Assembly: GCA_902763365.1 (NCBI GenBank)
Contig: CACWRT010000006.1
Location: 1 to 49,306 of the forward strand
DNA: 49,306 nt
Source: an uncultured Ruminococcus sp.
GTDB taxonomy: Bacteria > Bacillota > Clostridia > Oscillospirales > Acutalibacteraceae
Direction of reading: 5' to 3'
The notes under the pieces are model-generated. The model was not told the DNA's origin. It made no database searches and saw only the letters and a list, made by a program, of their open reading frames with translations. Below, in pieces: positions 1-49,306 of this stretch. Positions within the stretch are counted from its first letter, which is position 1. Every line of letters starts with the position of its first letter. Made by a program: the position numbers and the translations under genes.

Positions 1-88
1 TGTAGATGCTGTTTTTGCTCTGTTTTGTGTGGATTTTGTGATAAAAATTAGCGTGATAGTAATTTGATTTAGGAATACATTGATTTAT

Positions 89-949
89 TCAGTGTTTCCC
101 TAATACTTTCTGCTCTACAGCTTTTCCACTTGAAAGCTCGTCCATCAGAAGTTTTTCGGCTTGCTCTATTTTTGATGCACTGCTTGTGCCATTGAGAAGA
201 TCATCAACGGAAATATCGTATTTCCCGATAAAGCGAAAACCGGTTTCTTTATTTAGCTCGAAAGCTATTGGATCCCCCTCAGGTGCAAGGCTACTTTTTG
301 TCGGAGCCATTACCCTTATTGTTGGATTATCTTTTACTCTGCCAACCAACAGAACACTTCTTGCAGCAGCCTGAATATCGACAGAACCTAAACCTCTGTA
401 GGATGCTTTCATACCGGTAGCTTTATTGAGATGTCCGATAAGCACAATCGCACAATTACACTTTTCTGCTTCAAGTTTCAAATGAGTCATCAGATCTCTT
501 ATTTCATTTGGTCTGTTCATGTCCACACTTGCGCCAATGTATGCCTGAATCGGGTCAAGGATAACCAATCTTGCCTTTGTTTCCTTTATTGCATCCTCAA
601 GACGATGATCCGTAAGAGATAAACGATATTCAGTTTCGTCGATGATCGTAAAATATTTGTGTTCTGCTTTTGCCGCCATCAATCGAGGTTTAATAGTATC
701 AGAAAGACCGTCTTCTGCCGTCTGATAAATAATGTTTATCGGATCAGAATCTTTGTTTGTTTCAGGTAATTTATCTCCCCTTGAAAGTATGGCTGCCAGA
801 TTTAATACAAGAGTGGTTTTTCCTTCGCCCGGGTCGCCCTGAATAATGGTTACCTTGCCATAGGGAATATACGGATACCAAAGCCATTCAACCTCTGTTG
901 CTTCTACATCAGCCATGTTTATCAGTTTTAATTCCGGTTTGTTATCCAT
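89..949 (-). CDS. RepA-like AAA ATPase (AAA_25 type)
   Basis: A 286-residue P-loop ATPase of the RepA/AAA_25 kind found in plasmids, integrative elements and prophages, where it acts as a replicative-helicase-like or DNA-processing ATPase. Walker A is GDPGEGKTT at about residues 38-46 and Walker B is LVILDPIQAYIG near residue 130; a conserved IGHLNK follows near residue 170. I start it at the ATG at 949, because GGGAG lies about 9 bases upstream; the open frame runs further upstream, but that part overlaps the preceding gene. The start overlaps the stop of the small DNA-binding gene (942-1181), so the two are translationally coupled. The pair suggests the edge of an integrated element; the integrase would lie outside this window. 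Confidence 0.75.
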   Translation of the reverse strand: MDNKPELKLINMADVEATEVEWLWYPYIPYGKVTIIQGDPGEGKTTLVLNLAAILSRGDKLPETNKDSDPINIIYQTAEDGLSDTIKPRLMAAKAEHKYFTIIDETEYRLSLTDHRLEDAIKETKARLVILDPIQAYIGASVDMNRPNEIRDLMTHLKLEAEKCNCAIVLIGHLNKATGMKASYRGLGSVDIQAAARSVLLVGRVKDNPTIRVMAPTKSSLAPEGDPIAFELNKETGFRFIGKYDISVDDLLNGTSSASKIEQAEKLLMDELSSGKAVEQKVLGKH

Positions 950-1181
950 TTTCATCATCTCCCTGTCCTCTGAAATAACCAAGCTGTTCCCAAACCAGTT
1001 TGTCCGGACAGTAATAGTTATATTCAGAAGAATTATCCTTTCGCATAGCAAAACCGAATTTCAGGATGCCTTTTTGCAGACCTATCCTGATAAACTGCGG
1101 CTCTTTGCCTGATGCCTTTGCGATTTCACTGATAGGTACATTCCTGCCGGTGAAGTTTGGTGTAGGATTTTGTTCGCTCAT
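942..1181 (-). CDS. Small excisionase/HTH-like DNA-binding protein
   Basis: A 79-residue protein containing VPISEIAKASGKEPQFIRIG, which reads as a helix-turn-helix of the kind seen in small element-encoded DNA-binding or excisionase-like proteins. The start at 1181 is preceded by AAGGAGG with good spacing; an upstream extension to 1262 has no ribosome site. Its end overlaps the ATPase start, so the two form a short operon. The family is not certain: it could be a MerR-like half protein or an accessory replication protein. Its promoter probably lies in 1215-1245 on the minus strand (TACAAT preceded by a weak TTCAAT) and contains one AATTCTGAT site shared with the divergent promoter. Confidence 0.6.
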   Translation of the reverse strand: MSEQNPTPNFTGRNVPISEIAKASGKEPQFIRIGLQKGILKFGFAMRKDNSSEYNYYCPDKLVWEQLGYFRGQGDDENG

Positions 1182-1231
1182 TTTGATTACCTCCTTCATT
1201 TTATGAGCTGCTTTGATTGTACCTGATAAAA

Positions 1232-1374
1232 AATTCTGATTGAATAGAAACTCCTCAAACATTAAAAAAATAATTGAAAATGTCTTAAAATAACTCTGAG
1301 GAATTGACAGAAATTCTGATAAATGATATAATAATTCTGATGAACTACGGATTTACATGCAATTCATCAGAAAT
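1232..1374. promoter_or_regulatory. Divergent control region with four AATTCTGAT-like sites
   Basis: AATTCTGAT occurs at 1232-1240, 1312-1320 and 1333-1341, and an inverted near copy (ATCAGAAAT) at 1366-1374. Arms 1335-1344 and 1363-1372 form a perfect 10-bp inverted repeat around an 18-base loop, just downstream of the plus-strand promoter. The sites sit in both divergent promoters, which suggests one regulator controlling the element pair and the 1388 gene. The 1335-1372 repeat could also act as an RNA hairpin in the leader. Confidence 0.55.
1304..1332 (+). promoter_or_regulatory. Consensus sigma-A promoter for the 1388 gene
   Basis: TTGACA (1304-1309), 17-base spacer, TATAAT (1327-1332): a perfect sigma-A consensus. 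It lies about 55 bases upstream of the start codon at 1388, and AATTCTGAT sites overlap its spacer and the start region, consistent with repression. Confidence 0.8.
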
Positions 1375-1387
1375 AATGGAGGATTTT

Positions 1388-2443
1388 ATGGAATACTATT
1401 ACGAAATAGATGTTATAAAAAGAATGATTAGTATTTATTATTCAGATATTCCATTTGATAAGGATAATTTTATACTGACTGAGTCACAGGCTATTCCAAT
1501 CTCGTTCAATGATATGATTTATCTGATTGAGGATTATTCTTATAAATCTTACCAACAGGAAATAAAAGAGCTGAGTGATATGATGACGCAGAATATCAGC
1601 TATGGTAAGAAACAAAACCTGAAAGTATCTGAACAATACAAATTGCTTTGCATAAAGTATCAGACCAACATATTGGCAAGAATATGTCTGGATATTCTTT
1701 ATAGTACTTACGAGACCAACAGAAATGAACTGCTGCACCCGAATTTTAAAAAACCTATAAAAGAATTAGTCAGCGATCCGTATAAAAAGGCAGAAGGTGA
1801 AATCAGTTCATCATATAAGAATATAGAAGCATCAATGAAGCAGTTGATGCTGATATCAGAAAATAACTTTACAAATATTTTTAACAGTCACAAATTAGAA
1901 TTCAAGGGAGTTCAGGTGGATATTGACAATCGTCGTATGGCGGTTTTGTATCCTCTGACGGAATCATTTACAGAATTCAATCATTTGTTTATCAATAATA
2001 TAGATATAAGTGCACTAAAGGTATATACCTGCCGTCATTGTCAGAAACGATTTTTCGAGGATAAGGATACAGCCTATTGTCCGGCGGCTGAATGTCAAGA
2101 GGCAAAGAAAAAAGAAGCTGAGAAGCTGAAAAAAGCCAATAGGCAAAACAGCCCTTATAACAAGGCGATAGATGAATTCAATCATTATTGCCATGAACTA
2201 TCCTATGAACTAAAAGAAAAAAAAGTAGATGAAGAAACCGTAGGGGTATTTAAGGAAAAATGTGCTCCATACCAAAATGACGTGAAAATGGAGATTTCTA
2301 CTTACAAAGACTCATTAAAACCATTACCTCTGGAAATAGAAACATACATAAAAGAACAGAAAAGGTATGTGAAAAAAATATACGACGACATACTGGTCCA
2401 GCTCGGATTAAAGTGCAAAAGAGGACGACCAAGAAAAAAGTGA
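1388..2443 (+). CDS. DUF6076-like zinc-binding protein, upstream half of a possible frameshift pair
   Basis: A 351-residue protein of unknown function. The start at 1388 follows GGAGG (1378-1382). The middle contains a zinc-finger-like CRHC...YCPAAEC motif (near residues 218-240), followed by a basic, helical C-terminal module with the signature VKMEIS...LKPLPLEI and the basic tail KRGRPRKK, an AT-hook-like RGRP that could bind DNA. The overall plan resembles clostridial DUF6076 proteins, which I offer as likeness only. The stop codon at 2441 lies directly behind AAAAAAG, and the -1 frame continues with a second copy of the C-terminal module (see 2440-2817). Transcription is from the consensus promoter at 1304-1332. 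Confidence 0.7.
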   Translation: MEYYYEIDVIKRMISIYYSDIPFDKDNFILTESQAIPISFNDMIYLIEDYSYKSYQQEIKELSDMMTQNISYGKKQNLKVSEQYKLLCIKYQTNILARICLDILYSTYETNRNELLHPNFKKPIKELVSDPYKKAEGEISSSYKNIEASMKQLMLISENNFTNIFNSHKLEFKGVQVDIDNRRMAVLYPLTESFTEFNHLFINNIDISALKVYTCRHCQKRFFEDKDTAYCPAAECQEAKKKEAEKLKKANRQNSPYNKAIDEFNHYCHELSYELKEKKVDEETVGVFKEKCAPYQNDVKMEISTYKDSLKPLPLEIETYIKEQKRYVKKIYDDILVQLGLKCKRGRPRKK

Positions 2444-2468
2444 ATTTCAATTCCGTATGTTCACGGAA
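2421..2468 (+). promoter_or_regulatory. Candidate -1 programmed frameshift signal
   Basis: Three elements stand in dnaX-like order. A GAGG (2421-2424) ends 9 bases before the in-phase heptamer A AAA AAG (2434-2440), which is followed at once by the zero-frame stop TGA (2441-2443). Ten bases later there is a hairpin of TTCCGT (2451-2456) and ACGGAA (2463-2468). A -1 slip continues as GTG AAT TTC into an open frame to 2817. This heptamer is the classic bacterial slippery sequence. Confidence 0.5.
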
Positions 2469-2817
2469 AGAAATCCACTTAAAAAAATTATTGCAAAAAA
2501 GGAAGGACGATCCATACAAGAATGCGATTGATGATTTTAACAATTTTTTTCGCCAGCAAACACATATTCTCAAAGAAGAAAAAATTAGTTCCGATGCTAT
2601 AGAAGAGTTTAAAGAAGAAGGGATAAAATGCCAATATGACGTTAAGATGGAAATATCAGTCTATCAGGATACTTTAAAGCCATTACCTCCAGAAATATTT
2701 GATTACATCTATAGCCAAAAGAAACACCTAAAAAATGTGCGTGATGACATACTGAAACGGTTCGGAAAGAAACGAGTAAGAGGCAGAAGAAAAAAGTTAC
2801 TTGATTCACAATCTTAA
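2440..2817 (+). CDS. Duplicate C-terminal module in the -1 frame of the upstream gene
   Basis: About 125 residues that repeat the C-terminal module of the preceding protein: DPYKNAIDDF against SPYNKAIDEF, DVKMEISVYQDTLKPLPPEI against DVKMEISTYKDSLKPLPLEI, and a basic RGRRKK end. No ATG has a ribosome site. It may be read by a -1 frameshift at 2434-2440, giving a product of about 476 residues with two modules. It may instead start by coupling at GTG 2440, which overlaps the stop (GTGA), or be the remnant of a tandem gene duplication. The module is well conserved and has no internal stop, which argues for continued translation. Confidence 0.5.
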   Translation: MNFNSVCSRKEIHLKKLLQKRKDDPYKNAIDDFNNFFRQQTHILKEEKISSDAIEEFKEEGIKCQYDVKMEISVYQDTLKPLPPEIFDYIYSQKKHLKNVRDDILKRFGKKRVRGRRKKLLDSQS

Positions 2818-2855
2818 TCTATTAGCAATAAATTAAAATAGCTCTTAAATTTGAA

Positions 2856-2884
2856 TTGATATTTTTAATCTTTAGTGGTATAAT
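2856..2884 (+). promoter_or_regulatory. Sigma-A promoter for the AlbA_2/HATPase gene
   Basis: TTGATA (2856-2861), 17-base spacer, TATAAT (2879-2884). The start codon at 2911 follows GGAGG at 2895-2899, so the leader is very short. Confidence 0.75.
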
Positions 2885-2910
2885 TTAAATAGTTGGAGGT
2901 GGCTTTTAAA

Positions 2911-4347
2911 ATGTATGAACAAGATTTAAGAAATTTGATAGAAAAAGTAAAAAAAGCAAAAGCTGAATTTCAAAATGTCGAACTTAAAAAGTGCAAGGAC
3001 GGTGTTACCGAAAAGCTTTTCGATACACTTTCGAGCTTTTCTAATCAGGATGACGGAGGTGTAATAATCTTCGGGATTGATGAAAGCAGTAATTACGAAA
3101 TAACCGGCATTGATGATGTGCAACAGCTCCAGAAAAAGGTCATGGAGCAGTGTCAGCAGATGGAACCTCCTGTCAGGGCGGTTTTTACAGTCACAGATAC
3201 AGACGGAAAGAATATCGTTGCTGCTGAGATACCGCCGGTCGATATTACGGAAAGACCGTGCTTTTATAAGGGCAAGGGAAGAATAAAAGGCTCCTATATC
3301 CGTGTAGGCGATGCCGATATTCCTATGAATGAATATGAGGTTTACAGCTATGATGCTTACAGAAAGAAATATCAGGACGAAATACGGGAAGTTGAGCGGG
3401 CTGAAATGAGTTCCCTCGATGAAAACAAGTTGGCGGAATACTTGTTGAAGCTCAAACTTAACAAGCCTAATCTGTCCAGGCTTGAGGATGAAAAAATCAT
3501 GGAGCTGATGAGCATAGAAAAGAACGGACATCCGACGTTAGCTGCTGAGCTGCTTTTAGGCTCTTACCCGCAGGCGTATTTTATGCAGCTTGGGATGATT
3601 GCCGTATGCGTTCCGGGAACTGAGATCGGCGAAACAGATATTGACGGCTCACGTTTTATAGACAACCAGCGGATCGAAGGAACTATCCCTGAAATACTTG
3701 ATGCTGCACTGGCGTTTGTCCGCAAGAATACACGAACCAAAACGATCATAGATCCTGAAACCGGCAAGAGGCGCGATCGTTCCGATTATCCTCAGAACGC
3801 CGTTCGTGAAGCGATACTCAATGCATTGGTGCACCGAGATTACAGCATCCATACAGAAGGCACACCTATTTATCTGAAAATATTTTCCGACAGATTTGAG
3901 CTGTCCAGCCCCGGCGGTCTTTACGGCAGACTGACGCTCAATACTCTCGGTCGTATCCAGCCGGACACAAGAAATCCTGTGATAGCAAACGCACTTGAAG
4001 TTATGGGCATATCCGAGAACCGCTATTCCGGTATTCCCACAATACGCAGAGAATTAGCCTCAGCCGGTATGCCCGAGCCGGAATTTAAAGATCAGCACGG
4101 AGAGTTTACCGTTATATTCCGGCTGACTGATGAATCCTCCGGCGCTGATGACCCCGACAGCCGTGAAGCACAGATCATCAACTTCTGCAAAACGCCAAGA
4201 ACAAGAAAAGAGCTGGCGCAGTTTTTAGGGCTGTCCTCTGCTACCTATGCGATAAAGACCTATATTCAGCCGCTAATTGACAAGGGTGCTGTTAAATTAC
4301 AGATAACCGACAGACCCGCAAGCCCGAACCAGAAATATTATTCGTAA
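2911..4347 (+). CDS. AlbA_2 (Schlafen-type) / HATPase_c_4 protein, paralogue 1
   Basis: 478 residues. The N-terminal half is an AlbA_2/AAA_4-type nucleic-acid-binding domain: LSSFSNQDDGGVIIFGIDE near residues 37-55 and KGSYIRVGDAD near 125-136. The C-terminal half is a GHKL-like HATPase_c_4 domain (AILNALVHRDYSIH near 300, SSPGGLYGRLT near 331, then NRYSGIPTI) with a short winged-helix-like tail. Such proteins are annotated as RecG-like or putative transcriptional regulators and are frequent in defence islands. It is clearly homologous to the proteins at 37067 and 40699 but more distant from both than they are from each other. It is monocistronic, with its own promoter (2856-2884) and terminator (4357-4395). 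Confidence 0.85.
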   Translation: MYEQDLRNLIEKVKKAKAEFQNVELKKCKDGVTEKLFDTLSSFSNQDDGGVIIFGIDESSNYEITGIDDVQQLQKKVMEQCQQMEPPVRAVFTVTDTDGKNIVAAEIPPVDITERPCFYKGKGRIKGSYIRVGDADIPMNEYEVYSYDAYRKKYQDEIREVERAEMSSLDENKLAEYLLKLKLNKPNLSRLEDEKIMELMSIEKNGHPTLAAELLLGSYPQAYFMQLGMIAVCVPGTEIGETDIDGSRFIDNQRIEGTIPEILDAALAFVRKNTRTKTIIDPETGKRRDRSDYPQNAVREAILNALVHRDYSIHTEGTPIYLKIFSDRFELSSPGGLYGRLTLNTLGRIQPDTRNPVIANALEVMGISENRYSGIPTIRRELASAGMPEPEFKDQHGEFTVIFRLTDESSGADDPDSREAQIINFCKTPRTRKELAQFLGLSSATYAIKTYIQPLIDKGAVKLQITDRPASPNQKYYS

Positions 4348-4356
4348 AAAAGCCGT

Positions 4357-4395
4357 TCCCCGGCCGTTGTTGTGGTCGGGGAGCGATTGATTTTT
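4357..4395. terminator. Intrinsic terminator
   Basis: A 9-bp stem (4357-4365 with 4374-4382, one G-U pair) with an 8-base loop, followed after a short gap by TTTTT (4391-4395). It lies between the convergent genes ending at 4347 (+) and 4414 (-). Confidence 0.75.
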
Positions 4396-4413
4396 GAGTA
4401 GTATTGTAACTAA

Positions 4414-7400
4414 TCAATAATCTTTTACTTTTCCGCAATTTATGCATTTGAATTTAAACAGACTCTTTTTAAAATCTCCTCCACAGTACGGACACAGTCC
4501 GTGAGACCTTCTTTGAGCCATGAGGGTGACATGCTCGCGGAAGGCGTTCAAAGCTTTTTGGCGTCCATTTATAAAACGATCATAATTGGTAAATAATCTC
4601 CAATTACTTAAAGCATAACTGCTATGTACTAAACCATCATCATTTCCTATAAGTGTGAGATTACCGCTTTTGTTCACTCCTACTGTACCATACTCAATCG
4701 CAACAACAGCTACAATGTTCCACCAATCAGATGTTTCACATTGCTTGTTTTTGTTCAAACCGCAGGCAACAACTGTGCCATCTGTTTTTAAGCCGACAAT
4801 ATGATTATTCAAAATGCTTACAGCTGCAATATTATTCCATTCTTTTGTTTCAGATTTATTGACAGAATTATTGCCATTCTCATCACTATATAATACTGTT
4901 CCATCAGCTTTCAGACCAACTATTGTCTGATATCCAAGAGCAACATCAATAATATCAGACCATGAGCTGACGTCATATTTCTGACCAACACAAAGGATTC
5001 CTCCATCGGATGTGAGCCCAACGGTCGTCCCGTTAAATGCAATAATATCAACAACATTATTCCAGCCTGAAGTATTGCATCTGCTGTCACTTTTTAATCC
5101 TGTTGCAATTACAGTACCGTCTGATTTCAGCCCGACAGTATGATTTCTCCCGGCTGCGATTTTAATTATGTTATTCCAGCTTGAAACATTGCATTGTCCG
5201 TACTCATTATATCCGACTGCAACTACACTACCATTAGGTTTAAGTCCGACAGAATGCCATCCACCGGCGGCTATATCTATAATATCTCTCCATTCCGAAA
5301 CATTAAGCTGACCATACCGATTATCACCGGATGAAAAAACACGTCCGTTTTTATCCAGACCAAGTCCATGAAAGCATCCGATAGATAATTTGATAATATC
5401 CAGCCATTTTTCCGGGACTACTCTTTTAAATTTATCCTGATTAGACAAATATACATTTCCGTTTTCCGAAACTGCTGCAACGATCGGATAAGCAGTGTCT
5501 ACTCCTCTGACTATAAGATCCGATATTAGCTTGAAATTTTTGTTTTGCTGTTTGACTTCCTTTGCTTCGATTTGTTTTTTGGAAATCAAAATGCATTCTT
5601 TTCTTCTGTATTCTTCTACAAGTGAAAGATATTTATTGAACTCGGGTAGGTCATTTATCAGTGCATCCCGCTCGGGAACTTTTTCCTCAGAATCAGCCTG
5701 AATTTTACCGAGACAAATATACCAATATGCCTCTGCTGCATTTGGGTCAAATGATAGTACCAGATTAGAAAAATAGATTGAATCCTCAAAAAAGCCTTTG
5801 CTCAGAAGGCGGTGACTAAGTCGTAACAATTCACTATTAAGCTCCGACAATTCGGACGGATAATAACGCAGCAGTTCTTTTGAAAAAGCACACTGTTCAG
5901 TCGTCTCAAGATTACTGTATAGCCAACAAAGAATGTCTCTGCCTTCTCTTTTGATATCATCAGAGTAGCTGAGAAGCTTTCCAAGGTAATACAGTGCTAT
6001 CTTATCTGAATTGCTTTTAAGCTGAATAATCGTCAATTCTCTGAGTGCTTTGACATTTCCTATGTCAACCCCGATTATACTTTCAAGACATTTTAAGGAT
6101 TGTGAAATATTATCGGTTGTTATAGCATACTGATAGTTATAATCGATATATGTATCAACATCCTGTGGATCTATTGTCTTTAGCAACTCTTCAAATGAAT
6201 TTATTTTACTGCTTTTTATAGTACTATTGAATGCGGTATTTATAAACTGTTGTCTGTTATCAATTCTGAAGGGCAGTATCGTTTTCAGCAACTGACAATA
6301 AGCTTTATCTGTAACCATGTTTTCTGACTCATATAATATTTTCAGAATTCCGTAGGCGAAATCCCTTGATGCACAGTTGAGTAGCTTGTCAATCTGTGCA
6401 TAATCATTATCCTTAAAACCTGAAATTTTTTCTTTTATACCTTCATCGTTTTGTACCCGATGCTTAATCAGAAGACTGCACCAGACTGCTTCCGCACAGG
6501 CAGGATTGTTGAACAAGATATCCCCCGCAAGAGATGATGCCTGCTTCCACTGACTTTCTTTCAGATAAGTATAAATAAGACTTATGGACTGCTTTTCACT
6601 GATGCTCGTTTCAGTAATTGAGCCAAGTCCTATTTCGTGTGTTTCAACGGTATTTACAGAAAGGGTAGAAGCCTTCTTTGAAATCTGACCTCCTTTTATT
6701 TCAATGCGTTCAAGCCCCTTGTTTTTCTTTGATTCATCTACAACACGCCTGATATGCTTTGTCAGGTCTGACAGGAATGTCATATCTGCGGCATTCAGAC
6801 ATTGACGCGCTCTGAGAACTATTGGCAAATCACCGGGGCTCATATTCTTATATACAACTACCAGTGAATTTTTGTGCTTTTCGCCCTTCTCAATTCTTGC
6901 CTTAAAACGATACCATTCGTTCTTTATCCAAACAGAGCTGAAATATTCAGGCTTTTCGCCGAAAACGATCATAACCTTCGATGTCTTTATTGCATTGTAG
7001 ATATACGGTTCATATTGTTCCGATATCTTATCACGCAGACTAATACGGCTGAAAAATACCTTATATCCTTCGGCAACAAGTGCATTATAGAGATCCTGAG
7101 CATCGATACTGTCCTGAGTTCTTTCGATGCCGTTTTCGCGGTCGCTGTCCTTAAAGCTAATGAACACATCATATTCAGGCTCCTTGCTTGCCTTTTCAAG
7201 CCATTCGATACGTACTCTGTCAATATATTCTGCCTGCTGTCTGTAGCCCTCGGCTATATCAGTCGGCGCAAGAGAAATGGCTTTTTGAACATCCTTGCTT
7301 TTAAGTATTGAATCCTCGGTAATGTTGTTGCAGGTGGGAACTTTTTTGTTTTCGTTAAGATCGGTAACATAGACAATACCGCCCAAAGAAAGAGCGCGTC

Positions 7401-7629
7401 CCCAATAAGCTTCGTGATTGCCGGGTTCTTTTATGATGATATTTTCAAAAAGCTCTGCTGCCTTTTCAAAATCTCCGTCACGGAGCGCACTCCACGCATT
7501 TGCACGATCTACAGCGTGAATATCGTTTGCGCTGTCTATTTCCCACCTGTTGCCGCAGTATTCACAAACATAGAAATTGCCTTCTCTTACAACTGTACCG
7601 CCGCAGATCTCACATTTTTTTAGTTCCAT
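4414..7629 (-). CDS. Zinc ribbon-TPR-TIR-TPR-RCC1 protein (TIR/RCC1 protein A)
   Basis: 1071 residues. Order: N-terminal zinc ribbon (CEIC at 6-9, CEYC at 22-25); a TPR-like segment (about 40-120); a TIR domain (about 152-300) starting YDVFISFKDSD; helical TPR-like repeats (about 340-690); about seven RCC1-type propeller repeats (about 700-1015) with the signature HTVGLKSDGTVIATG; and a C-terminal zinc ribbon (CPYC...CINC, about 1046-1065). In the TIR domain Glu238 in VWIKNEW occupies the position of the catalytic glutamate of NAD-cleaving TIR domains. No signal peptide or membrane segment is seen, so it is cytosolic. ATG 7629 has GGGAGGG upstream. It is the last gene of the SPFH (8348) and membrane protein (7644) operon. 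Probable role: NAD-consuming effector with a propeller sensor; this is inference. Confidence 0.8.
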   Translation of the reverse strand: MELKKCEICGGTVVREGNFYVCEYCGNRWEIDSANDIHAVDRANAWSALRDGDFEKAAELFENIIIKEPGNHEAYWGRALSLGGIVYVTDLNENKKVPTCNNITEDSILKSKDVQKAISLAPTDIAEGYRQQAEYIDRVRIEWLEKASKEPEYDVFISFKDSDRENGIERTQDSIDAQDLYNALVAEGYKVFFSRISLRDKISEQYEPYIYNAIKTSKVMIVFGEKPEYFSSVWIKNEWYRFKARIEKGEKHKNSLVVVYKNMSPGDLPIVLRARQCLNAADMTFLSDLTKHIRRVVDESKKNKGLERIEIKGGQISKKASTLSVNTVETHEIGLGSITETSISEKQSISLIYTYLKESQWKQASSLAGDILFNNPACAEAVWCSLLIKHRVQNDEGIKEKISGFKDNDYAQIDKLLNCASRDFAYGILKILYESENMVTDKAYCQLLKTILPFRIDNRQQFINTAFNSTIKSSKINSFEELLKTIDPQDVDTYIDYNYQYAITTDNISQSLKCLESIIGVDIGNVKALRELTIIQLKSNSDKIALYYLGKLLSYSDDIKREGRDILCWLYSNLETTEQCAFSKELLRYYPSELSELNSELLRLSHRLLSKGFFEDSIYFSNLVLSFDPNAAEAYWYICLGKIQADSEEKVPERDALINDLPEFNKYLSLVEEYRRKECILISKKQIEAKEVKQQNKNFKLISDLIVRGVDTAYPIVAAVSENGNVYLSNQDKFKRVVPEKWLDIIKLSIGCFHGLGLDKNGRVFSSGDNRYGQLNVSEWRDIIDIAAGGWHSVGLKPNGSVVAVGYNEYGQCNVSSWNNIIKIAAGRNHTVGLKSDGTVIATGLKSDSRCNTSGWNNVVDIIAFNGTTVGLTSDGGILCVGQKYDVSSWSDIIDVALGYQTIVGLKADGTVLYSDENGNNSVNKSETKEWNNIAAVSILNNHIVGLKTDGTVVACGLNKNKQCETSDWWNIVAVVAIEYGTVGVNKSGNLTLIGNDDGLVHSSYALSNWRLFTNYDRFINGRQKALNAFREHVTLMAQRRSHGLCPYCGGDFKKSLFKFKCINCGKVKDY

Positions 7630-7643
7630 CGATTACCCTCCCA

Positions 7644-8345
7644 CTACTTTGAATTCTTATTCAGCTTGCAGAGCCTGTTTCTCTCGGCAAGAATACCTGA
7701 CGTTTTTTTACAGATGGTAAGCGCAGATACATTGTCTCCGTCCACTATAGCTTTCTGTAACTCTTCAATATTGAAATTCAGCTCGTCCTCGATCTGTTCT
7801 GTTGCGCTGCTGCTGACGGGGTCACTGTATTTTATCTCGTCCGCAAGCTTGTCGAGAGCCGTTTTCAGCTCGCCGCCGGCATCCGTCTGAGAGATAAGCA
7901 CATTCATCTTTGACTGGAGGCTGCGCATCCTGCTGACATCCTTGACAAGCTTTTCGTCTTGCTTTTCTATCTCCTCACGCACCATATCAGTAGATATAAG
8001 TCCGACTCCTGCAGCTGCGGCAATAATAACAAACACAACGACCGGCACCCACACGGGAATGAACGCCCCGAGCGCCATTGCAGCAAAGCTGAGCAGAAGC
8101 TGACAAATTCCGTATATAACGCCTATGCGTGCGATCGGGAAACCGTAGAATTTGCTGCGGATATCCTCTTTCCCCGAAAAGGCGACATTCATAAACAATA
8201 GCTGTGCCGCTATCGCTAACATACCGAAGATATAGGCTACCCAGAAAACAGCACTTTTAGGTATCGGTATCACGAAGGCAATAACATTGAAAACGACTAA
8301 CGCTATCGCCGCAAATGCGATGACTCTGATCTTATTCTTGCTCAT
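7644..8345 (-). CDS. Four-helix membrane protein with cytosolic helical tail
   Basis: 233 residues. Four hydrophobic segments lie in the first 120 residues (about 7-27, 33-52, 74-94 and 98-118), followed by an acidic helical tail (about 120-225) that looks like a coiled coil. The family is not recognised. The start is two bases after the stop of the SPFH gene and has AAGGAG upstream, so the two are coupled. Such a pairing suggests that it anchors or is organised by the SPFH protein in the membrane, with the downstream TIR protein as partner. That role is inferred from context only. Confidence 0.65.
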   Translation of the reverse strand: MSKNKIRVIAFAAIALVVFNVIAFVIPIPKSAVFWVAYIFGMLAIAAQLLFMNVAFSGKEDIRSKFYGFPIARIGVIYGICQLLLSFAAMALGAFIPVWVPVVVFVIIAAAAGVGLISTDMVREEIEKQDEKLVKDVSRMRSLQSKMNVLISQTDAGGELKTALDKLADEIKYSDPVSSSATEQIEDELNFNIEELQKAIVDGDNVSALTICKKTSGILAERNRLCKLNKNSK

Positions 8346-8347
8346 TA

Positions 8348-10354
8348 TCAGTCACTCCTTTTCTTTCCGCAGTTGTTGCAGAACATTCCCGTTATGCCTT
8401 TGTTGCCGCAGTCGCAATCCCACGTGTCAGACTTCTTCTCAGGTCGGGGGCTTCCGCACAGATTACAGAATTTGCCGATAATATCCTTTTTTCCGCAGGG
8501 ACAGTCCCAGGTCTCCTTTTCGGGCTTCGGCTTGCCGCACATATTGCAGAATTTGCCGATAATACCCTTATTTCCGCACGGGCAGTCCCATGTTTCTTCG
8601 GGCTGCGGTCTTTTAGCGCCGCACATATTGCAGAAGATACCTATTATTCCCTTGTTACCGCACGGACAGTCCCATGTATCCGCCTTTTTCGGCTCGGGCT
8701 TTTTACCGCCGCAGTCGGGGCAGAATTTACTTGTTATATTCTTGCAACCGCAGGCAGGACAATCCCAACCGGACGGATTTTCTGCGGTGTTCTGACCGGG
8801 TGCCATGCCTGTAAACATTGTGCCGATCTGCGGAGCAACCACCTGTGCCGCCGCCATACCAATACCAAGCCCCATTATGTCACCGACAACGCTGCCGCTG
8901 CCGGAGCCGCCGCCCATATTCGATCCCATATTGCCGATACCTTCGGCATAAGCTTTTTGCACATCAGCCTGAATGACATCCTTTTCGCTGTAGCCCTTGG
9001 CTTTCATAACCTCTGCTTCGGAAAGTCCCTGTAGGCGTGTTTCCTGTGCTTTTGCCTGAGCTTCTATCACTCTGCGCTCGGCTTCACGGCGTGCAATTTC
9101 GGTTTCGGTTGTCTGCTGTTCAAGTACGGCTTCTCTGCGGGCAGCCTCGATCTCTGCTTTGCTGCGCTCCTGAGCGGTACGGTACTGAGCTGTGGTCTGA
9201 GCCTCTACGGTCTTGACGGTTGCCTGCGCCTGCAATACCTTGCTTTGCAGCACGATGGTGTGCAGCTCGCGTATGCGCTTGAAATTCGGGTCGTTTTCGG
9301 GCAGAACAACATTTGTTACATAAAACTGCGGAATAGTCAGACCGTATTCCTCAAATCCGGCTTTTATCTTGCCGCAAAGTGATTCGGAAATAAGATCAAG
9401 CTTCTCGTCTATCTCTAAAATATCTATCTCATTCTGCTTTATGACAGCTGGGAGATTTGTCTTGACCGCATTGGCTATAAGCGGTCGGAATGAGAACTGC
9501 AAAGACTTTGTAAATCCTGCTCCGTCTCCCCATGCTATTCCCTTCATCGTGCCGACAAGCTTTATCAGCAGCTTGCGCCCGTTATCTACGGCAATATTCA
9601 TCTCGCCCGATGCGCCAAGCTCGAGCGGTGTACTTGTAAGCGGGTCAATAAAGCGCACCTTGTCCGGAGTACCCCATTTGATCGCCATCTGAACGGTCTT
9701 GTTTATGAAATACACTTCGGAATGGAATGTTCCGTCCGTATCCGTCGGCAGCTTGTAGAGCTTTTCAAGTATCGGGAGCTGCTGGGTCTCGAGTGTGTAG
9801 CGACCCGGGCCGAAGGTATCAAGCGCCTGCCCGTCACGGAAAAAGACAGCCTCCTGACTTTCGTGTACTATGAGCTGAGAGCCGAGGTTGAAGTCCTCTA
9901 TCGGATGCTTCCACACAAGAGTATCGTTATCTCCCTCGTATTTGATTATGCTCGCCAGCCCGTCCTTTTTGATGCGCTCCTGCGTAAGCTGGCTCTGAAC
10001 ATCGTTCACGCAGTCGCAGACGGGGCAGGTACATGTATGCGCGTTTTTCGCGGCAATGAGCTTAACTCCGCACTGTGCGCAGGAAAACTCCTCTACCTTT
10101 GTCTTGTCGGACATTTCGTTTATCTTCTCATGGCAGACGGGGCAGACAGCCGAATCACCCTTACTCTGGTCGAAAACGACATCATTGCCGCAGTGGGCGC
10201 ACTTGCGGCTCGTCAGCTTATTTGTCTTTACATCAAAGGTATAACGGCAGCTGCAGGTTATTTTCTTTGTGCCGAATAGACCCGTCCCAAACAGGCCTGA
10301 GCTTGCCTCGGCATATTTACCGCAATTCGGACATTCGATTACAAATTTACTCAT
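8348..10354 (-). CDS. SPFH/Band-7 protein with zinc ribbons at both ends
   Basis: 668 residues. The N-terminus carries several zinc-ribbon cysteine pairs (CPNC at 8-11, CAHC near 52, CPVC near 71, CAQC near 92, CPVC near 109). An SPFH/Band-7-like domain follows (about 150-400; related proteins are often labelled YdjI or virion-core-like), then an Ala/Glu/Arg-rich helical stalk (about 400-480), a Gly-rich linker, and five tandem zinc ribbons of about 28 residues (about 528-667), each starting WDC and containing FCNMCG-like pairs. SPFH proteins form membrane-associated ring assemblies; no signal peptide is visible. GAGGT precedes the ATG at 10354. It is the first gene of an operon with the membrane protein and TIR protein A, which suggests a scaffold that clusters partners. 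The repeat count of ribbons is unusually high. Confidence 0.8.
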   Translation of the reverse strand: MSKFVIECPNCGKYAEASSGLFGTGLFGTKKITCSCRYTFDVKTNKLTSRKCAHCGNDVVFDQSKGDSAVCPVCHEKINEMSDKTKVEEFSCAQCGVKLIAAKNAHTCTCPVCDCVNDVQSQLTQERIKKDGLASIIKYEGDNDTLVWKHPIEDFNLGSQLIVHESQEAVFFRDGQALDTFGPGRYTLETQQLPILEKLYKLPTDTDGTFHSEVYFINKTVQMAIKWGTPDKVRFIDPLTSTPLELGASGEMNIAVDNGRKLLIKLVGTMKGIAWGDGAGFTKSLQFSFRPLIANAVKTNLPAVIKQNEIDILEIDEKLDLISESLCGKIKAGFEEYGLTIPQFYVTNVVLPENDPNFKRIRELHTIVLQSKVLQAQATVKTVEAQTTAQYRTAQERSKAEIEAARREAVLEQQTTETEIARREAERRVIEAQAKAQETRLQGLSEAEVMKAKGYSEKDVIQADVQKAYAEGIGNMGSNMGGGSGSGSVVGDIMGLGIGMAAAQVVAPQIGTMFTGMAPGQNTAENPSGWDCPACGCKNITSKFCPDCGGKKPEPKKADTWDCPCGNKGIIGIFCNMCGAKRPQPEETWDCPCGNKGIIGKFCNMCGKPKPEKETWDCPCGKKDIIGKFCNLCGSPRPEKKSDTWDCDCGNKGITGMFCNNCGKKRSD

Positions 10355-10398
10355 ATTGATCTACCTCTTTCATATTTCTTAAAATTTTGAACTATTTT

Positions 10399-10426
10399 AA
10401 TTTGGAAAGTGGAAAGTGGAATTATT
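10399..10426. repeat. Left inverted repeat of four-helix-bundle cassette (heptads)
   Basis: Three heptads of the form NNTGGAA. The 25 bases 10399-10423 match the reverse complement of 10833-10857 with a single mismatch. The pair encloses the four-helix-bundle gene. Confidence 0.7.
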
Positions 10427-10457
10427 TGTGTCCACTTTTATCATTTCACATTCCAGG

Positions 10458-10808
10458 TTATTCAGAGCTTATCGTTTTCGTTGACGCCTGCAATATTTTC
10501 TTGATTTCCTCGCAGTCATCATGCATTGATCGATACATTTTATCATCTATGAATTCCGTTTCATACAAAAGATCAAGCCAATACATTGTTTCAGCGCTTT
10601 CTTTCAGTGCAATATACAGTTTGAACAAAAAGTCCTTTCTGCTGTTTGCACACTCGCTTTCAGCGATGTTTGCCCCGATGCTCGTTCCGCTTCTCAATAT
10701 CTGCTTTGACAGCACATACTCTTTCTTCTCATCACACAAATACTTGTATAAGTTAATGATCCTTACAGCAAATTGCTTGCTTTTTACAAAAACAATGTTT
10801 TCTTTCAC
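10458..10808 (-). CDS. Four-helix-bundle protein (23S rRNA intervening-sequence protein family)
   Basis: 116 residues of the S23/IVP family, with the hallmark LRSGTSIGANIAES near residues 38-51 and an all-helical composition. The founding members are encoded in intervening sequences inserted in 23S rRNA genes; free-standing copies like this one have no settled function. The start is GTG 10808, 9 bases after AAGGAG. The gene is enclosed by a 25-bp inverted repeat made of GGAA heptads (10399-10423 and 10833-10857), and the right repeat reaches the stop codon of the RHH gene, so the gene sits in a compact cassette of about 460 bp between the SPFH and RHH genes. Confidence 0.85.
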   Translation of the reverse strand: MKENIVFVKSKQFAVRIINLYKYLCDEKKEYVLSKQILRSGTSIGANIAESECANSRKDFLFKLYIALKESAETMYWLDLLYETEFIDDKMYRSMHDDCEEIKKILQASTKTISSE

Positions 10809-10828
10809 CGAGCTTCACTCCTTATAAT

Positions 10829-10862
10829 TCAAAATTCCACTTTCCACATTCCAAATTCCTAA
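10829..10862. repeat. Right inverted repeat of four-helix-bundle cassette (heptads)
   Basis: On the minus strand this reads as four NNNGGAA heptads. It contains the 25-bp partner (10833-10857) of the left repeat and runs into the stop codon (TAG, 10859-10861) of the RHH gene. Confidence 0.7.
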
Positions 10863-11053
10863 TTCACTTCAAGGTTTTTCAGCGCATATTCCAGGCACAT
10901 CAGCATTATCTCGTTTCTCGTCCTGCCTGTCACTTTCGCCACCTTATCAAGGTCGGCTATCATATCCTTCGGCAGACGGGCGGAGATCACGGATGTATCG
11001 CCCGTGTAGGCTTTCGGGGTTATTTTCAGTTTTGGTTTTTCTTGTTCAGACAT
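10859..11053 (-). CDS. Ribbon-helix-helix (CopG/Arc-like) DNA-binding protein
   Basis: 64 residues. SVISARLPKDMIADLDKVAK followed by GRTRNEIMLMCLEYAL is a standard RHH strand-helix-helix, preceded by a basic, flexible N-terminus. Such proteins dimerise and repress their own operons or act as antitoxins. The ATG at 11053 follows AAAGGTGATG. It lies between the HEPN-like gene (11103) and the four-helix-bundle cassette on the same strand, so it may regulate the minus-strand run or be an antitoxin-like partner of the HEPN-like protein. The partner role is inference. Confidence 0.75.
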   Translation of the reverse strand: MSEQEKPKLKITPKAYTGDTSVISARLPKDMIADLDKVAKVTGRTRNEIMLMCLEYALKNLEVN

Positions 11054-11075
11054 AACATCACCTTTTTACAGTAAA

Positions 11076-11104
11076 TCCCCTCGGGTGGAGGGGACAGCTT
11101 TTTT
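11076..11104. other. Small hairpin with T-run
   Basis: A 7-bp stem (11076-11082 with 11088-11094) and 5-base loop, followed on the plus strand by TTTTTT at 11099-11104. It lies between the HEPN-like gene and the RHH gene, both of which are on the minus strand. It might be a terminator for plus-strand reads or a leader hairpin of the RHH gene. Confidence 0.4.
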
Positions 11105-11741
11105 AATGGATATTGTACTTTTCACGCAGCCTGCAGTTACTGAGTTTAGATACGAGCTTATTATCAAGATATCTCCAAAGCTTTATTGATTCTTCTGCGA
11201 GGCTTTTAACCTCAATGTCAAAGTTTTCGCCTGTTTGTATATCAAGAAGACCATGAATAATATCGTTGCGGTGATCGCACCATTTACTTAGCTTATCAAG
11301 CATTTCAAGTGCTTCTTTACGGTCAATGCCGCTTTCGTCAATATCCATGTACAGATCTTGCAGATAACCGTTCATTTTCTCGGTCTTTTGCTTTTCGGCA
11401 TAAGCCTTTTCATACTGTTCGGCTTCTTCATAACTCATTTTGATAATGCTCTTTATGAGCCTTCTTTTGGCAGAAATATTCGATATTCTGATGCTTTTCT
11501 CTCCGACAAGGCTACGCAGAAACGGGCGGAGTTCTTCTGAAACACAGAGCTTCTCATCAGACGTTTTCGGTATTCTTACAAAGCCGATAATATCAAGAAA
11601 AGTCAGAAGTCTGTCTTCCATGATAGCATAAGAGATCAGCATTGCTTCATAATAAAAGCCTTCCTCTATTGCTCTGTTATACTTTTCAATCTGTGTTTTG
11701 TAGGATTGGTATTTCTCCATATTGTTTTTTATGTTTTCCAT
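11103..11741 (-). CDS. HEPN-like protein
   Basis: 212 residues, predicted all-helical. The segment HRNDIIHGL near residue 163 contains the R-x4-H pattern (R-NDII-H) that forms the active site of many HEPN ribonucleases, and the N-terminal YYEAMLISYAIMEDRL fits a HEPN first helix. HEPN proteins act as RNA-cleaving toxins or abortive-infection effectors, but catalytically inert versions also exist. ATG 11741 has a strong AGGAGG site. It lies 55 bases after TIR/RCC1 protein B and before the RHH gene, so it may belong to the same operon. The HEPN call rests on the motif and helical composition. Confidence 0.55.
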   Translation of the reverse strand: MENIKNNMEKYQSYKTQIEKYNRAIEEGFYYEAMLISYAIMEDRLLTFLDIIGFVRIPKTSDEKLCVSEELRPFLRSLVGEKSIRISNISAKRRLIKSIIKMSYEEAEQYEKAYAEKQKTEKMNGYLQDLYMDIDESGIDRKEALEMLDKLSKWCDHRNDIIHGLLDIQTGENFDIEVKSLAEESIKLWRYLDNKLVSKLSNCRLREKYNIH

Positions 11742-11796
11742 TTGTTTTTCCTCCTAGTTTTACGGCGGCTGAAAAAACAGCCGCTTATATCGTTAT

Positions 11797-14700
11797 TCAC
11801 TCTGTTTTCAGTTTCCAGCCATCATATTCTTCTTTCTTGTATGTGGATACAACTGTGCCATCGGACTTTACACCTACATAATATATGCCGGTATTGGTTG
11901 ATACAGCCACTATATCATTCCAATCTGAAATATTTTTTTCTGCTCTTCGTTTTTCGTATGTACTACAAACAGTTCCGTCTGCTTTAAGTCCTAATGTTTC
12001 ATTCCCATTTACATATATTGCTACAATTCCTTTCCAATCAGAAACATCTCCCTGTCCGATATCCTTTTCTACAATTACAGTAGCAACAACAGTTCCATCT
12101 GATTTGAGTCCAACTGTATAGTTATCACCTGCATCTATTGCAACAATATCTTTCCAATCAGAAACATTGCATGCTCCCAATGAATTATTTCCTGTTGCAA
12201 CAACCGTTCCATCTGACTTCAAACCCACAACATGACTATGCCCCGCAGCAATTGAAACAATATTGTTCCAATAGGAAACATTGTATTCTGAATTCACACT
12301 GGAATCATCTTTTGTCTTTATAACTCTTCCGTCTTTTTTTAATCCAATTGATACCCACAAGTTTGTCGCAATATCAACTATTTCTGTCCATTCACTGATA
12401 TCATACTTCCGATTTTTATCTCCGGCGTACAGTACTTTACCATCCTTTTTTAATCCAAGTGTATGGTCAAAATATGTACATACTTTGATAATATCGTTCC
12501 AGTCGGCTACATTACTCTGTCCTTCATCGAATCTATCATCATATTCTTTTGTTGCAACAACAGTTCCATCCGGCTTTATTCCTACACTGATAGAATCAAC
12601 TGATAAATAATTTCTATTTATCAAAAATGCCTTTTTCTCTGAATCGGTCAGCTTTTTGAAAGCTTCTTCAGCTTTGTTGAATCCGATTATTTCCAATGCC
12701 TTATCATTTTTCTCCTTTGAATCATTAAAATCTTCCAATTCTTTATATATAGCTGCCGCTTCTTCATATTTACCTGAATTAAACAATTCCTCTGCATGCA
12801 AATATGATATCATCTTTGCTGAATCTCTATAGCTTGATATTTCTCCGAAAGCATTAGCTGCCTCTTCATACTCTCCAGCTTCAAACAAAGAATTTGCGTT
12901 ATTATACTTGGATTCAGGAATAATATATAGTGTCGTTAGTAAAGTACCAGCAACAGCTAATACAAGAATAATTATTAATATTCCTGCAATTTTTCTTGTT
13001 TTTGCTGATTTTGCGGCTGCTTTTTCCAAAGCTTGTTTTTTATCTGTAACACTTGTCCTTGTTTGTCTGTATTCTTCTAATAATTCCTCACACTCTTTTC
13101 TTCGTTCTCTTGAATCTTCAAAGTCTACTATTTCATCAAACATATCTTTTGCTTCTGCCAATGATTCTATTGCTGTAGAAATATGCTCGGGGTTGATATT
13201 GTCAACACCTTTTTTATAATCATTTTTTGCAGAGTTTAGCTTCTGAATCGCAGTTTTATATACATCGATGCTATCAAGATAATATATTTTTTCTTTACAT
13301 CTTATAATTTGTTCTGCTGAATCCCTGTATCCGTCTGTTGCTTCAAAAAGTGCTATTGCCTTTTTGAAATCCGCTTGTGCAGCTTTTCTTGAACTACACA
13401 GTCTGACGGCTTCCTGATAGTCAAACTCATGTATTTTTTCGATACATCTGATAATATAATCGGATGAATCCTTATACCCTGATACAGATTCAAAAAGTGA
13501 TTTAGCTGTTGTGATTTGTGCTTTTGTGGAATTGGGATTATTATAAATTGATAAAGCTTTTTGATAATCGATCTTTTTTATCCTGTCATCATATCCTTGG
13601 ACATAATCATCAGCATCTTTATACCCTGAAATAGATTTGAACTGATCCTTTGCTGCTGTTACCTGTTCTTTTGTCGAACTCATATTTTGATAAACAGCCA
13701 AAGCCTTTTGATAAACAGATTCCTGATATGCTTTGTGGTTTCTGTCTTTTATGTACTGAATGCAGCTTTCCATTTCGGCTTTAAGCGCATCATTCCCGTA
13801 CCGCAAAACTTTCTGATAATTGTTGCTGCTGTCGAATGGCTGTGCGCAGTTTTTGAGACTCTCACGCTTTTTCACCTTCAACTCCGCCATCAGCTTGCCA
13901 AGATAAGCCATACCGTTTTCCGGATCAAGGTCAAGCACCTTTTCGCAGTATTCGTCAGCACTTGCCCAGTCGCTGTCCTCGAGGAAGATAAAAGCGCGTT
14001 TCAGAAGAGAATTGACGGTAGGATTGCCCGACGGCGCTGCGGGCGCGGCCTTCGCGGCGGGCTTCGGCTCGTCCTTGACGATGACCTTCTTGATCCCGCG
14101 CACGATGTCATTGATAAAGCCGATCTTGCTCATATCCTGCGCCTGCAGATGGGCGAACTCCTCGGGCAGCTCGTAGGCGTCCATATCCTTGTAGCAGGGG
14201 ATGAGCAGCTTTGAGCGGTCGGTCTTCATCATTCTGAGGAAACGGCTCCACTCGTTGCGTACCCAGACAGCGGTGAAATATTCGGGCTTTGTGCCGATAG
14301 CGAGCATTACCTTAGCGCTGTTCAGAGCCGCAAAGATACAAGGCTCATACGCCGAGCCGAGCTTATCCTCGAGGGTTATCGCGGCATAGAATACCTTGAA
14401 GCCCTCGTTTGTGAGCTGGTGGTAGATATCGTTTGCGATGACGCTGTCGGGAGTGCGGCTGCCGCCGTCGCTCTCCTTGTAGCAGATGAAAACGTCATAA
14501 GGCTCCTCCTTTGCAGAAAGAGCAAGGATCTCCTTCTGCAGACGGTCGATCTCCTTAGCCTCACGCTCATAAACACCGCGCTGAACGGTATCGGCGCAGC
14601 GGATAGCCTCCTTGTAATCCTCGTCGGCGATGATGGAATCAAACGATGTGCGGTGACAGGTGGGGATGCGCTTGAAGGTGGCGGGATCCTCGACATACTC

Positions 14701-14964
14701 TATGCCGAATTTGCAGAGGATAAGTCCCCAGTGAGCTTCTGCATCTTCGGGGTTATTCTGCACTAACTTTTCATAAAGCTGCTCAGCCTTGTCGAATTCG
14801 CTTTTCATACGCAGGATATTCGCGCGGTTGAACAGCGCCTGCATATTTTCATCCTGTGAAGTCGTGATAGTCTGCTGTGTGCCGCAGTATTCACATTCAC
14901 AGACGGTCATACCCTCTGTTATGTTCAGGGTGCCTCCGCACATTTTACATTTCAGAATAGCCAT
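11797..14964 (-). CDS. Zinc ribbon-TPR-TIR-TPR-TM-RCC1 protein (TIR/RCC1 protein B)
   Basis: 1055 residues from ATG 14964 (GGAGGT just upstream). Order: zinc ribbon (CKMC at 6-9, CEYC at 24-27); TPR-like segment (about 43-100); TIR domain (about 155-300) starting YDVFICYKESDGG, with the putative catalytic Glu238 in VWVRNEW; Ala/Pro linker; long helical repeats of about 45 residues with the motif GYKDA/GYKDS (about 340-600); a basic stretch; one membrane helix (about 655-680); TPR repeats; and about seven RCC1 repeats (about 790-1050) with VGLKSDGTVVATG. It aligns end to end with protein A at 4414 but adds the membrane helix and lacks the C-terminal zinc ribbon. Lys/Arg before and acidic residues after the helix favour N-inside, C-outside. 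Likely NADase effector; sensing by the propeller is inference. Confidence 0.8.
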   Translation of the reverse strand: MAILKCKMCGGTLNITEGMTVCECEYCGTQQTITTSQDENMQALFNRANILRMKSEFDKAEQLYEKLVQNNPEDAEAHWGLILCKFGIEYVEDPATFKRIPTCHRTSFDSIIADEDYKEAIRCADTVQRGVYEREAKEIDRLQKEILALSAKEEPYDVFICYKESDGGSRTPDSVIANDIYHQLTNEGFKVFYAAITLEDKLGSAYEPCIFAALNSAKVMLAIGTKPEYFTAVWVRNEWSRFLRMMKTDRSKLLIPCYKDMDAYELPEEFAHLQAQDMSKIGFINDIVRGIKKVIVKDEPKPAAKAAPAAPSGNPTVNSLLKRAFIFLEDSDWASADEYCEKVLDLDPENGMAYLGKLMAELKVKKRESLKNCAQPFDSSNNYQKVLRYGNDALKAEMESCIQYIKDRNHKAYQESVYQKALAVYQNMSSTKEQVTAAKDQFKSISGYKDADDYVQGYDDRIKKIDYQKALSIYNNPNSTKAQITTAKSLFESVSGYKDSSDYIIRCIEKIHEFDYQEAVRLCSSRKAAQADFKKAIALFEATDGYRDSAEQIIRCKEKIYYLDSIDVYKTAIQKLNSAKNDYKKGVDNINPEHISTAIESLAEAKDMFDEIVDFEDSRERRKECEELLEEYRQTRTSVTDKKQALEKAAAKSAKTRKIAGILIIILVLAVAGTLLTTLYIIPESKYNNANSLFEAGEYEEAANAFGEISSYRDSAKMISYLHAEELFNSGKYEEAAAIYKELEDFNDSKEKNDKALEIIGFNKAEEAFKKLTDSEKKAFLINRNYLSVDSISVGIKPDGTVVATKEYDDRFDEGQSNVADWNDIIKVCTYFDHTLGLKKDGKVLYAGDKNRKYDISEWTEIVDIATNLWVSIGLKKDGRVIKTKDDSSVNSEYNVSYWNNIVSIAAGHSHVVGLKSDGTVVATGNNSLGACNVSDWKDIVAIDAGDNYTVGLKSDGTVVATVIVEKDIGQGDVSDWKGIVAIYVNGNETLGLKADGTVCSTYEKRRAEKNISDWNDIVAVSTNTGIYYVGVKSDGTVVSTYKKEEYDGWKLKTE

Positions 14965-15010
14965 AATGATACCTCCGCAACAAATGAATAATATAAGAAT
15001 ATCCATTTTT

Positions 15011-15039
15011 ATTGTACTACAAATGTATTCTGATTTCAA
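15011..15039 (-). promoter_or_regulatory. Promoter for TIR/RCC1 protein B
   Basis: On the minus strand TTGAAA (15039-15034), 17-base spacer, TACAAT (15016-15011), about 47 bases upstream of the start at 14964. Confidence 0.6.
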
Positions 15040-15094
15040 GCAATTCTGACATATTATTTACTTGTTTCATAAAAAATCTGGATATAACGTCAAC

Positions 15095-15124
15095 AGCCGC
15101 CCGGACTCTCACCCGGACGGCTTT
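15095..15124. terminator. GC-rich hairpin, copy 1 of a three-copy motif
   Basis: AGCCG-C-CCGG pairs with CCGG-A-CGGCT around an 8-base loop, followed by TTTA on the plus strand. Nearly the same hairpin follows the AlbA_2 genes at 38508-38537 and 42138-42169, so this copy may mark a lost gene of that kind. Confidence 0.5.
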
Positions 15125-15227
15125 ATTCATGCACAAATATCAGATCGTCATCTCCATAATCCATTACAAGGTATTCGGCAACAATTTCCCTGTTCATAGG
15201 CTTGGTATTATCGATGTTATCGTACAT
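15123..15227 (-). CDS. Possible short ORF or gene remnant
   Basis: From ATG 15227 the minus strand reads 34 codons, with an in-frame open extension upstream but no ribosome site. The peptide is acidic at its end (YGDDDLIFVHE). It lies about 90 bases after the LRR/RCC1 gene on the same strand and may be the tail of a lost gene. I recognise no family. The rest of 14965-15316 holds the promoter and hairpin listed here. Confidence 0.2.
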   Translation of the reverse strand: MYDNIDNTKPMNREIVAEYLVMDYGDDDLIFVHE

Positions 15228-15316
15228 TTCGTCTTCGCTTACTATATAGTAGAACTTTTTTGAACACCTCTGTCCGGAACAAGTATATAAGACTGAATTT
15301 GATTTTTGATACTGTA

Positions 15317-17869
15317 CTACCCATTCAGATCAGGAAAGTTGACTCTCTTGTAATTCTGCAGTATCGTTTGTATCTGTACATCTCCGCCGTTTTTTGTGTG
15401 CTCAGCGGCACAGTCAATAAATTTCTCAATATTCTTCTTTGTTACAAACTTACCGGTTCCAAGCAGACCCTTTACGGTATCCTGATCATCAATGTCGATA
15501 AAGAAAGGCAGGATCTTCGATATGTTTTTCTTTATATAAGCTTCTGCTTCGGGCTGTTTATTCTTAAGGAATAACTGCACGATTAACTGAAATTTTACCC
15601 CGTGATCCATCCTGATGGCATAGTCTTTGTTTTTTAGCATAGACTGCACATCGGACAGGAGCACACTATCCCAGTTACATTGTGAACCATCAATAACATA
15701 TCCGAAAACAGGTACTTTTTTCATCTTGCAGCCCCAGAACGCATTAAAGGCAATATTTGTCAAACTATCCGGAATGGTGACACTTGAAAGGCTGATACAA
15801 TCACGAAAAGCACTCTTTCCTATAATCGTCACGCTTTCGGGAATGGTAACAGAGGTAAGGCTGCTGCAAAACCTGAACGCTTCATATCCTATATTTGTTA
15901 CGCTGCCGCCGATGATCAATGATTTCAGGCTTGTACAGTATTGGAAAGCTTTCTCTCCGATACAGGTCACGTTATCTGGGATCACCACTGAAACAAGGCT
16001 TGCGCAGCCATTAAACGCACTTCTTTCAATATCATTCACTTTTTCGGGAATGATCACTGAGGTCAGGCTGTTGCAATTAAAAAACGTGTTCCTTCTGATG
16101 CTTGATACGCTGCCGGAAATGACGACTGAACTCAAGCTTGTACAATCTTCAAAAACACTCTCTCCGATACTTGTTACACTGTCAGGAATAGTAACGGAGG
16201 TCAGGAGTTTACATCCCATAAATGCATGATCGCCTATGCTTGACACGCTGTCGGGGATATTGACAGATATCAGGCTGCTGCAATTTTCAAATGCAGAGCT
16301 TCCGATATCGGTAACGCCTTCGGGTATTATTATTGAGGTAGGACTGCTGCAATCTCTGAATGCATCATTTCCTATATTCGTAACACCATCAGGAATGACA
16401 ACTTTGCTTTTTGTGCCCAGGTACTTACACAACACCTTTTCCTCAATCATAAAATCTTTGCCATCAATTTCTTCAGACTGTGTATCTTTGATCGAATCAT
16501 TTCCGTTACTTGTTTCTTCATCCGGAATAAAGCATGTCCTGACTCTGTTTAATTGTGAAAGATCCTGCTTTTTGATCTCTGTTTTATTGATAGGATCAAT
16601 GGTGTTTTGTTTCTCGAAATATTCAACAAGTTCGTTATTTATCAGCATCTGTATTTCTTCTTCTGTCAATGGGCAGAAACCGCTGACAAATATCTGCCCG
16701 TCCTCCGTAACACCTATTACTGCATCGAAAACAGATCTGATCGTTTTTACAGCAGGCCATTTTTCAACAGGAGTCTGCTGATAATTACCAGCTGACCGTA
16801 TTTCATCCTTATTCCCGGCATACTCTACACGTATGTTCATTGAAGCATATTTAGCACGGGAACCTTTTTTGGAAAGCGGAACAACATCTTCCGCATAAGC
16901 CTTTATTTTATCCAACATTGCCGCAAAATCGTCATAATTTTCCCGCAATATCCCACCTAAATTTCCGATCTTTTTCCCGTCGGGATTGCATACCTCAAAG
17001 CTGGCAGCACCTCCGTCTTTTATGACCGGTTTGATAATAAGCTCATCACCGGAGGATATATCCTCTATCAGCTTATTCATTTTCTCCCAGCCCTTTACAG
17101 TCTTGCTGAGATTAAGCTTGCATATTTCCGGAATACTTTCCGGAGATAGCGGCTTTGCATTCTTAACATCATCTTCAAGATAACCTTTGATAATGACCTT
17201 ACCGCTTTCAAGCAGAATAGCTGTGTGATAACGACCACATGAAACTGTGGCAGCTTTCCCTTCAATGTCACTTACATTACATTGTCCGTTGGCATTGCTT
17301 CCGCAGGCTGCCAGCGTACCATCCTTTTTCAGACCCACAGTGTGCCAGTTACCGCACGAGAGAGCCTGTATATCTGTCCACCCGCTGACATCACATTCTC
17401 CGAAAAGGTTCTCGCCTTCTGCTTTAACTGTTCCGTCCGGCAGTAACTCTACTTTATGACGCAAGCCACTGCTTTTATTGGTATCCATTGTCAGAAAACG
17501 CATGACTTCAGCTGAATAGACATTCTCTCTTTCCTTTCCGGCATTTGACTTATGACCTTGATCATCACCGTTACAATACCAAAAAGTATAGCTCTCGTAA
17601 TCACCCTCGAAGTAACTTACGCATTTTATAATGGCCGTAGGGAACAATTTACTCAGGTTCCGGACCTCATCTTCTACGTATGAGTATTTTGTTTCCATGC
17701 CAAAACACATGTCTTCCTCATAAAAATAGTTATGCTTGCTTTCTCTGTTGCTAATATGCAGTTTTCTTTCAAGAAAATCCCATTTTATTAGTCCGTTATT
17801 CAGTCCGTAAGCGATCTCATTCCACTCACTGACAGTTGAGATAACATCAAAAGAATAATTTGTAAACAT
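15317..17869 (-). CDS. RCC1 plus BspA-type LRR protein
   Basis: 850 residues from ATG 17869, which follows GAGGAG; an upstream extension lacks a ribosome site. The N-terminal region is unassigned. Two to three RCC1 repeats follow (about 150-240; CGNWHTVGLKKDGTLAACG), close in sequence to those of the two TIR proteins. A mixed region comes next, then about ten LRR_5/BspA-type repeats of 23 residues (about 485-710; IPDSVTSIGESVFEDCTSL), and a C-terminal helical domain (about 730-850). No signal peptide is visible, so unlike typical BspA-type proteins it is predicted to be cytosolic. Both repeat types bind ligands or proteins. Shared RCC1 repeats tie it to the TIR genes downstream on the same strand; a sensor or adaptor role is inference. 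Confidence 0.75.
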   Translation of the reverse strand: MFTNYSFDVISTVSEWNEIAYGLNNGLIKWDFLERKLHISNRESKHNYFYEEDMCFGMETKYSYVEDEVRNLSKLFPTAIIKCVSYFEGDYESYTFWYCNGDDQGHKSNAGKERENVYSAEVMRFLTMDTNKSSGLRHKVELLPDGTVKAEGENLFGECDVSGWTDIQALSCGNWHTVGLKKDGTLAACGSNANGQCNVSDIEGKAATVSCGRYHTAILLESGKVIIKGYLEDDVKNAKPLSPESIPEICKLNLSKTVKGWEKMNKLIEDISSGDELIIKPVIKDGGAASFEVCNPDGKKIGNLGGILRENYDDFAAMLDKIKAYAEDVVPLSKKGSRAKYASMNIRVEYAGNKDEIRSAGNYQQTPVEKWPAVKTIRSVFDAVIGVTEDGQIFVSGFCPLTEEEIQMLINNELVEYFEKQNTIDPINKTEIKKQDLSQLNRVRTCFIPDEETSNGNDSIKDTQSEEIDGKDFMIEEKVLCKYLGTKSKVVIPDGVTNIGNDAFRDCSSPTSIIIPEGVTDIGSSAFENCSSLISVNIPDSVSSIGDHAFMGCKLLTSVTIPDSVTSIGESVFEDCTSLSSVVISGSVSSIRRNTFFNCNSLTSVIIPEKVNDIERSAFNGCASLVSVVIPDNVTCIGEKAFQYCTSLKSLIIGGSVTNIGYEAFRFCSSLTSVTIPESVTIIGKSAFRDCISLSSVTIPDSLTNIAFNAFWGCKMKKVPVFGYVIDGSQCNWDSVLLSDVQSMLKNKDYAIRMDHGVKFQLIVQLFLKNKQPEAEAYIKKNISKILPFFIDIDDQDTVKGLLGTGKFVTKKNIEKFIDCAAEHTKNGGDVQIQTILQNYKRVNFPDLNG

Positions 17870-17956
17870 AATCTGACACTCCTCGTATAATATTTCTATG
17901 CTTTTACGTTGGTAATAACAAAACACGGTTCACGTTATTTAGCTTTCAAATATTTC

Positions 17957-20900
17957 TTATTTTTTTTTTAGTTTTACCTCATCATCAACGATTTCAATGA
18001 TATGCCGTTTTTCCATCTGAGTCAGGGCAGCGTTAAAGTATTTTTTTCTGATAGGTCCCAGTCGACTCCAGCCATATCCAAGTCTTCCGGCATCTCTTAT
18101 CAGATTATCTCTCAGCCTGCTTCCGTAGCCATCTTTCAGTATCTTTGTGAGAATAGTAATATAATCTGTCGAAGGTATTTCCGCAGGCTCTCTTCCATAA
18201 TAATCCGAACGGAACTTTTTGTACAGATCATATTCTTTTTCAACCTCTGTTTTCTGACTTATTTTCAAGAATGACACCGTTTTTACCGGATTATCTGTTG
18301 AAACCGTCTTTGTCATTTTCATGTCAGCGGCATTTTTTACGGCATTCAGCAAACGTTTTTTCTCATTAATGGGATCCTTTATCCAGTCTGTTGACCACAC
18401 ATGATAAATATTCCACCCCATTTTTTCGAGTACTGTATTTCTCAAACGATCACGTTCACGGGCTGTTCTGGCAGACCTGTACATTTCGCCGTCACATTCA
18501 ATACCAAGGATAAATCTGCCGGTGTCTTCGGGATCAGTGACAGCCATATCAAGCTTATAATCTGAACAGCCAAGATGATATGAAACATTATATCCCTGTG
18601 AAACAAGAAAGTCGTAAACTGTTTTTTCAAAGGTATGATCATATATTGCGGCTTCGGACCCTTTTGTTTTAGTATTCATGGCAGCAGAACCTTTTATTGC
18701 AAATTCAATATACTCCTTAAGAAGCTGAGGACCCATAGCGGAGATCCTGTCCAGCTTAATATCCAGAGGCAATATTGAACCCACAAGCTTTATATTGTAT
18801 CTTGCTCTGGTAATGGCTACATTCAGTCTTCGCTCACCGCCTTCGCGGCTGAGAGGTCCGAAGTTCATATTGAATTTTCCATTAGAGTCAAACCCGTAAC
18901 CGATACTGAATATAATGGTATCCCTTTCATCACCCTGTACAGATTCAAGATTACGAACAAAAAAGGGTTCATCTATATTGTCCTTGAAATACTTTTCCAA
19001 TTCAGTGTGAGCCTGACGCAGGCGGATTATTTCATTCTCAATTGTATTTTGCTGTCTTTCGCCGAAAGCAATAACTCCAATGCTTCTTTCGGGATGTTCC
19101 TTGAAATGCTCCAGCAAAAGTTCTGCAATACGCTGTGCTTCTCTGACATTTCCGCTTTTCCCACCGCGGTCATAAACACCATCCTGAACATGGACATATT
19201 CAACTCCGAGATCCTTTTTCCGGCTGATCGAGGAAGGAAATGTTATAAGAGTATTTTTATAGATTTTTTCGTTTGAAAAAGAGATAAGATGTTCGTGTTT
19301 ACTTCTGTAATGCCACAGTAGTGTCTGAGTAGGAAGGATAGATGCTTCGTCCAGCAATGATTCATACGCTCCAAGATCTTCCATTTCATTATCAGTATAC
19401 TCATCAGAGTCAGAGATAGATGTGCTGAAAAAGTCTGTCGGCGGAAGCTGTTTGCTGTCGCCGGCTATTATGGTTTGTTTCGCCCTCATTATTGAGCAAA
19501 TAGATTCCTCAGTTCTGATCTGGGAAGCTTCGTCAAATATTACGGTATCAAATATATAATCAGATGAACCGAAATACGTGCTGACTGACAGGGGCGACAT
19601 CAGCATACAAGGTTTAAGCGATGGTAGGAGCATAGGAATCGAAGCTATAAGCTTTCTTATCGGCATGAATCTGCTCTTCTTTGCCATTTCTCGTTTAAGT
19701 ATGGCTGCTTCATCTCCATTTCCGGAAAAATCAAGATTCGGCAGTTTTTTGATCAAAGAAGCTTTAAGCATATCCTGTGAGATTTGCAAGGAAGAGACAT
19801 CAAGCCGTCTGAATTCCTTTATAGTATTTTCAAATTTATCATGGCGAAAGCTGCTGATTTCATTTTTATTTTGGATAACCGCATCAAGCCATGAATGATA
19901 AAAACTTTTCTGATAAATGGGTACTATATCATCAGCGGCGGGTTCATCCTTGATGACAGCAGAAAGAAAATCCCCCAGACCGTTTTTGACTATAGCTGCA
20001 CAGACATTTTTATAGTCAACATACGACTCCAACATATCCATATTTTCTCTGCATTGCTTTATATGTCTGTATATTGTAATGATTGGTTTTTTCAGGATGC
20101 TTTGTTTCGTTTCTGTGTTGAAAAGACCTGTAAACGCATCGAGTGCCTGCTCGGACTCGTTATTCCATTCCTTGAGCTGCTGTACTTTTTCTCTCAGAAG
20201 TAGAATCAGTCCTTCTTCTCTGTTCATTACAGATTCAAGAAATTCAGGGAATACATTCAAACCTTTTATTGCATCATTTAATTTTGCAACCGATAATAAT
20301 TCTGATTTGATTTCATCGAAGTTGCTGTTCTCAGTTATCTGGATTGACAAACAAGTCGACATCTTTTTACATAGTGTATTTACTTCATCAATAAGCTTAT
20401 CAGTAGATTTCTTGTAATTGCTTTTGAAAATATTAATTATTGAAGTCAGTGTTTTCAGATGTTTTAAAATGGCAGAAGAATCTTCCGGGGATTTTTTCTT
20501 AAGCACTTTGATTTTAATATTTGTGTTGTTTATTTCTTTCTGGCAGTTATAATATTTTTCAGCTGCATCTTCTTCAATGGCTTTTAGCTTCTTGAAGGTA
20601 TTGTTTTTTTCATCTGCATCTGACAGCATATCAAGAAGTCCTTGTCCGAGACATCTTTCTATTTGTGTACTCGTATTTTCTACTAATTCTTTCTGCTCTA
20701 TGTACAGCTTTCTTTTGTGTTGAGCGTCATCTATAAGTTCAAGCAGTTCAATTATCGACTTGTAAGAAGCCTTTTCATTTGTTTTTGAATATTCTTTTAT
20801 GATCAAACAGTCTTTTCTATACTGAGAATTAAATGCGCGGAATATTGAGCGATAATCAGAAGAAAATCTTTTCATCATATCAGTGATATCAAGACCGAGA

Positions 20901-23308
20901 ATAGCTTCCTTATATGTCAGTGTGACTGATGAATCTGCAGCCTCACTATGATCCTTTAAAATATCAAGCTGTGATGTTTGTTGTTTCATTAAGTGCATCA
21001 AGCGTTCGTATTCCATTTTGATATCAGGATTTATAAAAGTAATCGGACAGCTATCGCTGACCTTGCAAAGATTTAAATCGCTACTTCTGTTAGTTGAATA
21101 ATTTTCACGAAGAAATTCCCATGCTGCTTTGTAGTCACATTCAAATCTTTTTTCAATTTCAAAACGATCAATATCTAAAATCTTTATTGAAAAATAATTT
21201 GTTATCAGCTTCTGAGCTTCCAGTTTGGTATTCTCAGCTGCATCAGCCTGTTCGGTGGCAATTCGTTTTTTCTCATTAAGTACAACTTCATTTTGTTGGA
21301 GAGTTTCAAGATAGGATTCGGCTTCTTTTATACTATTACGAGTATGGGTATAAACACCGACATCAGAATCAATGTCAGACTTGGCATCATTGCATTGTTT
21401 CAGGATATTACCATCTAAGAGAGCAGACATTACCTTATATTTATTTGAAAAATCATTCTTTTCGATATTGAATTTTTCCTGATCATCGTCTAAAACTGCT
21501 TTTTTCAGTCCGGATATTACATCGATCAGGGATTCAGCAGCAGCCTCAAATTGGGATTTGTGGAAAAGTGATTCGTTTTTTAGAACGACTTTACTCGCAA
21601 GATTGTCTATTGACGCGGCCTGTGAGTTACAGTTAAGCTTTATCCATTTAAAAGGCGCTTCAGGAATTTCTAAACAAATATCTATGATTTTCTCAATATC
21701 TTTTCCAAGCTTAATATCTATTACCGGTTCGCCGTAAATAATAAGGGAGCTGATCTCTTCAATGATCTCAAGTCCGAAATACATGAGATCAGAAAGCTCC
21801 TCTGCATCAGCGAGAAATTTTTGTCTGAATTGGTGCGTTACTTTATTCGGGTTACATCCATTCCACGGATTGTTCTTTTGATAGCCGCTTATTTTAATGA
21901 TTGCAGCAAACTCCTTTATTATATTCAACTTTTCATTGAATTGACGAGAAGTGATCTTTTCGGGATCTGCGGGAGCATAATCTATATCCGGATAATCATC
22001 AAGCTCAGACAAGTATCCATTGATATGAAAAATAGTTTCGCCAAGTGGTTTTATTTCTGTATGGAGTTCCTTGACATATGTATCAAGCTTGCTTCTTGTG
22101 ATCATTAAAAGATCAAGATTTTCCCTTGCTTTTTTACTTGCATCAACCTTACTGCCTGCAAGCTTCACAGATACAGCTAACTGATCAATAATATCCTTGC
22201 GCTTTGCATCCGGGTCATGCAGTGTCAGACAAAAATCCCCTAACCCCGCAGTAGAAAGCCTTTTATACACTACTTCAAGAGCTGCCATTTTTTCGGATAC
22301 AAAAAGCACCTTCTTCCCCTGACCGAGTAGTTCAGCGATAATATTGGTAATGGTCTGACTTTTACCTGTGCCGGGAGGTCCCTGCAATACAAAACTTGTG
22401 CCAGATTTTGCAAGTTCAATGGCATCCTGCTGACTGGAATCAGCATCCACAACAGAATATACAGTTTTAGGATCAGCTGAATCGTGGTCAATAGATCCTG
22501 ATTTGGGGATATTCTTGTAATTTACTGCTCCGGAAGAGCCGTTAAGAGCTTTTACAACAGGGTTTGTTGAAATTTCTTTCTCATGCTTTTCCATATCGTT
22601 GTATACGGCCATTTTCAGGTAACTTACCATCATAATCTGAACCGTATTCATTTCTACATTCCAGCCGAGATGATGAGAACTGCATATATTCTGTATTTTT
22701 TTCAAATATGTATTTAAGTTTTCTTCAGCATCAAAATCAGGTATCTCTATATCAAAATCTTTTTTCAGGCGCTGCTGCAATGCATTATTTCCTAAAGGGT
22801 CATCGTCAGTTTTTGTGATCACAACAGGTGATATTATACTGTCCTGTGATATAGTGACGGGCAATAGAACCAACGGAGATCTCAATTCATCTCCTTCTGC
22901 ACCATTTTCCTGCCAATTCAAAAAACCGAAAGCCATATATAAAGCATTCATGCCCTTATTTTCCATATAGACCCTTGCTTTGTTTTTTAATGTTAATAAT
23001 GTCTTGCAGGCTTCTGAAACAGGCTGATTTGTTTTATAACCGTTCGGAAAGAGTGTTCCCTCTGTTTTAGGTTCTTCAGAAGAATTATTTGTATCTGGTT
23101 TTATATTTACAGCAAATTGGATGCTATGTTCTTTTTTGTATAGTATATTCCACACTTCTTTTGAATCAGGTTTTTCAATAATCAGGCTTGTTCTTGAAAT
23201 GCGTTTTGCAGATTTCGGAAGAGGAGAATGAATCAGTTTATTCTTTTTTCCAAGATCCAGAAGCTTTGTTTTCCAGAATCCAATCTTTTTATCTATCCTC
23301 AATTTCAT
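17957..23308 (-). CDS. Giant DUF4011/SF1 helicase with Vsr-like nuclease and DUF3320
   Basis: 1783 residues. Order: DUF4011-type N-terminus (FWKTKLLDLGKKNKL at about 12-26); Walker A QGPPGTGKSQT (near 306); a long coiled-coil insertion (about 350-1180); Walker B FDEASQ (near 1261) and GDSKQLPPT (near 1285); YRSKHE; SF1 motif VQGDERD and motif VI REGGERRLNVAITRAR (about 1450-1500); a Vsr/MTES_1575-like nuclease domain (about 1570-1650; GIECDGEMYRSARTARERDR); and DUF3320 at the end. It is a UPF1-like SF1 helicase-nuclease of a family common in defence islands. The start is ATG 23308; TTG 23302 is also possible because AAGGTGAT sits at better spacing for it. It is transcribed divergently from the DrmAB operon, with promoter 23466-23494. 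Confidence 0.85.
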   Translation of the reverse strand: MKLRIDKKIGFWKTKLLDLGKKNKLIHSPLPKSAKRISRTSLIIEKPDSKEVWNILYKKEHSIQFAVNIKPDTNNSSEEPKTEGTLFPNGYKTNQPVSEACKTLLTLKNKARVYMENKGMNALYMAFGFLNWQENGAEGDELRSPLVLLPVTISQDSIISPVVITKTDDDPLGNNALQQRLKKDFDIEIPDFDAEENLNTYLKKIQNICSSHHLGWNVEMNTVQIMMVSYLKMAVYNDMEKHEKEISTNPVVKALNGSSGAVNYKNIPKSGSIDHDSADPKTVYSVVDADSSQQDAIELAKSGTSFVLQGPPGTGKSQTITNIIAELLGQGKKVLFVSEKMAALEVVYKRLSTAGLGDFCLTLHDPDAKRKDIIDQLAVSVKLAGSKVDASKKARENLDLLMITRSKLDTYVKELHTEIKPLGETIFHINGYLSELDDYPDIDYAPADPEKITSRQFNEKLNIIKEFAAIIKISGYQKNNPWNGCNPNKVTHQFRQKFLADAEELSDLMYFGLEIIEEISSLIIYGEPVIDIKLGKDIEKIIDICLEIPEAPFKWIKLNCNSQAASIDNLASKVVLKNESLFHKSQFEAAAESLIDVISGLKKAVLDDDQEKFNIEKNDFSNKYKVMSALLDGNILKQCNDAKSDIDSDVGVYTHTRNSIKEAESYLETLQQNEVVLNEKKRIATEQADAAENTKLEAQKLITNYFSIKILDIDRFEIEKRFECDYKAAWEFLRENYSTNRSSDLNLCKVSDSCPITFINPDIKMEYERLMHLMKQQTSQLDILKDHSEAADSSVTLTYKEAILGLDITDMMKRFSSDYRSIFRAFNSQYRKDCLIIKEYSKTNEKASYKSIIELLELIDDAQHKRKLYIEQKELVENTSTQIERCLGQGLLDMLSDADEKNNTFKKLKAIEEDAAEKYYNCQKEINNTNIKIKVLKKKSPEDSSAILKHLKTLTSIINIFKSNYKKSTDKLIDEVNTLCKKMSTCLSIQITENSNFDEIKSELLSVAKLNDAIKGLNVFPEFLESVMNREEGLILLLREKVQQLKEWNNESEQALDAFTGLFNTETKQSILKKPIITIYRHIKQCRENMDMLESYVDYKNVCAAIVKNGLGDFLSAVIKDEPAADDIVPIYQKSFYHSWLDAVIQNKNEISSFRHDKFENTIKEFRRLDVSSLQISQDMLKASLIKKLPNLDFSGNGDEAAILKREMAKKSRFMPIRKLIASIPMLLPSLKPCMLMSPLSVSTYFGSSDYIFDTVIFDEASQIRTEESICSIMRAKQTIIAGDSKQLPPTDFFSTSISDSDEYTDNEMEDLGAYESLLDEASILPTQTLLWHYRSKHEHLISFSNEKIYKNTLITFPSSISRKKDLGVEYVHVQDGVYDRGGKSGNVREAQRIAELLLEHFKEHPERSIGVIAFGERQQNTIENEIIRLRQAHTELEKYFKDNIDEPFFVRNLESVQGDERDTIIFSIGYGFDSNGKFNMNFGPLSREGGERRLNVAITRARYNIKLVGSILPLDIKLDRISAMGPQLLKEYIEFAIKGSAAMNTKTKGSEAAIYDHTFEKTVYDFLVSQGYNVSYHLGCSDYKLDMAVTDPEDTGRFILGIECDGEMYRSARTARERDRLRNTVLEKMGWNIYHVWSTDWIKDPINEKKRLLNAVKNAADMKMTKTVSTDNPVKTVSFLKISQKTEVEKEYDLYKKFRSDYYGREPAEIPSTDYITILTKILKDGYGSRLRDNLIRDAGRLGYGWSRLGPIRKKYFNAALTQMEKRHIIEIVDDEVKLKKK

Positions 23309-23465
23309 CACCTTATTTGTATAATGGTATCTGTTTAATAATCTTGTTAAAAATGAAAACAGAAACCAAATTAACTAATATAAACTCCATTTGGAGAACA
23401 AATGTTTGAACTGCTGTATATATTGAATACATACATTCAAAAACTATAGCAATAATTACAAATAT

Positions 23466-23494
23466 ATTCTATCACGACGAATGATTTTGGTCAA
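23466..23494 (-). promoter_or_regulatory. Promoter for the DUF4011 helicase
   Basis: On the minus strand TTGACC (23494-23489), 17-base spacer, TAGAAT (23471-23466). It is back to back with the plus promoter at 23557, 62 bases away. Confidence 0.65.
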
Positions 23495-23556
23495 GCAGTG
23501 CATATACAAATTTGTGACATTATTAGATGATTTTTTGAAATAACAAAAAAACGTTA

Positions 23557-23585
23557 TTGCACAATAGAAATATGTGATGTATAAT
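23557..23585 (+). promoter_or_regulatory. Promoter for the DrmAB-Hsp70 operon
   Basis: TTGCAC (23557-23562), 17-base spacer, TATAAT (23580-23585). It leaves a leader of about 75 bases before ATG 23670. The 358-base space between the divergent genes holds these two promoters and AT-rich sequence; I see no other gene. Confidence 0.65.
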
Positions 23586-23669
23586 ATATTTATGTAAAAT
23601 GCCGATGTTTTGTAAGAATTTGATAATTTATATTGTATTTTAGCTTGAAGTGAGGAAAGGTAAAGTAAG

Positions 23670-26123
23670 ATGGATACTTTGCAGTTACAAAAAGAACTTG
23701 ATACTATCAGACATGATGTTGAAAACAGTATTAATGAATTGACAGGAATAATAACCCATGCTTATTCAAAATTTCAAAAAGATTATTTGAGTTATATTGA
23801 ATCAGATACAGTTTCCGTTGATGATCTTATCAGTACTCTTAATAATATCCGTTTGTTAAATAGGCTATGTATAGACTCAGATCATTTATCTCCTGGCATT
23901 ATTCCAATTCCGAATGAAAATGATATAAAATTATTTTCTAAGGATACCATATTCGCATATGTCCAAAAAGCTGCAGAAACAATACAAAGTGATCTTCAAA
24001 AAAGCAGAAGTGTTAGCAATAAGGCTGCCGATATTGATGATGAAGATGAATTTGATCAGATACAGCAAGATGTCAGAGATCTCAGAAAGAAACTTCGTGA
24101 ATACGAATCGTTGTGTGTAGCTTACAAGAAAACAATAGAGCAGTTTAATCCGATTATTCTTTCAGCTTTTGAAGCAAATCCGAATGATAATAAAACGATA
24201 GCTTCTGAAACGAAAGAAGATGCGTATGATACCACATACGAAAATGACTTTAAGAAATGGCTGATGACAAATTCTAATGTATCACAGGAAAAGGCAGAAC
24301 ATTATATTTCAAACCTTCACAGTATCGAGAACCTGTATAAGAAAGTTTTCAAGGCAAGCCGTACACTGCTGCCTTCCGGATCAAAAAATGAGCTTATCGG
24401 TATCATCCGTATGCTTAACTGTAATACTGAGTTTCTTGATGCCGATGAAAGGCGAGATCACGAATTCAGTCAGGCATTAGATGCGCTTGCTGAATTTGCC
24501 GGCATAAAAGAAAAAACAAATTCTCAAAACACGAATCTTGAAAAAACGGCATCTATACATTTTCCGGACTCAGAGCAGCCGATAACAATCAATAAATCTT
24601 CCAAATCTGTTCCGACTGGATTTATACTAAAAGGAGTCAGTTATAGTGTTGCTAATTGGAGAGATCTATACAAAAAATTTGTAACTGCTTTGTATCATGA
24701 TGGTAACTATACGGATTTTATAAAAGAAAGTATTAAAAAACAGTATTTTGGTTTTACGGATGAAGCACACAAATTCAAATTGCAAAAGGAAATAAAAATA
24801 GCACCTGATTTTTATTTAGAAGGCATACTTGCAACAGATGTCATTATCAATCGTGTAAACAGTATCCTAAAGCAATGTTCTATCAGACCGGAAGATATGG
24901 TAATCAATTATTCTTCTACACCTGAAGTTGACAAATATCCTTCTGATAACGATTCGGGTATAAAAGATGTATCTGATGGTAAACAAACAGAAACAGATTC
25001 TGCAGGAGAAAATAATACAGAACATTTTAAGCCCGATACATCAAAACCATTTGATCTTAAAGAAGCAATCATAGAAATAATGATGAGTGATTCACCTGAA
25101 ATTGTTGAAAAGAGTAATTCAAGCGGTGGATTCAATAATATGATTATAAATGAAATACTAAAGGAGTATTACAAACAAGATATCAGTATCTTCGAAATCA
25201 TTAAGATGCTGATGACAGAGGATATATTCATTAATGTAGGAAGACTGTATTACACAATAGACAAAACTATTTTACCAGATAATAAATCGAACAATACGTC
25301 TGTGTCAATTAATGATATGATACCTGACCCGACCATACAAATATCTCAGGTGCCGGAATTACCTGATAATTCATATACATCAAGCGAGGTTACAGAGTTA
25401 TGTGAAGCAAATGAAGCTGAGCATGTTCCGGAAGTAAGTTCCGCACCGGAAATTGCCATTCAGCCGGAAACAGATTCCGAAAAAATCGCTGTTCCTGATG
25501 AAGCAAAACTAATGAATGAGATATTGTCTGTAATAAAGGACAACAGCAATTCTCTGGAATACCGTGACGGTTTCGGAGCATATGAAGTAAAGACACTGCT
25601 TGCAAAAAAGAATATCATCGGAATTGATGAAGATGAGATAGAACTGTTGATGTTGGAAAGCAATGATCTTAAAGAAATAGAGGAAGGTTATTTCGTATAT
25701 AAAGGAGAAACAGAGAAAACAGCGGATGATCCCATAAAAGTGCATGAGATAAGCAGTGATCCAAAGAAAACAATACAGAGTTATGAACCGCCAGTAAAAT
25801 CAGATACTGTACCGTCAGGTGTAAAACTTAAGCTGAACGGAAGAAATGAGGATGCATTTGATATATCTGATGCACTTATAAAAATCTGTGAATTTGCTAT
25901 AAGCTGCAAACCCTTTGCAATGGCAAGGATAGCCAAAAGTGATATTGCCCTGAATGGCAAAAAAGTATTCTGCCGTCAGCCCGCCCCGATAAGCGGGTAT
26001 GAAAAGCTTTCAAACGGATTGCAGGTAATGCGGATAAACAGTATGTCGGAATTAGAAACAATTACAGAAAAAGTAATGAAATACTGTAATATCGGAAATG
26101 ATATGATAGAAATAATTAAGTAA
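23670..26123 (+). CDS. Operon gene 1: multidomain protein of unknown function
   Basis: 817 residues, first gene of the operon. Parts seen: an N-terminal coiled coil with IDDEDEFDQIQQDVRDLRKK (about 121-140); a SAM-like helical domain (about 190-270; FKKWLMTNSNVSQEKAEHYI); a module beginning FILKGVSYSVANWRDLYKKF (about 317-336) and ending near residue 410; two winged-helix-like segments (about 470-535 and 610-670) separated by acidic, Ser/Pro-rich linkers; and a C-terminal module (about 710-815) starting VKLKLNGRNEDAFDIS that looks like another version of the middle module. The middle and C-terminal modules recall a small domain attached to defence proteins in Firmicutes. The coiled-coil motif recurs in operon gene 7. 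It may act as the recognition or adaptor subunit; this is inference. Confidence 0.7.
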   Translation: MDTLQLQKELDTIRHDVENSINELTGIITHAYSKFQKDYLSYIESDTVSVDDLISTLNNIRLLNRLCIDSDHLSPGIIPIPNENDIKLFSKDTIFAYVQKAAETIQSDLQKSRSVSNKAADIDDEDEFDQIQQDVRDLRKKLREYESLCVAYKKTIEQFNPIILSAFEANPNDNKTIASETKEDAYDTTYENDFKKWLMTNSNVSQEKAEHYISNLHSIENLYKKVFKASRTLLPSGSKNELIGIIRMLNCNTEFLDADERRDHEFSQALDALAEFAGIKEKTNSQNTNLEKTASIHFPDSEQPITINKSSKSVPTGFILKGVSYSVANWRDLYKKFVTALYHDGNYTDFIKESIKKQYFGFTDEAHKFKLQKEIKIAPDFYLEGILATDVIINRVNSILKQCSIRPEDMVINYSSTPEVDKYPSDNDSGIKDVSDGKQTETDSAGENNTEHFKPDTSKPFDLKEAIIEIMMSDSPEIVEKSNSSGGFNNMIINEILKEYYKQDISIFEIIKMLMTEDIFINVGRLYYTIDKTILPDNKSNNTSVSINDMIPDPTIQISQVPELPDNSYTSSEVTELCEANEAEHVPEVSSAPEIAIQPETDSEKIAVPDEAKLMNEILSVIKDNSNSLEYRDGFGAYEVKTLLAKKNIIGIDEDEIELLMLESNDLKEIEEGYFVYKGETEKTADDPIKVHEISSDPKKTIQSYEPPVKSDTVPSGVKLKLNGRNEDAFDISDALIKICEFAISCKPFAMARIAKSDIALNGKKVFCRQPAPISGYEKLSNGLQVMRINSMSELETITEKVMKYCNIGNDMIEIIK

Positions 26124-26138
26124 ACAGGGAGAATACTT

Positions 26139-27476
26139 ATGGAAAACAAAGTTGAAATCAAAGAAAAACTCGAGGAACTATATCATAAATATAAGAACAA
26201 CAAGAATAAGCTCAACAAGGAGCAGACAGTCAATGCTGCAATTCTGTTGAAGGAACTTGCTGTCAGTGAGGAAACAACTTATGCAGCAAAGCAGCTTGCA
26301 AGATTTACAGAAGGCGTGTCGAGGGAATTTTTCTCTGTTCTCACCGCAGATGGTTCTGTTTCAGATGAGGTTGTTTATGAGATGTTGGATCTTATTATAG
26401 AAGTATATCAAAAAGAAAACAATCAGCAGAATAAAAACAATATGCTTGGTAAGTTCTTAGCTGCGGCTGAATCTATCTTGAAAAACAACAGAGAAATAGC
26501 CTGTTCTTCAACGCAGCTTCCGATAATGATATCTTTAGCAGCCCAGGCAGCTTTTTCGTTAGATACGTTAATGAATAAATTCAGAGCGTTTGTCGTAAAT
26601 TCAGAAGGCGGCTTGTACTTGCTTGATTACTCCGGTGTCAGTGAATATGCAATAGGTAATATATGGAGTATTACAAATAAGATTTATCCGGATATATTAC
26701 GGTCAAAATATCTTGCCCTTATTACACAATGGGCTGAGAAAAATCATATAGATATACCAAACGCAGATTCATCTGCCAAGACGGAAATAAAGGAACAAAA
26801 AGCTCCCCTGCTAACCAAATCAGAGAAAAAAGAGGATTCAGCTTTATCACAGAAAACTATATCTGCTTCTGAAAAAACTGTACCTGTGAATGAACCAGGT
26901 TCATCTGAAATAAATATAGATAATGAAGCAGATAAATGTATTGCTTTTCCGGGAAATATGCCTGAAGTTATCGCAAGGAAAACAATAGAAGATGTTATAT
27001 CCGCTGTAAATACTTCTGCCGACAGCGTTATTAAGTCTGTAGCGGAAATGCTTGCAAAAGCTAATGATGACCGTGAAAAAGCCGCCGAATGTGACAGGCT
27101 CAGGTCAAGGTTTTCTGAAGCAGAAAAAAAGATAACTGAACAAGACAGTCTTATCGCAGAATTAAGAGAGAAAAATTCTGCTTCAGTAAGCAAATGCGAA
27201 GGTGCAATAAAAAAAGCTAAAGAACTGGAAGCAAAGAATGCAGAGCTTGAAGAAAAACTGAAAGAAGCATATTCCATCAACAGCAGAGAGGAATCACTGG
27301 AAGCGGAAAAAATACGTTCGGAGCTGAAAAAGGCATTCATATACTTGTATGAGGATTGGCTTGAATATGAATTTTCAGATGTCAGTGAGGATAATTTTGC
27401 CTCATTACAGGCTATCATAAAAAAGATGTTCAGGACACTTGAAAGAAACGGTATTGATTTTAAGGAGAACAGATAA
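26139..27476 (+). CDS. Operon gene 2: coiled-coil protein, possible GrpE-like partner of Hsp70
   Basis: 445 residues. The helical N-terminal half (1-210) is not recognised. A Ser/Glu-rich linker (about 212-265) leads to a long coiled coil (about 290-390), then a short helical end (IIKKMFRTLERNGIDF, about 426-441) that resembles the end of GrpE (pattern: K-Q-L-hydrophobic-x-VL-x-K-x-G-V). GrpE is the nucleotide-exchange factor of DnaK. Its stop overlaps the start of the Hsp70 gene by one base (TAATG), so the two are produced together. The GrpE likeness is my inference from the coiled coil, the end motif and the pairing; it is weak at the sequence level. Confidence 0.6.
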   Translation: MENKVEIKEKLEELYHKYKNNKNKLNKEQTVNAAILLKELAVSEETTYAAKQLARFTEGVSREFFSVLTADGSVSDEVVYEMLDLIIEVYQKENNQQNKNNMLGKFLAAAESILKNNREIACSSTQLPIMISLAAQAAFSLDTLMNKFRAFVVNSEGGLYLLDYSGVSEYAIGNIWSITNKIYPDILRSKYLALITQWAEKNHIDIPNADSSAKTEIKEQKAPLLTKSEKKEDSALSQKTISASEKTVPVNEPGSSEINIDNEADKCIAFPGNMPEVIARKTIEDVISAVNTSADSVIKSVAEMLAKANDDREKAAECDRLRSRFSEAEKKITEQDSLIAELREKNSASVSKCEGAIKKAKELEAKNAELEEKLKEAYSINSREESLEAEKIRSELKKAFIYLYEDWLEYEFSDVSEDNFASLQAIIKKMFRTLERNGIDFKENR

Positions 27477-28906
27477 TGGAAAACGGTGCATATTACGGAA
27501 TTGATTTCGGTACAACAAATACTTCCGTATATTTATATAATTATGAAAAAGGTGTGGGCAAAAGAGAAGCAGGCTTCGGCACTGACGGAAAAGATATTCA
27601 GCCGTTCAGCTCCTGCATTGCAATTTCACAAACAAAGCAGAATGATTTTAAATTTGGCAGAGAAGTCAAGGAACATATAAACGATCTTGCGGGGCAGTAC
27701 AGAATCATAACTTCATTTAAATCCCTTTTGGGTACAGATGAAGAAATAGTTGTAAACGGTACAAGGTATAACGGAAAAAGGCTTGCCGCTATGTTTCTTA
27801 ACCATGTAAAGGAAACGGTTCAGAAGATCCGTCCGGATTTCCAAAATGCTGTTTTATCCATACCGGTAGATTTTTCGCCGGAGGCAAGAACTGATATGCT
27901 TGAAGCCGCTAAAGCCGTCGGAATAAATGTAAAGGGCTTTGTAAGTGAATCCTCCGCCGCATATATTTCCAAAGTAATGGAAATAAAGGCATATTCAAAG
28001 GTAATGGTCATAGATTTCGGCGGAGGTACACTTGATCTTAGTATACTTGACCTGAAACAAAAAAGGGTCTATGAGGATTCTGTATATGGTATGAAATTCG
28101 GCGGAGATGATATTGACAGGGAGCTTGCGCTCCGACTTATGCCAAAAATCTATCCGGATATTTCCTTTGAAGAGCTTGACTCCAAAAGAAAAGACAAGCT
28201 GATGAACGAGATCGAACGAATGAAGATAGATTTTTCGCGATACGATGATTATACTATAACATTAGGCGAGGGTGCCAAGCCTGTGGAGATCGACTATGAT
28301 ACCTTTTCCGATATTATTACACCCTCAATAACAAGAAATGTTGTAGATGCAATTTCCAAGGTCATGCAAAAAGCAAACGTCAGTCCGGAAAATATTGATA
28401 AGGTCATACTCGCCGGCGGGTCAAGCGGACTAAGACCCTTTGCGGAAATAATTAATTCCTGTTTTGAACCGGAAAAAATCATTTTCGATGACCAATATCA
28501 GTGGATGGTTGCAAAGGGCGCAGCGATCACCTCAGCAGTAAATTGTGAATTCAGACTTGCTGATGATATATGTATCCTGCTTAGTGACGGGGAAACCTAC
28601 CCCGTACTTATGAAGGATGAAAACAAGGTCGGCGATGAAAGTGAATATCTGTCCTTTTCGCTGACAACAGATGCCACAGATGCACATTTTATTTTCACTG
28701 ATTCAACAGGTAAAAATCGGTACTGTACGTTTTCAGTAAAAACAAAGGGTTTTCTTAACGAAATGCTTAAACTGATCGTTAAGATAGGAATGGATCAGAT
28801 TGCAAGAGTAGCTGTTACAAACGAACATATGGGGAGCAGTTATTGTGTAAATAAGGACATTAACAAACTGCGGTTTTATTATGATCTGAAAGACATTGAG
28901 GAATAG
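27476..28906 (+). CDS. Operon gene 3: Hsp70/DnaK-like ATPase
   Basis: 476 residues. All nucleotide-binding signatures of the actin/Hsp70 fold are present: phosphate-1 GIDFGTTNTS (8-17), phosphate-2 VIDFGGGTLDLS (about 178-189) and adenosine motif ILAGGSSGLRPF (about 311-322). The ATPase domain ends near residue 360. The remaining 115 residues do not look like a normal peptide-binding domain with lid and appear to be a short beta-rich domain, so this is a shortened, divergent Hsp70 rather than housekeeping DnaK (about 610-640 residues). Its ATG overlaps the stop of gene 2. It may be an ATP-driven switch for assembly or release of the helicase complex; this is inference. Confidence 0.85.
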   Translation: MENGAYYGIDFGTTNTSVYLYNYEKGVGKREAGFGTDGKDIQPFSSCIAISQTKQNDFKFGREVKEHINDLAGQYRIITSFKSLLGTDEEIVVNGTRYNGKRLAAMFLNHVKETVQKIRPDFQNAVLSIPVDFSPEARTDMLEAAKAVGINVKGFVSESSAAYISKVMEIKAYSKVMVIDFGGGTLDLSILDLKQKRVYEDSVYGMKFGGDDIDRELALRLMPKIYPDISFEELDSKRKDKLMNEIERMKIDFSRYDDYTITLGEGAKPVEIDYDTFSDIITPSITRNVVDAISKVMQKANVSPENIDKVILAGGSSGLRPFAEIINSCFEPEKIIFDDQYQWMVAKGAAITSAVNCEFRLADDICILLSDGETYPVLMKDENKVGDESEYLSFSLTTDATDAHFIFTDSTGKNRYCTFSVKTKGFLNEMLKLIVKIGMDQIARVAVTNEHMGSSYCVNKDINKLRFYYDLKDIEE

Positions 28907-28910
28907 AAAA

Positions 28911-31247
28911 ATGATCAACTCGAATATTAATATTTCTTCAAATATATACATAAGAAAATACAAAGATCTGCGCCGTGATAAGCAGTATACTGAAAAAATA
29001 GTCGGTGCAAAAAGACTCAAAGAAATAAAAGCCAAGCATTCAGGCATTCTGAACCGTATACCATTAAATAATGCTCAGGAGCAGCTTGTAAATGGTACTG
29101 TACAATGTTCCCTTGACAGAAGCGGAGAAATATCATACGGACCTGTATTTAAAAATGGCAATATGATTTGGGAAAACAGATGTGAAAATATATTATGTGA
29201 TAGTTACAAAAAATGCAGTAAGGCGCAAAATTTCAAAGCTATAAGCAGAGAAGCTGTTCCTGAGAAAGATACACAGGAAGAAGATGATCTGCGTCAGTTT
29301 ATGGACATGATCGGTATAAGACTTAACGATGATACCGTAGAATTTGCTCATGACAAATCCCCCGAAACAGAGGAAGAACCTAAAAAGTACATACCTCCTG
29401 CGGAGCCGGTCGCTGTAAATAATTCTGACACACCAACATACTCTTATACAGAAATACAGGATTCACGATGTATTATTCAGGCACCTATTGACTCGCATAT
29501 TATTCTTAATTCGGGTCCGGGTACCGGAAAAACATATACGATTATCCAAAGACTGATCTACATTCTTTCGGGTAACCTTTGCCCTGCTGATGAAATATAT
29601 ATACTGTGCTACACACGTTCCGCTAAAGGCGTAGTCGAAAGAAAAATTGAGCAGGCTGTTACAGAAGGAAAAATACCTCCATCGGCACAGAATATTTGTG
29701 TCTTGACATTCGATTCCTATGCAACTTATTTTCTCATGGAAATGAAGGAACAGGGCGTTATAAAAGAAGATTTTTCGGGATATGATTATAACGAAAGAAT
29801 ACGATTGTTCAACAGGTATATCAGCAGTGAGGATTTTGAGGGAATCAGCTATTTTATTGTTGACGAGATACAGGATCTTGTGAATGAACGTGCAGAAATG
29901 GTTCTGAACATTCTAAAAAATCTTGAATGCGGATATCTTCTTGCCGGAGACAGATGTCAGTCTATTTATGATTACTCTGCCGACAAGGATGTAATGCTTG
30001 ACAGTGTAGAATTCTATAAACGAGCTGAAAAGCAATTTCCGGAAGATATGCAAAGGTATGAAATAATTGTCAACAGAAGGCAATGTCAGGAACTGGCTGA
30101 AAAATCGTATGATATGCGTCAGGTGCTGCTTCATAAATCGATCGGTGAACAAAACAGCTATGCCCAAGAGGTTATGGATAGTTATTCTGAAAATATAAAA
30201 ATTGAAAAATACATAAAATCACTCAGCGGTACTCCTTCAACCTCAACAGCTATCCTTTGCAGAAATAACGGAGAAGCCGAGTATATCAGCAGCGTTCTGT
30301 GTAAAAATGGAATACCGCATACACTTAACAGGGGAGTAAACAATACGAAACCTCTTCCTAAATGGATGGCAGATATTTTCTGGGATTATTGTAACGATTC
30401 AATATCGAAAAAGACCTTTATAGAAAGATTTGATTTCAGGTGCGGTTTCCGGTCGGATTCGGAAATGTTATGGCAGCAGCTTTGCAAACTGTCCGGCAGC
30501 CGTGATACCTCATCTATAGGGATTTCAAAGCTGATCTCTGCACTGAGTATTCCGGGAAATATTCCAGAAAGCTTTTGTGAAAAATCACCATTGCTTACAG
30601 TATCAACTATACATAAAGCCAAGGGCAGCGAATTTGATCGTGTTATTTTGATAAAATCAAAGATCGATCATTCTGAAAAAAGTGCAGAAGAAGCAAGAGT
30701 GAGATATGTCGCTCTGACAAGACCAAAAAATCAGTTTGTAGTAATGAAGAAAAATGTGCATTATTTCAAGCAGCCGATACCGGGACGTGTTATCGAAACC
30801 GGATGTCATAATCTTTATTCCAAACGAAATACGTTCTGCAAATGCATTGCTGTGGGGCTGAACGGAGATATAGACAGCAATTCTTTTGTTTCCGGAAACT
30901 TTAATGACTGTATTGACTTGCAGGAATATATCAGCGGCAATGTCAGAATATATGATAAGCTGACGGCTGTACGTTCATCTGACGGCAAGTATGATATCGT
31001 GCATAATGGCATAAAGATCGGAACACTTTCGGCTAAAATGGAAAATGAACTTCTTGCCGGAATACAATCTACAGATTATAAATATAATATGCCTGATAGT
31101 CTGGATAACCTGTATGTCAGCGATATAACATCAGAACTGTTGACAAAATTTGATAAAAATGTCCCCCTTGAATTCCAGAAGTCAAGGATAGTATACGGTA
31201 TACAGATCACAGGACTTGCAAAACTTGTTTTTGAAAAGAGGAAGTGA
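28911..31247 (+). CDS. Operon gene 4: UvrD-like SF1A helicase with Cys-cluster N-terminus
   Basis: 778 residues from ATG 28911 (GAGG 10 bases upstream). The N-terminal 190 residues are unassigned and contain C-x4-C-x5-C (CENILCDSYKKC, about 91-102). The helicase has Walker A SGPGTGKTYT (about 201), Walker B IVDEIQDL (near 315), GDRCQSIYD (near 346), STIHKAKGSEFD (near 567) and motif VI RYVALTRPKN (near 600): a full UvrD/PcrA-type set. It starts four bases after the Hsp70 stop and ends one base before the DrmA start. UvrD-like proteins translocate 3' to 5' on single-stranded DNA. The C-terminal 140 residues are unassigned. Confidence 0.85.
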   Translation: MINSNINISSNIYIRKYKDLRRDKQYTEKIVGAKRLKEIKAKHSGILNRIPLNNAQEQLVNGTVQCSLDRSGEISYGPVFKNGNMIWENRCENILCDSYKKCSKAQNFKAISREAVPEKDTQEEDDLRQFMDMIGIRLNDDTVEFAHDKSPETEEEPKKYIPPAEPVAVNNSDTPTYSYTEIQDSRCIIQAPIDSHIILNSGPGTGKTYTIIQRLIYILSGNLCPADEIYILCYTRSAKGVVERKIEQAVTEGKIPPSAQNICVLTFDSYATYFLMEMKEQGVIKEDFSGYDYNERIRLFNRYISSEDFEGISYFIVDEIQDLVNERAEMVLNILKNLECGYLLAGDRCQSIYDYSADKDVMLDSVEFYKRAEKQFPEDMQRYEIIVNRRQCQELAEKSYDMRQVLLHKSIGEQNSYAQEVMDSYSENIKIEKYIKSLSGTPSTSTAILCRNNGEAEYISSVLCKNGIPHTLNRGVNNTKPLPKWMADIFWDYCNDSISKKTFIERFDFRCGFRSDSEMLWQQLCKLSGSRDTSSIGISKLISALSIPGNIPESFCEKSPLLTVSTIHKAKGSEFDRVILIKSKIDHSEKSAEEARVRYVALTRPKNQFVVMKKNVHYFKQPIPGRVIETGCHNLYSKRNTFCKCIAVGLNGDIDSNSFVSGNFNDCIDLQEYISGNVRIYDKLTAVRSSDGKYDIVHNGIKIGTLSAKMENELLAGIQSTDYKYNMPDSLDNLYVSDITSELLTKFDKNVPLEFQKSRIVYGIQITGLAKLVFEKRK

Positions 31248-31248
31248 A

Positions 31249-34200
31249 ATGACAACTTTCAAAAAATACTATGATGCCATTGACGATATAGCTTCCCATC
31301 TGAAAGTCAGCCTTATCGGACCTGTACAGGAAAACGAGATTATTGAATCCGAGTCCCCTCTGAGCCGTTATTCGATAGGTGTACTTTGGGGTCAGCAAAA
31401 GTCAGGCGGCGGAGAACAATCCGGTCCGGAAAATAACGAGGAACTGTTTGAGGATGAAAAGCAGAATGATGATGGTGTGATAAATCAAAGTGTTTTTAAG
31501 CCGTCTTCTATGGGAATATCATTTTCAGCCGTTCCGGGAGATGAACTGGAGGTCGTTTTCTCTTATTCAGTATACCATAGAACTTTTGATGAAAGCGGTA
31601 CAGAAGAGACAAGGTTCGAGTGTACATATAAGAGAGAAGCAAAGCAGTTTTCTTCAAATACTACTGTTCCCGGAAGAGTTTGCAATGTCAGACTCATATC
31701 CGATAATAACTACAGTGATGTTTCTGTAATGATGAATGTCAGAAGGATCAATAAAGACGGAAGTGTACTTGCAACAATATCTGTTCTGAATAATAATGTT
31801 GACAGCAGTAAAAAAGATGAAAGCTGTGCATCGGCACTTTTTCAATGCGAGCTGTCGCTAAAAAGCAAAAATTGTTTTATTCCTATCTATAGTCAAAGAG
31901 GTCATCGGTCGGCAGAAGAAGAAAAAAACGAAATGCTTTATGATTCTGTCAGAAACTATTCCTACGGACACGGATGCTCAACAATTCATACCGAAGAACA
32001 TGGTATCATAAAAGAGATAAAAAGCAGCTTTATCCCATTTTACAGAATGAAGCAGATGATGCCGGGACTACTTGATAACTGTGGATATCTTTATATGTCA
32101 TACTGGAAAAATGCTGACAGAAAAACCGCCTGCGTTCAGCTTGACGGATTTATCGATCAATACAGGAACTGGTATCAGGAATTGCAGAAAAACGATCAGA
32201 TAATAAATCGTTATTCTGATTCATCAGAAATTACATTTTCAAATATCGAGAAATGTATCACTCGTCTGAAAAACGGTGTGCAAACGCTCGGAAATAATGA
32301 TACTGCATGGAGATCCTTTCTGTATATGAATGAAGCAATGCTGCTTCAAAGAATAAAAACAAAACATTGCAGTGAAGAAACAGTTTGCTGGTACCCGTTT
32401 CAGCTTGCATATATCTTGCAAATCATACCGGATATAGCAGAAGAAAACTCTCCTTTCAGAGATAATGTTGATCTTCTGTGGTTCCCGACAGGCGGCGGTA
32501 AAACAGAGGCTTATCTTGGATTATCTGCGTTTTCGATTTTTTACAGAAGACTTTCCGGCAAGGGAGAGGATATAAACGGTGTTGCAGTTTTAATGCGTTA
32601 TACCCTGCGGCTCCTGACAATACAGCAGTTTCAAAGAGCGTCTGCCCTGATCTGTGCCTGTGAATACATGAGAAAGAAATACCATATTCCCGGGGATGAA
32701 ATATCCATTGGTTTATGGATCGGCTCGGGAATGACGCCAAATCATACAAAGGATGCAGAGGAAACACTTCAAAAGATCAGGGAAATCAATTCCGTTCCGC
32801 AATATGAAGCAAATCCCATGCAGATAACAAGCTGTCCTTGGTGCGGTGCGGAAATAGGTATCGGCGGATATTTCGTACAGGACGGTATGATGAATATTTC
32901 ATGCTGTAATAATCCCGGATGTGAATTCTCCGGACACCTTCCGATATATGTGATCGATGAAGATATATATAAGATCGCTCCAACATTCGTACTCAGTACT
33001 GTTGATAAATTTGCGAGAATAACCTGGGAGGAAAAGTCCGGCAGTCTGCTGGGCGAAAACGGCTGTAAACCGCCGGAGCTTATCATACAGGATGAACTTC
33101 ACCTTATTTCAGGACCTTTAGGTTCTTTAGCGGGTATATATGAAATGGCTGTTGAGCATATCTGCCGTCATTATGGCAGATCACCGAAGATCATTGCATC
33201 AACAGCTACTGTGAAAAATGCGGATGAGCAAATAAAAACTATTTACGATCGTAATATGATACAATTTCCGCCGAACGGATTATCATATGATGATTCCTTC
33301 TTTTCTGTACAGGCAAGTGAAGAAAAAAGATCAGCCCGTACATACATAGGAATATGTTCCATAGGTTCAGGTACATCGGAAATGCTGATAAAGATTTTCG
33401 GGGTACTGACTTATATGAAGTACCTTTATAAAAAGCAGGGACTGGATACAAATGTAATAGACCAGTTTTATACATATGTTGGATATTTCAATTCTCTGAA
33501 AGAATTGGGCTCTAATTCTATTATCGTTTCAGACCGAATCCTTTCCGAGGTAAAGTATCTTGTAACATATAAATTCGGTGAAGAGGCGCAAAAGGCAGGA
33601 CTGTCTGTAAAAGATATTCCACCTTTTATGAAAAACAATGAACTGACAAGCCGTAACGGTTCAGCTGAGATAAAAAGTATTCTTGACAGATTGGATGTAA
33701 GATGCACAAGTGAGGATTGTTACGACTATATTATGGCATCGAACATGCTGTCTGTGGGCATAGATATTGACAGATTAGGTGTTATGTGTGTATACGGTCA
33801 GCCGAAATCAAATTCTGAATATATCCAGGCAACAAGCCGTGTGGGACGTTCCAACCCCGGTCTGGTCATTACAATTTACAATAATATGCGTTCAAGGGAT
33901 AAATCCTTTTTTGAACAGTTTATTTACTATCATAAAACATTTTATAAATATGTCGAGGCTACAAGTGTGACATCATATTCACCCCGAGCAATAGAAAAAG
34001 CTCTGCACAGTGCAATGATGGCAATTATACGGCATACCATTTCAAAATATAATCCAAATGAGGGTGCATCACGATTTGACCGTGACGATAATAATATACA
34101 GAATATAAAGGAACAGATCATTAAGAGAGTAAATGACATAGAACCATGGCAGGCAGAGTATGCTGAGGAGTGGCTTGACTATTATCTTGACTGCTGGAAG

Positions 34201-34368
34201 GAACTGTGTGACAGTATACCGGACAGGCTTGTATTTTCTGATTATCATGACGAAGATAAAGCGCTTCTCAGAAGCGGAGAAAATCAGAACGGTTCGGACA
34301 TACCAACAGTTCTTAATTCCGTCAGAAATGTTGAGTCTTCCGTTAGTATTTATTTCACTAAGCGATAG
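31249..34368 (+). CDS. drmA: Operon gene 5: DrmA-like (DISARM, YprA-family) SF2 helicase
   Basis: 1039 residues from ATG 31249 (GAGG upstream, one base after the preceding stop). The N-terminus has the DrmA-type opening SLIGPVQ...LSRYSIGVLWG. Walker A is FPTGGGKTEAYLGL (about 412-425), the DEXH box QDELHLISGPLGSL (about 614), motif III ASTATVKNADEQ, and motif VI YIQATSRVGR (about 859-868). A four-Cys zinc site (CPWC...C...C, about 527-560) interrupts the helicase core. DrmA pairs with DrmB in DISARM, and both are present here in order. No methyltransferase or PLD nuclease (DrmC) is encoded nearby, so this is a DISARM-related, not a classical DISARM, locus. Confidence 0.85.
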   Translation: MTTFKKYYDAIDDIASHLKVSLIGPVQENEIIESESPLSRYSIGVLWGQQKSGGGEQSGPENNEELFEDEKQNDDGVINQSVFKPSSMGISFSAVPGDELEVVFSYSVYHRTFDESGTEETRFECTYKREAKQFSSNTTVPGRVCNVRLISDNNYSDVSVMMNVRRINKDGSVLATISVLNNNVDSSKKDESCASALFQCELSLKSKNCFIPIYSQRGHRSAEEEKNEMLYDSVRNYSYGHGCSTIHTEEHGIIKEIKSSFIPFYRMKQMMPGLLDNCGYLYMSYWKNADRKTACVQLDGFIDQYRNWYQELQKNDQIINRYSDSSEITFSNIEKCITRLKNGVQTLGNNDTAWRSFLYMNEAMLLQRIKTKHCSEETVCWYPFQLAYILQIIPDIAEENSPFRDNVDLLWFPTGGGKTEAYLGLSAFSIFYRRLSGKGEDINGVAVLMRYTLRLLTIQQFQRASALICACEYMRKKYHIPGDEISIGLWIGSGMTPNHTKDAEETLQKIREINSVPQYEANPMQITSCPWCGAEIGIGGYFVQDGMMNISCCNNPGCEFSGHLPIYVIDEDIYKIAPTFVLSTVDKFARITWEEKSGSLLGENGCKPPELIIQDELHLISGPLGSLAGIYEMAVEHICRHYGRSPKIIASTATVKNADEQIKTIYDRNMIQFPPNGLSYDDSFFSVQASEEKRSARTYIGICSIGSGTSEMLIKIFGVLTYMKYLYKKQGLDTNVIDQFYTYVGYFNSLKELGSNSIIVSDRILSEVKYLVTYKFGEEAQKAGLSVKDIPPFMKNNELTSRNGSAEIKSILDRLDVRCTSEDCYDYIMASNMLSVGIDIDRLGVMCVYGQPKSNSEYIQATSRVGRSNPGLVITIYNNMRSRDKSFFEQFIYYHKTFYKYVEATSVTSYSPRAIEKALHSAMMAIIRHTISKYNPNEGASRFDRDDNNIQNIKEQIIKRVNDIEPWQAEYAEEWLDYYLDCWKELCDSIPDRLVFSDYHDEDKALLRSGENQNGSDIPTVLNSVRNVESSVSIYFTKR

Positions 34369-34379
34369 GAGGAGTACCG

Positions 34380-36191
34380 ATGCCAAGACCAAATTTCAGA
34401 AAAAAACAAAGTGAAAAAAGCAATGGTATTTCCAAATTCACCAATGAAAAAATATCGGTCGGCGATATCCGCAAGACCCAGATGATAACTACATTCGGAG
34501 TCGGTGCAATGGTCGATTTCAAGGATGATACAGTGATAATCGCTTCAACGGACGATTGGGACTATAATCCGGGTAATTACGAGGAAGTAGAAAAAAGACA
34601 GCTTTATAATGAAAACCTGTCCGTAATTACAGGTGTTGATTATTTCCTTATGCCGAGGACAACGAAAAGCGTCAACAGCTTTTCAAAGAGCAAGGATGTA
34701 CCATCATACATATTTCCCGAAAAGCTTCACTGTTCAAGGTGCGGCAATATCTACGATATCAATGAGCTTGATATCAGGCAAAGACATAAATGCCCTCAGT
34801 GTAAAAATGATCTGACAGCTTCACGATTTGTTGTTGTATGCCGGCGGGGACATTTAGACGATTTTCCTTACGATTGGTGGGTACATAACGGTCAACCCTG
34901 TCAATCGGGCAAACTTGCACCCCGTATCAAAATGATCAATGTCTATAACCGCACTGACATAGACAGCCTGATGCTGGAATGTGCTGAATGTAAGGCGAGA
35001 AGAGGTATGGTTCAGGCTTTTTCAGGAAAAGCTCTTGAATCAAGAAAATGCACCTGTAAATTTCCGCATTTCAAAGACCCTCTTAACAGGGCATCCTATG
35101 GCTGTTCAGAAACAATGATAACCCGTCTGCGTACAGCATCGGGAGTATATTTTCCTGTCACAAGAGCTGCGCTTCTGATACCGCCTTGGAGCAGAGAAGC
35201 GGTCGTTTTTATGAAGAAGAGCTATGATATGCTTATCAATATGGATGAAACCAGGATACCTTCGTCTGTCAGAGATTCCATGCATAATGACGAGCTTTCA
35301 GATGAAGAAATTATGCGGTCGTGGAACGCTGTAAAAAGAACTCTGACAGAAAGATCAAATAGGACAGAAGTATCTGTCTGTGAGGACGAATATGCCGTTT
35401 TATCTAATGAAGAAAACAGCGATTCAGGAAGCTTCTCGTCTTATTCCTCTGATGTGCCCGACAAATACAGAGAAAATATTGATCAGATCGCTATAGTAGA
35501 CAGATTGACTGTAACGCAGGCACTGATCGGTTTTACACGCATAACAAGAGATGATGATAATATTGTGCCGCTTTCGCAGTACCCGAAGAAATGGCTCCCG
35601 GCTGTTGAACTTACCGGAGAAGGTATCTTTATCAGGTTCAATAATGAAAAGATCAAAGCTTGGGCAAAGGTTAACAGGTCAAGATACAGAAGAATGAGAA
35701 AAGCTTTGCAGGAAAGTAATTTCCGGTTCGATGGTTTTTCAGAGACATATGTTCTGCTTCATACTTTCGCACATCTTTTTATCAGAGAGATATCAAATGT
35801 TTGCGGTTACAGTGCCGCTTCGATAAGAGAAAAAATATATTCTGAAACAGATGCCCGGACTGATGAGATCAAAATGTGCGGTGTGCTGATATATGTTTCC
35901 TCATCCGACAGCGATTGCAGTCTCGGGGGACTTATCAGCATAGCACACAACAGCGATGTATTTGAAAAGATAATGGACAGTATGCTTGAACGAGCTTCAT
36001 GGTGCAGCGGTGATCCACTTTGCATATCCTCGACAAGACAAGGATATAAAAACCTGAATTATTCCGCTTGCCATGACTGCACACTTTTGCCGGAAACATC
36101 CTGTGAGAGATTCAACTGTTTTCTTGACAGGGCATCTGTCGTGGGTACACCGGAGAATCCGGAGCTTGGATTTTTTAACAAATTATTATAG
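34380..36191 (+). CDS. drmB: Operon gene 6: DrmB-like DUF1998 protein
   Basis: 603 residues from ATG 34380, preceded by GGAGGA. The N-terminus has the DrmB signature TTFGVGAMVDF (about 38-48), followed by a zinc site CSRC...CPQC (about 119-143) and further Cys pairs (CAEC near 200). The C-terminal DUF1998 region (about 460-600) contains HTFAHLFIRE and a cysteine-rich end (CHDCTLLPETSCERFNCFLD). DrmB works with the DrmA helicase; in DISARM the pair forms a complex that binds DNA with a free 5' end. It is 11 bases downstream of drmA. Confidence 0.85.
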   Translation: MPRPNFRKKQSEKSNGISKFTNEKISVGDIRKTQMITTFGVGAMVDFKDDTVIIASTDDWDYNPGNYEEVEKRQLYNENLSVITGVDYFLMPRTTKSVNSFSKSKDVPSYIFPEKLHCSRCGNIYDINELDIRQRHKCPQCKNDLTASRFVVVCRRGHLDDFPYDWWVHNGQPCQSGKLAPRIKMINVYNRTDIDSLMLECAECKARRGMVQAFSGKALESRKCTCKFPHFKDPLNRASYGCSETMITRLRTASGVYFPVTRAALLIPPWSREAVVFMKKSYDMLINMDETRIPSSVRDSMHNDELSDEEIMRSWNAVKRTLTERSNRTEVSVCEDEYAVLSNEENSDSGSFSSYSSDVPDKYRENIDQIAIVDRLTVTQALIGFTRITRDDDNIVPLSQYPKKWLPAVELTGEGIFIRFNNEKIKAWAKVNRSRYRRMRKALQESNFRFDGFSETYVLLHTFAHLFIREISNVCGYSAASIREKIYSETDARTDEIKMCGVLIYVSSSDSDCSLGGLISIAHNSDVFEKIMDSMLERASWCSGDPLCISSTRQGYKNLNYSACHDCTLLPETSCERFNCFLDRASVVGTPENPELGFFNKLL

Positions 36192-36203
36192 AGGTAACAG
36201 ATC

Positions 36204-36818
36204 ATGAGTCAAACAAAAGATAAATTAGAAACAAGTTTTTCCGAGATCGAAAATATACTTGCACAGATCATTAAGACAGAATCCGACAGAATGTCTGCAG
36301 CCATTGATATTGATGATGAAGACAAATTTCTGAAGATCAGCAGAGAATTCAGAAACAATAGGAAAAAGCTGAAAAGATGGAACGAACGTGTCCGCGAGTT
36401 AAAATCAGAAATAATTAATGACGATATAATGTCCAAATACGTAGATGATAATGTAGGATCAGATACTTTAGAGAAGGATGAAGATCCTGAAATATTATCG
36501 CAGGCAGAATCTGTAAATTCCCAGTGGAGCATAAAGGTAAGGGATTGCATGAGGGCGCTTGAGCAAAGTAATTATGCATTCCATGCTTATACCATACGTG
36601 CGCTAAGCTCGCCGGAACGAAGTAAAGATTATTTTGGTATAAACAATGCATTTTTCAATAGAGAATACATTGCCAAAAAATACTGGAAGGAATCGTTTTC
36701 TTTTAACGATGAAATCTTGTATCTGACCTCTGATTGGGATGAACAATGTTATCTCAGCTTCAAGCAATGGTTTCTGAATAATTGCCCTCCGAATCTCACT
36801 AAGTTGGTAAAAGGGTAA
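36204..36818 (+). CDS. Operon gene 7: small protein sharing a module with operon gene 1
   Basis: 204 residues, last gene of the operon, 12 bases after drmB, with GAGG upstream. A helical N-terminus contains IDIDDEDKFLKISREFRNNR (about 31-50), which matches the IDDEDEFDQIQQDVRDLRKK stretch of operon gene 1. The C-terminal half (about 110-200; KDYFGINN, ILYLTSDWDEQCYLSF) resembles the middle module of gene 1 (QYFGFTDE, DFYLEGILATD). I recognise no named family. Sharing modules between the first and last genes suggests that both dock on the same partner or ligand. I see no clear intrinsic terminator after it; 36819-36969 is AT-rich without a recognised gene. Confidence 0.65.
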   Translation: MSQTKDKLETSFSEIENILAQIIKTESDRMSAAIDIDDEDKFLKISREFRNNRKKLKRWNERVRELKSEIINDDIMSKYVDDNVGSDTLEKDEDPEILSQAESVNSQWSIKVRDCMRALEQSNYAFHAYTIRALSSPERSKDYFGINNAFFNREYIAKKYWKESFSFNDEILYLTSDWDEQCYLSFKQWFLNNCPPNLTKLVKG

Positions 36819-36969
36819 CAATATGCTTACTAAGAAATGGTAAAAATCAGGAGATAAGGGTATATTCGGAGATTTCGCGTGATATTAAGCTTGCTGCTAG
36901 CGTTATATAAACCTGCGTATTATTGATAATTTGATCATAAAAAGAAAATTTATCAGACAACCTGACAAT

Positions 36970-37046
36970 TTATAAGACTTTTATTAGACTGATAATACAT
37001 TTTATAAGAATATCGTGTTGACAAATTCTAATAAAATGCTTATAAT
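36970..37046 (+). promoter_or_regulatory. Promoter with 19-bp inverted-repeat operator, copy A
   Basis: TTGACA (37018-37023), 17-base spacer, TATAAT (37041-37046). A 19-base arm (36970-36988) matches the reverse complement of 37027-37045 in 17 of 19 positions; the right arm fills the promoter spacer and most of the -10 box, so a bound dimer would block transcription. The same arrangement is kept at 40602-40678. Confidence 0.75.
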
Positions 37047-37066
37047 TTTAATCAGGAGGCGATACT

Positions 37067-38500
37067 ATGCTTGAAAGCGAGCTTGTGGCATTGATAAGAA
37101 ACATACAATCTGTCAAGAGTGAAAGCAATAAAATAGAAGTCAAAGCTGCCGGCAAGGGCTGCCCTAAGGTGAGAGATACCCTTTCCTCATTTTCAAATCA
37201 GTCCGGCGGTGGAGTAATAATATTCGGCATAGACGAAAACGAAAACTACAATGTTTGCGGCGTTTATGATGCAGCCGACCTGATGAAGAAGGTCGAGGCA
37301 CAATGCCTTGAAATGACACCGGTGATAAGACCGTTGTTTTCTGTTGCCGAGATTGATAATAAAACAGTGATATCTGCGGAGATAAAGGAGATTGAAAACA
37401 CAGAAAAGCCCTGCTTTTACAGTGGGGTGGGTCGCTTGAAAGGCTCATATATACGCTGCGGAGATGCTGACAGGCTGATGACGGAATACGAGGTCTACAG
37501 CTTTGAAGCCTTCAAGAAAAAGATACAGGACGAGCTGCGTACTTCCGAAAGAGCGGTTATGAAGGATATGCAGACAAATGCATTTGAACTGTATATGAAT
37601 CTGCTAAGAACGAAAAAGCCAAACCTTGCAGAGCTGCCGACAGAAGACCTGTGCCGTTTACAGAGCTTCACGGAAGACGGTAAGCCGACACTTGCAGGGC
37701 TTATGTTGTTTTCGATCTATCCGCAGGCATTCTTTCCGCAGCTTTGTATTACGGCGGTATCTGTTCCCGGTACGGAAATAAGCAGTACAGGTCCTGTTGG
37801 AGAAAGATTCATAGATAACAAAAGAATAGACGGCAATCTCGTTCAGATGCTGAACGATGCCCTTCATTTTGTGCGGAACAATATGAAAAACGCCACTATC
37901 ATTGACCCCGATACGGGCAAAAGAGCTGACAGGACAGACTACCCCGTAATTGCAATCAGAGAGCTTATCCTGAACGCACTTATCCACAGAGACTACAGTA
38001 TACACACCGATTCTGCGCCTATCACTATCAGGATGTTTACCGACCGCTTTGAAATAGAAAATCCCGGCGGTCTTTACGGCAGAATGACCATTGACAGACT
38101 TGGCAAATTTGCCGCAGATACCCGTAATCCCGCCATTGCAAATGCTATGGAAATACTCGGAGAAACCGAGAACCGTTACAGCGGTATTCCTACTATCGTC
38201 AGCGCTATGGAGGAATACGGTCTGCCCGAGCCGGTATTTGAAAGCGACAGAGGTATTTTCAAGGTTACGCTGTATAACCGCAGTTTCAGCAGTTCTGTTT
38301 CCGACCCTGTTTCAGAAGAAATTCTCAGCTTCTGCCGCACTCCGAAAAGCCGTGCGGAATTGGAGGAGCTGTTCAAGGGCAGGCTGACCATTGCTTATGT
38401 GATGGAAAGATATGTAAAGCCTATGATCGAAAGCAAACAACTTGCTTTGACTATTCCCGATAAACCGAAGAGCAAAAATCAGAGATATTACACTGTATAA
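37067..38500 (+). CDS. AlbA_2 (Schlafen-type) / HATPase_c_4 protein, paralogue 2
   Basis: 477 residues, ATG 37067 after AGGAGG. The domains are as in the 2911 gene: AlbA_2 (LSSFSNQSGGGVIIFGIDE, about 37-55; RLKGSYIRCGDADR) and HATPase_c_4 (ELILNALIHRDYSIH near 300; NPGGLYGRMT). I count about 13 residue differences from the 40699 protein (roughly 97% identity), and the leader, promoter, operator and terminator hairpin are duplicated too, so a unit of about 1.6 kb was copied as a whole. Many silent base differences show that the copying is not very recent. Its promoter overlaps a long inverted repeat, suggesting autoregulation by this DNA-binding protein. Confidence 0.85.
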   Translation: MLESELVALIRNIQSVKSESNKIEVKAAGKGCPKVRDTLSSFSNQSGGGVIIFGIDENENYNVCGVYDAADLMKKVEAQCLEMTPVIRPLFSVAEIDNKTVISAEIKEIENTEKPCFYSGVGRLKGSYIRCGDADRLMTEYEVYSFEAFKKKIQDELRTSERAVMKDMQTNAFELYMNLLRTKKPNLAELPTEDLCRLQSFTEDGKPTLAGLMLFSIYPQAFFPQLCITAVSVPGTEISSTGPVGERFIDNKRIDGNLVQMLNDALHFVRNNMKNATIIDPDTGKRADRTDYPVIAIRELILNALIHRDYSIHTDSAPITIRMFTDRFEIENPGGLYGRMTIDRLGKFAADTRNPAIANAMEILGETENRYSGIPTIVSAMEEYGLPEPVFESDRGIFKVTLYNRSFSSSVSDPVSEEILSFCRTPKSRAELEELFKGRLTIAYVMERYVKPMIESKQLALTIPDKPKSKNQRYYTV

Positions 38501-38507
38501 AACGCAG

Positions 38508-38537
38508 CAGCCGCCCGGACTCTCACCCGGGCGGCTG
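38508..38537. terminator. Terminator hairpin, copy 2
   Basis: A perfect 11-bp GC-rich stem (38508-38518 with 38527-38537) and 8-base loop between convergent genes ending at 38500 (+) and 38542 (-). No strong T-run follows on either strand. Confidence 0.6.
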
Positions 38538-38541
38538 TTCC

Positions 38542-38721
38542 TCATGCCCCAATATGTAATCTTTCCGCAATATCCTTGATCGCCATAATAAAGCTGTGTT
38601 CTTGTGTCAATGTTATCTGCGAGGGGTCGCCCTCACGTATTTTCAGTGTACGTCTTATTTCCTTAGGTATAACGACTCTGCCGAGATCGTCTATACGTCT
38701 TACGATTCCTGTTGCACGCAT
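38542..38721 (-). CDS. Short AbrB/SpoVT-like DNA-binding protein
   Basis: 59 residues, ATG 38721 preceded by AAAGGAG. It begins MRATGIVRRIDDLGRVVIPK, the standard swapped-hairpin AbrB domain opening, and continues EIRRTLKIREGDP. After that point the usual family continuation is replaced by a short different tail (QITLTQEHSF ... RLHIGA). SpoVT-type proteins have about 180 residues and a GAF-like C-terminus, so this one is a stand-alone or truncated DNA-binding domain. AbrB-like proteins are transition-state or autoregulatory factors. It could control the divergent lipoprotein gene at 38941 through the TTTTATCAC repeats between them; this is inference. Confidence 0.8.
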   Translation of the reverse strand: MRATGIVRRIDDLGRVVIPKEIRRTLKIREGDPSQITLTQEHSFIMAIKDIAERLHIGA

Positions 38722-38827
38722 GGTTTATTTCTCCTTTGTTGCAAATTTATTCAAGGTTAGTATTTGTTTTTTGAGGAGAAATATACCGAAAATTTGCAAT
38801 GGTTATAATAGTCTATTTTATAGTATG

Positions 38828-38913
38828 GTGATAAAACGACTTATTTTTATCACAGCATTTTATCACAGCATTGGTATTAAATATTGACAAAGATTATTAT
38901 ACTATGATAAAAT
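38828..38913 (+). promoter_or_regulatory. TTTTATCAC operator cluster and lipoprotein promoter
   Basis: GTGATAAAA (38828-38836) and TTTTATCAC (38845-38853) form an inverted repeat, with a third TTTTATCAC at 38858-38866. The promoter follows: TTGACA (38884-38889), 18-base spacer, TAAAAT (38908-38913). A further TGATAAAA half site overlaps the -10 box. Confidence 0.6.
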
Positions 38914-38940
38914 ATAAAAAAATAATTGGAAGGTATTATT

Positions 38941-39546
38941 ATGAAAAAATTATTATCATTCCTTTTTGCTTTTTCATTTGGTATTTGTATGTGTTCTTGC
39001 TCAACTCTGAAAGAGAATTCCAATGATTTATCAGGAGCCAACTCTGTTCTTAGTTCTATAGAAAGCAAAAGCGAAGAATCAAGTTTAAATACAAGTGAAA
39101 AAAATGAATCTTCAACCGAACTGTCTATTGAAAGATCAAAAGGAAAAACAGCTGAAGAAAGCAGCGTATTAAGTGAACAGTCTGTTGAAACAATAAAAGA
39201 AAATTCAAATGAAAGCAGTAGTGAAGAATCCTACAGATATAAACCATCGAGCAATATTTCCTCAGGTAAAATAAATGCACTTGAGAAAGCAAAGAGTTAT
39301 TTGAGATATTCGTCATTTTCATATAAAGGGCTTATCGAACAGCTTGAATTTGAAGGCTTCTCAACAGAAGAAGCAACATATGGAGCCGATAACTGCGGAG
39401 CAGACTGGAATGAGCAGGCAGCAAAGAAAGCAAAAAGCTATCTGAATTTTTCCTCATTCTCACGATCTGAATTGATAGATCAGCTTGAGTTTGAAGGATT
39501 TACTGCGGAGCAAGCTGCTTATGGTGCTTCACAAAATGGCTATTGA
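38941..39546 (+). CDS. Ltp-type surface lipoprotein (superinfection-exclusion-like)
   Basis: 201 residues from ATG 38941 (GGAAGG upstream). It has a lipoprotein signal peptide ending MCSC near residue 20, a Ser/Glu-rich, low-complexity spacer (about 25-110), then two copies of the Ltp domain of about 45 residues (AKSYLRYSSFSYKGLIEQLE and AKSYLNFSSFSRSELIDQLE, each followed by FEGF-T/S-x-E-x-A-x-YGA). The Ltp family includes the prophage lipoprotein Ltp of phage TP-J34, which blocks phage DNA injection, though many bacterial members are untested. The mature protein would sit on the outer face of the membrane. Its place between two copies of the AlbA_2 unit and beside defence-gene remnants supports a phage-related role. 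Confidence 0.8.
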   Translation: MKKLLSFLFAFSFGICMCSCSTLKENSNDLSGANSVLSSIESKSEESSLNTSEKNESSTELSIERSKGKTAEESSVLSEQSVETIKENSNESSSEESYRYKPSSNISSGKINALEKAKSYLRYSSFSYKGLIEQLEFEGFSTEEATYGADNCGADWNEQAAKKAKSYLNFSSFSRSELIDQLEFEGFTAEQAAYGASQNGY

Positions 39547-39608
39547 TCATCGTTTTTGAACTAAATTATCACATAAAAAACGGTAAAGCTCTACAGGATG
39601 TTCTTATA

Positions 39609-39767
39609 TCATAGAAAACAAACCAATAGAAGTTTTTCGGCCGCATCTTCTGCAAACCAATGCAGAGAGTGCGGCTGTATCTGTGTTAAAATGTTTTTGC
39701 CGTTAACGAGCGGCAGTATGTCGGTCGGCTTTCCGTGATATATCATTAATGCTTGTTTTTCCGTGAT
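39609..39767 (-). pseudogene. Decayed N-terminal gene fragment
   Basis: On the minus strand an AGGAGG site (39779-39774) is followed at the right spacing by ATC instead of ATG, then by about 52 open codons beginning TEKQALMIYHGKPTDILPLV. It reads as the start of a corrinoid/uroporphyrinogen-decarboxylase-like protein whose start codon has mutated and whose body is lost. The family guess is weak. The rest of 39547-40041 has no recognised gene. Confidence 0.35.
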
Positions 39768-39993
39768 CTTCACCTCCTGATTCCTTGTTGTGTCCTCTAC
39801 TATTATTATGATTGATATTTTTTAAATCGAAGTCAGTTTAGAGGGATAAATAACACCCCCTCACCAATCCCTCAAAAACGCAAAAAAGTTAACAGTCGGG
39901 GGATGCATAAACACAAAAGGCTGTGTCGGAGGTGTAACAAACGGAATAATCAGCAACTTTCCGAAAATAACGGATAGTTCAGACAAGCAAGAG

Positions 39994-40022
39994 GGGCTGT
40001 CGCACTAAGAAAGCGGCAGCCC
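39994..40022. terminator. Hairpin at the border of the DUF499 remnant
   Basis: A 10-bp stem (39994-40003 with 40013-40022, one G-U pair) and 9-base loop, followed by an A/T-rich stretch. It is either a terminator or an insertion-sequence end; the remnant gene begins about 20 bases later. Confidence 0.45.
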
Positions 40023-40041
40023 TGAAATTTTAAAAAAATAA

Positions 40042-40479
40042 CAGCCGGACTATGAAAAATCCGACCGTTGGTGTAAAATAGAAGTACCCTGTGCTTTGAA
40101 ACAGATCTATCAGGATCGTCAGGCAGAAGACAAAAAGCCTCCTGTCCCGCCCGGAGGCGGCACGGATACTACACCCATTCCCAGTGGATGTGGATATACT
40201 CCGGAACCTGCACCGGGTCCGGAACCACAGCCGCCACAGGTACAAAAAGATACCCGTTTCTTTATGAGTGTAACTCTTGACAACACAAGAATAATACGGG
40301 ATATGCAGAAATACCTTGAGGAAGTCATTACACATCTGTCTGCAAGTGAAGGCTGCGAAGTCAAGCTGACTTTGGAAGTGGATGCACATTCTACTGACGG
40401 ATTTTCACAAGGAACTGTGCGCACTGTCTCGGAAAACTGCCGTACTCTTAGGGTGCAGGATTTCGGCTTCGAAAACTAA
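40042..40479 (+). pseudogene. C-terminal remnant of a DUF499-type anti-phage ATPase
   Basis: An open frame of about 145 codons without a proper start or ribosome site (first usable start is TTG 40096). After a Pro/Gly-rich linker, it carries RFFMSVTLDNTRIIRDMQKY ... TLEVDAHSTDGF ... VRTVSENCRTL, the pattern of the extreme C-terminus of DUF499 ATPases (about 1000 residues; anti-phage associated). Everything before the last 130 residues is missing. This is a defence gene whose body was deleted or replaced; the left border coincides with the hairpin at 39994-40022. The family call is from memory of the end motif. Confidence 0.6.
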
Positions 40480-40601
40480 ATTGAAAATGGTATACCCGGT
40501 TTTTCATAATTGAAATGATCCGGGGATATTTCATCGTTCTAAACCTGCGTATTATGGATTATTCAATCATAAAAAGAAAATTTATCAGAAAATTTAACGA
40601 T

Positions 40602-40678
40602 TTATAAGACTTTTATTAGACTCATGATATATTTTATAAGAATATTTCATTGACAAATTCTAATAAAATGCTTATAAT
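40602..40678 (+). promoter_or_regulatory. Promoter with 19-bp inverted-repeat operator, copy B
   Basis: TTGACA (40650-40655), 17-base spacer, TATAAT (40673-40678), with arms 40602-40620 and 40659-40677. Arms and core promoter are kept as in copy A, whereas the sequence between them has diverged, which points to selection on the arms. Confidence 0.75.
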
Positions 40679-40698
40679 TTTAATCAGGAGGCGATATT

Positions 40699-42132
40699 AT
40701 GCTTGAAAGTGAGCTTGTGGCACTAATAAGAAACATACAATCCGTCAAGAGTGAAAGCAATAAAATAGAAGTTAAAGCTGCCGGCAAGGGCTGCCCGAAG
40801 GTGAGAGATACCCTTTCTTCATTCTCGAATCAATCCGGTGGAGGAGTAATAATCTTCGGCATAGACGAAAACGAAAGCTACAATGTATGCGGCGTTTATG
40901 ATGCAGCTGATCTTATGAAAAAGGTCGAGGCACAATGTCTTGAAATGACACCGGTGATAAGACCACTGTTCTCTGTTGCCGAGATTGATAATAAAACAGT
41001 GGTATCTGCGGAGATAAAAGAAATAGAGAACACAGAAAAGCCCTGTTTTTACAGCGGTGTCGGCCGTTTGAAAGGTTCTTATATACGCTGCGGAGACGCT
41101 GACAGGCTGATGACGGAATACGAGGTCTACAGCTTTGAAGCCTTCAAAAAAAAGATACAGGACGAGCTGCGCACTTCCGAAAGAGCCGTCATGAAGGATA
41201 TGCAGACAAATGCTTTTGAACTGTATATGAACCTGCTCAGAATTAAAAAGCCAAATCTTGCAGAACTGCCGACAGAAGATCTGTGTCGCTTGCAGAGCTT
41301 CACGAAAGACGGCAAACCTACACTTGCAGGGCTTATGCTGTTTTCTGTTTATCCGCAGGCATTCTTTCCTCAGCTTTGTATTACTGCGGTATCTGTTCCC
41401 GGGACGGAAATCAGCAGCACAGGTCCTGTCGGAGAAAGATTCATCGACAACAAAAGAATAGACGGCAATCTCGTTCAGATGCTGAACGATGCTATTCATT
41501 TTGTGCGGAATAATATGAAAACAGCCACTATCATTGACCCCGATACAGGCAAAAGAGCCGATAGGACTGATTACCCCGTAATTGCTATAAGAGAGCTTAT
41601 CCTGAACGCACTTATCCACAGGGATTACAGCATACACACCGATTCGGCGCCTATCACTATCAGGATGTTTACCGACCGCTTTGAAATAGAAAACCCCGGC
41701 GGTCTTTACGGAAGAATGACCATTGACAGACTTGGCAAGTTTGCCGCAGATACACGAAATCCTGCCATTGCAAACGCTATGGAAATACTCGGAGAAACCG
41801 AGAATCGTTACAGCGGTATTCCTACTATCATCAGTGCTATGGAGGAATACGGTCTGCCTGAGCCGGTATTTGAAAGCGACAGAGGTGTTTTTAAGGTAAC
41901 ACTTTATAGCCGCAGTTTCAGCAGTTCTGTATCAGACCCCGTTTCGGAAGAAATTCTCAGCTTTTGCCGCACTCCCAAAAGCCGCGCAGAATTAAAGGAG
42001 CTTTTCAAGGGCAGGCTGACCATTGCTTATGTCATGGAGAAATATGTCAAGCCGATGATCGAAAGCAAACAGCTTGCTTTGACTATTCCAAATAAACCGA
42101 AGAGCAAAAATCAGAGATATTATACTGTATAA
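40699..42132 (+). CDS. AlbA_2 (Schlafen-type) / HATPase_c_4 protein, paralogue 3
   Basis: 477 residues, the near twin of the 37067 protein (about 13 differences, most of them conservative: for example Asn to Ser in DENESY, Glu to Lys in SFTKDG, Asp to Asn in IPNKPK). All motifs of both domains are intact, so both copies look functional. ATG 40699 follows AGGAGG. It has its own copy of the operator/promoter (40602-40678) and of the terminator (42138-42169). Because both proteins and both operators are conserved, they probably cross-regulate. Direct repeats of this size allow recombinational loss of 38.5-40.6 kb. Confidence 0.85.
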   Translation: MLESELVALIRNIQSVKSESNKIEVKAAGKGCPKVRDTLSSFSNQSGGGVIIFGIDENESYNVCGVYDAADLMKKVEAQCLEMTPVIRPLFSVAEIDNKTVVSAEIKEIENTEKPCFYSGVGRLKGSYIRCGDADRLMTEYEVYSFEAFKKKIQDELRTSERAVMKDMQTNAFELYMNLLRIKKPNLAELPTEDLCRLQSFTKDGKPTLAGLMLFSVYPQAFFPQLCITAVSVPGTEISSTGPVGERFIDNKRIDGNLVQMLNDAIHFVRNNMKTATIIDPDTGKRADRTDYPVIAIRELILNALIHRDYSIHTDSAPITIRMFTDRFEIENPGGLYGRMTIDRLGKFAADTRNPAIANAMEILGETENRYSGIPTIISAMEEYGLPEPVFESDRGVFKVTLYSRSFSSSVSDPVSEEILSFCRTPKSRAELKELFKGRLTIAYVMEKYVKPMIESKQLALTIPNKPKSKNQRYYTV

Positions 42133-42137
42133 ACGCA

Positions 42138-42169
42138 ACAGCCGCCCGGATTTCCACCCGGGCGGCTGT
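42138..42169. terminator. Terminator hairpin, copy 3
   Basis: A perfect 12-bp GC-rich stem (42138-42149 with 42158-42169) and 8-base loop directly after the AlbA_2 gene; T-rich sequence (CTCTTTTCTGTTTTT) follows about 10 bases later. Confidence 0.7.
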
Positions 42170-42225
42170 TCTGATCTCTTTTCTGTTTTTGATTCACGGA
42201 ATAAATAATTTCCCGATCTGTTTCC

Positions 42226-42591
42226 TTATCTGAAAGCCCTTTGAAAAGCATGATAATTACCGCTGCCGTGCCGGGGAGGACAATACACTGCAAATTCTAT
42301 TGTTTTAAAATCATAAAGGTAATCCTGTATAATCTCACGATAAGCCGCCGCAACTACCTCAGCAGGATTTTTGAAAGCTCCGCATCCGAACGCTCCGAGT
42401 ATTATAACATCCTCACCTTATTCTTTGATATAGTTTGTAAGCATATCCCCGAACCGGAAGCCCGGTTCCGTGTCGATTGCTCTGTTGCCGCTGTTTTTCT
42501 CAAAAACATATAAATCAAGCATTTTTTTAGCTTCCTTGTATTCAAACGAGCAATAATAGCTCATATTATCACGTTCCGACTGTTTATAACA
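42226..42591 (-). pseudogene. Macro-domain (TIGR02452/PARG-like) pseudogene
   Basis: The minus strand encodes the C-terminal part of a microbial PARG-like macro-domain protein: FGDMLTNYIKE, then an in-frame TAA, then GEDVIILGAFGCGAFKNPAE and FKTIEFAVYCPPRHGSGNY. GAFGCGAFKNP is the ADP-ribose-binding signature of TIGR02452 proteins. The N-terminal half is missing (a stop precedes the frame near 42592), and the internal stop splits the rest, so it is inactive. Macro domains bind or cleave ADP-ribose products, the currency of NAD-consuming defence such as TIR proteins. The stretch 42592-42735 holds no gene I can recognise. Confidence 0.7.
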
Positions 42592-42735
42592 TTATTTATA
42601 AATATTTTGTTGTTTCGCTCCAGCTCTTCAAGCGTACACGGCATATAGTTGTTTATCATATCATTATGTGTAAGCCTTCCTCAATGCTGATGACAGAGAG
42701 CGTAGGAAATTTATGATTTTATATTAAATGATGAG

Positions 42736-42764
42736 TTGATAAATGTATTCGGGTGTGGTATGAT
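42736..42764 (+). promoter_or_regulatory. Promoter for the cyclophilin gene
   Basis: TTGATA (42736-42741), 17-base spacer, TATGAT (42759-42764). Two TATGATAAAA repeats overlap and follow the -10 box, resembling the half sites upstream of the lipoprotein gene. Confidence 0.65.
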
Positions 42765-42831
42765 AAAAAGGTATGATAAAACAGCTTATAGCTAAAGGTT
42801 CAAAGTATAAAAATGAAAAGGAGATTTAATG

Positions 42832-43626
42832 ATGGCGCAAAAAAAGAAAAAGGGCAGCAAGCCGGTAAAAAAAGACCCGGATAAGCTTCTTGAACAGCAA
42901 AAACACGAAAAAGTAGTATCAATTGTAATGATATCTGTGTTTGTTGCAATTATTGTTGCGGCGATGGTGCTGATATTTGTCTTGGGAGTTCCCGGTAACG
43001 GCAGCAGCAGTTCAGGCAGTTACGAACCGGAAAATCAGACGGTTTCTGCTGTATCATATCAGGAGTCGGCCGAGCCTTCGCAGGTGTCGGATTTTTCTCT
43101 TGTGGATCTCGAAAGTGATAAAACCTATATAGCTGATATAACAGTAAAAGACTACGGAAAAATAACAGTGGAGCTTGATCAGAAATCAGCGCCGCTGACG
43201 GTGCAGAATTTTGTAACTCTTGCGCAGTCGGGATTCTATGACGGTCTTACTTTCCACAGAATAATGGAAGGCTTTATGATACAGGGCGGCGATCCAAAAG
43301 GTGACGGCACAGGCGGCGCAGAACATACAATCAAGGGCGAATTTGCTCAGAACGGTGTGAATAACCCGATATCTCATAAAAGAGGCGTTATATCTATGGC
43401 AAGAAACAGTATGTCAATGGACAGCGCAAGCTCACAGTTCTTTATTGTACAGACAGATGATCATGCAGCGACTCTTGATGAAAATTATGCTGCATTCGGT
43501 CATGTGACTTCCGGAATGGAATTTGTTGATAAGATCGCAGCCGATGCACAGCCGATAGATGATAACGGTACTATCGAGAAAGAAAAACAGCCTGTTATCG
43601 AATCCATAAAGATAACTGTCAAATAA
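42832..43626 (+). CDS. Membrane-anchored cyclophilin-type peptidyl-prolyl isomerase
   Basis: 264 residues. A Lys-rich cytosolic N-terminus, one membrane helix (about 28-52), a Ser/Gly/Pro-rich linker, then a cyclophilin domain (about 100-264) with FHRIMEGFMIQGGDPKGDG, SMARNSMSMDSASSQFFI and AAFGHVTSGME. The catalytic Arg of FHR and the QGGD/SSQFFI motifs are present. The domain lies outside the membrane and would assist folding of exported proteins. Two adjacent ATGs (42829 and 42832) follow AGGAG; the second has the more usual 8-base spacing. It is the first clearly core gene to the right of the island and precedes ilvB by 46 bases. Confidence 0.9.
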   Translation: MAQKKKKGSKPVKKDPDKLLEQQKHEKVVSIVMISVFVAIIVAAMVLIFVLGVPGNGSSSSGSYEPENQTVSAVSYQESAEPSQVSDFSLVDLESDKTYIADITVKDYGKITVELDQKSAPLTVQNFVTLAQSGFYDGLTFHRIMEGFMIQGGDPKGDGTGGAEHTIKGEFAQNGVNNPISHKRGVISMARNSMSMDSASSQFFIVQTDDHAATLDENYAAFGHVTSGMEFVDKIAADAQPIDDNGTIEKEKQPVIESIKITVK

Positions 43627-43672
43627 TATCATAAGATACTTTTAGTAATAAACAAAACAGGAGGAATAAAAA

Positions 43673-45346
43673 ATGAAACTAAACGGTTCAGAGATCATTG
43701 CAGAGTGCCTTCTTGAACAGGGTGTGGATACCGTATTCGGCTATCCCGGCGGAGCTGTTCTGAATATTTATGATGCACTTTATAAGTACAGCGACAGGAT
43801 AACCCATATTCTGTCATCACATGAGCAGGGGGCTGCCCATGCAGCAGACGGCTATGCAAGAACAACAGGTAAGTGCGGTGTTGTTATCGCAACTTCAGGT
43901 CCCGGCGCTACTAACCTTGTTACAGGTATCGCTACAGCTTATATGGATTCGATACCAATGGTGGCTATCACAGGTAATGTAACAAACGACCTTCTTGCCC
44001 GTGACAGCTTTCAGGAAGTGGATATCTGCGGTATCTCAATGCCTATTACAAAACATAACTTCATTGTAAAGGATGTAAAAGACCTTGCAAATGTTATAAG
44101 AAAGGCTTTTAAGATCGCTATGAGCGGAAGAAAGGGTCCCGTACTTATAGATATTCCCAAGGACGTTACAGGCGCAGTATGCGAATATGAAAAGACAGTT
44201 CCGGCTGTAATCGAAAATCCCCTCATGTCCGACAAAAATGATTTTCTCTATGCCTGTGAGCTTATCAGCACTGCTAAATGTCCCATGATATATATGGGCG
44301 GCGGCGTTGTAAGCGCCGACGCTTCAAAGGAGCTTATAGCTCTTGCCGAGAAGCTTGACTGCCCTGTTGCAAGCTCCGTAATGGGTCTTGGCGGGTTCCC
44401 CCAGTCACACAGACTCTATATGGGTACTATAGGTATGCACGGCGGATATGAAACAGGCAAGGCTACCGATAACTGCGACCTGATACTTACGGTAGGCGCA
44501 AGATTCTCCGACCGTGTTGCGGGTGACAGAGAAAAATTCGGCAAGGATGCAAGAATAATACAGCTCGATATTGATAAGGCAGAAATAAACAAGAATGTCA
44601 AGATAGACTGCTGTTTACTTGGAGATCTCAAGGATACTTTGAGAGAGCTTACAAATACTGTTGAAAAAACAGAGCGTCCTCAGTGGATAGCTCAGCTTAG
44701 TGAGTGGGGAAAGCAGGGTAAGGTAACAGAAACTCCGAAATCAGATGATTATGCTCATCCCTATCATGTTATAGAAGCAGTAAGGGCTTTGACTAAGGAC
44801 AGCGATATCATAGTTACAGATGTAGGTCAGCATCAGATGTGGGTGTCACAGAGGTATCGCTTTGAAGAGCCGCGAACCTGGTGTACTTCCGGGGGACTGG
44901 GCACAATGGGTTACGGTATGGGCGCAGCAATAGGCTCGGCAGTTGCACATCCCGAAAAAAGAGTGGTTCTTTTTACAGGTGACGGAAGCTTCCATATGAA
45001 TCTTAACGAGCTTGCAACAGTATGCTCATATGACCTTAATGTAAAGATAATTGTTCTTAACAATACTGTTCTGGGAATGGTAAGACAGTGGCAGAAGCTT
45101 TTCTACGGCAGACGCTTCTCTCAGACAGATCCTCACAGAAAAACAGATTTTGTAAAGGTCGCTCAGGCGTTCGGTATAAAGGGTCTGAGAATACATAATG
45201 ATGATGATGCAGAAAGTGTTCTTGCACAGGCATTCGGGGACGATAAGCCCGTTCTTATAGACTGCCGTATATCTCCCGATGAAAACGTACTGCCGATGAT
45301 ACCTCCCGGAAAAACCGTGGATGACCTTATAACGGAAATGGAGTGA
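43673..45346 (+). CDS. ilvB: Acetolactate synthase large (catalytic) subunit
   Basis: 557 residues, full length for the family. It condenses two pyruvates to acetolactate, or pyruvate with 2-oxobutyrate, as the first common step of branched-chain amino-acid synthesis; it needs thiamine diphosphate, Mg2+ and FAD. Seen: GYPGGAVLNIYDAL with the catalytic Glu in SSHEQGAAHAADGYAR (about residue 48), DSFQEVDI, RKGPVLIDIPKDV, and the ThDP motif GDGSFHMNLNELATV ending near LNNTVLGMVRQWQ. AGGAGG precedes ATG 43673. It overlaps or abuts ilvN, its regulatory subunit. I see no T-box or attenuator in the 46-base gap upstream. Confidence 0.95.
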   Translation: MKLNGSEIIAECLLEQGVDTVFGYPGGAVLNIYDALYKYSDRITHILSSHEQGAAHAADGYARTTGKCGVVIATSGPGATNLVTGIATAYMDSIPMVAITGNVTNDLLARDSFQEVDICGISMPITKHNFIVKDVKDLANVIRKAFKIAMSGRKGPVLIDIPKDVTGAVCEYEKTVPAVIENPLMSDKNDFLYACELISTAKCPMIYMGGGVVSADASKELIALAEKLDCPVASSVMGLGGFPQSHRLYMGTIGMHGGYETGKATDNCDLILTVGARFSDRVAGDREKFGKDARIIQLDIDKAEINKNVKIDCCLLGDLKDTLRELTNTVEKTERPQWIAQLSEWGKQGKVTETPKSDDYAHPYHVIEAVRALTKDSDIIVTDVGQHQMWVSQRYRFEEPRTWCTSGGLGTMGYGMGAAIGSAVAHPEKRVVLFTGDGSFHMNLNELATVCSYDLNVKIIVLNNTVLGMVRQWQKLFYGRRFSQTDPHRKTDFVKVAQAFGIKGLRIHNDDDAESVLAQAFGDDKPVLIDCRISPDENVLPMIPPGKTVDDLITEME

Positions 45347-45351
45347 TAAAA

Positions 45352-45855
45352 GTGGAAAATAAACAGATCATAGGATTATTTGTGCATAACCATCCCGGCG
45401 TACTCCTCAGAGTAACAAGCCTTATCTCAAGAAGAGGATTTAATATAGACAGCCTGACGGTATCTCCCGCAGCAGTGGACGGATACTCAAGAATGACCAT
45501 CCGTCTCAGCGGTGACGATGATCAGGTAGAGCAGTTTATAAACCAGATGATGAAGATAGTTGACGTAAAGAATGTTGAAGCTTTGCCCGATGACGGTTCT
45601 GTGGCAAGCGAGCTTATACTTGTCAAGGTACTGGCGGACGGAAAAAATAATAACGATATACTTGCGGTAACTTCAAAGTATCATGCATCTCTCGTAAACT
45701 TAGGAGAACATTCCATGACATTCCGCGCAAGCGGAGCGCCCTTTGAGATAGATACTCTTGTGGAAGAACTCAGAGCATTCGGTATAATGGAAATGGCAAG
45801 AACAGGTATAGCTGCTCTTGAAAACGGTGACAGATGTCTTAATAATGTAGAATAA
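45352..45855 (+). CDS. ilvN: Acetolactate synthase small (regulatory) subunit
   Basis: 167 residues. An ACT domain at the N-terminus (IIGLFVHNHPGVLLRVTSLI, SRRGFNIDSLTVSPA) binds the feedback inhibitor valine, and a C-terminal IlvN domain (ELILVKVLADGKNN) contacts IlvB. I choose GTG 45352, with GGAG 8 bases upstream; GTG 45343, which overlaps the ilvB stop, is an alternative adding three residues. Either way it is translationally coupled to ilvB. Confidence 0.93.
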   Translation: MENKQIIGLFVHNHPGVLLRVTSLISRRGFNIDSLTVSPAAVDGYSRMTIRLSGDDDQVEQFINQMMKIVDVKNVEALPDDGSVASELILVKVLADGKNNNDILAVTSKYHASLVNLGEHSMTFRASGAPFEIDTLVEELRAFGIMEMARTGIAALENGDRCLNNVE

Positions 45856-45898
45856 TTATCGGACTGTCATAGTGATACAGAATATAAATCAGAATTTT

Positions 45899-45948
45899 GC
45901 CCGCCTTTTGTGAGTCAGCCGCTAAAGACTGAGTACAAAAAGGCGGGC
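45899..45948. other. Long GC-rich hairpin after ilvN
   Basis: GCCCGCC (45899-45905) plus TTTTG pairs with CAAAAA plus GGCGGGC (45942-45948), and the interior AGTC/GACT can extend it. There is no T-run on the plus strand. It precedes the clear terminator at 45970 and may be a minus-strand or auxiliary terminator. Confidence 0.55.
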
Positions 45949-45969
45949 GTATATGAAACAAAACGAAAA

Positions 45970-46012
45970 TTCCCCGACCATTTCCGTGTGGTCGGGGAAC
46001 TTCCGCTTTTTT
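45970..46012 (+). terminator. Intrinsic terminator after ilvBN
   Basis: An 11-bp stem (45970-45980 with 45989-45999) with an 8-base loop, followed by TTTTTT at 46007-46012. Confidence 0.75.
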
Positions 46013-46065
46013 AGGAGGAATGTATATGAAGATAAAAAACTTATAAACTGTTTAAGGGAAGAAGC

Positions 46066-46272
46066 TTATTCAAAAAAGAACAGTTCTTCAAATTTCTTGT
46101 CCAATGCTATACAAAGCAACAGCGCAAGCTTGGCGCTCGGACAAAACTGATTATTTTCTATTGAGCTTATTGTCTGACGGGATACTCCTACCAGTTCTGC
46201 AAGATCACCCTGTGAAATTCTTTTTTCGGCTCTGGCTACTCTGAGCTTGTTGTTAAAAGTTATCTCGTTCAT
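46066..46272 (-). CDS. XRE-family HTH regulator
   Basis: 68 residues, a minimal Cro/CI-type helix-turn-helix: KLRVARAEKRISQGDLAELV and SRQTISSIENNQFCPSAKLA, which is the YozG/YgzD-like small XRE type. ATG 46272 lies three bases after the stop of the DUF6442 gene, so the two form an operon. The promoter upstream of that pair (46630-46658) overlaps a CTTGACA/TGTCAAG palindrome that this protein probably binds; autoregulation is inferred. Confidence 0.88.
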   Translation of the reverse strand: MNEITFNNKLRVARAEKRISQGDLAELVGVSRQTISSIENNQFCPSAKLALLLCIALDKKFEELFFFE

Positions 46273-46275
46273 CGT

Positions 46276-46587
46276 TCACACCATAAAGAACAGGATAAGA
46301 CAGCCGAATGCAGCCGTACCTGTTACTATTCCTGCAATAAGATAGGGGATGCTTTTCAGATTTTTGAACTGATACATAAATGTAGTGCAAAGATAACCTG
46401 TTATTATTGAAACAAACTCATAAAACGCCTGATAATTGATAGCACGATATATACTGAATACCAGACACAGAACTCCGACAACCACAGCGCCAAGACCAAA
46501 GGAAACATTATAGATCTTTTGTTCTCTCTCATCAAGTTCGCTGCGACGCTTTTTCTTATTTTGTTCAAGAATCTCCTTTTTATCCAT
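46276..46587 (-). CDS. DUF6442-type membrane protein
   Basis: 103 residues from ATG 46587 (AAGAGG upstream). The N-terminus is charged (MDKKEILEQNKKKRRSELDE), followed by three hydrophobic helices (about 29-47, 53-70 and 80-100). This is the common clostridial pair of a small membrane protein (DUF6442) and an XRE regulator; the function is unknown. The upstream extension to 46692 runs across the promoter and is not coding. Confidence 0.8.
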   Translation of the reverse strand: MDKKEILEQNKKKRRSELDEREQKIYNVSFGLGAVVVGVLCLVFSIYRAINYQAFYEFVSIITGYLCTTFMYQFKNLKSIPYLIAGIVTGTAAFGCLILFFMV

Positions 46588-46629
46588 TTCAAAAACCTCT
46601 TGAATCAAGTTATCTGTTCTGTGATTATT

Positions 46630-46691
46630 ATAATAACACATACTTTTCAAAATGTCAAGTATTCTTGACAAATTTTCTTTTAAACTTGTCA
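46630..46691 (-). promoter_or_regulatory. Promoter and palindromic operator of the DUF6442-XRE operon
   Basis: On the minus strand TTGACA (46658-46653), 17-base spacer, TATTAT (46635-46630). TGTCAAG (46653-46659) and CTTGACA (46664-46670) form a perfect 7-bp palindrome with a 4-base gap over the -35 box; a third half site (CTTGTCAA) lies at 46685-46692. Confidence 0.7.
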
Positions 46692-46775
46692 AAATATCAT
46701 TTTAATATAAATATGGCTTATAGTGCGGGTTTTGCACGGTAAATCATAAAAAATTAAAATATTTTAAAATAGTGC

Positions 46776-46859
46776 TTTATAAAAATTTATAAGTGTGATA
46801 TGATATTTATGTATCTGTATCGCAGAGTATATATTTTTATTTTAGTTTCACGGTGCGAT
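46776..46859 (+). promoter_or_regulatory. Weak promoter and leader of the secreted protein gene
   Basis: TTTATA (46776-46781), 17-base spacer, TATGAT (46799-46804). The leader contains ATCGCA (46819-46824) and TGCGAT (46854-46859), a possible long-loop hairpin. No known riboswitch is recognised. Confidence 0.4.
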
Positions 46860-46888
46860 CATTAATTTAAATTATTCAGGAGGTTATT

Positions 46889-49051
46889 ATGAGGTCAAAA
46901 GCTTACAGGATCATTGGTGCAGCTGCGGCGTCTGTTGTTATGGCGTTTTCAGCGGCTGTATGCGCAAACGCAGCCGAAGTATCGGATCAGCCGCAGGAGG
47001 AAAGTTCGGAAATATATTCACTTCAGCCTGTGTCATCGCTGACAGTATCAGCTGCCGAAATATTTGAGGGCGAATCTGTTGCCGCGGAAATAACAACAGA
47101 AAACGGGGGCGGAGAATATACATACACCTATCAGGTCACCAACAGGAGAAACAAGGAAGTTATCTCGTCCGATACATCTTCCTTACCGGCGGCTGATATA
47201 GTATTTGATAAGCCGGGATATTATTCAATAAAAGTAACTGTTTCGGATGACAGCGGATATGAAGAAACTCTGAGCAAAAACATAATGGTAAAAGAAGCTC
47301 TTCCGCTGCAGGATAACGGTTCTGCTCTCAGTAAAACGAGAGTTACTCCCGGTACGACGGTCACAGCCACAGCAGATTTTACCGGCGGTGTAAAGCCTTA
47401 TAAGTATCGCTTTATTATGTCAGACCTTACGGCAAAGACCGTTGTTGAAAAAACCGCATTATCTGATTCACCGACAGCGGATTTTAAAGTACCGGAAAAC
47501 GGCGCTGCATTTTACCATATAAATGCCATAGTGACCGATGCAAGAGGCAATACCCAGTCAGCGATTATGGATCTGTTGTCTTATCAAAAGAATCCGGCCT
47601 CTGTTTCACTCGAGGGGAGTACTGCAAGCGCTAAGGAAATCGGTATTAACGGAACTGTACAGCTTACTGCAAAAGCATCCGGAGGAACTGCGCCGTACAA
47701 ATATCTTTATTCATATAAGGGTGAAACAGGCAGCTGGAAATTTCCTGATACAACATATGTCTATAATTCTCAGACTTCCATAAAGCTTCCTTCAAAAGTG
47801 GGTAAGTATACTCTCAGAATAGGCATAAAGGATATGGACGGCAAATATACGGAAAAAACTTTTCCTGTTGAGGTAAAGAATTTCAGTATTGATAAATCTT
47901 TCATAAGCTCTTCGACAAGCTATGTAGGCTCTGAGGTAACTCTGAGAGCAGTGGCATCCTGCCCCAATGGTGCTGTAAGATATCACTATTCTATACATGA
48001 ACCGGGCAAGGACTGGGAATATCACGGCGGATATACATATAACAATGTTCATACATTCAAGTTTGACAAGGTAGGAACATATTATCTCCGTGTAGGCGCA
48101 AAGGATAAAACAGGAAACGGTACTTATAAGGAAAAGCAGTTTACTGTCAATGTCGTTGAATTGAACGTATCTGCTTCCGTAGATAAAACTATAGCAAAAA
48201 CAGGAGAAAAAATAACTCTTATTTCAAAGGTAACCAATAATAACGGTATTGTAAAGTACCACTATTCCTATCATGCCGACGGTAAGGACTGGACGTATAT
48301 GGGGGATTATAAGAAATCCACTTCACAGCAGTTCAGTTTTTCCGAAGCAGGAAGGTATTTCCTTCGTGTAGGTGTAAAGGATAAAAACGGCTCCGGTATG
48401 TACAAGGAAAAGCAGCTCAGAGTTGACGTTTATGATCCGAATGCAAAGGCAACCACTGTTTCAAGCGTATTGCAGAAGGATTCAAACTGGAAAAGCAATA
48501 CCATATGTACCGTTCCTTCGGGAAGTAAGGTTACTGTAATAAAGAGTGAGGGCAGATGGTACTACGTAAACTACGGCGGAAAGCTCGGATATCTTTATAA
48601 TATGGCTTTCGGTACTGCCAAAAATTATTCTACCATAGACACCTCAAGCCTTCCCGCTATTGCAGATGATATAATTTTCAGTAAGGGAAAGAATGTAAAG
48701 AACCTGTTTAACTATGTAAATGGTATGGGATATGTTGCAGTAAGGACTGATACTCTTGAGAATCTTTGTGTATACATTCTCAAATACCGCAGAGGCGCTT
48801 GTTTCCACCGCGCTGCGCTGCTTTATTATCTCCTTGACAGATCCGGATATGAAGTAATAAGGGTAGATGACGCGGTAGATATGTACACCGGCGGAGGTCC
48901 TCACAACTGGTGTATAATGAAGACCGAACAGGGCTGGAGACATATTGACCCGACCCCTGTAACGGGACTTCGTGTAATGTATCTTGTAACGGACAGCGCA
49001 ATTGCTCCCTATTTCAGATGGAACAGACAGAAATATCCCGTATGTAACTGA
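46889..49051 (+). CDS. Secreted Ig-like/SH3/transglutaminase-like protein
   Basis: 720 residues, ATG 46889 after AGGAGG. A signal peptide ends at ANAAE (about residue 29). About five Ig-like or triple-Tyr (Y_Y_Y-type) repeats follow (about 45-520), the last ones with YHYSYHADGKDWTYMGDYKK and FLRVGVKDKNGSGMYKEKQ. An SH3b domain is at about 525-575 (VPSGSKVTVIKSEGRWYYVN) and a transglutaminase-like domain at about 590-715, with the Cys-His-Asp triad readable as RGACFHRAALL, GPHNWC and HIDPTP. It is exported and probably acts on or binds cell-surface or peptidoglycan-linked proteins. This layout is common in gut Ruminococcus. No sortase or cell-wall anchor is seen. Confidence 0.85.
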   Translation: MRSKAYRIIGAAAASVVMAFSAAVCANAAEVSDQPQEESSEIYSLQPVSSLTVSAAEIFEGESVAAEITTENGGGEYTYTYQVTNRRNKEVISSDTSSLPAADIVFDKPGYYSIKVTVSDDSGYEETLSKNIMVKEALPLQDNGSALSKTRVTPGTTVTATADFTGGVKPYKYRFIMSDLTAKTVVEKTALSDSPTADFKVPENGAAFYHINAIVTDARGNTQSAIMDLLSYQKNPASVSLEGSTASAKEIGINGTVQLTAKASGGTAPYKYLYSYKGETGSWKFPDTTYVYNSQTSIKLPSKVGKYTLRIGIKDMDGKYTEKTFPVEVKNFSIDKSFISSSTSYVGSEVTLRAVASCPNGAVRYHYSIHEPGKDWEYHGGYTYNNVHTFKFDKVGTYYLRVGAKDKTGNGTYKEKQFTVNVVELNVSASVDKTIAKTGEKITLISKVTNNNGIVKYHYSYHADGKDWTYMGDYKKSTSQQFSFSEAGRYFLRVGVKDKNGSGMYKEKQLRVDVYDPNAKATTVSSVLQKDSNWKSNTICTVPSGSKVTVIKSEGRWYYVNYGGKLGYLYNMAFGTAKNYSTIDTSSLPAIADDIIFSKGKNVKNLFNYVNGMGYVAVRTDTLENLCVYILKYRRGACFHRAALLYYLLDRSGYEVIRVDDAVDMYTGGGPHNWCIMKTEQGWRHIDPTPVTGLRVMYLVTDSAIAPYFRWNRQKYPVCN

Positions 49052-49093
49052 TAGTGTGAAGTATCGGCAAAAATATTTGTCGTTTACTATAAT

Positions 49094-49306
49094 TCAGGGG
49101 TAGGGGAAATAGGGAGTTTCAAAAACAAAAAGTTTTTTCTGCTGTATTCTCTATAATATATACTATTTTTTCTGATTTTTCCAAAAATCAGCGGGATAGA
49201 ATTTATGGCTTCAAACTCCCTAAACTCCCTACCCTGACTGTCATTTTCACCAAAAATCCGCTGTTTATCTTGGTTACAGGACTTATAAGGGGTAGGGAGT
49301 TTGTGT
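49094..49306. repeat. TAGGGAGTTT repeats and hairpin at the window end
   Basis: TCAGGGGTAGGG...TAGGGAGTTT (49094-49119) is repeated inverted at about 49212-49237 and once more directly at about 49289-49303. Between the inverted arms there is a 9-bp hairpin, CTGATTTTT (49172-49180) with AAAAATCAG (49183-49191). No gene is seen in 49052-49306. Confidence 0.6.

What the first reader, a model, noticed from the sequence alone, without database searches (positions are those of the whole stretch)
23670..36818. DISARM-related operon built around DrmAB plus Hsp70, a possible GrpE-like partner and UvrD
Seven tightly packed genes encode DrmA-like and DrmB-like proteins, but with an Hsp70-like ATPase, a coiled-coil partner, a UvrD-like helicase and two proteins that share a module. 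Classical DISARM has a methyltransferase and DrmC, and neither is here. DrmA/YprA-family helicases anchor several defence systems (DISARM, Druantia and related arrays), but a chaperone-containing version without a methyltransferase may be a distinct type. Self versus non-self discrimination would then need another basis, perhaps DNA-end or protein recognition.
Basis: partly seen in the sequence, partly recalled or inferred. Interest (0 to 1): 0.9.

Follow-up and report, generated by a model that had tools for sequence, protein, structure and literature searches.

The report
Hsp70-linked DrmAB anti-phage operon
A gut-type bacterium carries a tightly packed, apparently mobile gene set that joins the DNA-sensing helicase core of the DISARM anti-phage system to a dedicated Hsp70 chaperone and a second helicase, which looks like an unrecognised branch of bacterial immunity.

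Summary
Seven same-strand genes at 23670-36818 encode g1 (817 aa), a coiled-coil protein (445), an Hsp70 with ATPase residues intact (476), a UvrD-type helicase, DrmA, DrmB and g7 (204). The first six keep their order in six related loci. In a survey of 36 DrmA loci, 6 have Hsp70, each with this UvrD between it and DrmA; none of the other 30 has either there (4 cannot be judged). The order holds down to 21-33% identity. These DrmAs cluster apart from classical DISARM; two strains carry both systems side by side. DrmA keeps the acidic loop and base-contacting valine of DISARM. No DrmC, DrmD, DrmE or methyltransferase was found in the operon; the window's genome has no C5 methyltransferase match but has N6/N4-type ones elsewhere. 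The GrpE idea is inconclusive. Most likely: a distinct DISARM-related anti-phage system whose DrmAB and UvrD motors act on phage DNA under control of the Hsp70/coiled-coil pair; that role is inferred, untested.

The parts
23670..26123 (+). g1, 817 aa: variable first gene. Predicted helical N-terminus; by eye two similar alpha/beta modules (about residues 311-416 and 718-815) and winged-helix-like segments. Some homologues carry an N-terminal HIRAN domain, this copy does not
   Evidence: HIRAN in 3 of 7 members, best 7.4e-12; AF2 mean pLDDT 57.7, low
26139..27476 (+). g2, 445 aa: N-terminal helical-repeat region (residues 1-201), disordered linker, long helix taken as coiled coil (276-411), short C-terminal helix (417-436)
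   Evidence: (AF2 mean pLDDT 77.7); homology to counterparts; GrpE comparison inconclusive
27476..28906 (+). g3, 476 aa: Hsp70, nucleotide-binding domain plus beta substrate-binding domain, apparently without the alpha lid
   Evidence: (family profile aligns to DnaK residues 2-499)
27503..28030 (+). Hsp70 ATPase residues: phosphate loop D10-N15, K82 (DnaK K70), E158 (E171), D180-T185 (D194-T199)
   Evidence: invariant in 12 homologues except K82, which is nearly invariant; aligned to DnaK; DnaK numbering and residue roles recalled
28911..31247 (+). g4, 778 aa from ATG (783 from TTG 28896): UvrD/PcrA-type SF1 helicase; Walker A about 29514-29534, Walker B about 29859-29876, Cys cluster about 29106-29216
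31249..34368 (+). g5, 1039 aa from ATG (1050 from TTG 31216): DrmA
   Evidence: 7s9v_A, 4.5e-250 with the family profile
31396..31497 (+). acidic loop of DrmA at the place of the DISARM trigger loop (34 residues, 9 acidic)
   Evidence: trigger loop definition from passages of PMC9142583
34330..34332 (+). DrmA Val1028, aligned with Val1296 of Serratia DrmA, the proposed DNA-base/methylation contact
34380..36191 (+). g6, 603 aa: DrmB (DUF1998/MZB, HAR domain)
   Evidence: 7s9v_B 2.2e-68
36204..36818 (+). g7, 204 aa: accessory, shares a short helical module with g1, not found in the other loci scanned
17957..23311 (-). context, not part of the system: divergent ProA/DUF4011-type anti-phage protein with an MTES_1575 nuclease domain
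   Evidence: NF058533 1143.6 bits, cut-off 1500; PADLOC PDC-S37 1216.8 bits

Best explanation
A dedicated, horizontally moving anti-phage system related to DISARM but of a distinct type. Conserved core: coiled-coil/helical-repeat protein, Hsp70, UvrD, DrmA, DrmB; a variable first gene (g1 here) adds DNA-binding or sensing modules. How it most likely works: (1) DrmAB waits autoinhibited by its acidic loop and is opened by single-stranded or 5'-overhang DNA of an entering or replicating genome (shown for Serratia DISARM by others; here inferred from conserved residues). (2) DrmA and the UvrD-type motor (3'-5' polarity recalled for the family) then translocate and unwind that DNA, blocking replication; a host nuclease, or the NERD nuclease-helicase in the sister branch, may finish it (inferred). 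(3) The ATP-competent Hsp70 with its coiled-coil partner is the control module: an ATP-driven clamp that holds the motor complex inactive or licenses it when it meets a phage protein or nucleoprotein complex, so that recognition leans less on DNA methylation (inferred; least certain step).
For: Order conserved and co-inherited. Of 36 surveyed DrmA loci 6 have Hsp70, all 6 with UvrD between Hsp70 and DrmA; of the other 30 none has Hsp70 in the fetched stretch and none has UvrD directly upstream on the same strand, 4 of the 30 ending at or near DrmA or holding a fragment. DrmA clade: 11 of 12 Hsp70-type rows, support 99; 12 of 13 with L141 added, 97; one clade of all 13 not rejected (p-AU 0.222). 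ATPase, helicase and zinc motifs conserved. Acidic loop and Val1296 equivalent in 13 of 13 Hsp70-type DrmAs, as in most other DrmAs there. Seven of 14 arrays lie beside another known type of defence gene: ProA-like, DISARM twice, BREX, Wadjet, DpdF/PsyrT-like helicase, restriction-modification. One lies on a phage-like contig. Sparse: 1 of 200 genomes of the family.
Against: No phage experiment exists. No nuclease was recognised in the window operon. C5 methyltransferases flank the array in the sister branch and N6/N4 methyltransferases exist in the window's genome (96-98), so methylation control is not excluded. Nothing here shows what the Hsp70 binds. UvrD without Hsp70 before DrmAB occurs on three plasmids, so Hsp70 is not obligatory for the UvrD-DrmAB unit. 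No control was run for how often random genes lie beside defence genes. The array was seen only in Bacillota genomes and one viral contig; 12 inspected plasmid DrmA loci (10 outside Bacillota) had no Hsp70.
Confidence: 0.6

Rival explanations
1. The Hsp70/coiled-coil pair is only an assembly chaperone for large helicase complexes; recognition is done by DrmAB, UvrD and g1 alone, as in DISARM.
For: DrmAB keeps the acidic loop and base-contact valine; Hsp70 has a beta substrate-binding domain; three plasmid loci have UvrD-DrmAB without Hsp70.
Against: Classical DISARM and other DrmAB loci in the same survey do without a linked Hsp70; no J-protein domain was found in the seven proteins.
Confidence: 0.3
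2. The system is still methylation-controlled: by a linked C5 methyltransferase in the sister branch, by an unlinked N6/N4 methyltransferase in the window's genome.
For: C5 methyltransferase beside the array in L064, L067 and L141; N6/N4 methyltransferases on other contigs of the window's genome; base-contact valine kept.
Against: No C5 methyltransferase match in the window's genome (99.36% complete) or in G1323, completeness unknown; no C5 gene linked to the array in the window, L003, L006, L008, L054 or L055 stretches (L054's genome has two about 27 kb away). Linked methyltransferases of other systems do occur: DISARM in L004/L005, BREX PglX in L008, an opposite-strand Eco57I unit in L055.
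Confidence: 0.2
3. A DNA-repair operon of the YprA/MrfA kind rather than defence.
For: MrfA of this family acts in excision repair (PMC12458937, part 1 read); UvrD acts in repair (recalled).
Against: Sparse distribution, defence-gene neighbours, phage-like contig, DISARM-type split DrmA/DrmB.
Confidence: 0.07
4. A decayed classical DISARM.
For: DrmA and DrmB shared; a classical DISARM lies next door in L004 and L005.
Against: That DISARM has its own DrmA (about 1268 bits); Hsp70-type DrmAs form their own clade; open reading frames and conserved order.
Confidence: 0.03

Closest known systems
DISARM (class 1 and class 2)
   Same: DrmA and DrmB homologous over nearly their whole length (7s9v_A, 7s9v_B), in two genes, with acidic loop and base-contact valine
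   Different: No DrmC, DrmD, DrmE or methyltransferase found in the window operon; has Hsp70, coiled-coil protein and UvrD; separate DrmA clade
UvrD-DrmA-DrmB loci of plasmids (Tsukamurella, Rhizobium, Shinella)
   Same: UvrD directly before DrmA and DrmB
   Different: No Hsp70 found; NERD or other helicase and restriction genes follow
ARMADA type II
   Same: YprA-family helicase together with a GajB-like UvrD helicase (PMC12458937, text parts 1-3 of 8 read)
   Different: ARMADA has YprA fused to DUF1998 and Vsr, plus BrxHII and PglX; none of these found in the window operon
Type III CoCoNuT and Hsp70-McrB systems
   Same: Hsp70-like NBD/SBD, HEAT-like repeats and coiled coils inside a defence operon (PMC11090510, passages)
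   Different: No McrB GTPase or McrC here; CoCoNuT Hsp70 domains are described as degenerate in Walker A, this one keeps the ATPase residues
Gabija
   Same: UvrD helicase most like GajB among PADLOC models
   Different: No GajA found

Membership tests
DISARM | DrmA helicase | tested here: met
   892 bits, just under the NCBI equivalog cut-off 950
DISARM | DrmB (DUF1998/HAR) in its own gene | tested here: met
DISARM | methyltransferase DrmMI and/or DrmMII in the operon | tested here: not met
   none among the 20 window proteins annotated, none by six methyltransferase references over all window ORFs, no match of four methyltransferase families on the window's contig; present beside sister-branch arrays L064, L067, L141
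DISARM | DrmC PLD nuclease (typical, reported as dispensable) | tested here: not met
   DrmC in 11 classical loci, in none of the 12 Hsp70 loci scanned with that reference; PADLOC
DISARM | DrmD (class 1) or DrmE (class 2); class definitions recalled | tested here: not met
   PADLOC: no such match for g1 or for the large first proteins of L064, L067, L072
ARMADA | PglX-like methyltransferase and BrxHII-like helicase | tested here: not met
   operon proteins
ARMADA | YprA helicase with fused DUF1998 and Vsr nuclease | tested here: not met
   DUF1998/MZB is in a separate gene; no Vsr match
CoCoNuT | McrB-like GTPase (CnuB) and McrC homologue (CnuC) | tested here: not met
   none in the operon
Gabija | GajA OLD nuclease | tested here: not met
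Hsp70/DnaK superfamily | nucleotide-binding domain with catalytic residues | tested here: met
GrpE | sequence or fold match to GrpE | tested here: inconclusive
   hhalign probability 1-3% (63); 13 of 200 column shuffles as good for the C-terminus, 1 of 200 with the coil included, a shuffle that also breaks the heptads; no strand in the predicted model; GrpE not among the 50 fold matches listed

The most novel reading that the evidence does not exclude
A bacterial immune system in which an ATP-driven Hsp70 with a coiled-coil partner recognises phage protein complexes, for example replication-initiation assemblies of the kind that DnaK remodels in lambda replication (recalled), and licenses DrmAB and UvrD to attack the attached DNA, giving DISARM-like defence without DNA methylation.
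Probability: 0.2. Interest if true: 0.92.

Novelty: new variant of a known kind. Interest (0 to 1): 0.7.

Why it matters
An open question about DISARM is how DrmAB avoids the host chromosome and what the accessory proteins do. A DrmAB lineage with intact sensor elements but with Hsp70, coiled-coil and UvrD partners, in a genome with no C5 methyltransferase match, is a natural test of whether methylation is needed. It also gives, after CoCoNuTs, another case of an Hsp70 inside a likely anti-phage operon, here with ATPase residues intact, which would make chaperone-based control of immunity testable.

Tried and rejected
GrpE partner: hhalign with 20 GrpE sequences, column shuffles and reversal, inconclusive. 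Fold searches of the g2 and g1 models gave only generic matches, none at E 0.001 or better; the g1 model is poor (pLDDT 57.7). PDB profile search with g1 found nothing up to E 5; with g2, 76 matches of which 60 were shown, mostly coiled-coil segments, best 2.5e-4. Hsp70 array outside Bacillota: plasmid searches with DrmA and Hsp70 queries (best rows only listed) and 12 inspected DrmA-bearing plasmid regions, two of them Bacillota (Hsp70 sought), showed none; the phage collection had no DrmA match; of 18 viral contigs with an Hsp70-like match one, L141, has the array (86, 90). Family group: 1 of 200 genomes. Promoter and terminator scans gave no firm transcript borders. A decayed classical DISARM was considered and rejected.
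Full report
Observation. The seven genes are present as described. DrmA, DrmB, Hsp70 and UvrD are clear by family models; g1, g2 and g7 have none above a cut-off. Two starts probably lie downstream of the listed ones: UvrD at 28911, DrmA at 31249. The operon is divergent from a ProA/DUF4011-type anti-phage gene and is followed after about 250 bp by an AlbA/Schlafen-type gene.

Conservation. A DrmA search of genome contigs gave six loci. g1, coiled coil, Hsp70, UvrD, DrmA and DrmB stand in the same order and strand in five (L003, L004, L005, L006, L008; L004 and L005 near-identical over this stretch); L007 is cut off before g1 and its UvrD is in two frames. NF038325 searches found DrmA in 10 of 394 genomes of the order and 19 of 398 of the phylum at E 1e-20, in 8 of 391 of the class and 1 of 200 of the family at E 1e-40, each count including the window's own genome. 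I fetched 36 DrmA loci beside the window (of two copies in G545 only one). Six have Hsp70 and then UvrD before DrmA: L053, L054, L055, L064, L067, L072. L055 has all six genes in order; L054 too, with weak g1 and g2 matches (4.6e-5 and 8.4e-6) and its UvrD in two pieces. L053 has an AbiE pair before the coiled-coil ORF and its contig ends before DrmB; L067 ends within DrmB. In the other 30 no Hsp70 match was found and no UvrD directly upstream on the same strand; UvrD matches there are on the opposite strand (L059, L060), about 9 kb away (L071), 3.8 kb upstream with other genes between (L101), or downstream (L057, L059). Four of the 30 (L015, L062, L075, L076) end at or near DrmA or hold a fragment and cannot be judged.

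The coiled-coil ORF is linked to the window's g2 by profile comparison for L054 (hhalign 85%) and L053/L141 (81%), and through L053/L141 (89%) for L064/L067; direct comparison of the latter with the window group gives 23%. For L072 it is a matter of position only (6.5% or less). Identity to the window in L072 is 23% for Hsp70, 21% for UvrD, 33% for DrmA and 32% for DrmB, yet the order holds; pairwise distances of the five proteins correlate at r 0.94-0.99. Relatedness is not removed from these numbers.

Phylogeny. In a tree of 53 DrmAs, 11 of 12 Hsp70-type rows form one clade (SH-aLRT 99) and the DrmC-bearing classical rows lie on another branch (97). With L141 added and five rows dropped (L068, L105, L015, L075, L074: long branches, fragments, or a near-copy) 12 of 13 cluster (97), one clade of all 13 is not rejected (p-AU 0.222), nor is one clade of these plus the three UvrD-only plasmid rows (0.315); in that tree the DrmC group needs two changes. 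L072 is the outlier. In L004 and L005 a classical DISARM with its own DrmA (about 1268 bits, over cut-off) follows the array; DrmMII and DrmD were identified in L004. So two systems stand side by side.

In the sister branch a C5 methyltransferase gene lies just upstream of the array (L064; L067, with one opposite-strand ORF between) or downstream after a NERD nuclease-helicase (L141); L064 also has the NERD gene after DrmB. In the window's sub-branch no C5 gene was found in the window, L003, L006, L008, L054 or L055 stretches. Methyltransferases of other systems do stand nearby: DISARM in L004/L005, BREX PglX in L008 (which the references missed), an opposite-strand Eco57I/ResIII unit in L055. 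The window's genome (99.36% complete) has no PF00145 match; of the 10 array-bearing genomes searched 8 have one, mostly away from the array. It does have PF02384 (5 matches), PF01555 (5) and PF07669 (4), overlapping sets, none on the window's contig.

Proteins. The Hsp70 family profile aligns to DnaK 2-499, that is nucleotide-binding and beta substrate-binding domains without the lid, and keeps the residues equivalent to DnaK K70, E171 and D194 (numbering recalled). UvrD motifs are invariant in 10 aligned members, with a Cys cluster in the N-terminal extension, absent from L072. DrmA carries an acidic loop where the Serratia trigger loop (176-232) lies: 31-43 residues in 13 Hsp70-type DrmAs, 34-46 in 11 classical ones; the Val1296 equivalent is valine in all 13. 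Their roles come from passages of PMC9142583. g2 is predicted as helical repeats, linker and a long helix. Three of seven aligned g1 members have HIRAN; in L064, L067 and L072 large proteins without a family take its place, and the L064/L067 pair did not match L072's. No nuclease domain was recognised in the window operon.

Context. Beside the array lie ProA-like (window), DISARM (L004, L005), BREX BrxB/BrxC/PglX (L008), Wadjet JetA2/JetB2 (L054), a DpdF/PsyrT-like helicase (L006) and restriction-modification (L055): 7 of 14 arrays. AbiE lies in L053 and, by resemblance of the printed proteins, in L141. L003 has a serine recombinase nearby; L007 and L072 flanks were not annotated. L141 is a phage-like contig with a major head protein. 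No random-gene control was run.

Literature. PMC12458937 (outline, text parts 1-3 of 8, word search) treats YprA-family systems and has no word Hsp70, DnaK or chaperone in its main text. PMC11090510 (passages) describes Hsp70-like domains in CoCoNuTs. Among the papers listed by searches (30 of 68; 20 of 128; 12 of 12; 7 of 7; 15 of 64; 2 of 2) none is titled or summarised as an Hsp70-DrmAB operon; subscription papers and supplementary tables were not seen. DISARM class definitions beyond the passages read are recalled.

Reading. Established here: a conserved, DISARM-related gene set with dedicated Hsp70, coiled-coil protein and UvrD, distinct from classical DISARM. Inferred: anti-phage function (about 0.85), DrmAB activation by ssDNA or 5'-overhang DNA as in DISARM (about 0.7), Hsp70 as control or licensing module (about 0.4), as protein-level recognition replacing methylation (about 0.2).

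Noticed in passing
window 4414-7629 (-) and 11797-15039 (-): Two large TIR-domain proteins with TPR and RCC1-like repeats on the same contig.
   Followed up: no
window 2893-4347, 37067-38500, 40699-42132 (+): Three AlbA/Schlafen-HATPase proteins on one contig; the last two are close paralogues.
   Followed up: no
L141 (whole locus): A phage-like contig with a major head protein carries an Hsp70-DrmAB array with AbiE-like genes, a NERD nuclease-helicase and the start of a C5 methyltransferase gene.
   Followed up: partly
L143, L144, L149-L152, L158 (around position 10000) and L081 9992-11761: Other viral contigs and a plasmid carry Hsp70-like genes of about 486-590 aa next to unidentified ORFs; no DrmA match in the viral ones and none annotated in L081.
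   Followed up: no
L056, L057, L099: Divergent DrmA/DrmB loci with NERD-type genes on both sides (in L057 with one gene between), and threonine in place of the base-contact valine.
   Followed up: no
L079, L080, L106, L109: Plasmid DrmA-DrmB pairs followed by an AAA ATPase or helicase gene, with no DrmC found: apparently further DrmAB variants.
   Followed up: no
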